From: an uncultured Bacteroidota bacterium
GTDB taxonomy: Bacteria > Bacteroidota > Bacteroidia > Flavobacteriales > Flavobacteriaceae
Direction: 5' to 3'
Assembly (NCBI GenBank): GCA_902514625.1
Contig: CABXRK010000005.1
Location: 1-55,479, forward strand
DNA length: 55,479 nt
Under the pieces are notes generated by a model. That model worked only from the letters and a program-made list of their open reading frames with translations. It had not been told where the DNA came from and searched no databases. The translations under genes were made by a program, and so were the position numbers. Positions 1 through 55,479 of the stretch are shown here, one piece after another. Numbering within the stretch: the first letter of the stretch is position 1; each line of letters starts with the position of its first letter.

Positions 1-405
1 AGTCTCTCGAGCAGGAGCATTTTTTTTATTAAAATACTTTGAATAAACTTCATTTACTAATGAAAAATCATCCATATTTTTTAAATAAATTGTAGTTTTT
101 ACAACATTTTTAAAGGACATATTAGATGAATTTAATATTGCTTTAAGATTTAACATGACTTGGATAGTTTCATTTTCAATGTCTCCTGTAATTAAAATGT
201 TAGTTTTTGGGTTAATTCCTATTTGACCAGATATGAATAAAATATTATTGGCAAGAATTGCTTGGTTATATGGTCCAATAGGTTTTGGAGCATTTTCAGT
301 GTTTATTATTTTTCTATCCATATTGTTTTTATTTTTTTTTTGTGAACATGCAAATAAAGTTATAATAGCTAATAATATAATTATATTATAAATAAAAATT
401 TTCAT
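1..405 (-). CDS. RidA/YjgF-family protein with lipoprotein-type signal, 3' end cut by window
   Basis: RidA-family proteins hydrolyse reactive enamine/imine intermediates such as 2-aminoacrylate. I translated 135 codons from ATG at 405 down to the window edge. After a hydrophobic N-terminus ending in LFACSQ, a lipobox-like sequence, comes the family N-terminus (NAPKPIGPYNQA), then the FISGQIG strand, and the read ends in NAPARET, which aligns with the PARS/T segment holding the substrate-binding Arg. The last strands are missing because the window ends. The gene lies 22 bases after lptD on the same strand, so co-transcription is likely. The odd point is the export signal, since most RidA proteins are cytosolic. 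An internal ATG (Met25, start of MDRKIINTENAP) would give an ordinary cytosolic protein, so the location is uncertain. Family call is firm. Confidence 0.85.
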   Translation of the reverse strand, partial: MKIFIYNIIILLAIITLFACSQKKNKNNMDRKIINTENAPKPIGPYNQAILANNILFISGQIGINPKTNILITGDIENETIQVMLNLKAILNSSNMSFKNVVKTTIYLKNMDDFSLVNEVYSKYFNKKNAPARET

Positions 406-427
406 AAATTTTAATTTCTATAAATAG

Positions 428-3094
428 TTATCTTCTTTTATCAGGTTCTCTTCTTTTATCATATTTAAGATCACTAAGCAAACCAGATTTAATTCCTATG
501 AAAAAATCCCAAGAAGCTCTTCGTCCAATAGGTACCCATGTAAAATTTAGCTGCCAACTATCTAAATCCCTGTCAAATCTAAATTGGGTATATGTAACTC
601 CTTTACCCTTAAAATCATATCCTGATGATACTCCAACTTTCCATTTAGGAGTTAAGTCAATATTTCCTGAAACCATAAGTGAATTATTTCTAAAATCATT
701 TTCTCTCCTAGCATTAGAGTATGTCAATGAATAGGCAAATTTTAAATCCCAAGGTATTTTAGTTCTATATAATTCATTATTATCATCTTTTCCTGAATCA
801 AACTTCCTTCTATTTTTAGAATTGGAAAAATCATTAGCCACTCCAAATAAATCATCTTCTCTGCCACCTCCACTTAAACTTTCAATTTCTGAGAAACTTA
901 AATCCTCATCTTCCCCCTCTTTTTCCTTTTTTTTCTTATCCTTATCGAAATCTTTACTAGATATACCATAATTCATGTTCATGTTTGCACTAGATATTCT
1001 AAATAAAGATCCACCTTCAGAAATATTATACTTTGAAGACCTTAAGTTATTTTTATTTAGTGCATAAGGATCTAGAGTTGCGGCTAAATTTAAAGTTACT
1101 TTTTTGTTAAATATACTTGCTCCTGTTGACATTCTAACTGGAGACCAGTTAAGGGAATCTGCAGCAATATTATAACTTGAAGAAAAGCTAAGATTATTTA
1201 AAATTGTAATTTTTTTTGGTTCTAATTTCAAAGTGTCATCATTTTTAACTTTAGCCTCAAAGTTATTATTAATATTAATTCCTAAAGAATTAGAAAATCC
1301 TTTGGAAGGCACTCCATATAAAGAATTTTGAAATCTTGTATATTCTGCAGTATTTCCATTTGCATCAATTATATATTCATCATAGTACTTTTCAAAGCTA
1401 GGTTGAATGCTGTAGCTAAGCGAAGGTCTAATAGTATGTCGAATTGATTGTATTTTTTTACCATACCCAAAGTTAAAAATGCCATAAATTGTTGTTCCAA
1501 CACTAGCATTGTAATTATACTGTCTGAAGGATGATAAACCTTTAATTGTATCTTTTACGATCCCATTCTCTTCAGAAAAATTGTTAAATTTTATTGTGTT
1601 AGGAGTTAATATCTCATTATAATTTCCAGAGGCACTTACACTAAAATGTTTAAAAACTTTGAAATTTGTGCTAATTGGTATATCAAATCTCATTCCTGAT
1701 TTAGCATCATCAAACATTTCTTTTTTAAATAAAAGATCTTCTTTAGTAGTAATTCTACTTTCTGCTCTTGTTGATACCTGAAAATTAATATTCTGTATAA
1801 TTCCTTTTTTAATTCCTTCTTTTTTAGCAAAAGGATAGATTCTTTCCATATTAGCCTGAAATGTTGGAAGTGTAAGGTTGGCTGTTTTTGTATTTTTATT
1901 TTGAGATAAAGCTGTTGTTAAAGAAAAATTAGTTCTGGGATATTCAGGAAAAGTTTTTGAATAAGAAACAGATGAACTCATAGTATTGTTTAAAAAATTT
2001 GAGGAATTCAATTGATTAACAGATTCTTGAAAATAACTACTACTACCAAGGTTAACAGAGGCAGAAAATGTTGAATTAGGATTAGACTTACCATCTTTAG
2101 CATGAGACCATCTAATGTTGTAAATTGTACTTTGACTATAATCAGGGAATCCTTTTTCTCCTTGAATTAATTTTTCATATCTATAACTAAATGTTCCGTT
2201 AAACTTGTAGTTAACCCTATATCTTGTATCAAAACGCAATCCATAACTTCCATTAGTATAATAATCCCCTAATATATTTAAATCATAATATTTAGATAAT
2301 GGTAGATAATATCCTCCATTTTGAAGATAATATCCTCTTTCATTACTTTCTCCAATAGTAGGAAAAATAAAACCTGACTCGTTTTTTTGGGTAGTTGGAA
2401 AATAAGCGAAAGGTAGTGCCTCTGGAGTAGGTATATCAGCAATATAAAGGTTAGTAAAGCCAGCAATAATTTTTTTTCCAGGGATCATTTTACCTCTTCT
2501 AATTCTAATATAATAGTCAGGGTTTTTAGCATTTAGAGAAGTTGTCATTTTAGCATTTTTGATAAAATACACTGAATCATTTTCTTTTTTTGTATAACCT
2601 GAATAAACATTCATTCCACTTTGGGTAGATTTAGAATTCCAAATTAAAGCCCTTTTCGTATTAAAGTTAAATCTAATTGAGTCTGGATTAACTTCATTAT
2701 TAATTTGCTTAAAATAAGGTGTTTGCGAAAGTTCTCCTAAACTATCTTTTATTCTTCCAGCATATACTTCATTAATATTGTAGTCTATAATAATATAACC
2801 TGCTTTTAGAATCATATTTTGATAGGTTATTTCTGCATTATTATATAAATATATTTTGCTATTTTTTTGATCAATTTTCACGGAGTCTTTTGCCGTATAA
2901 GTTATTTTATCAAGTAATAATGGTTCTTTTTTATTTAAAGAGTCAATTTTATTATAAATCGAATCAGTTGAAACACTTATTCTGCTGACTTGTGTGTTTA
3001 TTTTTTTATCTAAAATTTTTTCTTGAGAGTTAATTTTTACTATAGCAAAAAAAAATATTAACAATTTAACTGTATAAAAAGACTTTGTTTGCAA
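428..3094 (-). CDS. lptD: LPS-assembly outer-membrane protein LptD (Bacteroidota type)
   Basis: LptD forms the outer-membrane barrel that, with the LptE lipoprotein, inserts lipopolysaccharide into the outer leaflet. The 888-residue product has a signal peptide (about residues 1-23), a periplasmic OstA/LptA-like beta-jellyroll region (about 55-160: repeated 'I..yN.A.i.Y' strands) and a long barrel rich in alternating Tyr/Phe/Asn strands. A highly charged loop (about 715-785, Lys/Glu/Asp-rich) sits between late strands. No cysteine is present, so the disulfide-controlled maturation of E. coli LptD cannot operate here. The start is a TTG codon: no ATG exists between it and the upstream in-frame stop, and the signal peptide begins there. 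It is divergent from the amidase gene and followed closely by a RidA-family gene. Confidence 0.88.
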   Translation of the reverse strand: MQTKSFYTVKLLIFFFAIVKINSQEKILDKKINTQVSRISVSTDSIYNKIDSLNKKEPLLLDKITYTAKDSVKIDQKNSKIYLYNNAEITYQNMILKAGYIIIDYNINEVYAGRIKDSLGELSQTPYFKQINNEVNPDSIRFNFNTKRALIWNSKSTQSGMNVYSGYTKKENDSVYFIKNAKMTTSLNAKNPDYYIRIRRGKMIPGKKIIAGFTNLYIADIPTPEALPFAYFPTTQKNESGFIFPTIGESNERGYYLQNGGYYLPLSKYYDLNILGDYYTNGSYGLRFDTRYRVNYKFNGTFSYRYEKLIQGEKGFPDYSQSTIYNIRWSHAKDGKSNPNSTFSASVNLGSSSYFQESVNQLNSSNFLNNTMSSSVSYSKTFPEYPRTNFSLTTALSQNKNTKTANLTLPTFQANMERIYPFAKKEGIKKGIIQNINFQVSTRAESRITTKEDLLFKKEMFDDAKSGMRFDIPISTNFKVFKHFSVSASGNYNEILTPNTIKFNNFSEENGIVKDTIKGLSSFRQYNYNASVGTTIYGIFNFGYGKKIQSIRHTIRPSLSYSIQPSFEKYYDEYIIDANGNTAEYTRFQNSLYGVPSKGFSNSLGININNNFEAKVKNDDTLKLEPKKITILNNLSFSSSYNIAADSLNWSPVRMSTGASIFNKKVTLNLAATLDPYALNKNNLRSSKYNISEGGSLFRISSANMNMNYGISSKDFDKDKKKKEKEGEDEDLSFSEIESLSGGGREDDLFGVANDFSNSKNRRKFDSGKDDNNELYRTKIPWDLKFAYSLTYSNARRENDFRNNSLMVSGNIDLTPKWKVGVSSGYDFKGKGVTYTQFRFDRDLDSWQLNFTWVPIGRRASWDFFIGIKSGLLSDLKYDKRREPDKRR

Positions 3095-3186
3095 AGTGAT
3101 ATAACCTAAATTTGATGTTAATAGAACGTATTAAAATTACATATATTTTATGTTTTAATACTAGATTTAATTATTTATTATTAATA

Positions 3187-4284
3187 ATGTTAAGATTAGT
3201 AAACTCTTCTTTTTTTAGGATTCTATTAACTTTTTTATTTTATTTTTTATTTTCTCCAAATGCATCTTCACAATTAAATGATGAAAAATTTGTAGTTGTT
3301 CTTGATGCTGGACATGGAGGTAAGGATTCAGGGAATAGAGGAAATAGATATTATGAAAAGAAGATTGCTCTTAAAATAGCTCTTGGAATAGGTAAAATTT
3401 TAGAGAAAAACTCATTATTTAAAGTAATATACACTAGGAAGAAAGATGTTTTTGTTAATTTAATTGAACGAGCTCAAATAGCCAATAAAGCTGATGCGGA
3501 TTTATTTATTTCTATTCATTGTGATTCTCATAATTCGAAAGCTTTTGGAGCTGGCACCTTTGTTCTTGGGTTACATGCAAATCAGAGAAATTTTGAAATT
3601 GCAAAAAAGGAAAACAATGTAATTTTTTATGAGGAAAATTATGAAGAAAATTATGACGGGTTTGATCCTAATAATCCAGAATCAGTTATTAGTTTAACTT
3701 TAATGCAAGAAACTTATTTAGATCAAAGTATAATTGCTGCAGATGCTATTCAAAAAAGATTTGTAAAAAATCTAAGCAGAAAGGACAGGACAGTTAAACA
3801 AGCTGGATTTATAGTTTTGAAATACACCTATATGCCTAGCGTATTGGTTGAAACAGGGTTTTTAACAAATAAGAAAGAAGGTGCGTATTTAAACTCTTCA
3901 AAGGGTCAAAATCAAATGGCAAAAGCTATAGCTGCGGCAATTATAGATTATATGAAAATAATTAAAGTTTCATTGAATAAAACTGTTGCATTTAAAAATA
4001 AAGAAAAAAAATCAGAATTAGTTGGATTAGAAAGTGTGACTTTTAAAGTTCAATTAGCTGCAAGTTATAATAATTTAGCAACTAAAAGTTATAATTTTAA
4101 AGGGTTGAGTCCGATTTCTAAGGAAAGAGAAGGTAAATTATATAGATATTATTTAGGAAGTGTCAAGAGTTATAAAACAGCAAAAAAGTTAAAGAAAAAG
4201 GCCGTTAAATCTGGATATAAATCTGCCTTTATTGTTTCTTTTCTTAATGGTAAAAAAATTAAGTTGTCTGAGGTAATTGATTAA
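3187..4284 (+). CDS. N-acetylmuramoyl-L-alanine amidase (Amidase_3) with SPOR-like C-terminus
   Basis: Zinc amidase that cuts the bond between N-acetylmuramic acid and the stem peptide, acting in the periplasm during cell separation. Motifs in order: VVLDAGHGGKDSG with the first zinc His, the downstream zinc Glu in YEKKIA, the third ligand in ISIHCDSH, and the catalytic Glu in VLVETGFLTN. The last 75 or so residues (FKVQLAAS through FIVSFLNGKKI) resemble a SPOR peptidoglycan-binding domain. I place the start at ATG 3187, not at TTG 3112 or ATG 3115, because MLRLVNSSFFRILLTFLF... then begins a normal signal peptide and the intergenic space to lptD becomes adequate for two promoters. Length 365 aa. 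It starts the rightward run that continues to bshA. Confidence 0.88.
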   Translation: MLRLVNSSFFRILLTFLFYFLFSPNASSQLNDEKFVVVLDAGHGGKDSGNRGNRYYEKKIALKIALGIGKILEKNSLFKVIYTRKKDVFVNLIERAQIANKADADLFISIHCDSHNSKAFGAGTFVLGLHANQRNFEIAKKENNVIFYEENYEENYDGFDPNNPESVISLTLMQETYLDQSIIAADAIQKRFVKNLSRKDRTVKQAGFIVLKYTYMPSVLVETGFLTNKKEGAYLNSSKGQNQMAKAIAAAIIDYMKIIKVSLNKTVAFKNKEKKSELVGLESVTFKVQLAASYNNLATKSYNFKGLSPISKEREGKLYRYYLGSVKSYKTAKKLKKKAVKSGYKSAFIVSFLNGKKIKLSEVID

Positions 4285-4344
4285 ATATAATTAAATTTAA
4301 ATAAAATAATTATTAATTTTGAATTTTAAATAATAACTATAATA

Positions 4345-5289
4345 TTGAATATTACAAGAGAAATAAAGTCTTTAATTCTAGTTCTATTTGGAGTTGTATT
4401 ATTTATAATTGGGTTTAACTTTCTTAAAGGCACATCTGTTTTTAATGATGAAATTAAATTATATACTATTTTTGACAATGTTGAGGGGCTACAAACTGGG
4501 ACAAGTATAACAGTTAGCGGATTAAATGTTGGAAAGGTTACATCAATTGATTTTTTAAATAATTCGACTTCAATCTTAGTTTCATTTGTTATAAGAGACG
4601 ACATAAAGTTTTCTAAAAACAGTATTGCAGAATTATATGAAGCAGGATTAATTGGTGGAAAATCAATTGCAATTATTCCTAAATTTGACAAATTCACCGT
4701 CTTTAAATCTGGTGACACTTTAAAGTCTCAAGTTAAAGCAGGATTAACTCAAACTATCAGCAATAGGATTGTTCCTTTAGAATCAAAGATTGAGAGTATA
4801 TTAACTCAAGCAGACACTTTATTTATTGGTTTAAATCAAATATTAGATCAACAAGCAAAGAAGGATCTAAATTTAGTTATCAACAATTTGTCTGGTACAA
4901 TTAAAAAAATTAATTCTTTAAGTTCAGTAATTGATCAAATTTTATCAAAACAATCAAAAAATATAAACAACTCAATCAATAATTTTTCTTTGGTTTCTTC
5001 TAATTTAAAAAAGTTTTCTGATTCATTAGTTGTTTCAGATATTAATAATACAGTTAAAGATTTAAAAACCCTAACTCAAAGAATTAACAAAATGTTATTA
5101 AAAATTGACAAAGGGAGCGGAACTTTAAGTAAAATAATTAATAATGATGATTTATATGAGAATTTAGATTCAGCTACTAAAGAACTATATGAATTGCTTA
5201 ATGATCTTAAAATGAATCCCAAAAGATATGTCCAATTTTCAATATTTGGAAAAAAACAAGAAGATTATAAAAAAAATGAAAATCGATAA
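4345..5289 (+). CDS. MlaD-family MCE-domain lipid-transport protein
   Basis: MCE/MlaD proteins are inner-membrane-anchored periplasmic substrate-binding parts of phospholipid transport ABC systems. One N-terminal membrane helix (about residues 8-26) is followed by an MCE domain (about 35-115) with the typical FDNVEGLQTGTSITVSGLNVGKV and ELYEAGLIGGKSIAI segments, then a long helical tail (about 130-290) likely to form a coiled coil. The start is TTG (TTG AAT ATT ACA): upstream codons are ATA/ACT and a stop, with no ATG, and MNITREIK matches where family members begin. The stop overlaps the next start by one base (TAATG), implying coupled translation. No ATPase or permease partner lies in the window. 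Confidence 0.85.
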   Translation: MNITREIKSLILVLFGVVLFIIGFNFLKGTSVFNDEIKLYTIFDNVEGLQTGTSITVSGLNVGKVTSIDFLNNSTSILVSFVIRDDIKFSKNSIAELYEAGLIGGKSIAIIPKFDKFTVFKSGDTLKSQVKAGLTQTISNRIVPLESKIESILTQADTLFIGLNQILDQQAKKDLNLVINNLSGTIKKINSLSSVIDQILSKQSKNINNSINNFSLVSSNLKKFSDSLVVSDINNTVKDLKTLTQRINKMLLKIDKGSGTLSKIINNDDLYENLDSATKELYELLNDLKMNPKRYVQFSIFGKKQEDYKKNENR

Positions 5290-6620
5290 TGGAGTATATT
5301 CCTAATTTCATTTTTGCATTGATTTTTTTTGTTGGGGTTTCAGTTTTTATCCGAAACATTAGAAAGGTTATCTTAAACATTAAGTTAGGAAAAAAATCAG
5401 ATCGTAGTGATCAATTATTAAAAAGAGCGAGAAATATGGCATTGCTTGCTTTTGGTCAATCTAAAATGATTAGACGTCCAATTGTTGGAATTTTACATCT
5501 AATAGTTTATTTAGGATTTATAATAATTAATATTGAATTGCTTGAAATTATTATAGATGGTTTATTAGGCACCCATAGAGTTCTTGCCCCTTTTTTAGGT
5601 GGCGCATATGATATATTAATTGGAACATTTGAGTATTTTGCTTTTTTAGTAATAATCTCAGTATTTATTTTTTGGATAAGAAGGAATATTATACGTGTTA
5701 AGAGGTTTTGGAATAAAGAAATGGTTGGTTGGCCTAAATTAGATGCGGATTTAATTTTATATTTTGAAGTTATATTGATGAGTTTGTTTTTATTGATGAA
5801 TGCTTCAGATTATTTAATTCAAACTAATTATCCTCTTCAAGAAGAATACATTAAAGTTGGATATTTCCCTATTAGCAAGTTTTTAGCTTTTTTTCTTAAT
5901 GGAATTTCATTAGAATCATTAGTTTTAATTGAAAGAACTTCTTGGTGGCTTCATATAATTGGAATTTTATTCTTTGCTAATTACTTATATTATTCTAAAC
6001 ATTTACATATAATACTTGCTTTTCCAAATACATTTTTTGCAAATTTAGAAGCTAAAGGTAGATTTAAAAACATTAAATCTATAACTGAAGAGGTAAAGTT
6101 AATGATGGATCCAAATAATGACCCTTATAATAACAATTCAATTGATCAAAGTGTTCCTGATAAATTTGGAGCTTCTGATGTTATGGATTTGGAGTGGATT
6201 CAATTGATGAACGCTTATACTTGTACAGAATGTGGTCGATGCACAAGTGTCTGTCCAGCAAATCAGACAGGTAAAACTTTATCTCCAAGAAAAATAATGA
6301 TGGATACTCGAGATAGATTAGAGGAAGTAGGAAAAAATATCGCTATGAATGGAGAATTTAAAGAAGATGGAAAACAACTAATTAAGCATTATATAATGCC
6401 TGAAGAAATATGGGCCTGTACATCCTGCAATGCATGTGTTGAAGAATGTCCTATTGACATTGATCCACTTTCAATAATAATGAGTATTAGACAATATTTA
6501 GTAATGGAAAAATCTGAAGCACCTGCTGATTTAAATAATATGATGAGTAATATAGAAAATAATGGAGCCCCATGGCCATTTAATCAGCAGGATAGATTAA
6601 ATTGGGTTCAAGAACTTTAA
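5289..6620 (+). CDS. Membrane 4Fe-4S oxidoreductase subunit (HdrD/EtfD-like N-terminal half)
   Basis: The N-terminal 240 residues hold about five membrane helices with several His (for example in LHLIVY and WWLHIIG), like the haem-b-binding NarI/HdrE-type membrane domain. Then two 4Fe-4S motifs follow: C312-x2-C-x2-C-x3-CP (CTECGRCTSVCP) and C377-x2-C-x2-C-x3-CP (CTSCNACVEECP). There are no CCG domains in this protein; those are in the gene at 7150. The two together match the layout of membrane HdrD/EtfD-type enzymes that pass electrons between a soluble donor and menaquinone. That partnership is inferred from domain content and operon position. The donor is not identifiable here. Start ATG overlaps the preceding stop. 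Confidence 0.8.
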   Translation: MEYIPNFIFALIFFVGVSVFIRNIRKVILNIKLGKKSDRSDQLLKRARNMALLAFGQSKMIRRPIVGILHLIVYLGFIIINIELLEIIIDGLLGTHRVLAPFLGGAYDILIGTFEYFAFLVIISVFIFWIRRNIIRVKRFWNKEMVGWPKLDADLILYFEVILMSLFLLMNASDYLIQTNYPLQEEYIKVGYFPISKFLAFFLNGISLESLVLIERTSWWLHIIGILFFANYLYYSKHLHIILAFPNTFFANLEAKGRFKNIKSITEEVKLMMDPNNDPYNNNSIDQSVPDKFGASDVMDLEWIQLMNAYTCTECGRCTSVCPANQTGKTLSPRKIMMDTRDRLEEVGKNIAMNGEFKEDGKQLIKHYIMPEEIWACTSCNACVEECPIDIDPLSIIMSIRQYLVMEKSEAPADLNNMMSNIENNGAPWPFNQQDRLNWVQEL

Positions 6621-6630
6621 TTGTATAATT

Positions 6631-7077
6631 ATGCATAAACAAGAAGCTGAAAATTATTTACATCAAAAAGTTGAAGATGGTGAATTGGTTAGTCCTGTTC
6701 TTCCTGAAGGTGTAAAAAATTATTTAATTGATATTGATGGGACTATTTGTGAAGACATCCCAAATGAAGAGCCAGAAAGAATGGAAACTGCCAAATTATT
6801 TCCAGACGCACTTCAAACATGTAATAGATGGTTTGAGGAAGGTCATTTAATATGCTTTTTCACTTCTAGAATTGAAGCCCATAGAGAGGTGACAGAGAAA
6901 TGGTTAAAAAAACACAAATTTAAATATCATAGCCTTTTAATGGGTAAGCCTAGGGGAGGTAATTACCATTGGATTGACAATCACTTAGTGAAAGCAACCA
7001 AATATAATGGTAAATTTACCGATCTGATTAATAAGGAAAAAACTATTCAAGTATTTGATGATGATAGTAATGATTAA
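6631..7077 (+). CDS. Small HAD-superfamily phosphatase-like protein
   Basis: A 148-residue single-domain HAD-like protein. Motif I is YLIDIDGTIC (Asp34 nucleophile, Asp36 acid/base), motif II is the FFTSR segment with its Ser/Thr, and a Lys in MGKPRGGNYHWID gives motif III, the trailing Asp possibly serving as motif IV. There is no cap domain, which suggests a phospho-protein or large substrate rather than a small metabolite, but that is only inference. It sits 10 bases after the membrane Fe-S gene and 72 bases before the CCG-type Fe-S gene, so it is wedged between two halves of one presumed enzyme. Related genes are sometimes labelled phosphoheptose isomerase in databases; nothing in the sequence supports that. 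Confidence 0.75.
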   Translation: MHKQEAENYLHQKVEDGELVSPVLPEGVKNYLIDIDGTICEDIPNEEPERMETAKLFPDALQTCNRWFEEGHLICFFTSRIEAHREVTEKWLKKHKFKYHSLLMGKPRGGNYHWIDNHLVKATKYNGKFTDLINKEKTIQVFDDDSND

Positions 7078-7149
7078 ATATTGAAGATTTTTGAATGCAT
7101 TTTGCTTTTTCATCTTAATAAAGTAAAGTTAATTAATTGAACAATTAAT

Positions 7150-7944
7150 ATGTCAGAAAAAATGATTCAAGTTCCTACTTTATCTGAACTAACTAGTAAA
7201 GGTATAACTCCTGAAATTTTATTTTGGGTTGGTTGTTCTGGAAGTTTTGATGAGAGAGCGAAAAGGATAACTAAAGCATTTGTCTATTTGTTAGATAAAA
7301 TGAATATTTCTTTTGCAGTTTTGGGAGCAGAAGAGAGTTGTACAGGTGATCCCGCTAAAAGATCTGGGAATGATTTTTTATTTCAGATGCAAGCTCTTGC
7401 TAATATTGAAATTTTAAATGGTTATGGAATTAAAAGAATTGTGACTACTTGTCCCCATTGCTTTAATACTTTAAAAAATGAATACCCAGATTTAGGAGGA
7501 AATTATCAAGTACTGCATCATACGGAATTTCTTAATAATTTATTAGATGAGGGTAAATTAAAAATTGATAAGGGTACATTTAAAGGAAAAAGAATCACTT
7601 ATCATGACCCCTGTTATCTAGGGAGAGCAAATAATATTTATGAAGCACCAAGAGAATTAATTAAAAAACTTGATGCTGAACTTATAGAGATGAAAAGTTG
7701 CAAATCAAAAGGCTTATGTTGTGGAGCAGGAGGAGCTCAAATGTTTAAGGAGCCTGAACAGGGAAAAAAAGATATAAATATAAAGAGAACTGAAGAGGCT
7801 TTAGAAGTTAAACCAAATATTATTGCTGCCTCTTGTCCTTTTTGCAATACAATGATGACAGATGGAATTAAAAACAAAGAAAAAGATAATGAAATACCTG
7901 TTATGGATATTGCAGAATTAATTATGAAAGCAAAAAAAATATAA
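7150..7944 (+). CDS. CCG-domain (Fe-S)-binding protein, HdrB/HdrD C-terminal-like
   Basis: A soluble 264-residue protein with two cysteine-rich CCG-type halves of the kind that bind a non-cubane or 4Fe-4S cluster in HdrB, GlpC and LutA. First half: FWVGCSGSFD, then GAEESCTGDPAKRSGND and TTCPHCFNTLKNEYP. Second half: HDPCYLGRANNIYEAPR, GLCCGAGGAQMF and ASCPFCNTMM. It is very likely the catalytic or electron-accepting partner of the membrane Fe-S protein at 5289, with which it shares an operon. The physiological substrate is unknown; heterodisulfide reduction is not expected, since this group lacks coenzyme M/B. Start ATG is unambiguous. Confidence 0.82.
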   Translation: MSEKMIQVPTLSELTSKGITPEILFWVGCSGSFDERAKRITKAFVYLLDKMNISFAVLGAEESCTGDPAKRSGNDFLFQMQALANIEILNGYGIKRIVTTCPHCFNTLKNEYPDLGGNYQVLHHTEFLNNLLDEGKLKIDKGTFKGKRITYHDPCYLGRANNIYEAPRELIKKLDAELIEMKSCKSKGLCCGAGGAQMFKEPEQGKKDINIKRTEEALEVKPNIIAASCPFCNTMMTDGIKNKEKDNEIPVMDIAELIMKAKKI

Positions 7945-7947
7945 TAC

Positions 7948-8433
7948 ATGTTAGTCTCATTTAATCATTTGCCAGACTTTTCAAGGGTATGGGTTTTTCA
8001 ATCTTCAAGAGAGTTAAATAATAATGAGATCAAAGAAATTGAATCTAAATTAGATTTATTTATAACTAATTGGACTTCTCATGGAAAAGGATTGGAAGCT
8101 GGATTTACTACTCCTTACAAAAGATTTATTGTAATTGGACTTAATGAAAACCACCAGACAGCTTCAGGATGTTCAATTGATTCTTGTGTTAATTTTATAA
8201 AAATACTAGAGGGTGAATATAAAATCGATCTTTTAGATAAAATGAATGTTACCTATAGAGATAAAAAAACAATTAATTATATTACACTTTCAGAGTTTAG
8301 ATTGCTAATTAAAAATCGAAAGATATCTAGAGAAACCATTGTTTTTAATAACTTAGTTTTAAATAAAGAACAATTTAATGATCAATGGGAGGTTCCTATA
8401 GATTCTAGTTGGCACAATAGGTTTTTTAAATAA
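7948..8433 (+). CDS. Conserved protein of unknown function (about 160 aa)
   Basis: I recognise this as a small protein regularly found beside the CCG-type Fe-S gene in Flavobacteriia, but not its function. The product is soluble with no signal peptide or membrane helix. Visible features: an N-terminal strand-rich segment with WVFQSSREL, a central GKGLEAGFTTPYKRFIVIGLNE segment and a motif ASGCSIDSC with two Cys that are candidates for metal or redox roles. Similar proteins are often labelled 'ABC transporter ATPase'; there is no Walker A (GxxxxGKS/T), Walker B or signature motif here, so that name is wrong for this sequence. Start ATG is 3 bases after the previous stop, and its stop is 6 bases before the next start. 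Confidence 0.7.
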   Translation: MLVSFNHLPDFSRVWVFQSSRELNNNEIKEIESKLDLFITNWTSHGKGLEAGFTTPYKRFIVIGLNENHQTASGCSIDSCVNFIKILEGEYKIDLLDKMNVTYRDKKTINYITLSEFRLLIKNRKISRETIVFNNLVLNKEQFNDQWEVPIDSSWHNRFFK

Positions 8434-8439
8434 TATTAG

Positions 8440-11343
8440 ATGAGGTATATATATATATTGTTTTTTATTCCAATTTTCTCATTTTCTCAGTCAATTGACC
8501 CATTATTAGTCAAAAATCATTCTGATCAAAAAAAATGGGTTGATAGTGTTTATTCCAAACTATCATTGGAAGAAAAAATAGGACAATTATTTGTGGTTTG
8601 GGCTTCTCCTAGTAGAGGTGAAAAACATTTTAAAGAAATTAAAAGACAAATAAAAAATCATAAAATTGGAGGAATAATATTTTCTTTGGGAGGTCCTAAG
8701 TCTCATGTTAAGTGGTTAAATTCATTTCAAACTTTATCTAAAATACCTTTAATGATTTCTATGGATGCAGAATGGGGAGTTGCTATGCGTTTAGATTCAA
8801 TTATGCCTTTTCCATGGAATATGACTTTAGGTGCAATTCAAGATAATAAGTTAATTGAAGAAATTGGATATAGGATTGGTGAACAAGCAAAAAGATTAGG
8901 TATACATATTAATTATTCTCCTGTGGTGGACATTAATACAAATCCAGAAAATCCTATAATAGGGAATCGTTCTTTTGGGGAAAATAGAATAAATGTTTCT
9001 AGAAAAGGAATTGCTATGATTAATGGTCTAAGTCGTTCTGGAATTTTATCATCAGCTAAACATTTTCCAGGTCATGGAGATACTTCTCAGGATTCTCATA
9101 AGGTTTTACCTAAAATCACTTTTTCAAGAAAAAGAATAGATTCAATTGAGCTTTACCCATTTAAGAAATTAATTAAAAAAGGCCTTTCGTCGATTATGAT
9201 TGCTCATTTAAATATTCCATCATTAGACAAAAATGTGCCCTCCTCAATGTCTAAAAAAATTGTTGCTAAAATATTAAAAGAAGACCTTGATTTTAAAGGT
9301 TTAATTTTTACTGACGCTCTAGATATGAAAGGGGCTACAGATTTTTCTGAGTCAGGAAATATTGATCTTTTAGCATTGCTTGCTGGAAATGATGTTTTGT
9401 TAATGTCAAATGATATTTCTAAAGGGATTAGAGCTATAAAAAAAGCTTATAATTTGAAAATTTTGACAGAAGAAAGATTATCCTATTCAGTAAAGAAAAT
9501 TTTAAAAGCCAAATATAAAGTTGGATTAAATGATTTTAATTTGATAAGTGAAGATAATCTTTTAGAAGATTTAAACCTTGATAGTGATAAAAAGCTTTAT
9601 TCTAAAGCAATTTCAAATGCAATTACAGTTTTAAAGAATGATGATGACATTATTCCAATATCAAATAAAAAGAAATATGGACTCTTAATTTTAGGAGATA
9701 CATCTTCAATTGAACTTTATGATTATCTATCTAAGAACAATAATGTATCATTAATAGACTCTGAGAAATCAATTGATAAAATTAATGAGGAAATAAATGA
9801 GTATGAAGCAACAATAATTAGTTTTCACAGGTCAAATAATAACCCTTTTAAATCAGACAAATTATCAAATAATCAAGTTAATATTATTAATGGGTTAGCA
9901 AAAAATCATCGAGTAATTTTAAACGTTTTTGACAATCCTTATTCCTTGGAGAATTCAATTGATTTAAAATTGTTAAAAGGACTAGTGATTAGTTATCAGA
10001 ATACTCAAATTACCCAATTAGAGTCCGCTTCAATATTACTTGGTGAGAAAGGGGCTATTGGAAAATTACCTGTTTCTGTTGGAGAATCATTTCAAACAGG
10101 AGACGGTCTTAAAACCTTTTCTAAAAATACTTTACGGTACTCAAGTCCTTATTCTGTAGGTATGTCTAATAATAAACTTGACGAAATTGATCAATTAATT
10201 GAAGTGGCTATTGATTCAATGATGATTCCTGGTGCTCAAGTTTTAATTTCAAGAAAAGGTAAAATTTTTTATCATAAAGCTTTTGGTTTTCATACCTATA
10301 AAAAAAGGATTCCAGTTAAAACCAATGATCTTTATGATTTAGCTTCTTTAACAAAAATACTCGCTACACTTCCTTTAATAATTCAAGAGGTAGATAGAGG
10401 GGAGTTTTCACTAGAGGATAAATTAGGAGACCTATTTCCTCAATGGAAATATACTAATAAGAGAGATATCGTTGTTAAAGATATTTTAACCCATTACGCT
10501 AAGCTAATACCTTGGATTCCTTTTTATCTTGAAACCAAGAGAAAAGGATCTGGTAAATTGAAAAGAAAAATTTATAAAAAAAGAAGTAGTAATAAATACG
10601 CAAATAAAGTTGCTGAAAAGATATTTATTAAAAACAACTATAAGGATAGAATTATTAAGGAGATTTTTGAAAGTAAATTAAGAGATACATTGGAGATGAA
10701 ATATTCTGATTTTCCCTTTATAATTTTACAAAGTTATTTGGAAGAGAAATACAATAAATCATTAAGTTCTCTAGTTGATGAAAGAATTTATAGACCATTA
10801 AATTTAAAAAAAACCTTTTTTAACCCTTTGACAAAAAAAGAAGTTAATTTAAATCAAATCGTTCCTTCTGAAAAAGATGAATATTTTAGAAATCAAGAGC
10901 TTAAAGGTTATGTTCATGACATGGCCGCAGCTATGCTGGGTGGAGTTGCTGGTCATGCGGGATTATTTTCTAACGCTAAAGATATTGCTGTCATAATGCA
11001 AATGTATTTGAATAAAGGTTTTTATAATGGTCATCGATTTTTTAGCTCTAAAACATTCGATGAATTTAATAATTGTCTCTATTGTGATTTTAAAAATAGA
11101 AGAGGTGTTGGTTTTGATAAACCACAAATAGAGGGGGATGGAATAACTTGTGGCTGTGTTCCTAAATCTAGCTTTGGGCATTCAGGATTTACTGGAACTT
11201 ATACTTGGTCTGACCCTGAAAATGAAATTGTTTATGTTTTTTTATCAAATAGAACTTTTCCAACCATGGAAAATTCATTGTTAATTGATCATTCTATTCG
11301 AACAAGAATTCAAAAGACTATATATGATGCAATTATTAAATAA
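8440..11343 (+). CDS. NagZ-like GH3 beta-N-acetylglucosaminidase fused to a serine beta-lactamase-type hydrolase
   Basis: A 967-residue exported two-enzyme protein. After a signal peptide (about 1-16) comes a GH3 domain (about 25-360) with the NagZ hallmark KHFPGHGDTSQDSH (Asp218-His220 acid/base dyad) and the nucleophile Asp292 in IFTDALDMKG. A GH3 C-terminal-like Rossmann region follows (about 385-565). The second enzyme (about 575-967) is a class-C beta-lactamase/CubicO-type serine hydrolase: SLTK (Ser636, Lys639), Y755-S-D and H914-S-G. The usual 'LTHTSGL' motif reads LTHYAKL. The pairing suggests periplasmic peptidoglycan or muropeptide trimming: removal of GlcNAc plus an amidase or D-peptidase step. 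This follows from the fusion and is untested. The fused form is a known Bacteroidota arrangement. Confidence 0.87.
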   Translation: MRYIYILFFIPIFSFSQSIDPLLVKNHSDQKKWVDSVYSKLSLEEKIGQLFVVWASPSRGEKHFKEIKRQIKNHKIGGIIFSLGGPKSHVKWLNSFQTLSKIPLMISMDAEWGVAMRLDSIMPFPWNMTLGAIQDNKLIEEIGYRIGEQAKRLGIHINYSPVVDINTNPENPIIGNRSFGENRINVSRKGIAMINGLSRSGILSSAKHFPGHGDTSQDSHKVLPKITFSRKRIDSIELYPFKKLIKKGLSSIMIAHLNIPSLDKNVPSSMSKKIVAKILKEDLDFKGLIFTDALDMKGATDFSESGNIDLLALLAGNDVLLMSNDISKGIRAIKKAYNLKILTEERLSYSVKKILKAKYKVGLNDFNLISEDNLLEDLNLDSDKKLYSKAISNAITVLKNDDDIIPISNKKKYGLLILGDTSSIELYDYLSKNNNVSLIDSEKSIDKINEEINEYEATIISFHRSNNNPFKSDKLSNNQVNIINGLAKNHRVILNVFDNPYSLENSIDLKLLKGLVISYQNTQITQLESASILLGEKGAIGKLPVSVGESFQTGDGLKTFSKNTLRYSSPYSVGMSNNKLDEIDQLIEVAIDSMMIPGAQVLISRKGKIFYHKAFGFHTYKKRIPVKTNDLYDLASLTKILATLPLIIQEVDRGEFSLEDKLGDLFPQWKYTNKRDIVVKDILTHYAKLIPWIPFYLETKRKGSGKLKRKIYKKRSSNKYANKVAEKIFIKNNYKDRIIKEIFESKLRDTLEMKYSDFPFIILQSYLEEKYNKSLSSLVDERIYRPLNLKKTFFNPLTKKEVNLNQIVPSEKDEYFRNQELKGYVHDMAAAMLGGVAGHAGLFSNAKDIAVIMQMYLNKGFYNGHRFFSSKTFDEFNNCLYCDFKNRRGVGFDKPQIEGDGITCGCVPKSSFGHSGFTGTYTWSDPENEIVYVFLSNRTFPTMENSLLIDHSIRTRIQKTIYDAIIK

Positions 11344-11355
11344 TTATTTTTAATT

Positions 11356-12477
11356 ATGAGAATTGGAGTTGTATGTTATCCAACATTTGGAGGAAGTGGA
11401 GTTGTTGCTACTGAATTAGGGCATGCTATGGCAAAAAAAGGAGTAGAAGTCCATTTTTTTGCTTACAAACAACCTGTTAGATTAGATACAAATTCTAAAA
11501 ATATTTTTTTTCATGAGGTTACAGTCCCTGAATATCCATTATTTAAATTTCAACCTTATGAGCTAGCTTTATCTAGTAAAATAGTTGATACTGTAATAAA
11601 ACATAACATTAATTTGTTACATGTTCATTATGCGATTCCACATGCTTATGCTGCTTTTATGGCCAAGAAAGTGCTTTCGGATCAGGGAATTAATATTCCT
11701 TTTGTAACAACACTTCATGGAACAGACATTACTTTAGTAGGAAGTCACCCTTTTTATAAAAGTGCTGTAAGTTTTAGTATTAATAATTCTGATCTTGTAA
11801 CAGCTGTTTCAGATAATTTAAAAAAGCAAACAATTGATTTATTTAAAGTTAAAAAGGAGATTGAAGTGATTCCTAATTTTATTGATTTTTCAATTCACCA
11901 ATCTCATAATGAAAATTGTAATAGAGAAAACATAGCTAAGAAAAATGAAAAAATAATTTCTCATGTAAGTAATTTTCGTGCTGTTAAAAGGGTTTTAGAT
12001 GTAATTAAGGTTTTTGAAAAAATCAATAAAAAACTAGAATCTAAACTTATTTTAGTTGGTGAAGGGCCAGAAAAAGAAATTGCTCAAAGGTATTGTATTA
12101 CTGTTGGTATAGAAAATAATGTTAGTTTTTTAGGAGAATCAAAACAGGTTTATGAAGTTTTATGTTATTCTGATTTGTTTTTATTAACCTCTCAAGCTGA
12201 GAGTTTTGGCTTGGCTGCTTTAGAAGCTATGATGATGAGTGTGCCTGTAATATCTACCAATATTGGCGGGTTGCCTGAAATTAATATTGAAGGTGTTTCT
12301 GGCTATTTATTTGATGTTGGAGATATTAAAGGGATGGCAAAAAAAAGTATTGAGATTTTAAGTGATCAGACAACATTACAAAAACTAAAAAAATCTTCTA
12401 GAGAAAATGCTAAAAGGTATGATATAGAGAAAGTTTTAGAATTGTATATCGATGTTTACGACCGAACACTAAAATAA
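11356..12477 (+). CDS. bshA: N-acetyl-alpha-D-glucosaminyl L-malate synthase BshA (bacillithiol synthesis)
   Basis: GT4 glycosyltransferase that joins UDP-GlcNAc to L-malate, the first step of bacillithiol synthesis. The 373-residue sequence starts with MRIGVVCYPTFGGSGVVATELG, the BshA glycine-rich N-terminal loop. It continues with HVHYAIPHAYAA and TLHGTDITLVG, and in the C-terminal lobe GEGPEKE, then ESFGLAALEAMMMSVPVIS with the two Glu (E-x7-E) typical of GT4 retaining enzymes. Full length with no signal peptide, so cytosolic. It is the last gene of the rightward block; its stop is adjacent to the stop of the convergent penicillin-acylase gene with no base between them. bshB and bshC are not in this window. 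Confidence 0.9.
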   Translation: MRIGVVCYPTFGGSGVVATELGHAMAKKGVEVHFFAYKQPVRLDTNSKNIFFHEVTVPEYPLFKFQPYELALSSKIVDTVIKHNINLLHVHYAIPHAYAAFMAKKVLSDQGINIPFVTTLHGTDITLVGSHPFYKSAVSFSINNSDLVTAVSDNLKKQTIDLFKVKKEIEVIPNFIDFSIHQSHNENCNRENIAKKNEKIISHVSNFRAVKRVLDVIKVFEKINKKLESKLILVGEGPEKEIAQRYCITVGIENNVSFLGESKQVYEVLCYSDLFLLTSQAESFGLAALEAMMMSVPVISTNIGGLPEINIEGVSGYLFDVGDIKGMAKKSIEILSDQTTLQKLKKSSRENAKRYDIEKVLELYIDVYDRTLK

Positions 12478-14541
12478 TTAATTTGGATTATATTTTCGTA
12501 TTGCAGATTTGTATACTTTATTTTTGTCAAGAGTCATAGGTTTGGTTTGGAATTTCGAATACATTTCCATTTGATCACTATAATGTTTGGAGTCCTTTTC
12601 ATCAGAGCTACCATAAGAAATTATAGATTCAATTAATGGACCATTATCAGTAAATCTTACCAATTGAATATAGGATTCTCCACTAACAACTTTAACTCTT
12701 CCGTTTTTATAAGGTACAGATTGCATTGATGTTATAACGTCAGGAATACCGAAAATCGGAATTTCTTTATTACCTCTTACAAGTTTTTGATAATCACCTA
12801 AAACTATTTCTATTGATCCAAAATGTTCTTTCATATATTTTTTTGTATCCCTTAAAGCTTGAATTAAAATTTGCTTACTAAAAACTTTAGGTTCTTTTAA
12901 TTTTATATAATATGGTTTAAGTCTATGATAAAAAATTAAAAATGCACCTGCCCCTAGAGAATTTATTTCAGCTTTTTTATCCCAATTTTGAATCCTTTTA
13001 ATAAGGATTTGAATATCGGGATAAAGTTCAGCTTTAATATCAAATAAAGAATTTATATCCATCCATGAATAATTTAGTTTTTCAGGTAGTTGATTGTCAT
13101 ATTTTAATTTTTTAAAATCCTGATAAGATATTTTTTCTTTTGAATCAATTAAATATTTAATTCTTTTAGAACGATTATTATCATAAAGTTCAAACCCCAT
13201 TTCAGAATCAAAATCATCGGCCTTTGGATTTTCAGAATTTCCTGTGGATTTAAATGGGCTATGATTTGCATTATAAATATATCCTGAATTTGGCTGAAGG
13301 ACTTGAGGTAGATCTTGTATTTGATATGTTTTATCCCATAAAGTTTTTTTTGTATTTCCTGGTACGACACTTTTCCAATTATATCCCTTCTTTCTAATTG
13401 GAATAAGACCATTAGAGATATAAAAAATTGTATCATTAATATCAGCATATCCAATATTATAACCTGGGAGGGCTTTCATTTTTAATATGTTATAAAACTC
13501 TGTAAAGGAATTCGCTTTATTCATTTTCCACCATTGTTCTAATGCCCTTATTTCACTTAATACAGGAGTTCTTATTGAGTAATATCCATTGTTATTTTTT
13601 ATAGTAGGCCCATAAATGCTTTTATAATATTTCTTTTTGATTTTTATAGGAATTCCTAGGATCTTTATATAAAGATCAGCCTTGTGTCTTTCTAAGTCTA
13701 AATAATCGCTATCAACTTTATATTTGTTTTTAATGGTCGGATGCATTTCAAGTTTATAAACATCTGTTTTATCAGGGAGATTAACAGTATGGGCCCATGA
13801 CAAATTTTCATTAGTTCCAGTTAGTACAACTGGACTACCAGCAAATAATGCTCCTATTATATTTGTTCCTTCTTCACTACAAAGATGAGCTTCATACCAA
13901 GAAACTGGACCATCAAGTGGTTGATGAGTATTTATAGCGAAATAGGTATCTCCATCAATTGTCTTGTTTTTATTAAAAGCAAACGTGTTAGATCCTCTAG
14001 AATTTTGGTTTATGAGTGATGAATTAAATGAAGGTCCTAGTTTATTTTCAAGTATTTTAATTAACCAATAATCTCCTCTTGAAGAAATAAATAATTGAAG
14101 CTGAGAATAATAACTCATTTTTTTTGGAGTGATAGGAAATAATTCTTTTAATAAAACTTTATTTGGATATTTTTTTGCATAGTTATTTAATCCTTCAGCA
14201 TAAGCCTTTAATATTTTCTTAAAATTTTCAGAAATCTTATTGTCATAATTTTCATTAATTATTTTTTTAGCTTGAATTAATTGCGTTACAAAGTCAGCGG
14301 GAATACCTTTTTTTCCTATATATTTACTAAGAAGTGCATTTCCCGCAAGAAAACCTTTCTGAATAGTTGAAAAATCATCTTCGGCATGCGCCCAAGCTAA
14401 GCCATAAGCAACCTCCGCATCTGTTTTAGCATATATATGAGGAACCCCATATTTATCTCTAATTATATCTATTTCCTTTGGATTTATTTGTGAGGATAAA
14501 ACGAAGGGAAATAACAAAAAGAATATTTTAACCTTTCCCAT
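12478..14541 (-). CDS. Penicillin-acylase-family Ntn hydrolase, exported
   Basis: Members of this family cleave amide bonds in acyl compounds such as penicillins, acyl-homoserine lactones and acyl-peptides after self-cleavage into alpha and beta chains. The 687-residue precursor has a signal peptide (MGKVKIFFLLFPFVLSSQ), the alpha-chain marker DKYGVPHIYAKTDAEVAYGLAWAHAEDDF, and the autocatalytic site SRG|SNTFAF with Ser184 as the new N-terminal nucleophile. Downstream beta-chain markers include the VVLTGTNENLSWAHT segment with the oxyanion-hole Asn and the NANHSPF region. The natural substrate cannot be read from sequence; beta-lactam, lipopeptide or quorum-signal amides are all possible. It is convergent with bshA and divergent from the first SusC gene. 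Confidence 0.85.
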   Translation of the reverse strand: MGKVKIFFLLFPFVLSSQINPKEIDIIRDKYGVPHIYAKTDAEVAYGLAWAHAEDDFSTIQKGFLAGNALLSKYIGKKGIPADFVTQLIQAKKIINENYDNKISENFKKILKAYAEGLNNYAKKYPNKVLLKELFPITPKKMSYYSQLQLFISSRGDYWLIKILENKLGPSFNSSLINQNSRGSNTFAFNKNKTIDGDTYFAINTHQPLDGPVSWYEAHLCSEEGTNIIGALFAGSPVVLTGTNENLSWAHTVNLPDKTDVYKLEMHPTIKNKYKVDSDYLDLERHKADLYIKILGIPIKIKKKYYKSIYGPTIKNNNGYYSIRTPVLSEIRALEQWWKMNKANSFTEFYNILKMKALPGYNIGYADINDTIFYISNGLIPIRKKGYNWKSVVPGNTKKTLWDKTYQIQDLPQVLQPNSGYIYNANHSPFKSTGNSENPKADDFDSEMGFELYDNNRSKRIKYLIDSKEKISYQDFKKLKYDNQLPEKLNYSWMDINSLFDIKAELYPDIQILIKRIQNWDKKAEINSLGAGAFLIFYHRLKPYYIKLKEPKVFSKQILIQALRDTKKYMKEHFGSIEIVLGDYQKLVRGNKEIPIFGIPDVITSMQSVPYKNGRVKVVSGESYIQLVRFTDNGPLIESIISYGSSDEKDSKHYSDQMEMYSKFQTKPMTLDKNKVYKSAIRKYNPN

Positions 14542-14580
14542 AATTTTTTTAATATTCTTGTATCTTTTTTAAAATTAAAT

Positions 14581-14588
14581 CAAAGATA
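14581..14588 (-). promoter_or_regulatory. Candidate -7 box (TATCTTTG) for the penicillin-acylase gene
   Basis: On the minus strand this reads TATCTTTG, an exact match to the Bacteroidota TAnnTTTG -7 consensus. Transcription would start near 14574, leaving about 33 bases of leader before ATG at 14541. No TTG was found at the expected -33 distance, so the support is one element only. Confidence 0.4.
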
Positions 14589-14672
14589 TAAATCTTAGAT
14601 AAGATTTGATGTTATGTTGACTCAAGACAAATATAATAAACAGAATTAAATTTCTTAATAAAATGTTAAAGG

Positions 14673-14701
14673 TTTGTTTATTTTTATATATATTAGCTTT
14701 T
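14673..14701 (+). promoter_or_regulatory. Candidate Bacteroidota-type promoter of the first susC gene
   Basis: TTTG (14673-14676) is separated by 17 bases from TAGCTTTT (14694-14701), which fits TTTG-N17-23-TAnnTTTG with one mismatch in the last base. A start site near 14708 would give a leader of about 20 bases to ATG 14728, and would exclude the in-frame TTG at 14674 as translation start. Confidence 0.55.
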
Positions 14702-14727
14702 TAACAAATATCAAATATCTAAAATCT

Positions 14728-17700
14728 ATGCGAAAACTTATGTATAAGGTGACATTTTTGTCACTGATGATTTTCAGTTTTTTGGGCTATGCTCAAAATA
14801 CTGTTACGGGTACTGTCCTTGATAGTGACGGCAATCCGATTCCAGGAGTTACTGTATTTATTTCAGGTACTTCGCAGGGTACAACTACAGATTTTGATGG
14901 TAATTATTCTATTTCTGCTAATTCTGATCAAACCTTAGTCTTTTCAAGTCTTGGTTTTGCTTCTCAGAATTTTGCTGTTGGAGAGAATACTTCCATTGAT
15001 GTTTCTTTAGTTGAAGCTGCGGAAGCCCTTGACGAGATAATCGTTACTGGGTATGGTACTGAAACAAAAAGAGAAACTACTGGTGCTATTTCTACTGTAA
15101 AAGCTAAAGATCTTCAAATAATTCCTTCTGGAAATGTTGAACAACAATTTCAAGGTCGAATTGCTGGTGTAACTGTTATAACAAATGGTGCTCCAGGTTC
15201 TACTAGTCAAATTCGTGTTCGAGGTTTCGGCTCATTTGGAGGAAATGGACCCCTTTATATTGTTGATGGTGTTCCTGTTGATAATATTGATTTTTTAGCT
15301 CCTGCAGATATTGAATCTACAACTGTACTGAAAGATGCTGCGGCTGCTTCTATTTATGGAGCTCGTGCTGCTGGAGGTGTAATTGTATTTGCAACAAAAA
15401 AAGGAGAACGTTCCGCTAAACCAACAGAGGTTACTGTTGATTTTACAACAGGATTTACTGATCCTAATGTTGGTGGAGCACCAAAAATGCTTTCTCCTCA
15501 GCAATTAGCTGATTATACTCATATTGCTGCAGTTAACAATGCTGCTGCAAATGGTACACCTGTTGCGTATACGCATCCTCAATATGGAACTGCTTCTAAT
15601 GCAACATTACCTGATTACCTTTATGCTAGTGGTGTAGGTAGTGGTTTATCTTCTGGTCAAGTTAATGTAGCCGCTGTTCAAGCACTATATGATGCTGATC
15701 CGGTAAACACTTTCCTTATTAAATCAAATAAGGCGGGTACTAATTGGTATGATGCTGTAACTTCAACTGCACCTCTTCAAAGAATAGGTATTGGTTTCCA
15801 AGGAGGTAGTGAAAAAGGAAGATTTTATGTAGGTGTGAACTCATTATTTAACGACGGTATCTTAATCAATAATATGTTAAGACGTCATAGTTTAAGAGTT
15901 AATACTGAGTATGATATAACTCCATTTCTTTCTTTTGGACAAAATACTCAGGTAACCTATAGACAAAATAAATCAAGTGGAGCTGGAGGAAGTATTGAGT
16001 CTGCAGATGATGAATCTCAACTTTTGGCTGCTTATAGAATGGCAACTATAATTCCGGTCTATGATGAATTTGGTAGTTATGCAAGTACTAAAGCTCAAGG
16101 ATTCAACAATGGTCGTAACCCAGTTCGTATTTTAACTGAGAACGGTAAGAATGATAATTCTTGGAGTTTATATGCATTTGGTAATATGTACTTAGACTTT
16201 CACCCAATTGAAAATTTAAACATTAGAACTAGTATTGGTGGAAACGTTGGAAACTATTACTATGTTGATTATGGTTACCGTTATTTAGGTGATTCAGAGC
16301 CTCAGAATAGTGATAATTTTGGAGAAGGTTCTGGAAAATCTATTGGATGGACATTCACTAACACAGCTACATACAAAAGAACTTTTGGTTCTCATACCGC
16401 TAAGATTCTTGTAGGTTTGGAGGCTTCTAATACAGGCTTTGGACGTAATTTAAGTGCTAGTGGTATTAATCCTTTCTCAACAGATGTAGCTTATGTAAAT
16501 ATGAGTACTGTTTCTAATCCAGTTGTAAATAGTAATAATTTTGCTGGAGTTCAGTTCTACTCTAATTTTGCAAAACTTGATTATAATTTTAAAGACAAGT
16601 ATTATGTAAGTGGTACTATTCGTCGTGATGGTAACTCTCGTTTTGGTAAAAATAGTAGATATGGTACTTTCCCAGCAGCTTCTGTTGCATGGAGAGCTAC
16701 TGATGAAGCATTTATGCAAGGAATTTCTTGGTTAGATGAACTTAAAATCCGTGGAGGATGGGGAGAAATGGGTAACTCAAATAATGTTAATGCTGCAAAC
16801 CAATTTAGTTTATTCGGACAAAGTAAGGGTAGAACTTATTATCCTATAGGTGGCCAAAACAATGGAGCTGACGCAGGTTATGCTGCAACTCGTATTGGTA
16901 ATCCAGACGGAAAATGGGAAACGAACACAACTACAAATGTAGGTTTTGACGCTACTCTTTTCAATGGTAAATTGGATGTTATTGTAGATGTTTGGTCTAA
17001 AGAGACTAAAGATCTTCTTTATAATCTTGCGCTTCCTGCGATTACAGGAAACGGAGCTGCTGCTCCATCTGTAAACCTTGCTTCAATGTCAAACTCTGGT
17101 ATTGATATGCAATTTATTCATCGTGGAAGTCTTCGTTCTGGAGAAATTGGTTATGAAGTAATTGTTAACGCTTCAACTCTTAAAAATGAAATTACAGCTC
17201 TTGCACCTGGAATTACATATTTTGGTGGAAACAGCTATAGAGGAATTGCTCCAATTAGAAATGCAATTGGACAATCACTATCTGCTTTTTATATGTATAA
17301 AACAGATGGCTATTTTGATAATCAAGCTGAAGTAGATGCACATCCAGCTCAGTCTGGTAAAGGAGTTGGTAGATTTAAGTATGTTGATACTGACGGTAAG
17401 CCAGGAATTACTCCTGATGACAGAGTGTTTGTTGGAAGTCCAGTCCCTGATTTTACTGGAGGTATAAACATAAATCTAAGCTATAAGAAATGGTCATTTA
17501 GTACTTACATGTATACTTCTCTTGGTAATGAAGTCTTTAACCAAGCTAAATGGTATACAGGTATGTTCCCTTCTTTTGAAGGAGCTGGAAAAAGTGTTTT
17601 AGCTCTTGAATCTTGGACACCACAAACATTAGATAATTCTGGTGGTCCAATTTGGGAAAGTGCTTCTAATTTAAGTACTAATGGAGCTGCTAATGACTGG

Positions 17701-17949
17701 TATTTAGAGGATGGCTCATACTTAAGAATTCAAAACATTTCAATTAATTATGACTTTGATCGTTCCTTAGTTGAAAAAATTGGATTTAAAGACCTTAGAA
17801 TTGGATTATCTGCTAATAATATAGCAACCTTCACTAAATATAGTGGACAAGATCCTTCTATTGGTGGTGCTGATACAAACTTTGGTGTAGATACAGGGAA
17901 TTATCCTGTTACTCCAAGTGTTATGTTGAATATTAACATAAGAAAATAA
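14728..17949 (+). CDS. SusC/RagA-family TonB-linked outer-membrane transporter (pair 1)
   Basis: TonB-dependent importer that carries an oligosaccharide or peptide across the outer membrane with its SusD lid. I start it at ATG 14728 (MRKLMYKVTFLSLMIFSFLGYAQ, a clean signal peptide), giving 1,073 aa; an in-frame TTG at 14674 adds an unconvincing 18 residues over a likely promoter. After the signal peptide is a carboxypeptidase-regulatory-like beta-sandwich (TGTVLDSDGNPIPGVTVFI to about residue 100), a TonB-box-like DEIIVTGYGTETK, the plug (RIAGVTVIT...IRVRGFG...DPLYIVDG-type motifs, VLKDAAAASIYGARAAGGV) and the 22-strand barrel. It ends in a short NINIRK strand. SusD follows after 12 bases. 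The substrate cannot be assigned: no glycoside hydrolase accompanies this pair. Confidence 0.9.
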   Translation: MRKLMYKVTFLSLMIFSFLGYAQNTVTGTVLDSDGNPIPGVTVFISGTSQGTTTDFDGNYSISANSDQTLVFSSLGFASQNFAVGENTSIDVSLVEAAEALDEIIVTGYGTETKRETTGAISTVKAKDLQIIPSGNVEQQFQGRIAGVTVITNGAPGSTSQIRVRGFGSFGGNGPLYIVDGVPVDNIDFLAPADIESTTVLKDAAAASIYGARAAGGVIVFATKKGERSAKPTEVTVDFTTGFTDPNVGGAPKMLSPQQLADYTHIAAVNNAAANGTPVAYTHPQYGTASNATLPDYLYASGVGSGLSSGQVNVAAVQALYDADPVNTFLIKSNKAGTNWYDAVTSTAPLQRIGIGFQGGSEKGRFYVGVNSLFNDGILINNMLRRHSLRVNTEYDITPFLSFGQNTQVTYRQNKSSGAGGSIESADDESQLLAAYRMATIIPVYDEFGSYASTKAQGFNNGRNPVRILTENGKNDNSWSLYAFGNMYLDFHPIENLNIRTSIGGNVGNYYYVDYGYRYLGDSEPQNSDNFGEGSGKSIGWTFTNTATYKRTFGSHTAKILVGLEASNTGFGRNLSASGINPFSTDVAYVNMSTVSNPVVNSNNFAGVQFYSNFAKLDYNFKDKYYVSGTIRRDGNSRFGKNSRYGTFPAASVAWRATDEAFMQGISWLDELKIRGGWGEMGNSNNVNAANQFSLFGQSKGRTYYPIGGQNNGADAGYAATRIGNPDGKWETNTTTNVGFDATLFNGKLDVIVDVWSKETKDLLYNLALPAITGNGAAAPSVNLASMSNSGIDMQFIHRGSLRSGEIGYEVIVNASTLKNEITALAPGITYFGGNSYRGIAPIRNAIGQSLSAFYMYKTDGYFDNQAEVDAHPAQSGKGVGRFKYVDTDGKPGITPDDRVFVGSPVPDFTGGININLSYKKWSFSTYMYTSLGNEVFNQAKWYTGMFPSFEGAGKSVLALESWTPQTLDNSGGPIWESASNLSTNGAANDWYLEDGSYLRIQNISINYDFDRSLVEKIGFKDLRIGLSANNIATFTKYSGQDPSIGGADTNFGVDTGNYPVTPSVMLNINIRK

Positions 17950-17961
17950 TTAAATATTAAA

Positions 17962-19728
17962 ATGATGAAAATTATGAAAATTATTAAAAATAAAATTAAA
18001 ACTATTTCAGTAGCATTTTTATCACTTATGTTTTTAAGTGTATCATGTACTGACGAGTTTCTTGAAGTAGGAGCTACAGGTTCCCTTGCAGAAGCTCAAA
18101 TGTCTACCTATGCAGGTATTGACGGTGTCCTTATTGGCGCTTATTCTGCTCTTAATGGAGTTTTTGGTAATAGATTTGAGGCCCCAAATCATTGGGTGAC
18201 TGGATCTGTTACTGGAGGAGAAGCTAATAAAGGAACTGACCCTGGAGATTATTCTTCTATTAATCCTGTTCAACGTTATGAAACTGACCCTACTGCGGGT
18301 GATATGAATAATCTTTGGAGAGGTAGATACGAAGGTGTATCTAGAGCAAATTCAGTATTAAAGCTTCTAGCTGACCCTGTTGGTGTTCAGGCTGCTGATG
18401 TTACTAGAATGACTGCGGAAGCTAAATTCTTAAGAGCTCATTATTATTTTGATCTTGTAAAACATTGGAAGAATATTCCTGTTTTTGACGAGACAGTTGC
18501 TTCTTCAGAATTAGCTGCTGTTCAAAATAATGGTGATGCATGGGGACAGATTGAAGCTGATTTAACTTTTGCTGCTGCTAATCTTCCTGCTACTCAATCA
18601 CAATTGGGTAGAGCAAATAGTTGGGCTGCTAAGGCTTTATTAGCTAAAGCGCACTTATATCAAGGAGAATGGGCTGCTGCAAACACATTATTTGATGATG
18701 TAATCGCTAATGGTGTTACTCCAGCTGGAGCTAAATATGCTCTATTAGATGATTTTTCTCAGATATATAATGCTGAGTTTGATAATCATGCAGAAGCTGT
18801 TTTTGATGTGGAAGCTGCAATGAATACTGGTAGTACTCAAAATGCAAATTATTTTGACGACTTAAACTACCCTTATAATACTGGAGCTGATGGACCTGGA
18901 AATTGTTGTGGGTTTTTTCAGCCGAGTTTCCAAATGGCTAATAAATATAGAACTAACGGTGGTCTTCCTTTATTAGATGGATCTCATGATACTGCTGCTA
19001 ATGCTATTGTGACTGATTATAATGTTAATTCTGGGGATCCTTTTACAGCAGATGCTGGTGAGTTAGATCCTAGAATTGATCATACAATTGGTCGTAGAAG
19101 TATTCCATATTTAGATTGGATTGCTCATCCTGGAAAAGCTTGGATTCGTTCTCAAGTTTATGCAGGACCATATTCACCTAAAAAGTATATTTACTATAAA
19201 GCTCAAGAAGGAACATTTACTGATGCAAGTTCATGGACTCGTGGTTATGCTGTAATGAATTATACAATAATTCGTTTTGCTGATGTACTTTTAATGGCCG
19301 CTGAGGCTAAGATTCAAGGTGGTGATCTAAATGGGGCTTTAGCTTTGGTAAATCAAGTTAGGGATAGAGCTGCTAAATCAGAGCATTGGGTTAAGAATCC
19401 TGATGGCACAAATGCTGCTAATTATAAGATTTCCCCTTATGCTTCTTTTCCAGATAAGGCATACGCTCTTAAGGCTTTAATGATGGAAAGAACACTTGAG
19501 TTAAGTGGTGAAGGGCATAGGTTTTTTGACCTAGTTCGATGGGGAACTGCTGATGCTGAGTTAGATGCGTATTTAGCCTATGAAGCTTCTCAAGGATTGA
19601 GTACAAAGTTTGGTGGTGCTACATTTACTTCTGGTAAAAATGAGTATTATCCAATTCCTCAAGCACAAATGGATATTGTTAATGGTACTGATGCTGGTGT
19701 TATTTATGCACAGAATCCAGGTTACTAA
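17962..19728 (+). CDS. SusD/RagB-family surface lipoprotein (pair 1)
   Basis: Ligand-binding lid of the SusC transporter just upstream. The signal peptide ends in the lipobox FLSVSC (Cys29). It is followed by an acidic surface-export-type stretch (TDEFLEV). TPR-like helices are seen in LNNLWRGRYEGVSRANSVLK-type segments (MNNLWRGRYEGVSRAN, AEAKFLRAHYYFDLVKHW). The C-terminal SusD marks are present: DVLLMAAEAKIQ, VNQVRDRA, and the closing ERTLELSGEGHRFFDLVRWG with YYPIPQAQMDI. Length 588 aa. It is Ala-rich relative to its neighbours, with GCT-heavy codons, as is common for highly expressed outer-membrane proteins. A strong terminator follows. Confidence 0.9.
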   Translation: MMKIMKIIKNKIKTISVAFLSLMFLSVSCTDEFLEVGATGSLAEAQMSTYAGIDGVLIGAYSALNGVFGNRFEAPNHWVTGSVTGGEANKGTDPGDYSSINPVQRYETDPTAGDMNNLWRGRYEGVSRANSVLKLLADPVGVQAADVTRMTAEAKFLRAHYYFDLVKHWKNIPVFDETVASSELAAVQNNGDAWGQIEADLTFAAANLPATQSQLGRANSWAAKALLAKAHLYQGEWAAANTLFDDVIANGVTPAGAKYALLDDFSQIYNAEFDNHAEAVFDVEAAMNTGSTQNANYFDDLNYPYNTGADGPGNCCGFFQPSFQMANKYRTNGGLPLLDGSHDTAANAIVTDYNVNSGDPFTADAGELDPRIDHTIGRRSIPYLDWIAHPGKAWIRSQVYAGPYSPKKYIYYKAQEGTFTDASSWTRGYAVMNYTIIRFADVLLMAAEAKIQGGDLNGALALVNQVRDRAAKSEHWVKNPDGTNAANYKISPYASFPDKAYALKALMMERTLELSGEGHRFFDLVRWGTADAELDAYLAYEASQGLSTKFGGATFTSGKNEYYPIPQAQMDIVNGTDAGVIYAQNPGY

Positions 19729-19749
19729 CTTTAACTTATGTTTGTTTAA

Positions 19750-19781
19750 AAAAAAAGGTGTCTATTTAGACACCTTTTTTT
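19750..19781 (+). terminator. Rho-independent terminator after susD 1
   Basis: GGTGTCT (19757-19763), loop ATTT, AGACACC (19768-19774), then seven T. A run of A before the stem extends the pairing, so it could also work on the opposite strand. It separates the SusC/SusD transcript from the VCBS gene. Confidence 0.9.
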
Positions 19782-19821
19782 ATTATTATTAATTTTATAA
19801 TATCTTTTTAAGTACCTAATA

Positions 19822-22800
19822 ATGTTAAAGAAGCTTACTCTTATTTTTTTCATAGTTGGTTGTAGTATAAATCAAGATAAAGGATTTAAAAAAATCTCTC
19901 CAAAACATTCTAACATTGATTTTAGTAATACACTTATCGAAAACGATTCAATTAATATTTTAGATAATGAATTTTTTTATAATGGAGCTGGAGTTGCTTT
20001 AGCAGATTTTAATAAAGACAGCCTTTTAGATGTTTTTTTTACGGGTAATCAAGTCGATAATAAATTATTTTTAAATCAAGGTAATTTTAAATTTAAAGAT
20101 GTAAGTATAACTTCTAAAATAAATAAATCTAACTCATTAATTTGGTCCTCAGGAATTAATGTAATTGATATTAACAATGATGATTTATTAGATATATATG
20201 TTTGTAATACCTTAAGAAAAGACTCATTATTAAGAAAGAATTTATTATATATTAATCAAGGTATAGATTCTAATGGCATTCCTATATTTAAAGAAATGGG
20301 GGATCTTTATGGTATTTCTGACTCTACATATTCATCGCATTCTCAATTTTTTGATTATGATAATGATGGAGATTTAGACCTTTTTATTGGAGTAAATAGA
20401 ATAGAGGGAATTGATCCAAATGTTTTTAGAAATATTCATGATAGGGATAAGACTTTAAGTGTTGATAAATTATATGAAAATATTTATTCTAAAGATCTTA
20501 AACATCCAGTTTTTATTGATGTTACAGAAAAATCAAAGATTTCATTTCACGGATATAGTCATAGTACTATTATAAACGATTTTAATTCAGATGGGTATGC
20601 CGATATTTATGTTGCTAATGATTATTTAAGTAGTGATTTAGTATATATTAACAATAAAGACAAAACATTTACAAATCGTGTAGGAGAGATGTTTAAACAT
20701 CTAAGTTTAAGTTCTATGGGAAGTGATATTTCAGATATAAATAATGATGGTCGATTAGATTTATTTAGCTCTGAAATGCAACCATATTATAATAAAAGAA
20801 AAAAATTATTTCAAAAAGGCACAAACTATCAAAGAGAAATTTTAACAAGAAAATATAATTATGAATACCAATATACAAGAAATACCCTTCAGTTTAATAA
20901 TGGAATAAACCCATACACCAAACTCCCTATTTTTAGTGAGATTGGCATGTTTTCAGGAGTACATGAGACTGATTGGAGTTGGGCTTCATTATTTGCAGAT
21001 TTTGATAATGATGGTTTTAGAGATCTACTAATCGTTAATGGCTTCCCAAAAGATGTGATTGATAAAGATTTTAGTGATTTTAGGAATACAGCTAGTAGAT
21101 TAGTTAGTAAAGAAAGGTTATTAGCAGCAATACCTGAGATTAAACTTCCAAATTTTATATTTAAGAATTTAGGCGATTTAAAATTCGAAGATTATAGTAA
21201 TAAATGGGGTATGAATTTTCCAACATATACAAATGGTGCAGCCTATGGTGATTTAGATAATGATGGTGATTTAGATTTAGTTTTTAATAATATTAATGGT
21301 GAAGCTACTTTATTGGAAAATAAGATAACTATTGAAAAAGAGAATAATTATGTAAGGATTGAGCTTATAGGAGCAAATTTCAATAAAATTGCTTATGGAA
21401 GTGAGGTTACAGTATTTTATAATCAAAAGCTTCAGAAGCATACATTGATTTCAGGCAGAGGCTACCTTTCTAAAGTGGAAGACATTATTCATTTCGGATT
21501 AGGAGATAGCTCTAGAATTGATTCTATATTAGTTAGTTGGCCTGGGGGTAAAAATCAAATTTTTAAGAATATTAAAATAAACAAAGTAAATAAGCTAGAA
21601 TATAATTCTGAATTTTTAATTAAAAATAAATCAACTAAAGTTTTAGAACAATATTTCAAAAACGCTGCTAATGAATCAAAAATATTATATAAAAACAATG
21701 ATATAGATTTTATAGATTTTAATATTCAAAGAACTTTACCTCATAAGTTTTCTCAGTTTGGGCCAGCATTATGTGTAGGAGATCTTAATGGCGATAATCT
21801 TGAGGACATTCTGATTGGGGGTAGTAGGGGTATGGATGAAGAAGTATACTTTCAACTAGAGGATGGTACATTTATTAATAAAAAAATAAACTTAAAAAGT
21901 GATAAAAATAAGTTTCAAGAAGATTGTGGGATTGCTCTTATTGATATAGAGAATGATGGGGATTTAGATATTTATATTTCTCATGGTTCTTCACAATATA
22001 AAAAGGGTAGTGCGCTTTATAAAGATGTTTTATGGATTAATGATGGAGCAGGAAATTTTTCTATTAATAATGAAGCACTACCATCAATTAATTCAAATGG
22101 ATCGGCAGTTAAATTTTGTGATTTTGATTTAGATGGAGATAATGATTTATTTGTTGGAAGTAGAGTTTCTCCTTCAGGTTATCCTTTAGCAGATAAATCT
22201 TTTTTATTAGAGAATATTTCTAATTCAAAAGAAATAAAGTTTATTAATTCAACAGAAAAAAGATTTAATGAAATTGATTTCGGAATGGTAAGCGATGTAA
22301 TATGGTCTGATTTTAACAATGATAATTGGCCTGATTTAATTATTGCAAGTGAATGGTCCTCTCTAAGGTTTTTTAAGAATAATAAAGGTTTTTTTTCTGA
22401 AATTAAAGAAACAGGAATTGAATCGTTTACAGGTTGGTGGAATTCATTGGCAACATTAGATATTGATAATGATGGAGACTCAGACTATATTGCTGGAAAT
22501 TTTGGAGAAAACACATACCTTAAAGCTTCTAAAGAAGAACCAGTATCAATTTTAGCAAAAGATATAGATTTAAATGGCAGTATGGATCCTTTTATTTCAT
22601 ATTTTCTAAGAGATAGTATAGGTGTAAGAAAAAATTACATTTATCACCCAATGGAGGACGTTATAAAACAGTATACAGGTATTAGGAAGAAATATAACTC
22701 ATTTGGTGAATTTGGTGAAGCCACAATGGATGAATTATTCGATTCAGAGATGCTAAAAAATTCAATAAATAAGAAAGCAACTTGGATGAAGAGTTCATGG

Positions 22801-23361
22801 GTTGAGAACTTAGGGAATGAAAAATTTAAAATACATCCTCTGCCCATCCAATCTCAATGGGCACCTATTTATGGAATTTTACCTTTTGATATAGATGATG
22901 ATCCTTATCAGGATATGATTTTAGTTGGTAATGATTATGGGGTAGAGACTAAGCAAGGAAGAGCTGATGCTTTGAATGGTGTTGTGCTTAAAAACAATAA
23001 TGGTAAAAAATTTGAGTATATAGATTTTAAAAAATCAAATTTATTAATTTCTAAGGATGCGAAAAGCATAGTTAAAATTGTTACGGCTAATGACAAAACA
23101 TTGTTGATTTCCTCTCAAAATAATGATTCATTAAAAGTTTTTTCTGAAAACAAAGAATCAATAAATAAAGCTTTACAATGGATGGATGGAGAAGTTAAAT
23201 GTAAAATATATTTTGACTTAAATAATTTTAGATTATTGGAAAGAAATACTCAAAACACTTTTCAGTCTCAATCAACTGAAAAAATTATTTTAAATCAAAA
23301 TGTTACTAGGGTTGACTTTTTTAATAAATCTGGACTTCAGGTGAGATCGATTAAAATATGA
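19822..23361 (+). CDS. VCBS/FG-GAP repeat surface lipoprotein with ASPIC/UnbV domain
   Basis: A 1,179-residue lipoprotein (lipobox FFIVGC, Cys14) made of two beta-propellers of VCBS/FG-GAP blades. Blades carry Ca-binding loops such as DFNKDSLLDV, DYDNDGDLDLF, DINNDGRLDLF, DLDNDGDLDLVF and DLNGDNLEDILIGG. An ASPIC/UnbV module lies about residues 510-590 (IAYGSEVTVFY...HTLISGRGYLS...FGLGDSSRIDSILVSWPGG). Members often stand next to SusC/SusD genes and are thought to bind or process glycans or proteins at the surface, but no reaction is proven and I see no catalytic motif. Older databases call such proteins 'RNA-binding', which the sequence does not support. It follows a terminator, so it needs its own promoter. 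It is convergent with the NagB/PIG-L gene. Confidence 0.85.
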   Translation: MLKKLTLIFFIVGCSINQDKGFKKISPKHSNIDFSNTLIENDSINILDNEFFYNGAGVALADFNKDSLLDVFFTGNQVDNKLFLNQGNFKFKDVSITSKINKSNSLIWSSGINVIDINNDDLLDIYVCNTLRKDSLLRKNLLYINQGIDSNGIPIFKEMGDLYGISDSTYSSHSQFFDYDNDGDLDLFIGVNRIEGIDPNVFRNIHDRDKTLSVDKLYENIYSKDLKHPVFIDVTEKSKISFHGYSHSTIINDFNSDGYADIYVANDYLSSDLVYINNKDKTFTNRVGEMFKHLSLSSMGSDISDINNDGRLDLFSSEMQPYYNKRKKLFQKGTNYQREILTRKYNYEYQYTRNTLQFNNGINPYTKLPIFSEIGMFSGVHETDWSWASLFADFDNDGFRDLLIVNGFPKDVIDKDFSDFRNTASRLVSKERLLAAIPEIKLPNFIFKNLGDLKFEDYSNKWGMNFPTYTNGAAYGDLDNDGDLDLVFNNINGEATLLENKITIEKENNYVRIELIGANFNKIAYGSEVTVFYNQKLQKHTLISGRGYLSKVEDIIHFGLGDSSRIDSILVSWPGGKNQIFKNIKINKVNKLEYNSEFLIKNKSTKVLEQYFKNAANESKILYKNNDIDFIDFNIQRTLPHKFSQFGPALCVGDLNGDNLEDILIGGSRGMDEEVYFQLEDGTFINKKINLKSDKNKFQEDCGIALIDIENDGDLDIYISHGSSQYKKGSALYKDVLWINDGAGNFSINNEALPSINSNGSAVKFCDFDLDGDNDLFVGSRVSPSGYPLADKSFLLENISNSKEIKFINSTEKRFNEIDFGMVSDVIWSDFNNDNWPDLIIASEWSSLRFFKNNKGFFSEIKETGIESFTGWWNSLATLDIDNDGDSDYIAGNFGENTYLKASKEEPVSILAKDIDLNGSMDPFISYFLRDSIGVRKNYIYHPMEDVIKQYTGIRKKYNSFGEFGEATMDELFDSEMLKNSINKKATWMKSSWVENLGNEKFKIHPLPIQSQWAPIYGILPFDIDDDPYQDMILVGNDYGVETKQGRADALNGVVLKNNNGKKFEYIDFKKSNLLISKDAKSIVKIVTANDKTLLISSQNNDSLKVFSENKESINKALQWMDGEVKCKIYFDLNNFRLLERNTQNTFQSQSTEKIILNQNVTRVDFFNKSGLQVRSIKI

Positions 23362-23391
23362 AAAATAATCATTCTAGAGGCTATATTTTAA

Positions 23392-25302
23392 TTAGAAATA
23401 AAACCTTTTAAAACCTTCAATAGCTTCATATTCAGCTAATCCTAGCTTATTGTAAAGTTTAGCAGTTTTTTTATTTCTTTCTTCAGCTCTTAACCAAAAT
23501 TCTCTCTCATCATTACCTTGAAACATAACTTTATCTTTTTGAGATTGATGGAAAAGAATGGAATTTCTTTTTTGTAAAACTTGAGCAGGGCTCATTGGAA
23601 TTGCCATTTCAATATCTTCTATTTCCCATTCTTCCCAGGCTCCTCTATATAACCACATCCAACAATTTTTCATATAGTTTTTATTTTTCAACAACTGTAT
23701 AGCATTAAATAGTATATCTAAACATATTCTGTGAGTGCCATGAGGATCAGCGAGGTCTCCAGCTGCAAATATTTGATGTGGTTTAATCTTATTAATTAAA
23801 TCAACAGTAATATTAATATCATTTTTGGTAGGTTCATTTTTTTTAATAAATCCGGTTTCATAAAAGGGTAAGTTTAAAAAGTGTAGATTTTTTTCTGGAA
23901 GTTTTAAAAATCTTCCTGCGGCAATACACTCATTTTTACGAATTAAACCTTTAAGTTTCATTATTTTTTTCGGATCTGCCTCATCGTTTTTTTTATTTAT
24001 TAATTGATTTTTAAGGTCCTTAATTTTTATACCTTTAGGATTAGGTTCAGCAAAAGAATCCATTACATCAAGAAACTTTATAGCTTCTTCATCTGAAACA
24101 GCAATATTCCCAGATGTTTGATAAGCAACATGAACTTCATGACCTTGATCAATTAGTCTAGCATAAGTTCCTCCCATTGAAATAACATCATCATCTGGAT
24201 GAGGACTAAAAATTAAAACTTTTTTCTTTGGAGGATTTGCTCTTTCAGGTCTATTACTGTCGTCATGATAGGGTTTTCCTCCAGGCCAACCAGTAATTGT
24301 TTTTTGCAATTCATTAAATATCCAAATATTTAAATCATAGACATTTCCCTGATTAGCAATTAAACTTGCCAGACCATTTTTGTTATAATCTCTTTGAGTT
24401 AATTTTAAAACTGGTTTATTGAGTTTTTTGCTTAACCAGACTATGGCTTTTTTCTTTAATGCATCATTCCAAGTGAATTCTTTTACTAGCCAAGGAGTTT
24501 TGAATTTAGTTAAATCAGCACTAGCTTCTTCATCAAGAACGAAAGTAGTATTTTGATGGTTTTGTAAAAAAGTAGCTGGAGCGGAAGAAGAAATTTCTCC
24601 TTCAATGGTTCTAGATACAATATTTGACTTAGTATGACCCCAAGCTAACAAAACAATTCTTTTGGCATTCATTATAGTGCCTATTCCCATAGTTATAGCT
24701 TTTTCTGGCACCATACTTAATCCATTAAATTCATTAGCAGCATCTAGTCTGGTAATTGAATCTAAAGCAATCAATCTAGTTACAGAGTTTTTGTTTGAAC
24801 CTGGCTCATTAAAACCAATATGAGCTGTTCTTCCAATACCTAATAATTGAAAGTCTATTCCACCACAATCAATTATTTTCTTCTCATAATCTTTACAATA
24901 ATCTATTATGTCATTTTCTTTAGTTTTTCCATTAGGAATATTTATGTTTTTTTTAGGAATATCAATTTGTGAAAATAAATGATTATTCATGAAAGCACTA
25001 TAACTCTGAGGTTCATCTTTACTAATGTTGTAATATTCATCAAGATTAAAAGTTATAACATTTTTAAAACTTAATTTTTCAGTTTTATGAATTCTTACCA
25101 ATTCTTTATATACTCCAATAGGAGAGGACCCCGTAGCAAGTCCAAGAATAAATGGTTTATTTTTTTTTGATTTTATTGAATTCGCAATTTCCCTAGCAAC
25201 AAGTTTAGAGCCATCAATTGCAGATTTAAAAGTTAAGCAATGTATTTTTTCAAATTTAGATTCCTGAAATTTACCTGGAGCCTCATATGAAATTTTTTGC
25301 AT
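23392..25302 (-). CDS. nagB: Glucosamine-6-phosphate deaminase fused to PIG-L-type deacetylase
   Basis: The N-terminal half (about 1-300) is NagB-like: LATGSSPIGVYKEL (phosphate loop), NLDEYY (Asp88, proton donor for isomerisation) and GIGRTAHIGFNEPGS (His161, Glu166). The Asp of the E. coli Asp-His-Glu triad is replaced by Thr159. The C-terminal half (about 360-636) is a PIG-L/LmbE deacetylase: LIFSPHPDDDVISMGG (367-372, Zn ligands) and ADPHGTHRICLD (second Zn His). Both halves look intact. The fused protein could deacetylate an N-acetylglucosamine compound and then deaminate GlcN-6-P to fructose-6-P, feeding amino sugars to glycolysis; coupling is inferred from the fusion. It is a known Bacteroidota form of about 640 aa. 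No signal peptide. Confidence 0.85.
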   Translation of the reverse strand: MQKISYEAPGKFQESKFEKIHCLTFKSAIDGSKLVAREIANSIKSKKNKPFILGLATGSSPIGVYKELVRIHKTEKLSFKNVITFNLDEYYNISKDEPQSYSAFMNNHLFSQIDIPKKNINIPNGKTKENDIIDYCKDYEKKIIDCGGIDFQLLGIGRTAHIGFNEPGSNKNSVTRLIALDSITRLDAANEFNGLSMVPEKAITMGIGTIMNAKRIVLLAWGHTKSNIVSRTIEGEISSSAPATFLQNHQNTTFVLDEEASADLTKFKTPWLVKEFTWNDALKKKAIVWLSKKLNKPVLKLTQRDYNKNGLASLIANQGNVYDLNIWIFNELQKTITGWPGGKPYHDDSNRPERANPPKKKVLIFSPHPDDDVISMGGTYARLIDQGHEVHVAYQTSGNIAVSDEEAIKFLDVMDSFAEPNPKGIKIKDLKNQLINKKNDEADPKKIMKLKGLIRKNECIAAGRFLKLPEKNLHFLNLPFYETGFIKKNEPTKNDINITVDLINKIKPHQIFAAGDLADPHGTHRICLDILFNAIQLLKNKNYMKNCWMWLYRGAWEEWEIEDIEMAIPMSPAQVLQKRNSILFHQSQKDKVMFQGNDEREFWLRAEERNKKTAKLYNKLGLAEYEAIEGFKRFYF

Positions 25303-25320
25303 AATTAATATATCAATAGA

Positions 25321-25410
25321 TTAGTAATAAATAGATAAAAATATTCTATACGCAAGATAAACACCAATAACTGACCATACCCACCATCTATTTTTCACAT
25401 ACCACTTCAT
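25321..25410 (-). CDS. Possible 29-residue membrane peptide upstream of nagB fusion
   Basis: ATG at 25410 opens a short frame translating to MKWYVKNRWWVWSVIGVYLA followed by YRIFLSIYY and TAA. It has a basic, Trp-rich N-terminus and one strong hydrophobic helix, the profile of a small single-pass membrane protein. It ends 18 bases before the nagB fusion on the same strand and a -7-like box lies upstream (25552-25559). The function is not recognised. Random ORFs of this length are common in AT-rich DNA, so conservation must decide. Confidence 0.4.
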   Translation of the reverse strand: MKWYVKNRWWVWSVIGVYLAYRIFLSIYY

Positions 25411-25682
25411 AAAAAAATATTAAAAAAGTTAAACCTAATTTACATTATCTAAAATTAAAGTGACATTCTGAAGGGCCTGATTGTGCTTTGCATAATTAAG
25501 ATTTACAGCCATTCCATAATTTGTCTAATGAATAAGTTCGCATTTTTTATTCAAAGATAATATTATTTTTTTTTAAAGATTAGAGATTGATTAGGGTTCT
25601 TATTCAAAAGAACTTTTACTAGATCAAAATTTTTATAATTATAAAAAAAAACTATCTTTAAGTAACAATAAAAACAAATAAA
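25411..25682. other. Intergenic region between the nagB operon and the MFS gene
   Basis: These 272 bases lie between divergent genes. I found no tRNA, stable hairpin or longer ORF. The only regulatory-looking element is a minus-strand TATCTTTG at 25552-25559. A plus-strand TATCTTTA at 25653-25660, 23 bases before ATG 25683, is a weak match that could serve the MFS gene. Confidence 0.5.
25552..25559 (-). promoter_or_regulatory. Candidate -7 box (TATCTTTG) for the leftward nagB unit
   Basis: Minus-strand exact match to TAnnTTTG. The predicted start site near 25545 leaves a leader of about 135 bases to the small ORF at 25410. No -33 TTTG partner was found, so this is a weak call. Confidence 0.3.
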
Positions 25683-26891
25683 ATGAGAAATGATTTAAAA
25701 CTTTTTTATGGTAGTTGTTTTGCACTTATAACAACTGCCTTTTCATTTAGTATAAGAGCTGGAATTCTTCCGCAATTGGGAGAGACATTTAGTTTAAGTG
25801 CATACCAATTAGGTGTTATTAATTCAATGTGGTTTTTAGGGTTTCCTATTTCTATGATTCTTGGTGGATTATTTTATCACGCTATAGGTCCCAAAAAAAT
25901 AATGCAATTTGCTTTTTTTGCTCATACATTAGGAATAGTTTTAACTATTTACTCAGGAGGTTATACTGGATTGTTAATTTCAACTTTATTTATTGGTATT
26001 GGTAATGGTTGTACTGAAGCTGCATGTAATCCTATGATTGCAGATTCTTATACTGGAAAGCAAATGAACACTTTGCTTAATAGATTTCATATGTGGTTTC
26101 CTGGTGGAATTGTTTTAGGAGCACTAAGTTCTTTATTTATGACTAATTTATCGATTGGGTGGGAAGGACAAATGTGGTTTATTATGATTCCAACAATTAT
26201 TTATGCATATCTTTTTTATGGAGAGGAATTTCCTAAACCAAGGGTTGCTGGTGATTCTGCTATTCAAGAAAACATTAAAGCATGTATTACTCCAGTTTTC
26301 CTTTTTATTTTTATTTGTATGGGCTTTACTGCAATTTCAGAATTTGGCCCACAACAATGGACATCTCTGATTTTAAATCAAAGTGTTGAGGAGCCTCTGG
26401 TTGTTCTTGCTTTAGCAACCGGCGTTATGGCTGTTGGTAGATATTTTGGAGGTGATCTCGTTGCGAAATTTGATCAAACAGGAGTATTATTAGGTTCTGC
26501 AGTAATAACTTTTATAGGGATACTGCTTTATGCAACTCAAACTGGAACCATTGTATATTTATCAGCCTTAATATATGGAGCTGGAGTATGTTTCTTTTGG
26601 CCAAATATGATTGGGTTTGTTGCTGAAAAAATTCCTTCTAGTGGCGCACTAGGAATGTCAATTGTTGGCGCTATGGGAATGTTTTCTACAGCTATTTTTC
26701 AGCCAATTATCGGTGGCTGGATAGACTCAGCAAGAGAGAATCAAACAAGCTTAGGGTTAAAAGGTGATGAGTTGGAATTAGCTATAGGTCAAGAAACCTT
26801 GACAAATATGTTAAGTTTCCCATCAATTTTAATAGTAATGTTTATTATATTATATTTTTGGCAAAGAAAATCTAAAGTAGCTGCTGCTTAA
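25683..26891 (+). CDS. MFS sugar transporter (FucP/YbjJ-like)
   Basis: A 402-residue inner-membrane permease with about 12 hydrophobic helices in two six-helix halves. Recognisable points: Arg in the first helix (FSFSIRAGILPQLGETF), the loop-2/3 region (GGLFYHAIGPKKIM) equivalent to the MFS A-motif, IGNGCTEAACNPMIADSY in helix 4/5, NRFHMWFPGGIVLGAL, and a second-half ATGVMAVGRYFGGDLVAKF repeat of the A-motif. Neighbours (NagB/PIG-L, GH13, SusC/SusD) point to import of a mono- or disaccharide released in the periplasm. The specific sugar cannot be read from sequence. A terminator follows, so the GH13 gene is transcribed separately. Confidence 0.82.
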   Translation: MRNDLKLFYGSCFALITTAFSFSIRAGILPQLGETFSLSAYQLGVINSMWFLGFPISMILGGLFYHAIGPKKIMQFAFFAHTLGIVLTIYSGGYTGLLISTLFIGIGNGCTEAACNPMIADSYTGKQMNTLLNRFHMWFPGGIVLGALSSLFMTNLSIGWEGQMWFIMIPTIIYAYLFYGEEFPKPRVAGDSAIQENIKACITPVFLFIFICMGFTAISEFGPQQWTSLILNQSVEEPLVVLALATGVMAVGRYFGGDLVAKFDQTGVLLGSAVITFIGILLYATQTGTIVYLSALIYGAGVCFFWPNMIGFVAEKIPSSGALGMSIVGAMGMFSTAIFQPIIGGWIDSARENQTSLGLKGDELELAIGQETLTNMLSFPSILIVMFIILYFWQRKSKVAAA

Positions 26892-26898
26892 AATTATT

Positions 26899-26924
26899 AA
26901 ACCCTCTTTTTTAGAGGGTTTTTT
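26899..26924 (+). terminator. Rho-independent terminator after the MFS gene
   Basis: ACCCTCT (26901-26907), loop TTTTT, AGAGGGT (26913-26919), followed by five T, with two A before the stem. It lies 8 bases after the MFS stop. Confidence 0.9.
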
Positions 26925-26929
26925 AAAAT

Positions 26930-27016
26930 TTAAAGGTGACGTTCTTTTATTTCGATAATAATCCACAAAAAAAGACAAAGTAAAATTGTACCGATTACTA
27001 TATTTCCAACTCCCAT
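26930..27016 (-). CDS. Possible 28-residue membrane peptide
   Basis: Minus-strand ATG at 27016 gives MGVGNIVIGTILLCLFLWII then IEIKERHL and TAA. The composition is one hydrophobic helix followed by a charged tail, typical of small single-pass proteins. Its stop sits beside the MFS terminator, which as an inverted repeat could also end this transcript. No known family is recognised. Length alone does not exclude chance. Confidence 0.35.
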   Translation of the reverse strand: MGVGNIVIGTILLCLFLWIIIEIKERHL

Positions 27017-27031
27017 AATGATTTATATTTC

Positions 27032-27061
27032 TTTGCTAAGATAATAATTATATTAGTTTAG
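27032..27061 (+). promoter_or_regulatory. Candidate promoter of the GH13 gene
   Basis: TTTG (27032-27035), 18-base spacer, TAGTTTAG (27054-27061; one mismatch to TAnnTTTG). A start near 27068 would leave a leader of about 35 bases to ATG 27103. Confidence 0.4.
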
Positions 27062-27102
27062 GTTAATATGAAAAAAATAAAATTATATAAAAATCATGAT
27101 TT

Positions 27103-28899
27103 ATGATTAAAGATATTTTTTTAAAAATTATTCTTTTATTTCCACTTTTGTTAAATTCTCAAATACAAAGGGTTGATCCTCCAAATTGGTGGATTGATTT
27201 TAAAAATAATTCTTTTCAGCTTTTATTTAAAGGTGAATCTATTTCTAATTTATCTCCGACAATAAAATATCAAGGACTAAAAATAAATAATATCACAAGG
27301 TCAAATTCAAGTGATAATTATTTATTTGTCGATTTTGCAATGGATTCAACAATTAAACCAGGAAAATTTACAATCTATTTTAATGGAAATCCTCAAATAA
27401 AATATAAATATGAGATTAAAGAGAGATCGTTTGATAAATTAAGATTTAATGGTTTTGATAGTTCAGATGTAATTTATCTTATTACGCCAGATAGATTTGC
27501 AAATGGTGATTATGCTAATGATGTAATTCACAAATTAAGAGAAAATAAAATAAATAGGAGTGATGATTATGCTAGACATGGGGGTGATATTAATGGTATA
27601 ATTGATAATATTGATTATTTGTCAAGAATGGGTTTTACTGCCTTATGGACAAATCCTTTTTTAATTAATGATATGGAAAAACATTCCTATCATGGTTATG
27701 CAGTAACGGATCATTACAAAATAGATCCTAGGTTAGGATCTTTAAATGATGTAATAAATCTTTCAAAAAAATTAAATTCAAAAGGGATTAAGTTAATAAT
27801 GGATCAAATAGTTAATCATTGTGGACTTGAACATTGGTGGATGAAAGATTTACCTTTTGATGATTGGTTAAATTTTCAACAAGAATTTCAGAGTAAACCA
27901 ATTTCAATAGATAAAATGAGAATTTCAAATGAATATAATCAAGATAGTATTAACAAGTATTTGATTAAAACAAATCATAGAAGGACTATTAATCAAGATA
28001 AATATTCATCTCAATTTGATGAAATTAAAATGTTAAATGGTTGGTTTGTTTCCTCTATGCCAGATTTAAATCATAATAATCAATTTATGTCTCGTTATTT
28101 GATTCAAAATAGTATATGGTGGATTGAGACATTAGGTTTAGGTGGGATTAGGCAAGATACTTATCCATATTCCGATAAAAAATTCATGAGTAAATGGGCA
28201 AGTGAAATTATGTACGAATATCCAAACATTACAATTGTTGGTGAAGAATGGAGTTATAATCCACTTTCAATAAATTATTGGCATAAAGATTCAAATAATT
28301 CTGACGGATATGTTTCTAACATAAATTCTGTCATGGATTTTCCATTACAAAAATCAATTATTGAAGGGATAAATGAAAAAGAATCTTGGAATACGGGTTT
28401 TATAAAAATATATGAGAGTCTTTCTAATGATTTCTATTATTCAAACCCTTTTGAATTAATGATTTTCATTGACAATCATGATATAAATAGAGCATATACA
28501 CAGTTCAATAAAAATATAGAAAATTTTAAAATGGCTTTTGGTTATATTTTATCCATACCTAGAATTCCTCAAATTTTATATGGATCGGAGATATTAATGC
28601 ATAATTCAGATCGCCCTGGAAGTCATGGTAAAATTAGAAGTGATTTTCCTGGTGGATGGAAAGATGATCAAAAAAATGGATTTAATGATATAGGGATTAC
28701 AAATAATCAAAAAGACGCAAAGTTGTTGATGATAGTTTTAAATAAAAATTTAGAATCGTATAAATTAAATCTAAATAGGTTTCGAGAAATTGATATATTG
28801 GATAAAACGTATTTTGATATTATTGGAAACGATTCTGTTAAAGTAAAAAACTCCATAATAATACCAGAAAAAGGATTTTATATCTTTTCTATAATGTAA
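27103..28899 (+). CDS. GH13 alpha-amylase/neopullulanase-type glycoside hydrolase, exported
   Basis: Hydrolyses alpha-1,4 (and perhaps alpha-1,6) glucans; likely periplasmic, like SusA. After a signal peptide (MIKDIFLKIILLFPLLLNSQ) is an N-terminal beta-sandwich of the cyclomaltodextrinase type (about 25-115). The catalytic barrel starts at DVIYLITPDRFANGD. Conserved GH13 regions are all present: GFTALWTNPF, LIMDQIVNHCG, GGIRQDTYPY (nucleophile Asp352), IVGEEW (acid/base Glu381) and FIDNHDINR (Asp460). A short C-terminal beta domain ends the 598-residue protein. With the SusC/SusD pair 152 bases downstream it forms a minimal alpha-glucan utilisation locus. It lacks a lipobox, so the enzyme is soluble in the periplasm or secreted. 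Confidence 0.9.
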   Translation: MIKDIFLKIILLFPLLLNSQIQRVDPPNWWIDFKNNSFQLLFKGESISNLSPTIKYQGLKINNITRSNSSDNYLFVDFAMDSTIKPGKFTIYFNGNPQIKYKYEIKERSFDKLRFNGFDSSDVIYLITPDRFANGDYANDVIHKLRENKINRSDDYARHGGDINGIIDNIDYLSRMGFTALWTNPFLINDMEKHSYHGYAVTDHYKIDPRLGSLNDVINLSKKLNSKGIKLIMDQIVNHCGLEHWWMKDLPFDDWLNFQQEFQSKPISIDKMRISNEYNQDSINKYLIKTNHRRTINQDKYSSQFDEIKMLNGWFVSSMPDLNHNNQFMSRYLIQNSIWWIETLGLGGIRQDTYPYSDKKFMSKWASEIMYEYPNITIVGEEWSYNPLSINYWHKDSNNSDGYVSNINSVMDFPLQKSIIEGINEKESWNTGFIKIYESLSNDFYYSNPFELMIFIDNHDINRAYTQFNKNIENFKMAFGYILSIPRIPQILYGSEILMHNSDRPGSHGKIRSDFPGGWKDDQKNGFNDIGITNNQKDAKLLMIVLNKNLESYKLNLNRFREIDILDKTYFDIIGNDSVKVKNSIIIPEKGFYIFSIM

Positions 28900-29014
28900 A
28901 ATAGAGGTATTATTTACATGAATTTTCATATTTAAATATGTATAGTATTATTAAGTTAAATTGTTAAATTAAAAATTTTATTGCTTATTATGCTATAAAT
29001 CAATAAAATAACAG

Positions 29015-29022
29015 TAATTTTG
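29015..29022 (+). promoter_or_regulatory. Candidate -7 box (TAATTTTG) of the second susC gene
   Basis: Exact match to TAnnTTTG. The predicted start near 29029 gives a 23-base leader to ATG 29052, like the first susC gene. No TTG is found 17-23 bases upstream. The rest of the 152-base gap (28900-29051) shows no clear terminator or other element. Confidence 0.45.
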
Positions 29023-29051
29023 CGACTTATTAACTTATCAAACATTATATA

Positions 29052-32000
29052 ATGATTAAACAAATGAAACAAGTGCTGTTCATTTCTTTTATGCTTTTTG
29101 CATTTATAGGATGGGCTCAAAAGCAAGTAACTGGTTCAGTAGTCGATGACGCAGGTATTCCTTTGCCTGGTGCTGCTGTTCTAGAGAAAGGCACTTCTAA
29201 CGGAACCACTGCCGATTTTGATGGTAATTATACTATTGAAGTTGCTGGTGATGATTCAACTCTTGAGTTTAGTTTTATTGGTTATGAGACTTCTGAAATG
29301 GCCGTAGGCTCTCAGAATAATATAAACATTACGCTAAACCCAGGAAATCAATTGTCTGAAGTTGTTGTTACTTCATTAGGTATTACTAGAGATAAAAAAT
29401 CTCTTGGTTATGCAGTTTCTAGTGTTGATGGCGATGAGATTTCAGCAGTTAAAAACACGAACTTTCTCTCTTCTTTACAAGGTAAAGTTGCTGGTTTAGA
29501 CATCAAAAATACTGGTGGTTTTGCTAGTGGTGCTAACGTTGTAATTAGAGGTTATAGCTCTTTAACTGGAAGTAATCAAGCATTATTTGTTGTTGATGGT
29601 ACTCCCATCAGTAATGAAATTGTAAATTCGAATACTACTGGTCGAGGAGGTTATGACTATGGAAATGGTGCTATGGATGTTAACCCTGACGATATAGAGT
29701 CAGTTGACGTATTAAAAGGTGCAGCTGCAACTGCATTATATGGTTCTAGAGGTTCTAATGGTGTAATAATGATTACAACTAAGAAAGGATCTAAAAAGGA
29801 TGGAATCGGTGTTTCTTTTAATTCAAGTTTTACATCTGGTACTCTAGACAGTGATACAATGCCGGTTTATCAAAATGAATACGGTGCTGGTTATGGGCCT
29901 TATTACGATTCTTTTCCAGGAATTGGTGGTGGATATGCAGCATTTTATTCTTATGATGTGAATGGTGATGGTATTCAAGATCCTACTACTGCATTTACTG
30001 AGGATGCTTCTTTTGGTGCTCCATTAGACGGTTCTTTGGTTTATCAGTGGAATTCAATTTGGCCTGAGTTATCTACTTATAAGCAAGCTACTCCTTATGT
30101 AGCTGGTGCTTCTGGACCTCATTCTGCTTTTGTTACTGCAGAAACATATATTAATAATCTTTCTATAGAAGATTCTAATGATAAAGGTTCGTATAGAGTT
30201 AGTTGGACTAATCTAGATACAAAAGGTATTTGGGAAAATAGTAAAATGGAAAGAAATACTGTTTCATTAAATACTACTTATAATATTAATGATAAGCTTA
30301 CTTCTACTTCGTCAGTTAATCTTTTAAGAGTTGATACACAAGGAAGGAATGGAACAGGTTATGATAATAGAAATTTAATGCAAAGTTGGAGACAATGGTA
30401 TCAGGTTAATGTAGATATTCAAGAACAAAGAACTGCTTATTTTGTGACTGGAAAGAATGCTACATGGAATGCCTATAGCTGGGATGATCCAAGACCAATA
30501 TACTTTGATAACCCTTTCTTTAATTTATATGAAAATTATGAGACAGATTCTAAGACTAGATATTTTGGAAATACTGCTTTAACATATGAGATTAATGATA
30601 ATTTTAGTCTTGTAGGTAGAGTTACTTTTGATACTTCAACTACGCTAGTAGAAGAAAGAATCGCTGTAGGAAGTGTTGATGTTTCTCAATATTCAAGAAT
30701 TAATAGAGATAGAAGTGAATTTAATTATGATTTGCTTGTAAACTTTAAGGAAAGTTTTGGAAACATGACTCTTAATGGGAATTTAGGGGCTACGTTAAGA
30801 TCTCAAAATTATTCTTCTATTTCTGCTTCTTCTAATGGTGGATTAAATATTGCTGGTTTATATACATTATCTAATTCAGCGAATACTCCACTTGCTCCAA
30901 GTGAATATACTTATACTAAAAAAGTTGATGGTTTATTTGCTACAGCTTCATTAGGTATCGCTGGAACATATTATGTTGATCTTGCTGTACGAAGAGATAG
31001 ATCTTCTGCTCTTCCAAAAGCTAATAATAGTTATTTCTATCCTTCTATATCAGGAACAGTTATTTTTTCTGAATTAATAGATAGTGATTTCTTTGGTTTT
31101 GGAAAATTAAGAGCTGGTTATGCTGAAACTGGAAATGATACTGGTCCTTATAATGTATTTAGTTCATATAATCTTTTAGATCCTTTTAGTGGTAATGGAT
31201 TAGCTTCTAATAGTGCTACTTTTAATAACCCAGATCTAAAAGCTGAGAGAACTAAAGAAATTGAAATTGGTGTTGAAGCTAATATGCTTAGTAATAGATT
31301 ATCTTTAGACCTTTCTTATTATAAGAGAACTACTGAAGATTTATTGACTCCAGTTAATGTTTCTAATGCTACAGGTATTAACTCCAAGTATTTAAATGCT
31401 GGTAGTATTGAAAATAAAGGAATAGAATTAGTTTTAGGTCTTAAAGCAATTAAGACACAGGATTTAAGATGGGATATAACTTATGTTTATTCTAAAAATG
31501 AAAATACTGTTCTTTCTTTATCAGAGGGACTAGAAAACCTTCAACTTGGTTCTTTCCAAGGGGGGGTTAGCTTAAATGCTGTTCCTGGTCAACCTTATGG
31601 TACTATTCGAGGTGTAGATTTCGTACGTGAAGCTACTACTGGTCAACCAATAGTTAACCAAACTACTGGATTTTATGAAAAAGGGGCTTTAAGTAATGCA
31701 GTTATTGGTGATATGAATCCTGATTATAAAGCTGGTTTAAGAAACTCAATACAGTATAAAGATTTTGACTTTTCTTTCTTAATTGATATGCAAAAGGGTG
31801 GACAGTTTTTCTCTTTAGATACTTATTATGGTTTTGCAACTGGTGTTTATGATCGTTCTGCTGGTAATAATGACTTAGGAAATCCAAAAAGAAACAGAGT
31901 TTCTGCTGGTGGTGGTGAAATACTTCCAGGTGTTACTCCTACTGGTGCTCCTAACACTGTTAGAGCTGAAACATACAAATATTCTAATCCTTATGGTTAT

Positions 32001-32273
32001 AAAGCTGGTATAAAAGCTCAACATGTTTATGATGCTTCTTATGTTAAACTAAGAGAAATTAAATTATCTTATAACATTCCAGAAGCTGCATTAGGAAATC
32101 TTATTCAATCCGCTTCTTTATCAGTAATTGGTAAAAACTTGTGGATTATTGATAAGAATGCTCCTTATACTGACCCTGAGGCAGGTTTATCTGCTGGTAA
32201 TATTCAAGGGTATCAGTCAGGTGCACCTCCAGCGGTAAAGGAGATGGGACTAAGTCTAAATGTTAAATTTTAA
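29052..32273 (+). CDS. SusC/RagA-family TonB-linked outer-membrane transporter (pair 2)
   Basis: Outer-membrane importer, most likely for maltodextrin or another alpha-glucan fragment given the GH13 gene upstream. The 1,073-residue sequence has a signal peptide (MIKQMKQVLFISFMLFAFIGWAQ), a carboxypeptidase-regulatory-like domain (TGSVVDDAGIPLPGAAVLE to about 95), a TonB-box-like LSEVVVTSLGITRDKKSLGYA, the plug (KVAGLDIKNTGG, VIRGYSSLTGSNQALFVVDG, VDVLKGAAATALYGSRGSNGVIMITTKKG) and the barrel. It is of the longer 'LGITRDKKSLGYAVSSV' SusC subclass, different from pair 1. SusD follows after 11 bases. Confidence 0.9.
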   Translation: MIKQMKQVLFISFMLFAFIGWAQKQVTGSVVDDAGIPLPGAAVLEKGTSNGTTADFDGNYTIEVAGDDSTLEFSFIGYETSEMAVGSQNNINITLNPGNQLSEVVVTSLGITRDKKSLGYAVSSVDGDEISAVKNTNFLSSLQGKVAGLDIKNTGGFASGANVVIRGYSSLTGSNQALFVVDGTPISNEIVNSNTTGRGGYDYGNGAMDVNPDDIESVDVLKGAAATALYGSRGSNGVIMITTKKGSKKDGIGVSFNSSFTSGTLDSDTMPVYQNEYGAGYGPYYDSFPGIGGGYAAFYSYDVNGDGIQDPTTAFTEDASFGAPLDGSLVYQWNSIWPELSTYKQATPYVAGASGPHSAFVTAETYINNLSIEDSNDKGSYRVSWTNLDTKGIWENSKMERNTVSLNTTYNINDKLTSTSSVNLLRVDTQGRNGTGYDNRNLMQSWRQWYQVNVDIQEQRTAYFVTGKNATWNAYSWDDPRPIYFDNPFFNLYENYETDSKTRYFGNTALTYEINDNFSLVGRVTFDTSTTLVEERIAVGSVDVSQYSRINRDRSEFNYDLLVNFKESFGNMTLNGNLGATLRSQNYSSISASSNGGLNIAGLYTLSNSANTPLAPSEYTYTKKVDGLFATASLGIAGTYYVDLAVRRDRSSALPKANNSYFYPSISGTVIFSELIDSDFFGFGKLRAGYAETGNDTGPYNVFSSYNLLDPFSGNGLASNSATFNNPDLKAERTKEIEIGVEANMLSNRLSLDLSYYKRTTEDLLTPVNVSNATGINSKYLNAGSIENKGIELVLGLKAIKTQDLRWDITYVYSKNENTVLSLSEGLENLQLGSFQGGVSLNAVPGQPYGTIRGVDFVREATTGQPIVNQTTGFYEKGALSNAVIGDMNPDYKAGLRNSIQYKDFDFSFLIDMQKGGQFFSLDTYYGFATGVYDRSAGNNDLGNPKRNRVSAGGGEILPGVTPTGAPNTVRAETYKYSNPYGYKAGIKAQHVYDASYVKLREIKLSYNIPEAALGNLIQSASLSVIGKNLWIIDKNAPYTDPEAGLSAGNIQGYQSGAPPAVKEMGLSLNVKF

Positions 32274-32284
32274 TTAAAAGAATT

Positions 32285-33718
32285 ATGAAAAATATAATAA
32301 AATTTTCGATAACATGTCTTTCGCTAATTCTTTTAGCCTGTCAGACAGACAATGAATATGAGGAATATAATCGTAATCCGAAAAATCCCTCAGTAGTTCC
32401 GTATGCTACCTTATTTAGTTCAGCTACAAAATCGTTAGTTGATGAAATGGTTACAACGAACTATAATACGAGTATATATAAGTTTTTGGCTCAATATTGG
32501 ACTCAGACTACATATACCGATGAAACTAACTTTAATATGCAGAATAGAAAGATTCCTCAGAATCACTGGTATACCATGTATGCTAATGTGTTATATGATC
32601 TTAAAGATGCTGCAGCGAGAGCTGAAGCAGGAAGTTCTATTAATAAAGCTGCTGAGAAAGCACAAATTACTGTTTTAGAAGTTTTTGCATGGCAAAATAT
32701 GGTTGATACATTTGGAAATATTCCTTATTCTCAAGCATTAAATCCTGCAGAATATCCATTACCAGTGTATGATGATGCTGCTACTATATATACAGATTTA
32801 ATGGCTAGATTAGATGCTGCAATTACTGCATTATCTGGCTCGTCTGCTGGTTTTAGTAGTGCTGATTTAATATATGGTGGTGATATTTCTAAATGGAGTA
32901 AGCTTGCTAATTCACTTAAGTTAAGACTAGCTATGAGGTTAGCTGATGTTAATCCATCAGTTTCTAAGACTGCGGCTGAGGCGGCTATAGCTGCTGGAGT
33001 TATGACATCTAATGCTGATAATGCAGCATTTAGTTATTTGTCTGCACCTCCAAATACAAATCCAATTTGGGTTTCTATAGTTCAGTCTGGAAGAAAAGAT
33101 TACGTTGCTTGTAAAACATTTGTTGATGTTTTAAACGGTCTTGGTGATCCTCGAGTTGATCTTTTCTTTAAGGATAAAGTTGGTGGAGTTATTGTTGGTG
33201 GCCCTTATGGTGCTAATAATACTTATAATAAATATTCTCATATTGCTGATAATGTATTAGCTGCAGATTTTGAAGGTACTATTTTGGACTTCGTTGAAGT
33301 TTCATTCCTTCAGGCAGAAGCTGTAGAGAGAGGTTATACTCTTGCAGGTACAGCAGCTCAACATTATGAGAATGGAATTAGGGCTTCAATGGCATATTGG
33401 GGAGGCGACACTGCTGCTCAAGATGCTTATATGGCTAAAGCAGATGTAGCTTACGCTACTGCTGCTGGAGATTGGAAGCAAAAAATTGCAACTCAATCTT
33501 GGATTGGTTTGTATAATCGTGGATTTGAAGGATGGAATGTTTGGAGAAGATTTGATGGTAAAATACCATTAGCTTTACCAGAAATTTCTGGAAATCCAAT
33601 TCCTACTAGATATACTTATCCTATTAATGAACAAAACCTTAATGAAACTAACAGAAGTGCTGCTGCTAGTGCTATTGGGGGTGATACTCAGACTACTAAA
33701 ATTTTCTGGGATCAATAA
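32285..33718 (+). CDS. SusD-like surface lipoprotein (SusD_2-type, pair 2)
   Basis: Glycan-binding partner of the second SusC. The lipobox is LILLACQ (Cys19). The 477-residue protein is shorter than SusD 1 and belongs to the 'SusD/RagB family lipoprotein' branch (NRNPKNPSVVPYATLFSSATKSL start, LKDAAARAE, GDISKWSKLANSLKLRLAMRLADVNP, FVEVSFLQAEAVERGY, and a C-terminal YNRGFEGWNVWRRFD with PTRYTYPINEQNLN). No SusE/SusF-type outer starch-binding protein follows, as would be expected in a complete Sus-like locus; the next gene is on the other strand. A strong terminator ends the unit. Confidence 0.9.
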   Translation: MKNIIKFSITCLSLILLACQTDNEYEEYNRNPKNPSVVPYATLFSSATKSLVDEMVTTNYNTSIYKFLAQYWTQTTYTDETNFNMQNRKIPQNHWYTMYANVLYDLKDAAARAEAGSSINKAAEKAQITVLEVFAWQNMVDTFGNIPYSQALNPAEYPLPVYDDAATIYTDLMARLDAAITALSGSSAGFSSADLIYGGDISKWSKLANSLKLRLAMRLADVNPSVSKTAAEAAIAAGVMTSNADNAAFSYLSAPPNTNPIWVSIVQSGRKDYVACKTFVDVLNGLGDPRVDLFFKDKVGGVIVGGPYGANNTYNKYSHIADNVLAADFEGTILDFVEVSFLQAEAVERGYTLAGTAAQHYENGIRASMAYWGGDTAAQDAYMAKADVAYATAAGDWKQKIATQSWIGLYNRGFEGWNVWRRFDGKIPLALPEISGNPIPTRYTYPINEQNLNETNRSAAASAIGGDTQTTKIFWDQ

Positions 33719-33735
33719 ATTAATGTTTGTTTAAT

Positions 33736-33766
33736 AAAAAAGTCCGCTTTTATGCGGACTTTTTTT
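33736..33766 (+). terminator. Terminator shared by susD 2 and the convergent cytochrome gene
   Basis: AGTCCGC (33741-33747), loop TTTTAT, GCGGACT (33754-33760), flanked by A5 before and T6 after. The A/T flanks make it work on both strands, between convergent genes ending at 33718 and 33820. Confidence 0.9.
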
Positions 33767-33819
33767 ATGCTTTATATATAGCAATCGTATAAATAAAAAC
33801 TTTGTATTTATTTAAAGAT

Positions 33820-35187
33820 CTAAACGCCCAGTATAACCTTTGTAGAATTATTATTATTGAATTCATTTATTTTATCTATAGACACCTTAGTTCGCCAGAG
33901 ATAAATAGTTTTTAAGGATTTAATTTTTGATAATATATTAAGAGATATATTTGATATTTTTGTTCCATATAGGTTTAATTTTTCTATGTTTTTTAGGGAT
34001 CCAAGATGAATTACACCTTTATCTGTAATTGGATTGTTTTGAATATTTAAAATCATTAGATTTTTAAGTTTAGATATTAATTTTAAATGCGAATCTTTTA
34101 AATTAGAATCTTTAATGGTTAGTGCTATTATATTTTCATTGAATTTTAAAATTTCATTAAGACTAGTATCTTCAATATTATTTCCAATATAATTTAATTC
34201 AATTAAAGGATAATTTTCAGCAAGTATTTTCCAAGTAAAATTTACATTATCTAATCTTTTTAATTTTTCATAATCTAATTTTGAAATATTTTTTAATTTA
34301 TCATAGAATGGTTTTTCCTTAGTATCGATTTCAAAAAGTTTATTTAAGAGCCATTTGTCGGTTTTTTCTAATTTAACTGAGGAAAGACGATTATTACTTT
34401 TAATATCTGAATTAAGCCACCATTTTATTAGATTAATTTCATCATAAGTTAAAGGATTTGAATTAGGAGGCATAAACTTATTATTGTTTTGAGGAAGGGT
34501 TATTCTATTAAATAGAATACTTTTTTCAGCATTTTTATTAATTATAGCATTTCCCGAAGAGCCACCTTTAAATAGCTTAGCTACTGTAGTCATGTTTAAT
34601 TCACCCATTTGAATTTCATTATTATGGCATGAAATACATTTATGCTCGAAAATTGGCAAAATTAATTCCTTAAAAATCTCTATTGAATCAAGTTCCTTGT
34701 CTTTGTATGAAATTTTAGTATTAGTATTATTATAGAATTTTTTTTTGATAAATTCTGGTGAATATTCCAAAATATAATTTTCACCATGAGTGATTTTCCC
34801 TCCTTGGTGACTAACAATTAAAAGTATAATTATGATCAAGAAATTAAAAAAGGAATTTTGTGATTTAAATAAATAAATCATCTTTGATTTAAGACCCCAA
34901 ATAAATAAAATAAAGAAAACTAAAAGAATACCCGACCATCTATGGAGGTATATATTATCTTCAGCATAGTGTCCATTAGAAGCTAATAGCCAACCAAAAA
35001 AAACAGCAAAAATTGAGCTTATAAAAGCTAAGAACCATATAAAACTTAGAATTTTATTGCTGATATATATTTTATTAACCTTTAGATACCACTCTAGAAT
35101 AATTTCAATTATAATAAACCCAATAGGCAAATGAACAATTAAAGGATGAAGTCTCCCAAAAAAAGAAGAGATGTCAAATAGAATCAT
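33820..35187 (-). CDS. DUF2231-type membrane cytochrome with PSCyt1-like haem site and LRR tail
   Basis: Last gene of a four-gene operon. Five or so membrane helices (about 10-135) carry the DUF2231-like HPLIVHLPIG (His14, His19), HRWSG (His82) and SHQGG marks. A soluble part follows with one c-type haem motif CISCH (184-188) and a distal MPPNSNPLTYDEINLIKWWL segment that supplies the usual Met ligand region of planctomycete-type cytochrome domains. The C-terminal 120 residues form leucine-rich repeats (LKNLMILNIQNNPITDKGV, LKNIEKLNLYGTKIS, IKSLKTIYLWRTKVS). Probably moves electrons across or at the membrane for the exported partners. That role is inferred, since no substrate is known. Length 455 aa. 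Start is ATG 4 bases after the propeller gene. Confidence 0.8.
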   Translation of the reverse strand: MILFDISSFFGRLHPLIVHLPIGFIIIEIILEWYLKVNKIYISNKILSFIWFLAFISSIFAVFFGWLLASNGHYAEDNIYLHRWSGILLVFFILFIWGLKSKMIYLFKSQNSFFNFLIIIILLIVSHQGGKITHGENYILEYSPEFIKKKFYNNTNTKISYKDKELDSIEIFKELILPIFEHKCISCHNNEIQMGELNMTTVAKLFKGGSSGNAIINKNAEKSILFNRITLPQNNNKFMPPNSNPLTYDEINLIKWWLNSDIKSNNRLSSVKLEKTDKWLLNKLFEIDTKEKPFYDKLKNISKLDYEKLKRLDNVNFTWKILAENYPLIELNYIGNNIEDTSLNEILKFNENIIALTIKDSNLKDSHLKLISKLKNLMILNIQNNPITDKGVIHLGSLKNIEKLNLYGTKISNISLNILSKIKSLKTIYLWRTKVSIDKINEFNNNNSTKVILGV

Positions 35188-35191
35188 AGAG

Positions 35192-36253
35192 TTATATTCT
35201 AATTAGTTTTATAGGGTATGATTTTTCAGAATTCCATTGAGGAATATATAGATTTTCATCATTATCAATACAAATGTCATGAGGATTAAAAAAAGATTTT
35301 TTATCTGAAATTGGTGGAAGTAATTTCCCTTTCACATATTCGGGCATACTTCCGCCAGGCAGAGAAACTACCTTGTTATTCTTATCAAGAATAGCTAACA
35401 TGCCATCATATTTACTCCAATCATTAGTTATTATTACAGCAAAAAACAAATTTTCATTTTTAATGACGGGACGACAAATCCAACATCCGGGAAGAGAAAT
35501 TGTCTCTATGTGCTTGCCCTCAAGAGAAAATCTTTTAAATTCATTTTTAGATCTGGAAGTAATTAAAAGAGTAGGGTTTTTTGAGTCCCTTTGGTCGAGC
35601 GTTATCCCATGACAACAATCAAATTTATCATCACCATCTCCATGACCACCAAAATGAGTTAAATAATTTCCTTTTGAGTCATATTTAATAATAAAATCTT
35701 TACCATACCCATCTGCAATAAAAACATCTCCGTTAGGAGAAATACATGTTTCTGTAGGTTTAAATTGTTCGAAAGATAAGTAGTCTTTAATTTCTTTAGG
35801 GTAATTAAACTCTAATATTTTCTTTCCAGATAGAGTCGTTTTACAAACTTTATGATTATCAGGGTCTGTTATAAATAAAAATTCTTCCCCGCCTTCATCT
35901 ACAATATTTAAACCATGAGCTCCATTATAATTAATACTCCATGAGTCTTCTATTTTTCCTGATTTGTTATAGATTAATATATTATTTTTAGGATGAGTGG
36001 TGGTCATTATAATTCTATTTTTTTTATCCATTACCATTTCATGGCAATGATCAACTGGGAATTCATTTGGATTTTGAATCCCCCATTTTTTATCTAATTT
36101 GTATTTAAAATCACCATGACCAATAAAATCATTTTCCTCTCTATGTTTATCTATAATTCCAAATGACATTTTAGGAATGATTAACGAAGAGGTAGTTATT
36201 AATGAAGTTTTTTTTAAAAAGTTTCTTCTCGAATTTAAATTCATTTTTTTCAT
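35192..36253 (-). CDS. Tat-exported NHL-type beta-propeller protein
   Basis: A 353-residue protein with a twin-arginine signal (SRRNFLKKTSLITTSSLIIPK) and a beta-propeller of about six NHL-like blades: 'NGAHGLNIVDEGGEEFLFITDPDNHKV', 'TETCISPNGDVFIADGYG' and 'NPHDICIDNDENLYIPQ' are typical blade strands. These resemble the peptidyl-glycine alpha-amidating lyase/SMP-30 group, but no lyase metal site is certain (candidate His in HCHEMV and CCHGITL). Tat export suggests that the protein folds, perhaps with a metal, before export. The start ATG overlaps the upstream DUF1501 stop (ATGA); ATG 36244 (Met4) is equally possible. The role in the operon is unknown. Confidence 0.78.
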   Translation of the reverse strand: MKKMNLNSRRNFLKKTSLITTSSLIIPKMSFGIIDKHREENDFIGHGDFKYKLDKKWGIQNPNEFPVDHCHEMVMDKKNRIIMTTTHPKNNILIYNKSGKIEDSWSINYNGAHGLNIVDEGGEEFLFITDPDNHKVCKTTLSGKKILEFNYPKEIKDYLSFEQFKPTETCISPNGDVFIADGYGKDFIIKYDSKGNYLTHFGGHGDGDDKFDCCHGITLDQRDSKNPTLLITSRSKNEFKRFSLEGKHIETISLPGCWICRPVIKNENLFFAVIITNDWSKYDGMLAILDKNNKVVSLPGGSMPEYVKGKLLPPISDKKSFFNPHDICIDNDENLYIPQWNSEKSYPIKLIRI

Positions 36254-37692
36254 GATAAAATTTCTTTTACAACGTTTCCATGTACGTCCGTTAAACGATA
36301 TCTTCTCCCTTGATGTTTAAATGTTAATCTTTCATGATCTATTCCAAGAAGGTGCATTATTGTTGCTTGAAAATCATGAATATGAACCGGTCTTTCTTTA
36401 ATGTTATAACCAAAATCATCAGTCGATCCAAGAGTTATCCCTTTTTTTATTCCAGCACCGGTCATGAAAATTGTAAAACACTTTGGATGATGGTCTCTTC
36501 CATAATTATCTTTAGTTAAAGTACCTTGTGAATAACTTCCCCTTCCAAATTCACCACCCCAAATAACTAAAGTGTCTTCCAGTAGTCCTCTTTGCTTTAA
36601 GTCAGTTATTAGACCAGCTGTAGGCTGATCAGTATCTTTACACTGAACTTTTATTGCATTAGGCAAATCATTATGTTGATCCCAGCCTTGGTGATATAGT
36701 TGAACAAATTTCACATCCTTTTCTATTAATTTTCTAGCTAGCAGGCAATTAGCAGCAAAAGTGCCAGGGTTTCTACTTTCTTTGCCATATAAATCATAGA
36801 TATAATCTGGTTCTTTTGAAACATCCATAACTTCAGGAACTGATGATTGCATTCTAAAAGCCATCTCGTATTGAGACATTCTTGATAGTATTTCTGGATC
36901 TCCAACATCTGAATGATTAATTTTTTCAAGTTTTTTCAAATATTCTAGTTGTTCTTTTCTTAGATCAGCTGTAACACCAGGGGGATTATCTAAATAGAGA
37001 ACAGGATTTTTTCCAGACCTAAATTGAACACCTTGGTGTTTTGAAGGTAAAAATCCATTACCCCAAAGTCGAGAGTATAACGGTTGACCAAATTTATCTT
37101 TTGTTACTAGAACAACAAACTCTGGCAAGTTTTTATTGTCACTTCCCAGTCCGTAACTAATCCAAGAGCCAATGGATGGTCTACCTGGAAGTTCAGATCC
37201 AGTTTGGAGGAAAGTTACAGCTGGATCGTGATTTATTGCCTCAGTATACATGGATTTTATGAAACATAAATCATCAACAATTTTTGATGTATATGGCATA
37301 AGTTCACTCATCCAAGCTCCACTTTTACCGTGCTTTTTAAATTTAAAAACTGACCCTGCAAGAGGGAAACTAGATTGACCTGAACTCATACCCGTGAGTC
37401 TTTGTCCTCCTCTTATGCTATCAGGAAGTTCAGTTCCATTTAATTTATTTAATAATGGTTTATAGTCAAATAAATCAAGTTGAGAAGGAGCTCCACTTTG
37501 TAATAGATAAATTACTCTTTTCACTTTAGCAGGAAAGTGAGGTATCCTTTTGTCAATATATGTGTTTTTAGCATATAAATCTGTTGGACTTATCAAAGAA
37601 CCAAGCGTTAATGCGCCCATACCTAACGATGTTTTAGTTAGAAAGTCTCTTCTAGAAAATTTATAATTATGTTTATGATTATTACAATTCAT
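36250..37692 (-). CDS. Tat-exported DUF1501 protein (sulfatase-like fold)
   Basis: DUF1501 proteins belong to the alkaline-phosphatase/sulfatase fold and are almost always found next to DUF1549/DUF1553 genes. The 480-residue sequence has a Tat signal (FSRRDFLTKTSLGMGALTLGSL, Arg14-Arg15), LQSGAPSQLDLFDYKP near the start, GQRLTGMSSGQSSFPLAGS, VTLFLQTGSELPGRPSIGSW-like text and the C-terminal metal-site-like VIWGGEFGRG, YGRDHHPKCFTIFMTGAGIK and RPVHIHDFQATIMHLLG. Its enzymatic activity is not established. It ends 4 bases into the propeller gene and begins 1 base after the stop of the DUF1553 gene, so all are translated from one mRNA. Confidence 0.85.
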   Translation of the reverse strand: MNCNNHKHNYKFSRRDFLTKTSLGMGALTLGSLISPTDLYAKNTYIDKRIPHFPAKVKRVIYLLQSGAPSQLDLFDYKPLLNKLNGTELPDSIRGGQRLTGMSSGQSSFPLAGSVFKFKKHGKSGAWMSELMPYTSKIVDDLCFIKSMYTEAINHDPAVTFLQTGSELPGRPSIGSWISYGLGSDNKNLPEFVVLVTKDKFGQPLYSRLWGNGFLPSKHQGVQFRSGKNPVLYLDNPPGVTADLRKEQLEYLKKLEKINHSDVGDPEILSRMSQYEMAFRMQSSVPEVMDVSKEPDYIYDLYGKESRNPGTFAANCLLARKLIEKDVKFVQLYHQGWDQHNDLPNAIKVQCKDTDQPTAGLITDLKQRGLLEDTLVIWGGEFGRGSYSQGTLTKDNYGRDHHPKCFTIFMTGAGIKKGITLGSTDDFGYNIKERPVHIHDFQATIMHLLGIDHERLTFKHQGRRYRLTDVHGNVVKEILS

Positions 37693-37693
37693 T

Positions 37694-40600
37694 TTATCTT
37701 TTTAAATAGGTTTCATCGTGATTTAAAATTGTATTTGAAACCATTGTTAGTGCAGCTGTTTTGTATTTGTTTAATGATTTGTCAAATTTTTTATCCCCGA
37801 CTTTAAGAATTTGGCTTGTTAGCTTAGGATTCGATTTGTAAAATTTTAATTGAGATTCATAAAGTTTAGTCAGTAAATTTAATTCTTCAGTTTTTGGATT
37901 TCTAGAAATCGCAAGTCTAAATCCATATTTAATTTGATCAGAATAACTTTTACCTCCCTCTTTTTGTATTCTTTCGGCCAAAATTCTTGATGCTTCAAAA
38001 AATTGGGGATCATTCATTAGAACTAAAGCTTGCAATGGCGTATTAGTCTTTTCTCTTCTAACTGTACATACTTCCCTTGAAGTTCCATCTAGAGCAATCA
38101 TTGATGGTGGAGGAGATGTTCTTTTTATAAAAGTATACATGCCTCTTCTGTAAAGGCTGTCTCCTGAATTTTTTTTATAATTGTATAGATCAGCAGAAAA
38201 GCTATTTTTTTCAATCCACAACCCGTCAGGCTGATAAGGTTTTACACTTGGACCACCTAAATCTCTAACTAGAAGGCCACTAGAGGCAAGTGCATTATCT
38301 CTTATAATTTCTGCAGGTAATTTGTATGTGTTGCTTCTTGCAAGTAAAAGGTTATTTGGATCAATTTCATTTAGCTTCTCATAACTGATAGATTTTTGTT
38401 GATATGTGTGAGACATTACCATTAATTTAATTAATTTTTTAATGTTCCAATTATTATTTATAAGATAAAGTGACAACCAATCTAGAAGTTCTGGATGAGT
38501 AGGCAACATGCCTTGAACTCCAAAATCCTCTGGAGTTCTTACTAAGCCATACCCAAAAATCATTTGCCAATACCTGTTTACTGTTACCCTGGATGTTAAA
38601 GGATTTTCATTTGAAAACAGCCACTTTGATAATCCAAGTCTATTTTTTGGTAATGATGAATCCATTTTTGGTAAATTTTCTGGTACATCTATTCCAACTT
38701 TATAAGCTGGCTCTAAATAACTTCCTCTGTTTAAAAGGTAATTATCTCTAGGTTCTTTCATTTCCTCCATAACCATTACTTCAATAACAGGTTCCATTAT
38801 CTTCAACCATTTTTTTCTTAAAATTGACAACTGCTTTTTATTTTTCACAACATTATAGTCAGTTTCTACCCAATGATTTTTTATGATATTTTCATTAGAT
38901 TTTTTATTTGAAACATTGTACGAATTATAAATACTAAATGATTCTAGAGTGGTTAAATCCTTTGAGAAAAGATAAACATCATCAATTATTCCAGAAAATA
39001 AACCTTTATCACCTGAGTGATACATTCCAGATCTTCCTACTCTTAATGGCCTTTTGTCTTTTTTTCTGATATTTAGAGGGAATCCTGATTCAGATTTTTT
39101 TCCCACTGGCACAGGATGTATTGATTTGTATAGATTATCCATTTTAACCTCAAGATTACTTTCTTTGCCATTGATAAAAATATTGATACCCTCTGCTGAA
39201 GAAGAGCCATCATATGAAAAAGCAACATGAGTCCAATTATCTTTTTTAACAACATAATCAGATTTCACGTGAATTAAATTAGTTGGTAAAACATTAATAA
39301 GTCTCATGTTAATATAGTTTTGATTATCTAAGTATATATCCCAACCCCTCCAGAAGTCATTTTTTTGGCCACTTGTCCCTAGAACATGTTGTGTTTTTTC
39401 AGGATCTATATCATCAGTATTTATCCAAAATGAACCAGAAAAAGAATCATTTGTCTCAAAATTCGGGACTTTATCTAAATTTAAATAATCAATATCAGTT
39501 GAAAATTTTAAGGCCTTATTTTTAATGCCTTCTACAACCTCTGCATTTGATTCAGATGTGGATAATAAATTATTATCTATTATGTATTTTTTTGAATTAT
39601 TTGAGTTAGGGGATTTTCTGATTAGATCAAAAGGATAATGTCCTATTAAGTAATTTGATTTTAGATTTTTAAAAATGGTTTTTTCATTAGAATTTTTATT
39701 TCGAAGGTTTTCAGCATAACTGTAAAATTCTTTCAACTCATTTTTTTTGATATCAATTTCATTCTTTTTATCTCTAATCTTTGTTGTTATTTGTTTAATT
39801 TCTTTTTCTTTTTCTTCAGTAGGTAAAAGCAAGAGTGGACCAAAATCACCATCATCACCTGTCATTCCTAATTCTTTAATGTTATTAAAAAAAGATGCTA
39901 ATTGGTAATAATCTTTTTGAGAGATTGGATCAAATTTGTGGTCATGACATTTTGCACACGCTACCGTTAATCCTAAAAAAGCAGTGCTTAATGTTTCTGT
40001 TCTATCGAAAACATAATGAAGCCTCCACTCTTCATCTATTGCGCCACCTTCAGCGGTCATTGGTGAATTCCTATTAAATGCAGTCGCTAATTTTTGCTCT
40101 CTAGTGGAATTTGGAAGTAAGTCACCGGCAATTTGCCAAGTAACAAATTGATCATACGGCATATTTTTTTTAAATGAATTTATAACCCAATCTCTCCAGG
40201 GCCACATTGTTCTGGCTCCATCTGCATGAAGTCCATGAGAATCAGCATATCTAGATAAATCCATCCAGTCTAGGGTTAACATTTCAGCATGAGCTTCAGA
40301 TAACAATAGTCTATCTACCAATTTCTCATACGCATTTTCACTATCTTCATTTATAAAGGAGTTAATTTCTTGAATTGTAGGTGGTATTCCTGTAAGATCC
40401 ATTGTAACCCTTCTGAGTAGTCTTTCTTTAGAGGCTTTAGGGGAAAAAACTAGATTATATTCTTTAAGTTTTTTTTCGATAAAAAAATCTATCGGGTTAT
40501 TTGTTTTAGAATTTTTAAGATTTTCTTCAGGAATATTATAAATATTAGGTTTAACAAAAGACCAATGCTCTTTCCAAGTAGACCCTTGTTCAATCCATTT

Positions 40601-41002
40601 AAGAATAGTAGCTTTTTCTCTATTAGTAAGTTTAAGTTTTGATTCAGGAGGCGGCATTAATTCACCTTCAGCACTACTTAAAATTCTATGTGCAGCTTCA
40701 CTGGAGTAGAGGCTTCCAGGAGAAAATGCTTTATTGCCACTTTTTAATTTTGAAAAAGCAATTTCTTCAATATCTAATCTTAACCCTGCTTTACGTGTTT
40801 TTTCGTCAGGACCATGACATTGGTAACATCTATCTGATAAAATAGGTTTTACATTATAATTATAGTCTATTTTTTCAGGTAAACTGGCATATTCAATTTG
40901 AACTTCAGAAGGAATGTTAAATGAGCAAGAAGTGAAAAATATAGTTAAAAATATGAATAATAGAGTATTCTTCATTAGTTTGATTTTATTTAAAATGCCC
41001 AT
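37694..41002 (-). CDS. PSCyt1-DUF1549-LamG-DUF1553 haem-binding surface lipoprotein
   Basis: First gene of the leftward operon; 1,102 residues. Order seen: signal with lipobox IFFTSC (Cys26), planctomycete cytochrome C domain with CYQCH (59-63) and an [10 protein letters not shown] Met region, DUF1549 (about 168-375: [38 protein letters not shown]), which includes a second haem motif CAKCH (349-353), a coiled stretch (about 385-430), a LamG/concanavalin-like domain (about 480-650: [21 protein letters not shown]-like IDDVYLF) and DUF1553 (about 740-1050: [53 protein letters not shown]). A second ATG at 40975 ([11 protein letters not shown]) gives a shorter and perhaps better lipoprotein signal. 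The presence of haem motifs and a glycan-type LamG suggests an oxidative surface enzyme. No substrate is known. Confidence 0.85.
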   Translation of the reverse strand: [1102 protein letters not shown]

Positions 41003-41280
41003 TTACTAATATAATTATTTTAGCCGGAATAATACATAAATATATTTTGATGAATAATTTTTCAAAAAAAACAAAATTCACTTCTTTTTAACAATACATA
41101 TTTTATTAAATTTTTAATAATATTCAACTTTTCCAAATTGACATTAGTTATTAACTAATGTTAATAAATACTTTCATAAAATGCTAAAACCTGTTAATAA
41201 TGAACAGATTATTAATCTATATTTATTATGTATAAGAAGCATTATAAGAGTTTTTCAGTAATTTTTAATATCTATTTGGG
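41003..41280. other. AT-rich intergenic region between the DUF1553 operon and the giant gene
   Basis: Bidirectional control region (278 bases) for a leftward operon and a rightward giant gene. It holds a perfect palindrome at 41141-41161, a smaller one (AGATTA-T-TAATCT, 41206-41218) and no ORF. No clean TTTG-N17-TAnnTTTG promoter was found for either direction; TAATTTTT at 41259 is too close to the start to be convincing. Confidence 0.5.
41141..41161. repeat. Perfect inverted repeat, ACATTAGTT-ATT-AACTAATGT
   Basis: Nine paired bases around a 3-base centre, 140 bases upstream of the giant gene and 139 bases before the DUF1553 gene start. The lack of a T-run makes a terminator unlikely; it looks more like a dimeric operator site or a random AT palindrome. 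Confidence 0.5.
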
Positions 41281-44200
41281 TTGTATAGGTTAATTAAAAA
41301 TACATATTTAAAATTTCCAATAAATTTATCGCTAAGTTTAAAAGCATTATTACCCCTTATACTTTTCTTTACTTTTAACTTTTTAACTGCACAAAACCCT
41401 GAACTTGAGGTTACTACTTTCCCTAATTTAACTACTAATAGTGGTCCTGCTGTAGTTGGTCTCAATGATGTTATTACATTTAAGATTTTAGTTAAAAACA
41501 CTGGTAACATTCAGTTAAGTACAGTCACTGTAACAACTAACTTGACCGGATTAAATTCAGCCGCTCTTGCTCTTAGTTCTACACCTGTATTTCTTAGTGC
41601 AAGTTCATCTTCACCTGAAGGAACCTTGATGGTTGGTGAAGTTGCTACTTATACCGCTACTTATACTTTTATATCATCTGGTGTTTCAGCTGGTGGAGTT
41701 AGTCTGGCTGTTACCTCAACTGCTCAAACCCTTGCAGGTTCACCTACTTCAGATTTAGGTGATGATGGAGATGATACTGATGGAAACACCACTAATGATC
41801 CAAATATTATTACTGTAGGTCAGCCCATAGCAAGGGTGGAAGGTACTAAAACCGAAAATTATGTTGATTTAGATGGGAATGGAGCTATAGGGCTTGGAGA
41901 TAGAATGGAATATATTATTAAAGTTAAAAACACTGGTAATCAAACCCTTAGCACTGCTGACTTAACCGATGTTCTTAAAAACAACTACAACATTTCTTTG
42001 GTTTTAATCGAGCCTGGGGTTACCCCTCCTGGTACTCCATTTGTTGTTTCTGATCAAGGATCGACAGAGGGAAATCTTTTAGTCGGGGAAACAGCTGAAT
42101 ATAAGGCTGTTTATGTTATTGATCAGGATGATGTTGATAGTGGAGGATTAAATAACTGTTTAACCATAACAGCTGTAAGTGTTGTCTCTGGGGCTACAAT
42201 TACAGATGTAGCTGATGATGGCGATGATTCTGATGGGAACTCAGTTGATGATTGTACCGAAACAACTATTACTGCATCTCCGTCTATTGAAGTTACTAAA
42301 GTTTACACGGTTAACGATGCAAATAATAATGGCTCAAATGATCCTGGAGATACGATTAATTATTCCATAACAGTATTAAATAATGGGAATGTTACTCTTC
42401 ATGGGTTGTCTCTTACAGACACTTTTAAAGATGGTAGTGGAGGAAATCTTTCTTTAACTAGTGGGCCTACATTTGTTTCCAATAGTGCTTCCTCTGCTCA
42501 AGGGACTCTAACCGTTGGTGAATACGCAACCTATTCTGCATCTTATCTAGTTACAGTAAATGCTGCAAATACTGGCAGTGTTTCAAATACAGTTCTCGCT
42601 ACAGCTAGTAGTCCTGGTCAGACTAATAATGTTACTGATGTTTCTAAAGATGCTGATAATAGTGATGGAAATATAGTCGATGATGCTACTATAACGCCTC
42701 TTACTTTAACTAAATCTTTAGATGTAGAAAAAACTTATTTAGTTGTTGATAATGGTGATGGAGAACTTGGAGCTGATGATGTTATTAATTATACAATAGT
42801 AGTAAGAAATACAGGTCAAATTGCACTTTCAAATATTACAGTTAATGAAACTATCAAAGATGGAGTTGGAGGAGCATTATCTTTAAATGCTGGTGTTCAA
42901 GGGCCTTCCGGAGCCTCATTAGCTACCGGTCAGTCGATCACATTTACCTCAAGCTATACCATAACTTCAGGTAATGTAGGGACTGGATCTGTTTCTAACA
43001 CCGCTATTGTTTTTGGAAGTAGCCCGGGAAATACTAATGATGTAAGCGATCAAAGTGATGACGGAAATGATTTAGATGGAAATACTGTTAACGACTCCAC
43101 GGTAACAAATTTTGCTGCAAGCGCTGCCATAGAAGTTACTAAAACAGGAGTTTTAGTTGAGAGTAGTGGAGATAATTTACCTGGAGTTGGAGATACTGTA
43201 GTATTCACTATTAAGGTAGAAAACATTGGTAATACCGCAGTAGGAACCTTGACCTTAGTCGATACTTTTAAGAGAGGAGATGCGCCTGATAACACAACTA
43301 TTTCACTAACGTCAGGACCAACATTTAATAGCGCATCACTAGGCTCTTCTGTTGGAAATCTTGTAGCTGGTGAGGTTGCAACTTATACGGCAAGTTATAC
43401 TGTGGTTTCTGCTGATGTTGCATCATCTACCGTTTTTAACTCAGTTACGGCAAGTGCTACTACCGTTGATGGAAGTACTAATGTTAATGATATTAGTGAT
43501 GATGGAAATGATTTAGATGGGAATACCTCTACGGATGAGACTTTTGTTGGGGTTGTTCAGCAGCCTGCAATAGAAGTTACTAAAACAGTTGTTGTTAATA
43601 AAGCTGGTTCAGTTGTAGCTAAAAATGATGTTGCTGTTTATACTATCACAATTGCAAACACAGGAAATGTTAGTTTGACAAATGTTTCTTTATCAGATAA
43701 TATTCAGGGAATATTATTATCATCGTCCTTGTCTTTGGCAGCAGCTCCAGTTTTTAGAAGTGCTACACTTGGCTCAAGTGCAGGATCTCTTTTAATTGGT
43801 GAGGTTGCTACCTATCAAGCTTCTTTTACAATAAATCAAGTTGCGGTTGATAATAATGGATTTAGAAATGTTGTTACTGGATCAGCGCAAGGACCAGATT
43901 CAACAACAGTTAATGATGTTGGTGATGATGGTATCGATGATGATGGAAATGTTTTGAATGATCCAACTGATGTGGTAATACTTGAGAATCCTAATATTGA
44001 AGCTGTAAAAACCTGGACTTATACTGATAACGACGGCACTGGAACTTTAACACCTGGAGATAGAATTAATTACACGATTACTGTTCAAAATAAAGGTAAT
44101 GTTACCTTGGATAATGTCACAATGGCTGATGATCTTAGATTAATAAGTGAAACTGCAACTAGGAGTCTTGCTACAGGGCCTAATTTTCAAAGTGCGGATC

Positions 44201-47200
44201 AATCTTCATCTTTTGGAATATTAAAACCAAATGAAACTGCAACTTATGTTGCAAACTATATCCTAACTCAGGATGATATCAATAATGGTGGAATAAAAAA
44301 TTCTGCAACCGTAACCGCTACAACTCCTGCAAATGCTTCAACTTCAGATATCTCTGATGATAATAACGATACTGATGGAGATATCACTAGTGATTATACG
44401 GAAAGCCCGGTAACTACACTGCCAGGAATTGAAGCAATGAAAACTTCTGTAATTATTGATAATGGAGATGGAGTTACTGGCATTGGAGATAAAGTAGCAT
44501 ATACGCTTATTGTGTCAAACACCGGTAATGTTACATTGGATTCAGTAACTGCTACCGATACCCTAACCGATATGGCAAGTAATACTTTATCCCTTACTAA
44601 TCCACTAACTTTTTTAAGTGCTACTAAAGGCTCCGATTCTAATAGTTTACTTTTTGGTGAAGCTGCTACATATTTAGCTACTTATACAATAAATCAAGCA
44701 GCTATGGATATGGGAGGTCTTAGCAATTCTGTTTATGTATCTGGTTCGATTTTCTCTACTACTGTCACCGATACCTCTGATGATGGGGACGATACCGATG
44801 GAAATACTACTGATGATGCAACACAAAACATTTTGTCTCCCACCTTAATAATGGATGTAACTAAAACGGCAGTTGTAGTAGATAATGATTTAGATGGGGA
44901 GACTGGAGTTGGAGATACTATTGTGTATACTATATCAATAGTTAATTCAGGAACTTCTTCACTAGCTTCTTTTACTTTAGCTGATACTCTCCAAGATGCA
45001 GCGGGGAATAGTTTAAGTCTTGCAAATAATCCAACTACTACAGCAACAGGAAGCTTATCTCCAGGTGCTACCAGAACCTATACTGCCAGCTATACCATTT
45101 CACAATCCGCAGTGGATAATGGTGGGGTGAAAAATTCTGTGCTAGTAACAGCGAGTAATTTAACTGGAACTCAATTTGTTAATGATGTTTCAGATGATGG
45201 TATTGATGGAGATGGGAATACCGTAGATGATAAAACAGAAACATTAATTTCCGCTGATGCTACTTTAGAAGCAACAAAGACCTTTACGAATAAAGACAAT
45301 GATGGAGATGGTCTTATCTCTGTTGGAGATAAGGTAGTTTATACAATTACTGTAAAAAATACTGGTAATGTCACTCAAAATAGTATTTATCTCACTGATA
45401 CTTTAACAGATTTTGATGGAGCCGCAAGACAATTAGACCCTTATGCTTGGAGTAACAGAATTGCCTTTGTCTCTTCCACTGCTTCTTCATCAAGAGGCAG
45501 TTTGGTGTCTGGAGAAACTGCTTCTTATACAGCAACCTACACAGTAGTTTCTGGAGACATTTCCAGTGGTGGGGTGAAAAATTCTGTGGTAGCGACAAGC
45601 TATGTATTTCCTGAAGGTGTTCAGACAGTCTTAGCAAGTGATACCTCTGATGATGGTGATGATACAGATGGAAATGTTGTTGATGACCCTACTAAATCTT
45701 ATTTAGGAATTCTCCCTTCATTTGAGGTTACTAAAACAGCCACTGTCACTGATAATGGAAATGGTGAGATAGGGGTTGGAGATACCATTAACTATACTAT
45801 TACTGTAGCAAACACATCATCGGATGTTTTGCAGAATTTAACTTTTGTTGACACCTTAAAAGATGCCCTAGGAACTTCTTTGTCAATGTCAACAGGGCCT
45901 GCATTTGTTTCTGCAACCGCAACATCATCTGTAGGAAATCTTATTGTTGGTGAAACAGCTACCTATAGTGCCACTTATATCATTACCCAAACAGACGTAG
46001 ATTCTGGTGGTGTTGAAAACACGATAACCTTCACAGGAAATTCTGCTCGAAACCCTGATATGTCTGAAAAAGATGTAAAGGATGTCAGTGATAACGGCAA
46101 TGATGCAGATGGAAATACAACCGATGATCCCACATTCACATTACTGGGAACCGATTCTGATAATGATGGTGAACCTGATACTACTGATATAGATGATGAT
46201 AATGATGGAATATTAGATCGATATGAATTGTGTTTAAGCTTTAGTTTAAATGGAAATAATTTTCAGAATTATTCTGGTTCAGTCCCAATATCGACAGGTT
46301 CTGATTATAATAGTACCAATAATTTAGTGAGCCCTTATCCTAATAAGGCTAAGTTACCCCCATTTAGTGCGGCTAATAATGATGGAGATGTATGGACAAC
46401 GGGTCAAAATGCCAATGGAGTTACTTTTTCCCCCTATCAAGGGCAGTTCTATTTAGAGTTATTAGTTAACCAAGGAGCTGGAAACGACAAGTCATATTGG
46501 AATGAAACCAGTCATACTCAAGGGAGTAATTTTGATAGGGTAGTTGCTTTTGAGACAGTATATCCTAATCAAACCTATACGGTTAGTTATTATCACAAAG
46601 TAGGAGGAAGAAAGGATGTAAACTTTGGATCAGGGGCTAACACCTTAATTCAGGTTCAATCCATGCAGACTTCCTATCAAGTCTCTCAAACAACAACGCC
46701 GGGAGCTTCTTGGGGCAATGGCAGCTATACTTTTACAACCGATAGTCAGACCACTCAGGTTGCTATACTGTTTTCTCCATTCTCCCCAGCAGGGAATAGT
46801 TCATCAATACAATTAGACGCAATTTCTTTTACTTCAAATGTCACATGTACTGCCGATATAGATGGAGATGGAATTATAAATGGATTAGATTTAGATTCTG
46901 ATAATGATGGTATTTATGATGTCGATGAGGCAGGGGTGGGTGCTTATGATACTAATGGTGATGGTAGAATAGATATTAATGATGCTTCATTTGCAGATAA
47001 TGATTATAACGGGGCTAATGATGCAACCCAAACAACTTCACCAACAAATACCGATGGTGATTTAGATATTGATGCTTTCGAATTAGATGCTGATGACGAT
47101 GGATGTAAGGATGTGTTAGAGGCTGGGTTTACAGACGACAACAACGATGGTTTATTGGGAACTCAAGCACCTCCAAATGTTAATGCAAATGGAAAGGTTA

Positions 47201-50200
47201 CCAGTGGCTCTGATGGTTATACTACCCCAGCAGATTCTGATGGTAATTCAGTCAAGGATTTTCAACAAGACACTTATGATGTGGGTTGTTATTATCCAGG
47301 ATTAGATGCAATTAAAACTTATAATATAATTGATAATAATGGAAATTCTTTAAATGATCTTGGAGATGAGGTAGTTTATACTATTACCGTTTCTAATACT
47401 GGTATTTTACCATTACAATTAACCACTCTTACAGATAATTTAAGATCGGAGACTGGTGCTTCAATTTCCTCACTTACCCTTGACTTTACTTCTGTTTCAT
47501 CAACTACTGAATCTGCAGTTGCTACTAACCTTTTTAGGTATTCCAACTATTTAAATCACAATAATGATAGTAGTAGATGGTATAGAAATGGAAGTATGGG
47601 CGGTCAAATTCAGAGTTATAACAATGCGCCTGCTAATATAGATTATTATTTCAATACAAATTCTGGGTCTTCCCATTCTGATGTAAATGCTTTTTTTCCA
47701 ACTGTAGGATTTGGAACTACACCTTCAAATGATTATACCCCCAGTGAGAATAGATTGTATAATAGTCGTGTTTACAATGGTTATGATGGTGCTATTGGAA
47801 GTAAATTAAACAGTTATATGTATCAAAATATTGCTCTTGAGCCCAATACAACTTATACTATTTCTGCTTGGATATCTAGAGGAACCAGCAGTAGCAATTC
47901 AATTTATTGGGATGATCCATTTAACTTTGTTGTTTGGCAAGGATCAAGCGGTACGGGAAATGCTAGAGAGAATTCTCAAGGGTTTATTCCTTCGAGTTAC
48001 TATAGTCAGGGAACCAATGCTTTTGATAGGGTTTCTTATACTTTTACAACGGGAGCAACCATTGGAGCTACATCTAGAGTGGGGTATTCTCCGGGATACA
48101 ATCAAGGTTATGGTCAACATATTTGGGGGATGCAATTTGAGAAGGGTTCCACTCCTTCGGATTATTATATTTATACTTATTCGAGTATAAGTGCTGCTCC
48201 ACCGGGAAATTTAGGATATTTTGATCCTCGAACAACAAACTTGCCAATTGGAGCGGTAGCAACCTATACCACGACATTAACATTAACTCAAGATGTTCTT
48301 AACCAGGCTAATACATTAATGAATAGTGTTGATTTAATAGGTTCTTATATTACCCCTGGTGGTATTTCAGGTACGGTAACAGCAACCTCCGATGACAACG
48401 ATGATACTGATGGTAATACTGTGGATGATCCTACTGAAACACCCTTAAATAATACTGCAGGTATGTCGTTGACAAAAACCTATTCCGTATCAGATCAAAA
48501 TGGAAATGGAATTACTGATGTGGGAGATATTATAACTTATTCGTTAAATGTTTCAAATACTGGAAACGTTGCTCTTTCAACACTTTCTGTTACAGACACT
48601 TTATCAAACTTGGATGGTGATCTTATTCAATCATCAAATATATCATCTATGACAGTTGCTGGGTCTAAAAATTATTTTAAGTATTCTAATTATTTAAGAG
48701 TAAATAATAATAGTTACTGGAAGAATCAAAATGGTCATAGCAATCAAAATTATCATTGGCAAAATTGGAATCCTGGAAATTTAAAATATTATTTCAGCAC
48801 CGCCTCTGGAAGAAACTACTCTGATGTAGATGATTTTTTTACTACTGAAGGGTTTGGAATTACACCCACTGATGATATTCAATCAGGAGAGGGTTATTTA
48901 GAGAGTGGAAGGGTGGCTGGGAATTCTAACTATTCAAATACTACTGATTTAGCTGTAAGAAAGAATAATTATTATTTTCAGGACATTACACTTGAACCTG
49001 GAACAACCTATACAATTTCAGGTTGGTTAGCACGAGGTAACTCTGGATCAGTTTCCAGATATGATGATCCTTTTTATTTTATGTATATGCACGGGACATC
49101 TCACAATGTAAATGATGTTGTTTATTCTGACCCTATAGTCCCTAGTTATAATTATGACAGTGGTGATGTAAATGCTAATTTTCAAAGATATTCTTTTACT
49201 TTCACTACCCCTTTAACTCTTTCTGGAACTTCAAGAGTAGGTTTTTCATTTGGTTATAATGATAATTATGGTCAGATGTATTGGGGAATGCAATTAGAAA
49301 AAGGATCAACAGCAGGGAGGTATATTTATACTTGGAGTAATACGAATGAGACTCCCGACTTAATAAATGAGACAGTAGACTATACAAAGTGGAATAGTGG
49401 GGAACCTAATAGTGGAAGTCCGTATGATTATGCTATAATGTATTCTTCAACTAATCCATATTCCCAGGATGATCAAGGGAGCAGTAATTATCGTCATATA
49501 GTTGAGTTTAGTAGCGTTGTCTCTCCAACACCTTCAGGTTATGAAAATTATTTAGGAGAATTAAATGGGCACACTTATTTTCAGGATGATGGCACTCAAA
49601 ATTATACCAATTCTAAAAATCAGGCAGAGACGGCGGGAGGGTATCTTTTTTCTCCTAACACTAAAAGTGAGTGGGATTATATAGGCACACAAGTAAACGC
49701 TGTTCGGTCAAATCAATGGCATTACATTGGAGTTTATCAAGACACTTCCAGAGATGATTATGAGGAACCTGAAAAGGGATGGGTTAATTCAGATGGTAAT
49801 TTAGTATCCACACCAAAAATTGCTGAGTTTACTGGAATTGGTAATGGTGAAGAAGCAACTTTTCAATATAAATATACCATCACCCAGGCTGATTATGATG
49901 CTGGGGGATTGTCCAATACGGCTATAATAAGCGATGCTTCTTCTGGAGCCTCAGACACCTCTGATGATGGGGACGATACCGATGGAAATACTGTTGATGA
50001 CCCCACTGTTTTAAATGTTGATAAAGTTGTTGCTTTTGAGGTTACCAAAACAGCGTCTGTAACTGATAACGGGGATACTATAAATGGGGTAGAAGATATT
50101 GTTGAATATACAATAAAGGTAAAAAATACTGGAACGGTTAATCTAAATCAATTAGTAATTGAAGATATTCTTTCTGATGCATCAAGTAGCACGCTATCTT

Positions 50201-53200
50201 TAAATTCTACCCCTACATATGTTCAGACAAATAAATTCATTAAGGGTTCTGATTTGAATACTAATGATTATTGGGGTAATTCAAGTGAGCCAAATTCAAG
50301 CTCTACAAATAGAAGATATGCCCAATTTAGGGTTAATTCAATAGGGAATGAAGGGTTTTGGGATGAATATAATTATAATCAATCAATAAGATATATAGTT
50401 GAGTCTTCCATTGCAACCACAACATTTAATGCTGGGAGTGGCTATGTTTATTTTGGATTTCACAATGGTCATTATTATTATGCCTCAGGAAGCACAGCAG
50501 ATTATGCCACTGCTAAATCAAATTCAACAACAGCTTATAGTACAATACTTATAATAAATAATGATGCTGAATTTCAGTTTATCAAAGGAAAAAGAGCGGA
50601 TTTGGCAACTATTTATAACGCGTATTATTGGATAGGTCTTGAGCAGGATCATAGTGCTTCGGACTATGCTCATCCTAGAGGAGGGTGGTATTGGGCAGAT
50701 GGGACCCCTTTATCTAAATCAGGGCAAGTTAGCGTAACAACAGTTGCTGCAACAACTACAATTAATATTAATGAAGAATTAACCTACACTGCTTCTTATA
50801 CGATTACGCAACAAGATGTTGATACGGGACTTATCTCTAATATTGTCTCATCAACGGCTGTATCAATATCAAGTGTAACAGTCACGGATACATCAGATGA
50901 CAGGTCTTGTGGTGCAGGAGATTATGTAAGTTCTTATTGGACTTCTAGCCATCCATCCTCTACAAGTGGTTATGAATATGCGGGTTTATACAGAAATGAT
51001 GGTAAAATAATTTCCATGCCTAATGTGTCTGCTGAACATATTTTAGAGATGAATTCAGCTAGTGTAACACCAACAGGGTATGTCTTTGGGGGTTCTTATG
51101 GTGGTCATGGGTATTATTACTATCCAGGTGAATTAACATGGGAGGGTGCAAAAATAAAAGCGAAAGCCTCGGGAGGTTATTTGCTTGTGATTAATTCAAC
51201 AGCTGAATTAAATTACATTACTTCAATGAAGAATAATTTAACAAATCCTTCAGATTCCGCACAGTCATCCTGGATTGGTTTAAAACAAGATGAGTTTTCT
51301 TGTAGTTATTCTGAACCCTCAGGAGGGTGGTTTTGGGTAGATACATCTGACAATAAAGATCCTTCCAATACGGTGTTAGATAATAGCCCTTTAATGGAGG
51401 TGACAAAAACTGCTACTGTTTCTGATGTTAATGCAAATAGTTTAAATGATGCTGGAGATATAATTGTATACACGATAACTGTTGAGAATAAAGGGAATGT
51501 TACCATTAGCACACCTACTTTTAATGAGTATTTGATAGATGGAGAAGGGACAAATTTAACAAGTTCTTTAGTCGGACCAACGTATACCTCAAAAACTTTT
51601 AGCCCAACAATTAAAGAGATTCAAGTCACTGTGGCTGCTGGTAGTGGTGGAGGTAATAAGTATTTCTTAAATGGAATCGAGGCTAAAGATGTTGTTTTTC
51701 AAAGAGGTTATACCTATAGGTTTTTTCAAAGTGAGGCTTCCAATTCAGGCCATCTATTAAAGTTAAGCACTGTCGATGATGGAACTAACGGTGGAGGCTC
51801 TGCATACACTACTAATGTTACTGAAACTGGCACTCCTGGTAATGCAGGGGCATATACAGAAATAAAAATTACGGATACTACTCCAGCTTTATTTTATTAT
51901 TGTTCTAACCATGCTGGAATGGGAGGTAATAGTGTTTTTCTTCCAGGAGCCGCTATTGTACCAAAAATTTTAAGGCCTTTTGAAACCGAGACTTATACAG
52001 CTACATATACTATTGGTGCAGCATCAGGAGGCACGGCGTTTATTAGCAATACAGTCTCTGTAACTGGAAGCACTTTTGGTCAGACCAATAATGTCAGTGA
52101 TACCTCTGATGATGGAGATGACACTGATGGCAATACTGTTGATGATGAGACTAGAGTTGATCTCTCTCCCGTAGCTAGCTTTGAAGTAACAAAAACAGGG
52201 ACTAAAACTATAGATGATGGAGATGGTTTATTAGGGCCTGGCGATACGATTACTTATACCTATGTTGTTAGCAATACAGGTAATTTAAAAATTGAAGGAA
52301 TAACCCTTACCGATACAATGATAGATGGTTATGGGAATTCTATTTCTTTGTCAACCGGGCCTACTTTTGTTTCAGCCTCTCTAGGGTCAACTTCAGGAAC
52401 GATAGAGCTTTCAGAGATAGCATCTTATACAGGAACATATGTTCTTCCTCAGCAGACTGTAAATAGTGGTCTGGTTTCTAATTCATTATATGTTGCAGGA
52501 AGCACTTATGGGTTTACAAATAATGTAACCGACACCTCTGATGATGGTGATGATACTGATGGTAATACTGTGGATGATCCCCTTGTTATTCCTATCCCTG
52601 AAGTTTTAGATTTAGAGGTTACTAAAACAGCTATAGTTAATGATCTTAATCAAGATGGAATAACCAATTTAGGAGATCAAATACACTATACATTTACTAT
52701 TAACAACAAAGGAAACACATCAATTAATACTTTAACTTTTGTTGATAACTTATTGGATTTCAGTGGATCTACTGTGACAAATACAATTCTTACAATTCCG
52801 GAAGGCCAAAACTTATTTGGTAGATCAAATGCCATTGATGATACCGATAATGTTTGGGATGATAATGGAACTCCTTCAGGAGGAGATCGAAATTGTTCTC
52901 AGGCTGAATGTTTAGATATTCCAAAAGGAATACCATATTATTATGGGTCGCCGTCAGGAAGTACATTTAACGCAGACCTTCAAACAGTTTTCCCTAATAC
53001 TGGATTCGGAACAACCTCCCAGGCGGGAAATGCATCTGCTTCAAACGGAATGAGAGCTTCAAGATTATGGTCATCATCGGATACCTCATTTGTTTATCAG
53101 GATATAACTTTTGATGCCAATACTGACTATACAATATCTATTTATGCTAAAGCAACAACAGGTCCATTTAATGATCCTATGCATTTTGTGGTTTGGGATG

Positions 53201-55479
53201 GTACAGGTTCATTTGATGCTGCTGAAGTTGATGACTCTTATAAATCAGCGCCTTATTATCTAACCAATCAATGGAAAAGATATACTTACACTTTTAAGAC
53301 TGGTTCTGGAGGAGCAGGAAGAGTAGGATTCCACCCTCCAGTGCAATCTCAAAATAATATTTTTTGGGGTGCTCAATTAGAAAAACTTGATAAGGCAACA
53401 CCATACATTCATACATATGATAGTAAACCCATAAGAAATACCTCTCAACTTCAAGATAATGTTCAGATATTAAATTCAGGTGATACTATTACTATGGATG
53501 GCTATTTTAATATATCCCAAGATGCAGTAAATTCCGGTGGTGTTTCTAATACACTTATTGTTTCTGCTACTTCTGTTAGATCTTCTTCTGTAAGTGATAC
53601 TTCAGATGATGGTGATGATACTGATGGAAACACTACTGATGATGTAACTTTTACAGAGATCACTTCTGTTCCTTCTATAGAAGTTACTAAAATAGCTACG
53701 GTTGCTGATACTAATTCTAATACTAAAGTTGATTTAGGAGATATAATAACTTATACGATAAATGTATCAAATACTGGAAATACTGCCATTACTGGAATTT
53801 CTTTCGCTGATGTAATAACCACTTCACTGGGCGCGCAACTTTCTTTAAATGCCCCTCCGGCAAGAATTTTTACAAGTAATGGCTCTGACGTTGGGACTTT
53901 AAAAGTAGGGGAATATGCTACCTATATAGGTCTATTTACAATTAATGCCACTGCTTTTGCTGCTGAAAAAATAAGTAATACTGCTACCGTTACTGCAAAT
54001 GCGGGAGGTCAAACAGGGAATGTTAGTGACACCTCTGATGATGGTGATGATACTGATGGAAATACTACTGATGACCCAACGGAGACAACTATGGAACCTA
54101 CTCCAGGTATAGAGGTTACCAAAACAGCTATCTTAAATGATGATAATGGAAATTCCACTACTGATGTAGGAGATTCAATTAAGTTTATTATAATAATAGA
54201 GAATACCGGAAACACAAATCTTTCTAGTTTAACCTTTGTAGATACATTAGTAGATAAAACTGATTCTAGCCTCTCTCTAACAAATGGACCGTATTTTGTT
54301 TCAGCAACACAATCCTCTACTGTTGGAAATTTAAAATTACAAGAGACGGCAACGTATCATGCTTTTTTTACCATTAACACTCAAGCTATTAATGCTGGAA
54401 GTGTTAAGAACTCAGTGCTTGCTACAGCTAGCAGTCCTGGAAATAGTAATAATGTTACAGATACTTCTGATGATGGTGATGATACAGATGGTAATACTAC
54501 TGATGATGTCACTGAAGTTCAAGTTACTTCTGGGGGAAGTATTAATGTAACTAAAGTATCCTCGGTATTTGATAATGGAGATGGTATTACCGGTGCTGGA
54601 GATACAATTAATTATGTGATTAAAATAGTTAATACTGGAACAGCCTCTTTAACTTCCCTTACTGTTTCTGATACTTTAACTGATAATAATGGAGGTGTGT
54701 TAGCGCTTTCTAATGGACCTAGTTTTGTTTCAGCAACTCAATCCTCAACTACAGGGACAATTAAACCTGCAGAAATTGTTACTTATTCTGCAGCTTATGT
54801 AATTCAACAGTCTGCTGCTGAGACTGGAGGAATTAAAAATTCTGTTACCGTAACCGGAAGTTCTCCTGGAAACACCAACGATGTTACCGATGTTAGTGAT
54901 GATGCAGATGATACAGATGGTAATACTGTTGATGATCAAACTATTGTCGGAATTTCTTTACTTCCAGTTCTTGAGGTTACAAAAACATCTACTATTACAG
55001 ATAATAACAGTAACAATTTAATTGATTTAGGGGATGCCATTGTTTATAATATTACTGTTCAAAATAAAGGTAATGTAATTATTACAGGGGTCTCTATATC
55101 AGATATTGTTAAAGATGGCAATGGATCTCCTCTGAGTTTAATAGCAACTCCTACATTTATTTCCTCCAGTGCCAGCTCAGCACAGGGAACTTTAACTGTA
55201 AATGAAACGGCTACTTATAGTGCAACAATTATAATTAATCAACAGGCTGTAGATAGTGGAAGTATTTCTAATACAGTTTCTTCAACTGGAAGCAGTCCAG
55301 GTAACAGCAATGATGTTTCAGATGTTTCAGACAATGGAGATGATACTGATGGAAATACCTCAAACGACCCAACAGTTGTTTCTATAACTAATTCACCTTC
55401 AATTGAAGTAACAAAGACCTCTTCAGTTACCGATAATAACGGTAATGGAGAGGCGGATCTTGGAGATACAATCACCTAT
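41281..55479 (+). CDS. Giant secreted adhesin-like protein with DUF11/DUF7507 repeats, 3' end beyond window
   Basis: One open frame of 4,733 codons runs unbroken from TTG 41281 to the window end; I read it line by line and found no in-frame stop. It starts after a TAA at 41266. No ATG lies between that stop and the hydrophobic segment, so TTG is the best start. A signal peptide (about 21-38: ALLPLILFFTFNFLTAQ) precedes one divergent and about 21 typical Ig-like repeats, each beginning EVTKTA and ending in SDDGDDTDGNTVDDP. Extra modules within repeats: TSP3 and jelly-roll (46141-47280), jelly-rolls (47521-48180, 48660-49340, 52800-53430), lectin-like domains (49378-49803, 50248-50715, 50926-51363) and a cupredoxin-like domain (51616-51950). 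It is probably a type IX-secreted surface adhesin. The C-terminal sorting domain is not visible. A wholly structural role or a glycan-binding role are both possible. Confidence 0.85.
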   Translation, partial: MYRLIKNTYLKFPINLSLSLKALLPLILFFTFNFLTAQNPELEVTTFPNLTTNSGPAVVGLNDVITFKILVKNTGNIQLSTVTVTTNLTGLNSAALALSSTPVFLSASSSSPEGTLMVGEVATYTATYTFISSGVSAGGVSLAVTSTAQTLAGSPTSDLGDDGDDTDGNTTNDPNIITVGQPIARVEGTKTENYVDLDGNGAIGLGDRMEYIIKVKNTGNQTLSTADLTDVLKNNYNISLVLIEPGVTPPGTPFVVSDQGSTEGNLLVGETAEYKAVYVIDQDDVDSGGLNNCLTITAVSVVSGATITDVADDGDDSDGNSVDDCTETTITASPSIEVTKVYTVNDANNNGSNDPGDTINYSITVLNNGNVTLHGLSLTDTFKDGSGGNLSLTSGPTFVSNSASSAQGTLTVGEYATYSASYLVTVNAANTGSVSNTVLATASSPGQTNNVTDVSKDADNSDGNIVDDATITPLTLTKSLDVEKTYLVVDNGDGELGADDVINYTIVVRNTGQIALSNITVNETIKDGVGGALSLNAGVQGPSGASLATGQSITFTSSYTITSGNVGTGSVSNTAIVFGSSPGNTNDVSDQSDDGNDLDGNTVNDSTVTNFAASAAIEVTKTGVLVESSGDNLPGVGDTVVFTIKVENIGNTAVGTLTLVDTFKRGDAPDNTTISLTSGPTFNSASLGSSVGNLVAGEVATYTASYTVVSADVASSTVFNSVTASATTVDGSTNVNDISDDGNDLDGNTSTDETFVGVVQQPAIEVTKTVVVNKAGSVVAKNDVAVYTITIANTGNVSLTNVSLSDNIQGILLSSSLSLAAAPVFRSATLGSSAGSLLIGEVATYQASFTINQVAVDNNGFRNVVTGSAQGPDSTTVNDVGDDGIDDDGNVLNDPTDVVILENPNIEAVKTWTYTDNDGTGTLTPGDRINYTITVQNKGNVTLDNVTMADDLRLISETATRSLATGPNFQSADQSSSFGILKPNETATYVANYILTQDDINNGGIKNSATVTATTPANASTSDISDDNNDTDGDITSDYTESPVTTLPGIEAMKTSVIIDNGDGVTGIGDKVAYTLIVSNTGNVTLDSVTATDTLTDMASNTLSLTNPLTFLSATKGSDSNSLLFGEAATYLATYTINQAAMDMGGLSNSVYVSGSIFSTTVTDTSDDGDDTDGNTTDDATQNILSPTLIMDVTKTAVVVDNDLDGETGVGDTIVYTISIVNSGTSSLASFTLADTLQDAAGNSLSLANNPTTTATGSLSPGATRTYTASYTISQSAVDNGGVKNSVLVTASNLTGTQFVNDVSDDGIDGDGNTVDDKTETLISADATLEATKTFTNKDNDGDGLISVGDKVVYTITVKNTGNVTQNSIYLTDTLTDFDGAARQLDPYAWSNRIAFVSSTASSSRGSLVSGETASYTATYTVVSGDISSGGVKNSVVATSYVFPEGVQTVLASDTSDDGDDTDGNVVDDPTKSYLGILPSFEVTKTATVTDNGNGEIGVGDTINYTITVANTSSDVLQNLTFVDTLKDALGTSLSMSTGPAFVSATATSSVGNLIVGETATYSATYIITQTDVDSGGVENTITFTGNSARNPDMSEKDVKDVSDNGNDADGNTTDDPTFTLLGTDSDNDGEPDTTDIDDDNDGILDRYELCLSFSLNGNNFQNYSGSVPISTGSDYNSTNNLVSPYPNKAKLPPFSAANNDGDVWTTGQNANGVTFSPYQGQFYLELLVNQGAGNDKSYWNETSHTQGSNFDRVVAFETVYPNQTYTVSYYHKVGGRKDVNFGSGANTLIQVQSMQTSYQVSQTTTPGASWGNGSYTFTTDSQTTQVAILFSPFSPAGNSSSIQLDAISFTSNVTCTADIDGDGIINGLDLDSDNDGIYDVDEAGVGAYDTNGDGRIDINDASFADNDYNGANDATQTTSPTNTDGDLDIDAFELDADDDGCKDVLEAGFTDDNNDGLLGTQAPPNVNANGKVTSGSDGYTTPADSDGNSVKDFQQDTYDVGCYYPGLDAIKTYNIIDNNGNSLNDLGDEVVYTITVSNTGILPLQLTTLTDNLRSETGASISSLTLDFTSVSSTTESAVATNLFRYSNYLNHNNDSSRWYRNGSMGGQIQSYNNAPANIDYYFNTNSGSSHSDVNAFFPTVGFGTTPSNDYTPSENRLYNSRVYNGYDGAIGSKLNSYMYQNIALEPNTTYTISAWISRGTSSSNSIYWDDPFNFVVWQGSSGTGNARENSQGFIPSSYYSQGTNAFDRVSYTFTTGATIGATSRVGYSPGYNQGYGQHIWGMQFEKGSTPSDYYIYTYSSISAAPPGNLGYFDPRTTNLPIGAVATYTTTLTLTQDVLNQANTLMNSVDLIGSYITPGGISGTVTATSDDNDDTDGNTVDDPTETPLNNTAGMSLTKTYSVSDQNGNGITDVGDIITYSLNVSNTGNVALSTLSVTDTLSNLDGDLIQSSNISSMTVAGSKNYFKYSNYLRVNNNSYWKNQNGHSNQNYHWQNWNPGNLKYYFSTASGRNYSDVDDFFTTEGFGITPTDDIQSGEGYLESGRVAGNSNYSNTTDLAVRKNNYYFQDITLEPGTTYTISGWLARGNSGSVSRYDDPFYFMYMHGTSHNVNDVVYSDPIVPSYNYDSGDVNANFQRYSFTFTTPLTLSGTSRVGFSFGYNDNYGQMYWGMQLEKGSTAGRYIYTWSNTNETPDLINETVDYTKWNSGEPNSGSPYDYAIMYSSTNPYSQDDQGSSNYRHIVEFSSVVSPTPSGYENYLGELNGHTYFQDDGTQNYTNSKNQAETAGGYLFSPNTKSEWDYIGTQVNAVRSNQWHYIGVYQDTSRDDYEEPEKGWVNSDGNLVSTPKIAEFTGIGNGEEATFQYKYTITQADYDAGGLSNTAIISDASSGASDTSDDGDDTDGNTVDDPTVLNVDKVVAFEVTKTASVTDNGDTINGVEDIVEYTIKVKNTGTVNLNQLVIEDILSDASSSTLSLNSTPTYVQTNKFIKGSDLNTNDYWGNSSEPNSSSTNRRYAQFRVNSIGNEGFWDEYNYNQSIRYIVESSIATTTFNAGSGYVYFGFHNGHYYYASGSTADYATAKSNSTTAYSTILIINNDAEFQFIKGKRADLATIYNAYYWIGLEQDHSASDYAHPRGGWYWADGTPLSKSGQVSVTTVAATTTININEELTYTASYTITQQDVDTGLISNIVSSTAVSISSVTVTDTSDDRSCGAGDYVSSYWTSSHPSSTSGYEYAGLYRNDGKIISMPNVSAEHILEMNSASVTPTGYVFGGSYGGHGYYYYPGELTWEGAKIKAKASGGYLLVINSTAELNYITSMKNNLTNPSDSAQSSWIGLKQDEFSCSYSEPSGGWFWVDTSDNKDPSNTVLDNSPLMEVTKTATVSDVNANSLNDAGDIIVYTITVENKGNVTISTPTFNEYLIDGEGTNLTSSLVGPTYTSKTFSPTIKEIQVTVAAGSGGGNKYFLNGIEAKDVVFQRGYTYRFFQSEASNSGHLLKLSTVDDGTNGGGSAYTTNVTETGTPGNAGAYTEIKITDTTPALFYYCSNHAGMGGNSVFLPGAAIVPKILRPFETETYTATYTIGAASGGTAFISNTVSVTGSTFGQTNNVSDTSDDGDDTDGNTVDDETRVDLSPVASFEVTKTGTKTIDDGDGLLGPGDTITYTYVVSNTGNLKIEGITLTDTMIDGYGNSISLSTGPTFVSASLGSTSGTIELSEIASYTGTYVLPQQTVNSGLVSNSLYVAGSTYGFTNNVTDTSDDGDDTDGNTVDDPLVIPIPEVLDLEVTKTAIVNDLNQDGITNLGDQIHYTFTINNKGNTSINTLTFVDNLLDFSGSTVTNTILTIPEGQNLFGRSNAIDDTDNVWDDNGTPSGGDRNCSQAECLDIPKGIPYYYGSPSGSTFNADLQTVFPNTGFGTTSQAGNASASNGMRASRLWSSSDTSFVYQDITFDANTDYTISIYAKATTGPFNDPMHFVVWDGTGSFDAAEVDDSYKSAPYYLTNQWKRYTYTFKTGSGGAGRVGFHPPVQSQNNIFWGAQLEKLDKATPYIHTYDSKPIRNTSQLQDNVQILNSGDTITMDGYFNISQDAVNSGGVSNTLIVSATSVRSSSVSDTSDDGDDTDGNTTDDVTFTEITSVPSIEVTKIATVADTNSNTKVDLGDIITYTINVSNTGNTAITGISFADVITTSLGAQLSLNAPPARIFTSNGSDVGTLKVGEYATYIGLFTINATAFAAEKISNTATVTANAGGQTGNVSDTSDDGDDTDGNTTDDPTETTMEPTPGIEVTKTAILNDDNGNSTTDVGDSIKFIIIIENTGNTNLSSLTFVDTLVDKTDSSLSLTNGPYFVSATQSSTVGNLKLQETATYHAFFTINTQAINAGSVKNSVLATASSPGNSNNVTDTSDDGDDTDGNTTDDVTEVQVTSGGSINVTKVSSVFDNGDGITGAGDTINYVIKIVNTGTASLTSLTVSDTLTDNNGGVLALSNGPSFVSATQSSTTGTIKPAEIVTYSAAYVIQQSAAETGGIKNSVTVTGSSPGNTNDVTDVSDDADDTDGNTVDDQTIVGISLLPVLEVTKTSTITDNNSNNLIDLGDAIVYNITVQNKGNVIITGVSISDIVKDGNGSPLSLIATPTFISSSASSAQGTLTVNETATYSATIIINQQAVDSGSISNTVSSTGSSPGNSNDVSDVSDNGDDTDGNTSNDPTVVSITNSPSIEVTKTSSVTDNNGNGEADLGDTITY
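46141..47280 (+). other. Thrombospondin-type-3 block split by a jelly-roll-like domain (within the giant CDS)
   Basis: DSDNDGEPDTTDIDDDNDGILDRYELC is followed by about 200 residues of jelly-roll-like sequence (GQFYLELLVNQGAGNDKSYW, QTYTVSYYHKVGG, SIQLDAISFTSNVTC) and then TSP3 resumes: DIDGDGIINGLDLDSDNDGIYDVDEAG, DADDDGCKDVLEAG. The Asp-rich loops will bind calcium. The two Cys that flank the insert (LC... and TC...) may bridge. Confidence 0.7.
47521..48180 (+). other. Inserted jelly-roll domain 1 of 3 (within the giant CDS)
   Basis: LFRYSNYLNHNND...YYFNTNSGSSHSDVNAFF...YMYQNIALEPNTTYTISAWISRG...FDRVSYTFTTGA...HIWGMQFEKGSTPSDYYIYTY. The closing 'WGmQlEkGs...YiyT' line is typical of carbohydrate-binding jelly-rolls that are also found in phage tail proteins. 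It is inserted between the two halves of a DUF7507 unit. Confidence 0.7.
48660..49340 (+). other. Inserted jelly-roll domain 2 of 3 (within the giant CDS)
   Basis: FKYSNYLRVNNNSYW...KYYFSTASGRNYSDVDDFF...YYFQDITLEPGTTYTISGWLARG...RYSFTFTTPL...YWGMQLEKGSTAGRYIYTW. It is clearly homologous to domain 1 throughout and is followed directly by a lectin-like module. Confidence 0.7.
49378..49803 (+). other. C-type-lectin-like domain 1, halves in swapped order (within the giant CDS)
   Basis: First comes the usual C-terminal half: YTKWNSGEPNSGSPYDYAIM ... NYRHIVEF. Then the usual N-terminal half: GHTYFQDDG...NSKNQAETAGGYL...KSEWDYI...WHYIGVYQD...GWVNSDGN. The EPN tripeptide is the calcium/mannose-type motif. 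Confidence 0.6.
50248..50715 (+). other. C-type-lectin-like domain 2, halves in swapped order (within the giant CDS)
   Basis: C-half first: NDYWGNSSEPNSSSTNRRYA ... FWDE...SIRYIVE. N-half next: GHYYYASGSTADYATAKSNS...INNDAEFQFI...YYWIGLEQD...RGGWYWADGTPL. Its Ca motif residues (SEPN, W-D) look conserved. Confidence 0.6.
50926..51363 (+). other. C-type-lectin-like domain 3, halves in swapped order (within the giant CDS)
   Basis: C-half first: DYVSSYWTSSHPSSTSGYEY...EHILEM. N-half next: GHGYYYYPGELTWEGAKIKA...ASGGYLLVINSTAELNYI...SSWIGLKQD...SGGWFWVD. EPN is replaced by HPS, so calcium or sugar binding may be lost in this copy. Confidence 0.55.
51616..51950 (+). other. Cupredoxin-like domain with candidate type-1 copper site (within the giant CDS)
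   Basis: About 110 residues: KYFLNGIEAKDVVFQRGYTYRFFQSEASNSGHLLKLST...GAYTEIKITDTTPALFYYCSNHAGMGG, with the wanted blue-copper ligand set His3491, Cys3541, His3544 and Met3547 (C-x2-H-x2-M as in amicyanin). Similar blocks are known in marine bacterial and phage structural proteins. Numbers count from the TTG start. Confidence 0.65.
52800..53430 (+). other. Inserted jelly-roll domain 3 of 3 (within the giant CDS)
   Basis: LFGRSNAIDDTDNVW...YYYGSPSGSTFNADLQTVF...FVYQDITFDANTDYTISIYAK...WKRYTYTFKTGSGGAGRVGF...FWGAQLEKLDKATPYIHTY. It aligns with domains 1 and 2 but is more diverged; it carries two Cys (CSQAEC) that the others lack. Confidence 0.7.

Follow-up and report, generated by a model that had tools for sequence, protein, structure and literature searches.

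Three units of a giant flavobacterial repeat protein are very probably circularly permuted C-type-lectin-like domains (CTLDs), with their new ends in the long-loop region and their old ends joined by a short linker. The window, which is the whole stretch of 55,479 nucleotides that was analysed, carries the three units at 49.35-51.38 kb, all inside one open frame. A Pfam scan of the giant protein returned 25 stretches of DUF7507, 19 stretches of DUF11 and Lectin_C at 24.1 bits, a score of the whole protein that passes the curated PF00059 cut-off (22.6 bits). Its start, judged by eye, is signal-peptide-like, and it has 11 cysteines in 4733 aa. It appears to be a surface protein of a marine flavobacterium, a long stalk with binding units along its length. 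The features are as follows.

41281..55479, + strand: giant DUF11/DUF7507 repeat protein, open frame of 4733 aa with no stop before the contig end
49372..49509, + strand: unit 1 C-half (W.SGEPN ... RHIVEF), first
49534..49815, + strand: unit 1 N-half (GHTYF ... YIGVYQD ... GW), second
50029..50229, + strand: host DUF7507/DUF11 domain of unit 2, first part (joined-flank DUF7507 match)
50245..50406, + strand: unit 2 C-half (W.NSSEPN ... YIVES), predicted beta3-beta4-beta5
50440..50715, + strand: unit 2 N-half (GHYYY ... YWIGLEQD ... GGWYWADG), predicted beta1-beta1'-alpha1-alpha2-beta2
50755..50898, + strand: host DUF7507/DUF11 domain of unit 2, second part (joined-flank DUF7507 match)
50908..50910, + strand: Cys3210, entry of unit 3, kept in both orthologues (L119, L120)
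50914..51054, + strand: unit 3 C-half (W..SHPS ... HILEM), located in a DUF11-DUF11 linker
51070..51363, + strand: unit 3 N-half (GHGYY ... SWIGLKQD ... GGWFWVD)
51301..51303, + strand: Cys3341, loop after WIGLKQD of unit 3, kept in both orthologues (L119, L120)

The C-half precedes the N-half in all three units, whose limits lie at about 49372-49815, 50245-50715 and 50914-51363; the PF00059 order of N-half followed by C-half was found in none of them. Each has a W..xEPN-like ... (H/Y)I(V/L)E segment first and a GH.Y ... (W/Y)IG(L/V).Q ... GW segment second. A preliminary description of this DNA had placed three CTLDs with swapped halves at 49378-51363, and this was confirmed for all three, close to those limits and with a gain in Lectin_C score on exchange of the halves. 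Its general motif pattern also held, but not its wording throughout: unit 3 has SHPS and HILE in place of GEPN or SEPN and RYIVE, in unit 2 the GG of 'GG.L' is missing (the sequence reads AYSTIL) and unit 1 ends in GWVNSDG. Units 1 and 3 are degenerate in their motifs, HPS replacing EPN in unit 3. Judged on sequence, the three would be filed as a permuted variant of PF00059 rather than as ordinary members.

Exchanging the halves raised the Lectin_C score in 5/5 units of the genome (the same residues in both orders, without a shuffle control). The gains were 18.0 to 29.4 bits for unit 1, 18.7 to 28.5 for unit 2, 26.2 to 33.8 for unit 3, and 30.4 to 39.2 and 30.7 to 37.5 for two units on a second contig. 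Relative to the 22.6-bit cut-off, native unit 3 lies above and native units 1 and 2 below; once exchanged, all three lie above. In a wider test, 65 rows with the C-N order were scored against a profile built from 69 conventional CTLDs. These rows contain near-copies, fragments and tandems, among them L139 and L157, which are ordinary tandem CTLDs of Planctomycetes; 52 further rows of all kinds, with only an N-half in reach, were left outside the scoring. Exchange lifted the score in 64/65 rows, with a mean gain of 21.9 bits, the one row without benefit being L066 (45.5 to 44.1 bits). The exchanged rows outscored the best of 10 shuffled C-halves in 61/65 and the N-half joined to its truly downstream sequence in 55/65. 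The ten exceptions to the latter comparison are eight C-N-C-N tandems, L139 and L024. L024 contains only part of window unit 3, because the locus ends within it.

Profile-profile comparison of 31 C-N units with 28 conventional CTLDs gave two blocks in rotated order, the N-half (query 64-146 to template 18-102, probability 99.8) and the C-half (query 4-49 to template 100-148, probability 95.3). After exchange both fused into one block of 129 columns with a probability of 99.95. Similarly, against PDB sequence profiles the native order aligned the N-half alone to Mincle 4kzv (65-152 to chain 9-84) and the C-half alone to CEL-I 4wqq (3-46 to chain 91-135), and the exchanged order spanned most of both (15-153 to 9-128 and 17-151 to 13-135). 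Among these PDB profiles the best E-value was not improved by exchange (8e-20 exchanged versus 1.3e-21 native, both to many-CTLD proteins) and the number of matches at E 0.01 was not clearly raised (180 versus 177). Many exchanged-order PDB matches still stop near position 98; the gain is coverage of some single CTLDs. Both halves are homologous to one family and can be aligned in one piece once exchanged, as in a circular permutation.

AlphaFold2 predicted unit 2 alone as one domain (pLDDT 85.1, pTM 0.85), so that single-domain folding in the native order is a prediction, for unit 2 only. All 10/10 elements of a conventional control model were matched in the unit 2 model, in rotated order. 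A Foldseek search with the unit 2 model, by an order-dependent aligner, found nothing at E <= 0.001, whether in PDB or among viral models. There was no CTLD among the best 50 of 51 PDB matches, nor among the matches listed by VIA-align over the Foldseek list (Z <= 3.8). Among the best 50 of 132 viral models, a Ranid herpesvirus 3 C-type lectin protein ranked 7 at E 1.9 and probability 0.18, too weak for use. The conventional control (L122:3980-4432) in the same search had 491 matches at E <= 0.001 with CTLDs leading, and VIA Z up to 19.1. The missing CTLD matches of the permuted model are probably a chain-order effect, because both programs need the chain order. The order of elements in the unit 2 model is that expected of a rotated CTLD, and CTLD packing of the permuted units is likely. 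Circular permutation with ends in the long loop, as first proposed for these units, finds support in the profile alignment, the element-by-element comparison with the control and the relatives.

The halves could also pair with their neighbours in the conventional way (N1 with C2, N2 with C3), giving ordinary CTLDs with host parts in their long loops. The distance from N2 to C3 is only about 70 residues, and L031, L102, L116 and relatives have C-N-C-N inserts with a contiguous inner N-C pair, which in the eight scored rows of this kind reaches 98.7-109.4 bits as a conventional CTLD, above the exchanged C-N pair. In the window, however, such pairing would orphan the first C-half and the last N-half. 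The confident one-domain prediction of isolated unit 2 and the closure of its host domain across the insert also speak against it. Furthermore, ten short ORFs closed by stops (near-copies L107/L109 and L036/L117 included) were each found to contain a single C-half and a single N-half, in the C-N order. Packing of a half with a conventional neighbour, the outcome the preliminary description had set against permutation, has no partner within these chains. Neighbour pairing is therefore very improbable, and circular permutation is the preferred reading.

When unit 2 is removed, its flanks form one DUF7507 domain across the junction, with 61.7 bits over profile positions 4-104 of 105. The insert is 175 aa long and sits in the host loop that follows '(G)PT.V', and several of the protein's other repeats carry no insert. 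For unit 3 the junction falls in the linker that separates two DUF11 repeats, not within a loop of either, and is spanned by no domain. The suggestion that the units plug into a host domain holds for unit 2. Pfam analysis of ten joined flanks found the junction spanned in two, unit 2 (DUF7507) and L030 (Big_3_3, 17.2 bits, below the cut-off). Two other flanks matched no family, and for the remaining six the best listed stretch stops short of spanning the junction. Among relatives the unit is apparently in loops of other host domains, mostly as judged by eye. Counting against the permuted reading, no upstream C-half is visible for at least one N-half from comparable DUF11 surroundings (L037, aa 245).

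A structural explanation can be proposed. The original N- and C-termini of a CTLD adjoin each other. In the permuted domain these former termini would be bridged by the short linker, and the chain would be cut in the long-loop region, with W.W.DG on one side of the cut and W..GEPN on the other. The two new ends would then leave the domain at about one spot, so that the unit could ride as a loop of another domain with its host unbroken. Units 1 and 2 would each occupy a DUF7507/DUF11 repeat loop in this way, whereas unit 3 lies in the inter-repeat linker. Closeness of the new ends and joining of the old ones are suggested by the short linkers, the cysteine pair and the loop insertion. A Cys3210-Cys3341 disulfide linking the two ends of unit 3 is possible. 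Since the cut would fall just upstream of the EPN site, the Ca2+/sugar-binding segment would stay unsplit, and it should now point toward the host and no longer away from it.

Assembly scrambling or a contig chimera might be thought of, since the genome assembly is 63% complete in 60 contigs and the gene is repetitive. It is contradicted by several observations. The same three units in the same order are found in both orthologues, TMED220 and NAT163 (L119, L120); a second contig of the genome has two more C-N units; and Ca. Arcticimaribacter forsetii has C-N units on a single 2.03-Mb contig (L112, L116). Between 49000 and 51700 the direct DNA repeats amount to three pairs of 19-20 nt with 80-84% identity; repeats this short and diverged make mis-joining an unlikely source of the rotated order. 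The repeat scan of the same interval found nothing resembling target duplications. Scrambling thus has a negligible probability, the order recurring also in the ten short ORFs.

The units could instead be relics, fragments of former tandem CTLDs that are stranded in loops and neither fold nor function any more. The degenerate motifs of units 1 and 3 would fit this, as would the C-N-C-N tandems as a possible source and the 52 rows, of every kind, in which an N-half has no C-half in reach. But the halves of the sorted permuted rows are joined by a near-constant linker, 6-7 residues between profile ends in 31/43 non-redundant C-N rows, and the frames are open. In addition the units are kept in many genomes and different hosts, and unit 2 has a confident fold prediction. 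Relics are accordingly very improbable, and folded, permuted domains remain the favoured reading.

The permuted units appear to be binding modules for sugar or protein ligands on a long surface stalk. The Ca2+/sugar site is absent from many CTLDs. The full site, EPN ... E ... ND, is present in 0/3 window units, with EPN alone in units 1 and 2; the full ligand pattern is present in one unit 1 orthologue (L019). With a crude regular expression, EP[ND]..E..[ND]D, the pattern was found in 17/43 permuted and 37/50 conventional rows, leaving 13/50 conventional rows without it. The L103 unit is one of the relatives that have the full site. Because the ligand set in the window is incomplete, binding by these units, read from sequence, may be Ca2+-independent or not to sugar. 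The W of the WND motif, by a simple pattern, was found in 5/43 permuted versus 42/49 conventional rows. CTLDs have two conserved disulfides; these are not seen here, units 1 and 2 having no cysteine and unit 3 two at other places.

Half order was sorted for retrieved loci only, at most 30 per search. Among the loci sorted, C-N units were found in Flavobacteriales only, some records being unplaced Bacteroidetes; 0/50 sorted loci from outside the order had the C-N order, and eight of these had N-halves only. A1 matches occurred in 7/40 and 41/397 genomes, and A2 matches in 44, 45 and 18 of 395 genomes each in three overlapping samples, conventional CTLDs being included in all these counts. A viral origin of the permuted unit was also considered. 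It was rejected because the viral contigs searched held no relatives by the pattern used and the phage records searched held no relatives of unit 2. A tree of 97 rows, built after removal of near-copies, X-containing rows and rows lacking a C-half in reach, has a branch that separates 47 permuted or tandem rows from 50 others; one change is needed, with support 72. A single origin of the permuted CTLD fits this tree and is weakly supported by it. The simplest history would be a permutation that arose once, early in Flavobacteriales, and then spread to different hosts.

The CTLD is one of the most widely used binding folds. The units resemble known members (PF00059 Lectin_C; CEL-I, langerin, DC-SIGN) in that both halves match in sequence and the elements of the control model recur in unit 2. 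Unlike these, they have beta3-beta4-beta5 ahead of beta1-alpha1-alpha2-beta2, ends in the long-loop region and mostly no WND tryptophan. A conventional CTLD that this genome also encodes (L006:6979-7428, contig C12) lies in the same protein as two permuted units; both its halves are recognisable, but in the ordinary order, N-half before C-half. In the literature searched, with subscription papers mostly outside its coverage, no natural circular permutant of a CTLD was found. A 2010 paper cited in PMC4444583 reportedly concerns a carbohydrate-binding domain altered by circular permutation. That domain reportedly has a fold other than the CTLD, and the paper does not deal with CTLDs.

Order-dependent annotation detects only half of a permuted CTLD, and such domains are missed or mis-drawn. 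The permutation is tied to a visible use: with its ends at one point the domain is insertable in loops. The case provides a cut site, already tested by nature, for placing CTLDs in other proteins. It also gives a direct way to ask whether a lectin turned round on its stalk binds differently. On balance, we lean toward a history in which one natural permutation early in Flavobacteriales made the CTLD a plug-in lectin, which would since have been carried in loops of at least four host-domain kinds with its binding face hostward, conventional CTLDs persisting in the same genomes.

The window is the entire contig within a 1.25-Mb assembly that is 63% complete. A giant protein runs open to its end, and the repeat pattern of this protein is broken by three stretches of about 150 aa each. 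As the preliminary description had claimed, each stretch holds the two halves of a C-type-lectin-like domain (CTLD) in swapped order, the C-half before the N-half (C-N order). The features of the giant protein are:

41281 to contig end, open frame, 4733 aa, many DUF7507/DUF11 repeats
~49372-49815 (+), C-N CTLD, unit 1
~50245-50715 (+), C-N CTLD, unit 2
~50914-51363 (+), C-N CTLD, unit 3
~51590-51960 (aa 3438-3560), cupredoxin-like insert at the corresponding place of a DUF11 repeat, motif FYYCSNHAGMGG, assigned by eye
aa ~2080-2330, 2460-2690 and 3830-4060, CBM_4_9 / GTA spike-fibre inserts in DUF11 repeats

On another contig of the genome lies the gene for a protein with a type IX secretion sorting tail (Por_Secre_tail); this protein has two further C-N units plus a single CTLD in the usual order.

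In native order, the Pfam Lectin_C match does not get past the N-half, stopping at profile position 47-64 of 107. Rewriting the same residues N-half first extends the match to position 80-92 and adds 6.8 to 11.4 bits in all five units of the source genome. Scored against a family profile of 69 conventional CTLDs from related bacteria, the exchanged order exceeded the native in 64 of 65 C-N rows (mean +21.9 bits), a set that includes near-copies, fragments and tandems. In 61 of these rows it also beat every one of ten shuffled C-halves, and in 55 it beat the N-half joined to its real downstream sequence. The ten rows failing the latter comparison are eight C-N-C-N tandems (with an inner N-C pair that is itself conventional), the locus L139 and one fragment cut at the locus end. 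Profile-profile comparison of the C-N and conventional families gave two blocks typical of circular permutation, and exchanging the halves merged both into a single alignment of 129 columns. Among solved structures, it was the N-half of the native-order profile that matched Mincle and DC-SIGN, and the C-half that matched CEL-I; after exchange the profile spans most of each. The fused blocks and the higher exchanged scores support the circular permutation proposed earlier. No report of a permuted or circularly permuted CTLD was found in the literature covered, judged by titles and the openings of abstracts and mostly outside subscription journals; in passages of PMC4444583 the sole mention of permutation is a reference to carbohydrate-binding modules.

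The structure of unit 2 was modelled with AlphaFold2 from its own sequence and 30 other C-N rows, tandem ones among them (pLDDT 85.1, pTM 0.85; the final few residues are poor). A conventional CTLD of a related locus, modelled with 28 rows, served as control (pLDDT 90.6, pTM 0.87). The control has ten elements, named here after those of CTLDs: beta1, beta1', alpha1, a short strand, alpha2, beta2, the strand at W.W, beta3, beta4 and beta5. All ten have counterparts in unit 2 at matching places (for example CWIGLYQ/YYWIGLEQ and WRW/WYW), with the last three placed first; two extra short helices of unit 2 are at 6-9 and 117-123. Unit 2 is predicted to fold as one domain in C-N order. Foldseek readily identified the control as a CTLD, with 491 matches at E 0.001 or better and VIA Z up to 19.1, but not the permuted model, a contrast that an order-dependent method should produce. 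The permuted fold is thus unconfirmed by superposition.

In each of ten stop-bounded ORFs (519-560 aa from stop to stop) just a single C-half and a single N-half were found, in C-N order; with the near-copies L107/L109 and L036/L117 these ORFs represent about eight distinct proteins. Thus no partner half is seen elsewhere in those chains. Of the 11 cysteines among the 4733 aa of the giant protein, two are in unit 3, one at the C-half entry and one in the loop that follows beta2; the two orthologues (L119, L120) retain both. The two sites should lie close together in a permuted CTLD, a further hint that the halves pair within the unit. C-N-C-N double inserts are present in DUF11 at loci L102, L105, L106, L108, L113-L116, L031 and L034. 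Such an insert is either a pair of permuted units or one permuted unit with a conventional CTLD placed between its halves; it may bear a trace of the mechanism of the permutation or of its spread. Two loci of one genome, G377, have an N-half at the same place in a DUF11 setting (L037 aa 245, L067 aa 674). No C-half was found upstream of either, the half being lost or unrecognisable.

The suggestion that the units plug into a host domain held for unit 2, where removing the insert and joining the flanks restores DUF7507 over profile positions 4-104 of 105. Unit 3 is in an acidic linker between two repeats. Judged by insert-free repeats of the giant protein, the insertion site lies between '(G)PT.V' and the GE.ATYTA.Y strand. 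CBM_4_9 / GTA-spike type domains occupy the same part of other repeats, so the loop accepts several kinds of domain; NF048003 matches three stretches, the best at 3910-4048, and the other two insert places were assigned by eye. Sites in relatives were mostly read from sequence by eye. Two different loops of an Ig-like domain ('STTPSSI', 'VLVSFSE') carry the permuted unit, as do Big_3_3-like domains (L030, L038) and a cadherin-like array (L073); in L039 it is close to the N-terminus of a protein that matches SASA esterase weakly. Among the best stretches listed, a Pfam domain spans the junction only in unit 2 and, below cut-off, in L030. Conventional CTLDs at L010, L040, L042 and L046 seem, by eye, to be inserted in Ig/PKD-like domains by way of their natural termini, with an orientation opposite to that of the permuted units. 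At L058, the DUF11 region with the CTLD halves also has, upstream of them, an FG-GAP-like repeat stretch (DMDGDGDMDI..AS...DDTIAWYENNG).

Three C-N units are present in two of the three other members of the genus searched. The loci sorted place C-N units in at least eleven further genomes of the family (G083, G099, G113, G117, G169, G266, G298, G307, G315, G317, G377) and in one genome from each of two further families in the order (L073; L074, its C-half visible by eye and unscored). Of 65 loci in the named collection, 19 have C-N units (L102-L120) and belong to Flavobacteriaceae, Flavobacteriales or unplaced Bacteroidetes, and two come from Candidatus Arcticimaribacter forsetii, on its 2.03-Mb contig; the other 46 are conventional, N-only or conventional tandems. 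Among 50 loci taken from elsewhere in the class and phylum, outside the order, none had C-N order, and in eight only N-halves were seen. Viral contigs gave no relatives with the pattern used, and phage records none of unit 2. A tree of N- and C-halves puts 47 permuted or tandem rows on one side of a branch (support 72) and 50 others on the other, and a single change suffices; L039, on a long branch, is among the least certain rows.

The window neighbourhood (10 of the 21 other ORFs of at least 150 aa scanned) has two SusC/SusD pairs, a GH3 N-terminal domain joined to a beta-lactamase-type domain (8440-11343) and a deacetylase-type enzyme. It is compatible with a glycan-using marine bacterium; such genes do not name the ligand. 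DUF1501 and PSD1/PSCyt genes of planctomycete type are also on this flavobacterial contig, at 36250-41002 (-).

In a conventional CTLD the N- and C-termini are neighbours at the base of the domain, and the long loop, which carries the Ca2+ site, faces outward. Linking these termini and cutting the chain within the long loop would bring both new ends to the binding face. In mannose-binding protein the Ca2+-2 ligands presumably all fall after the cut of the permuted units, and the permutation would thus leave the site undivided. Of 43 permuted rows, 17 retain the pattern EP[ND]..E..[ND]D (by our own reading, 14 of these have Ig-like hosts); it is absent from all three window units. Sugar binding by units 1-3 is rather doubtful. 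The units are probably binding modules along the stalk of a surface adhesin, serving adhesion of some kind.
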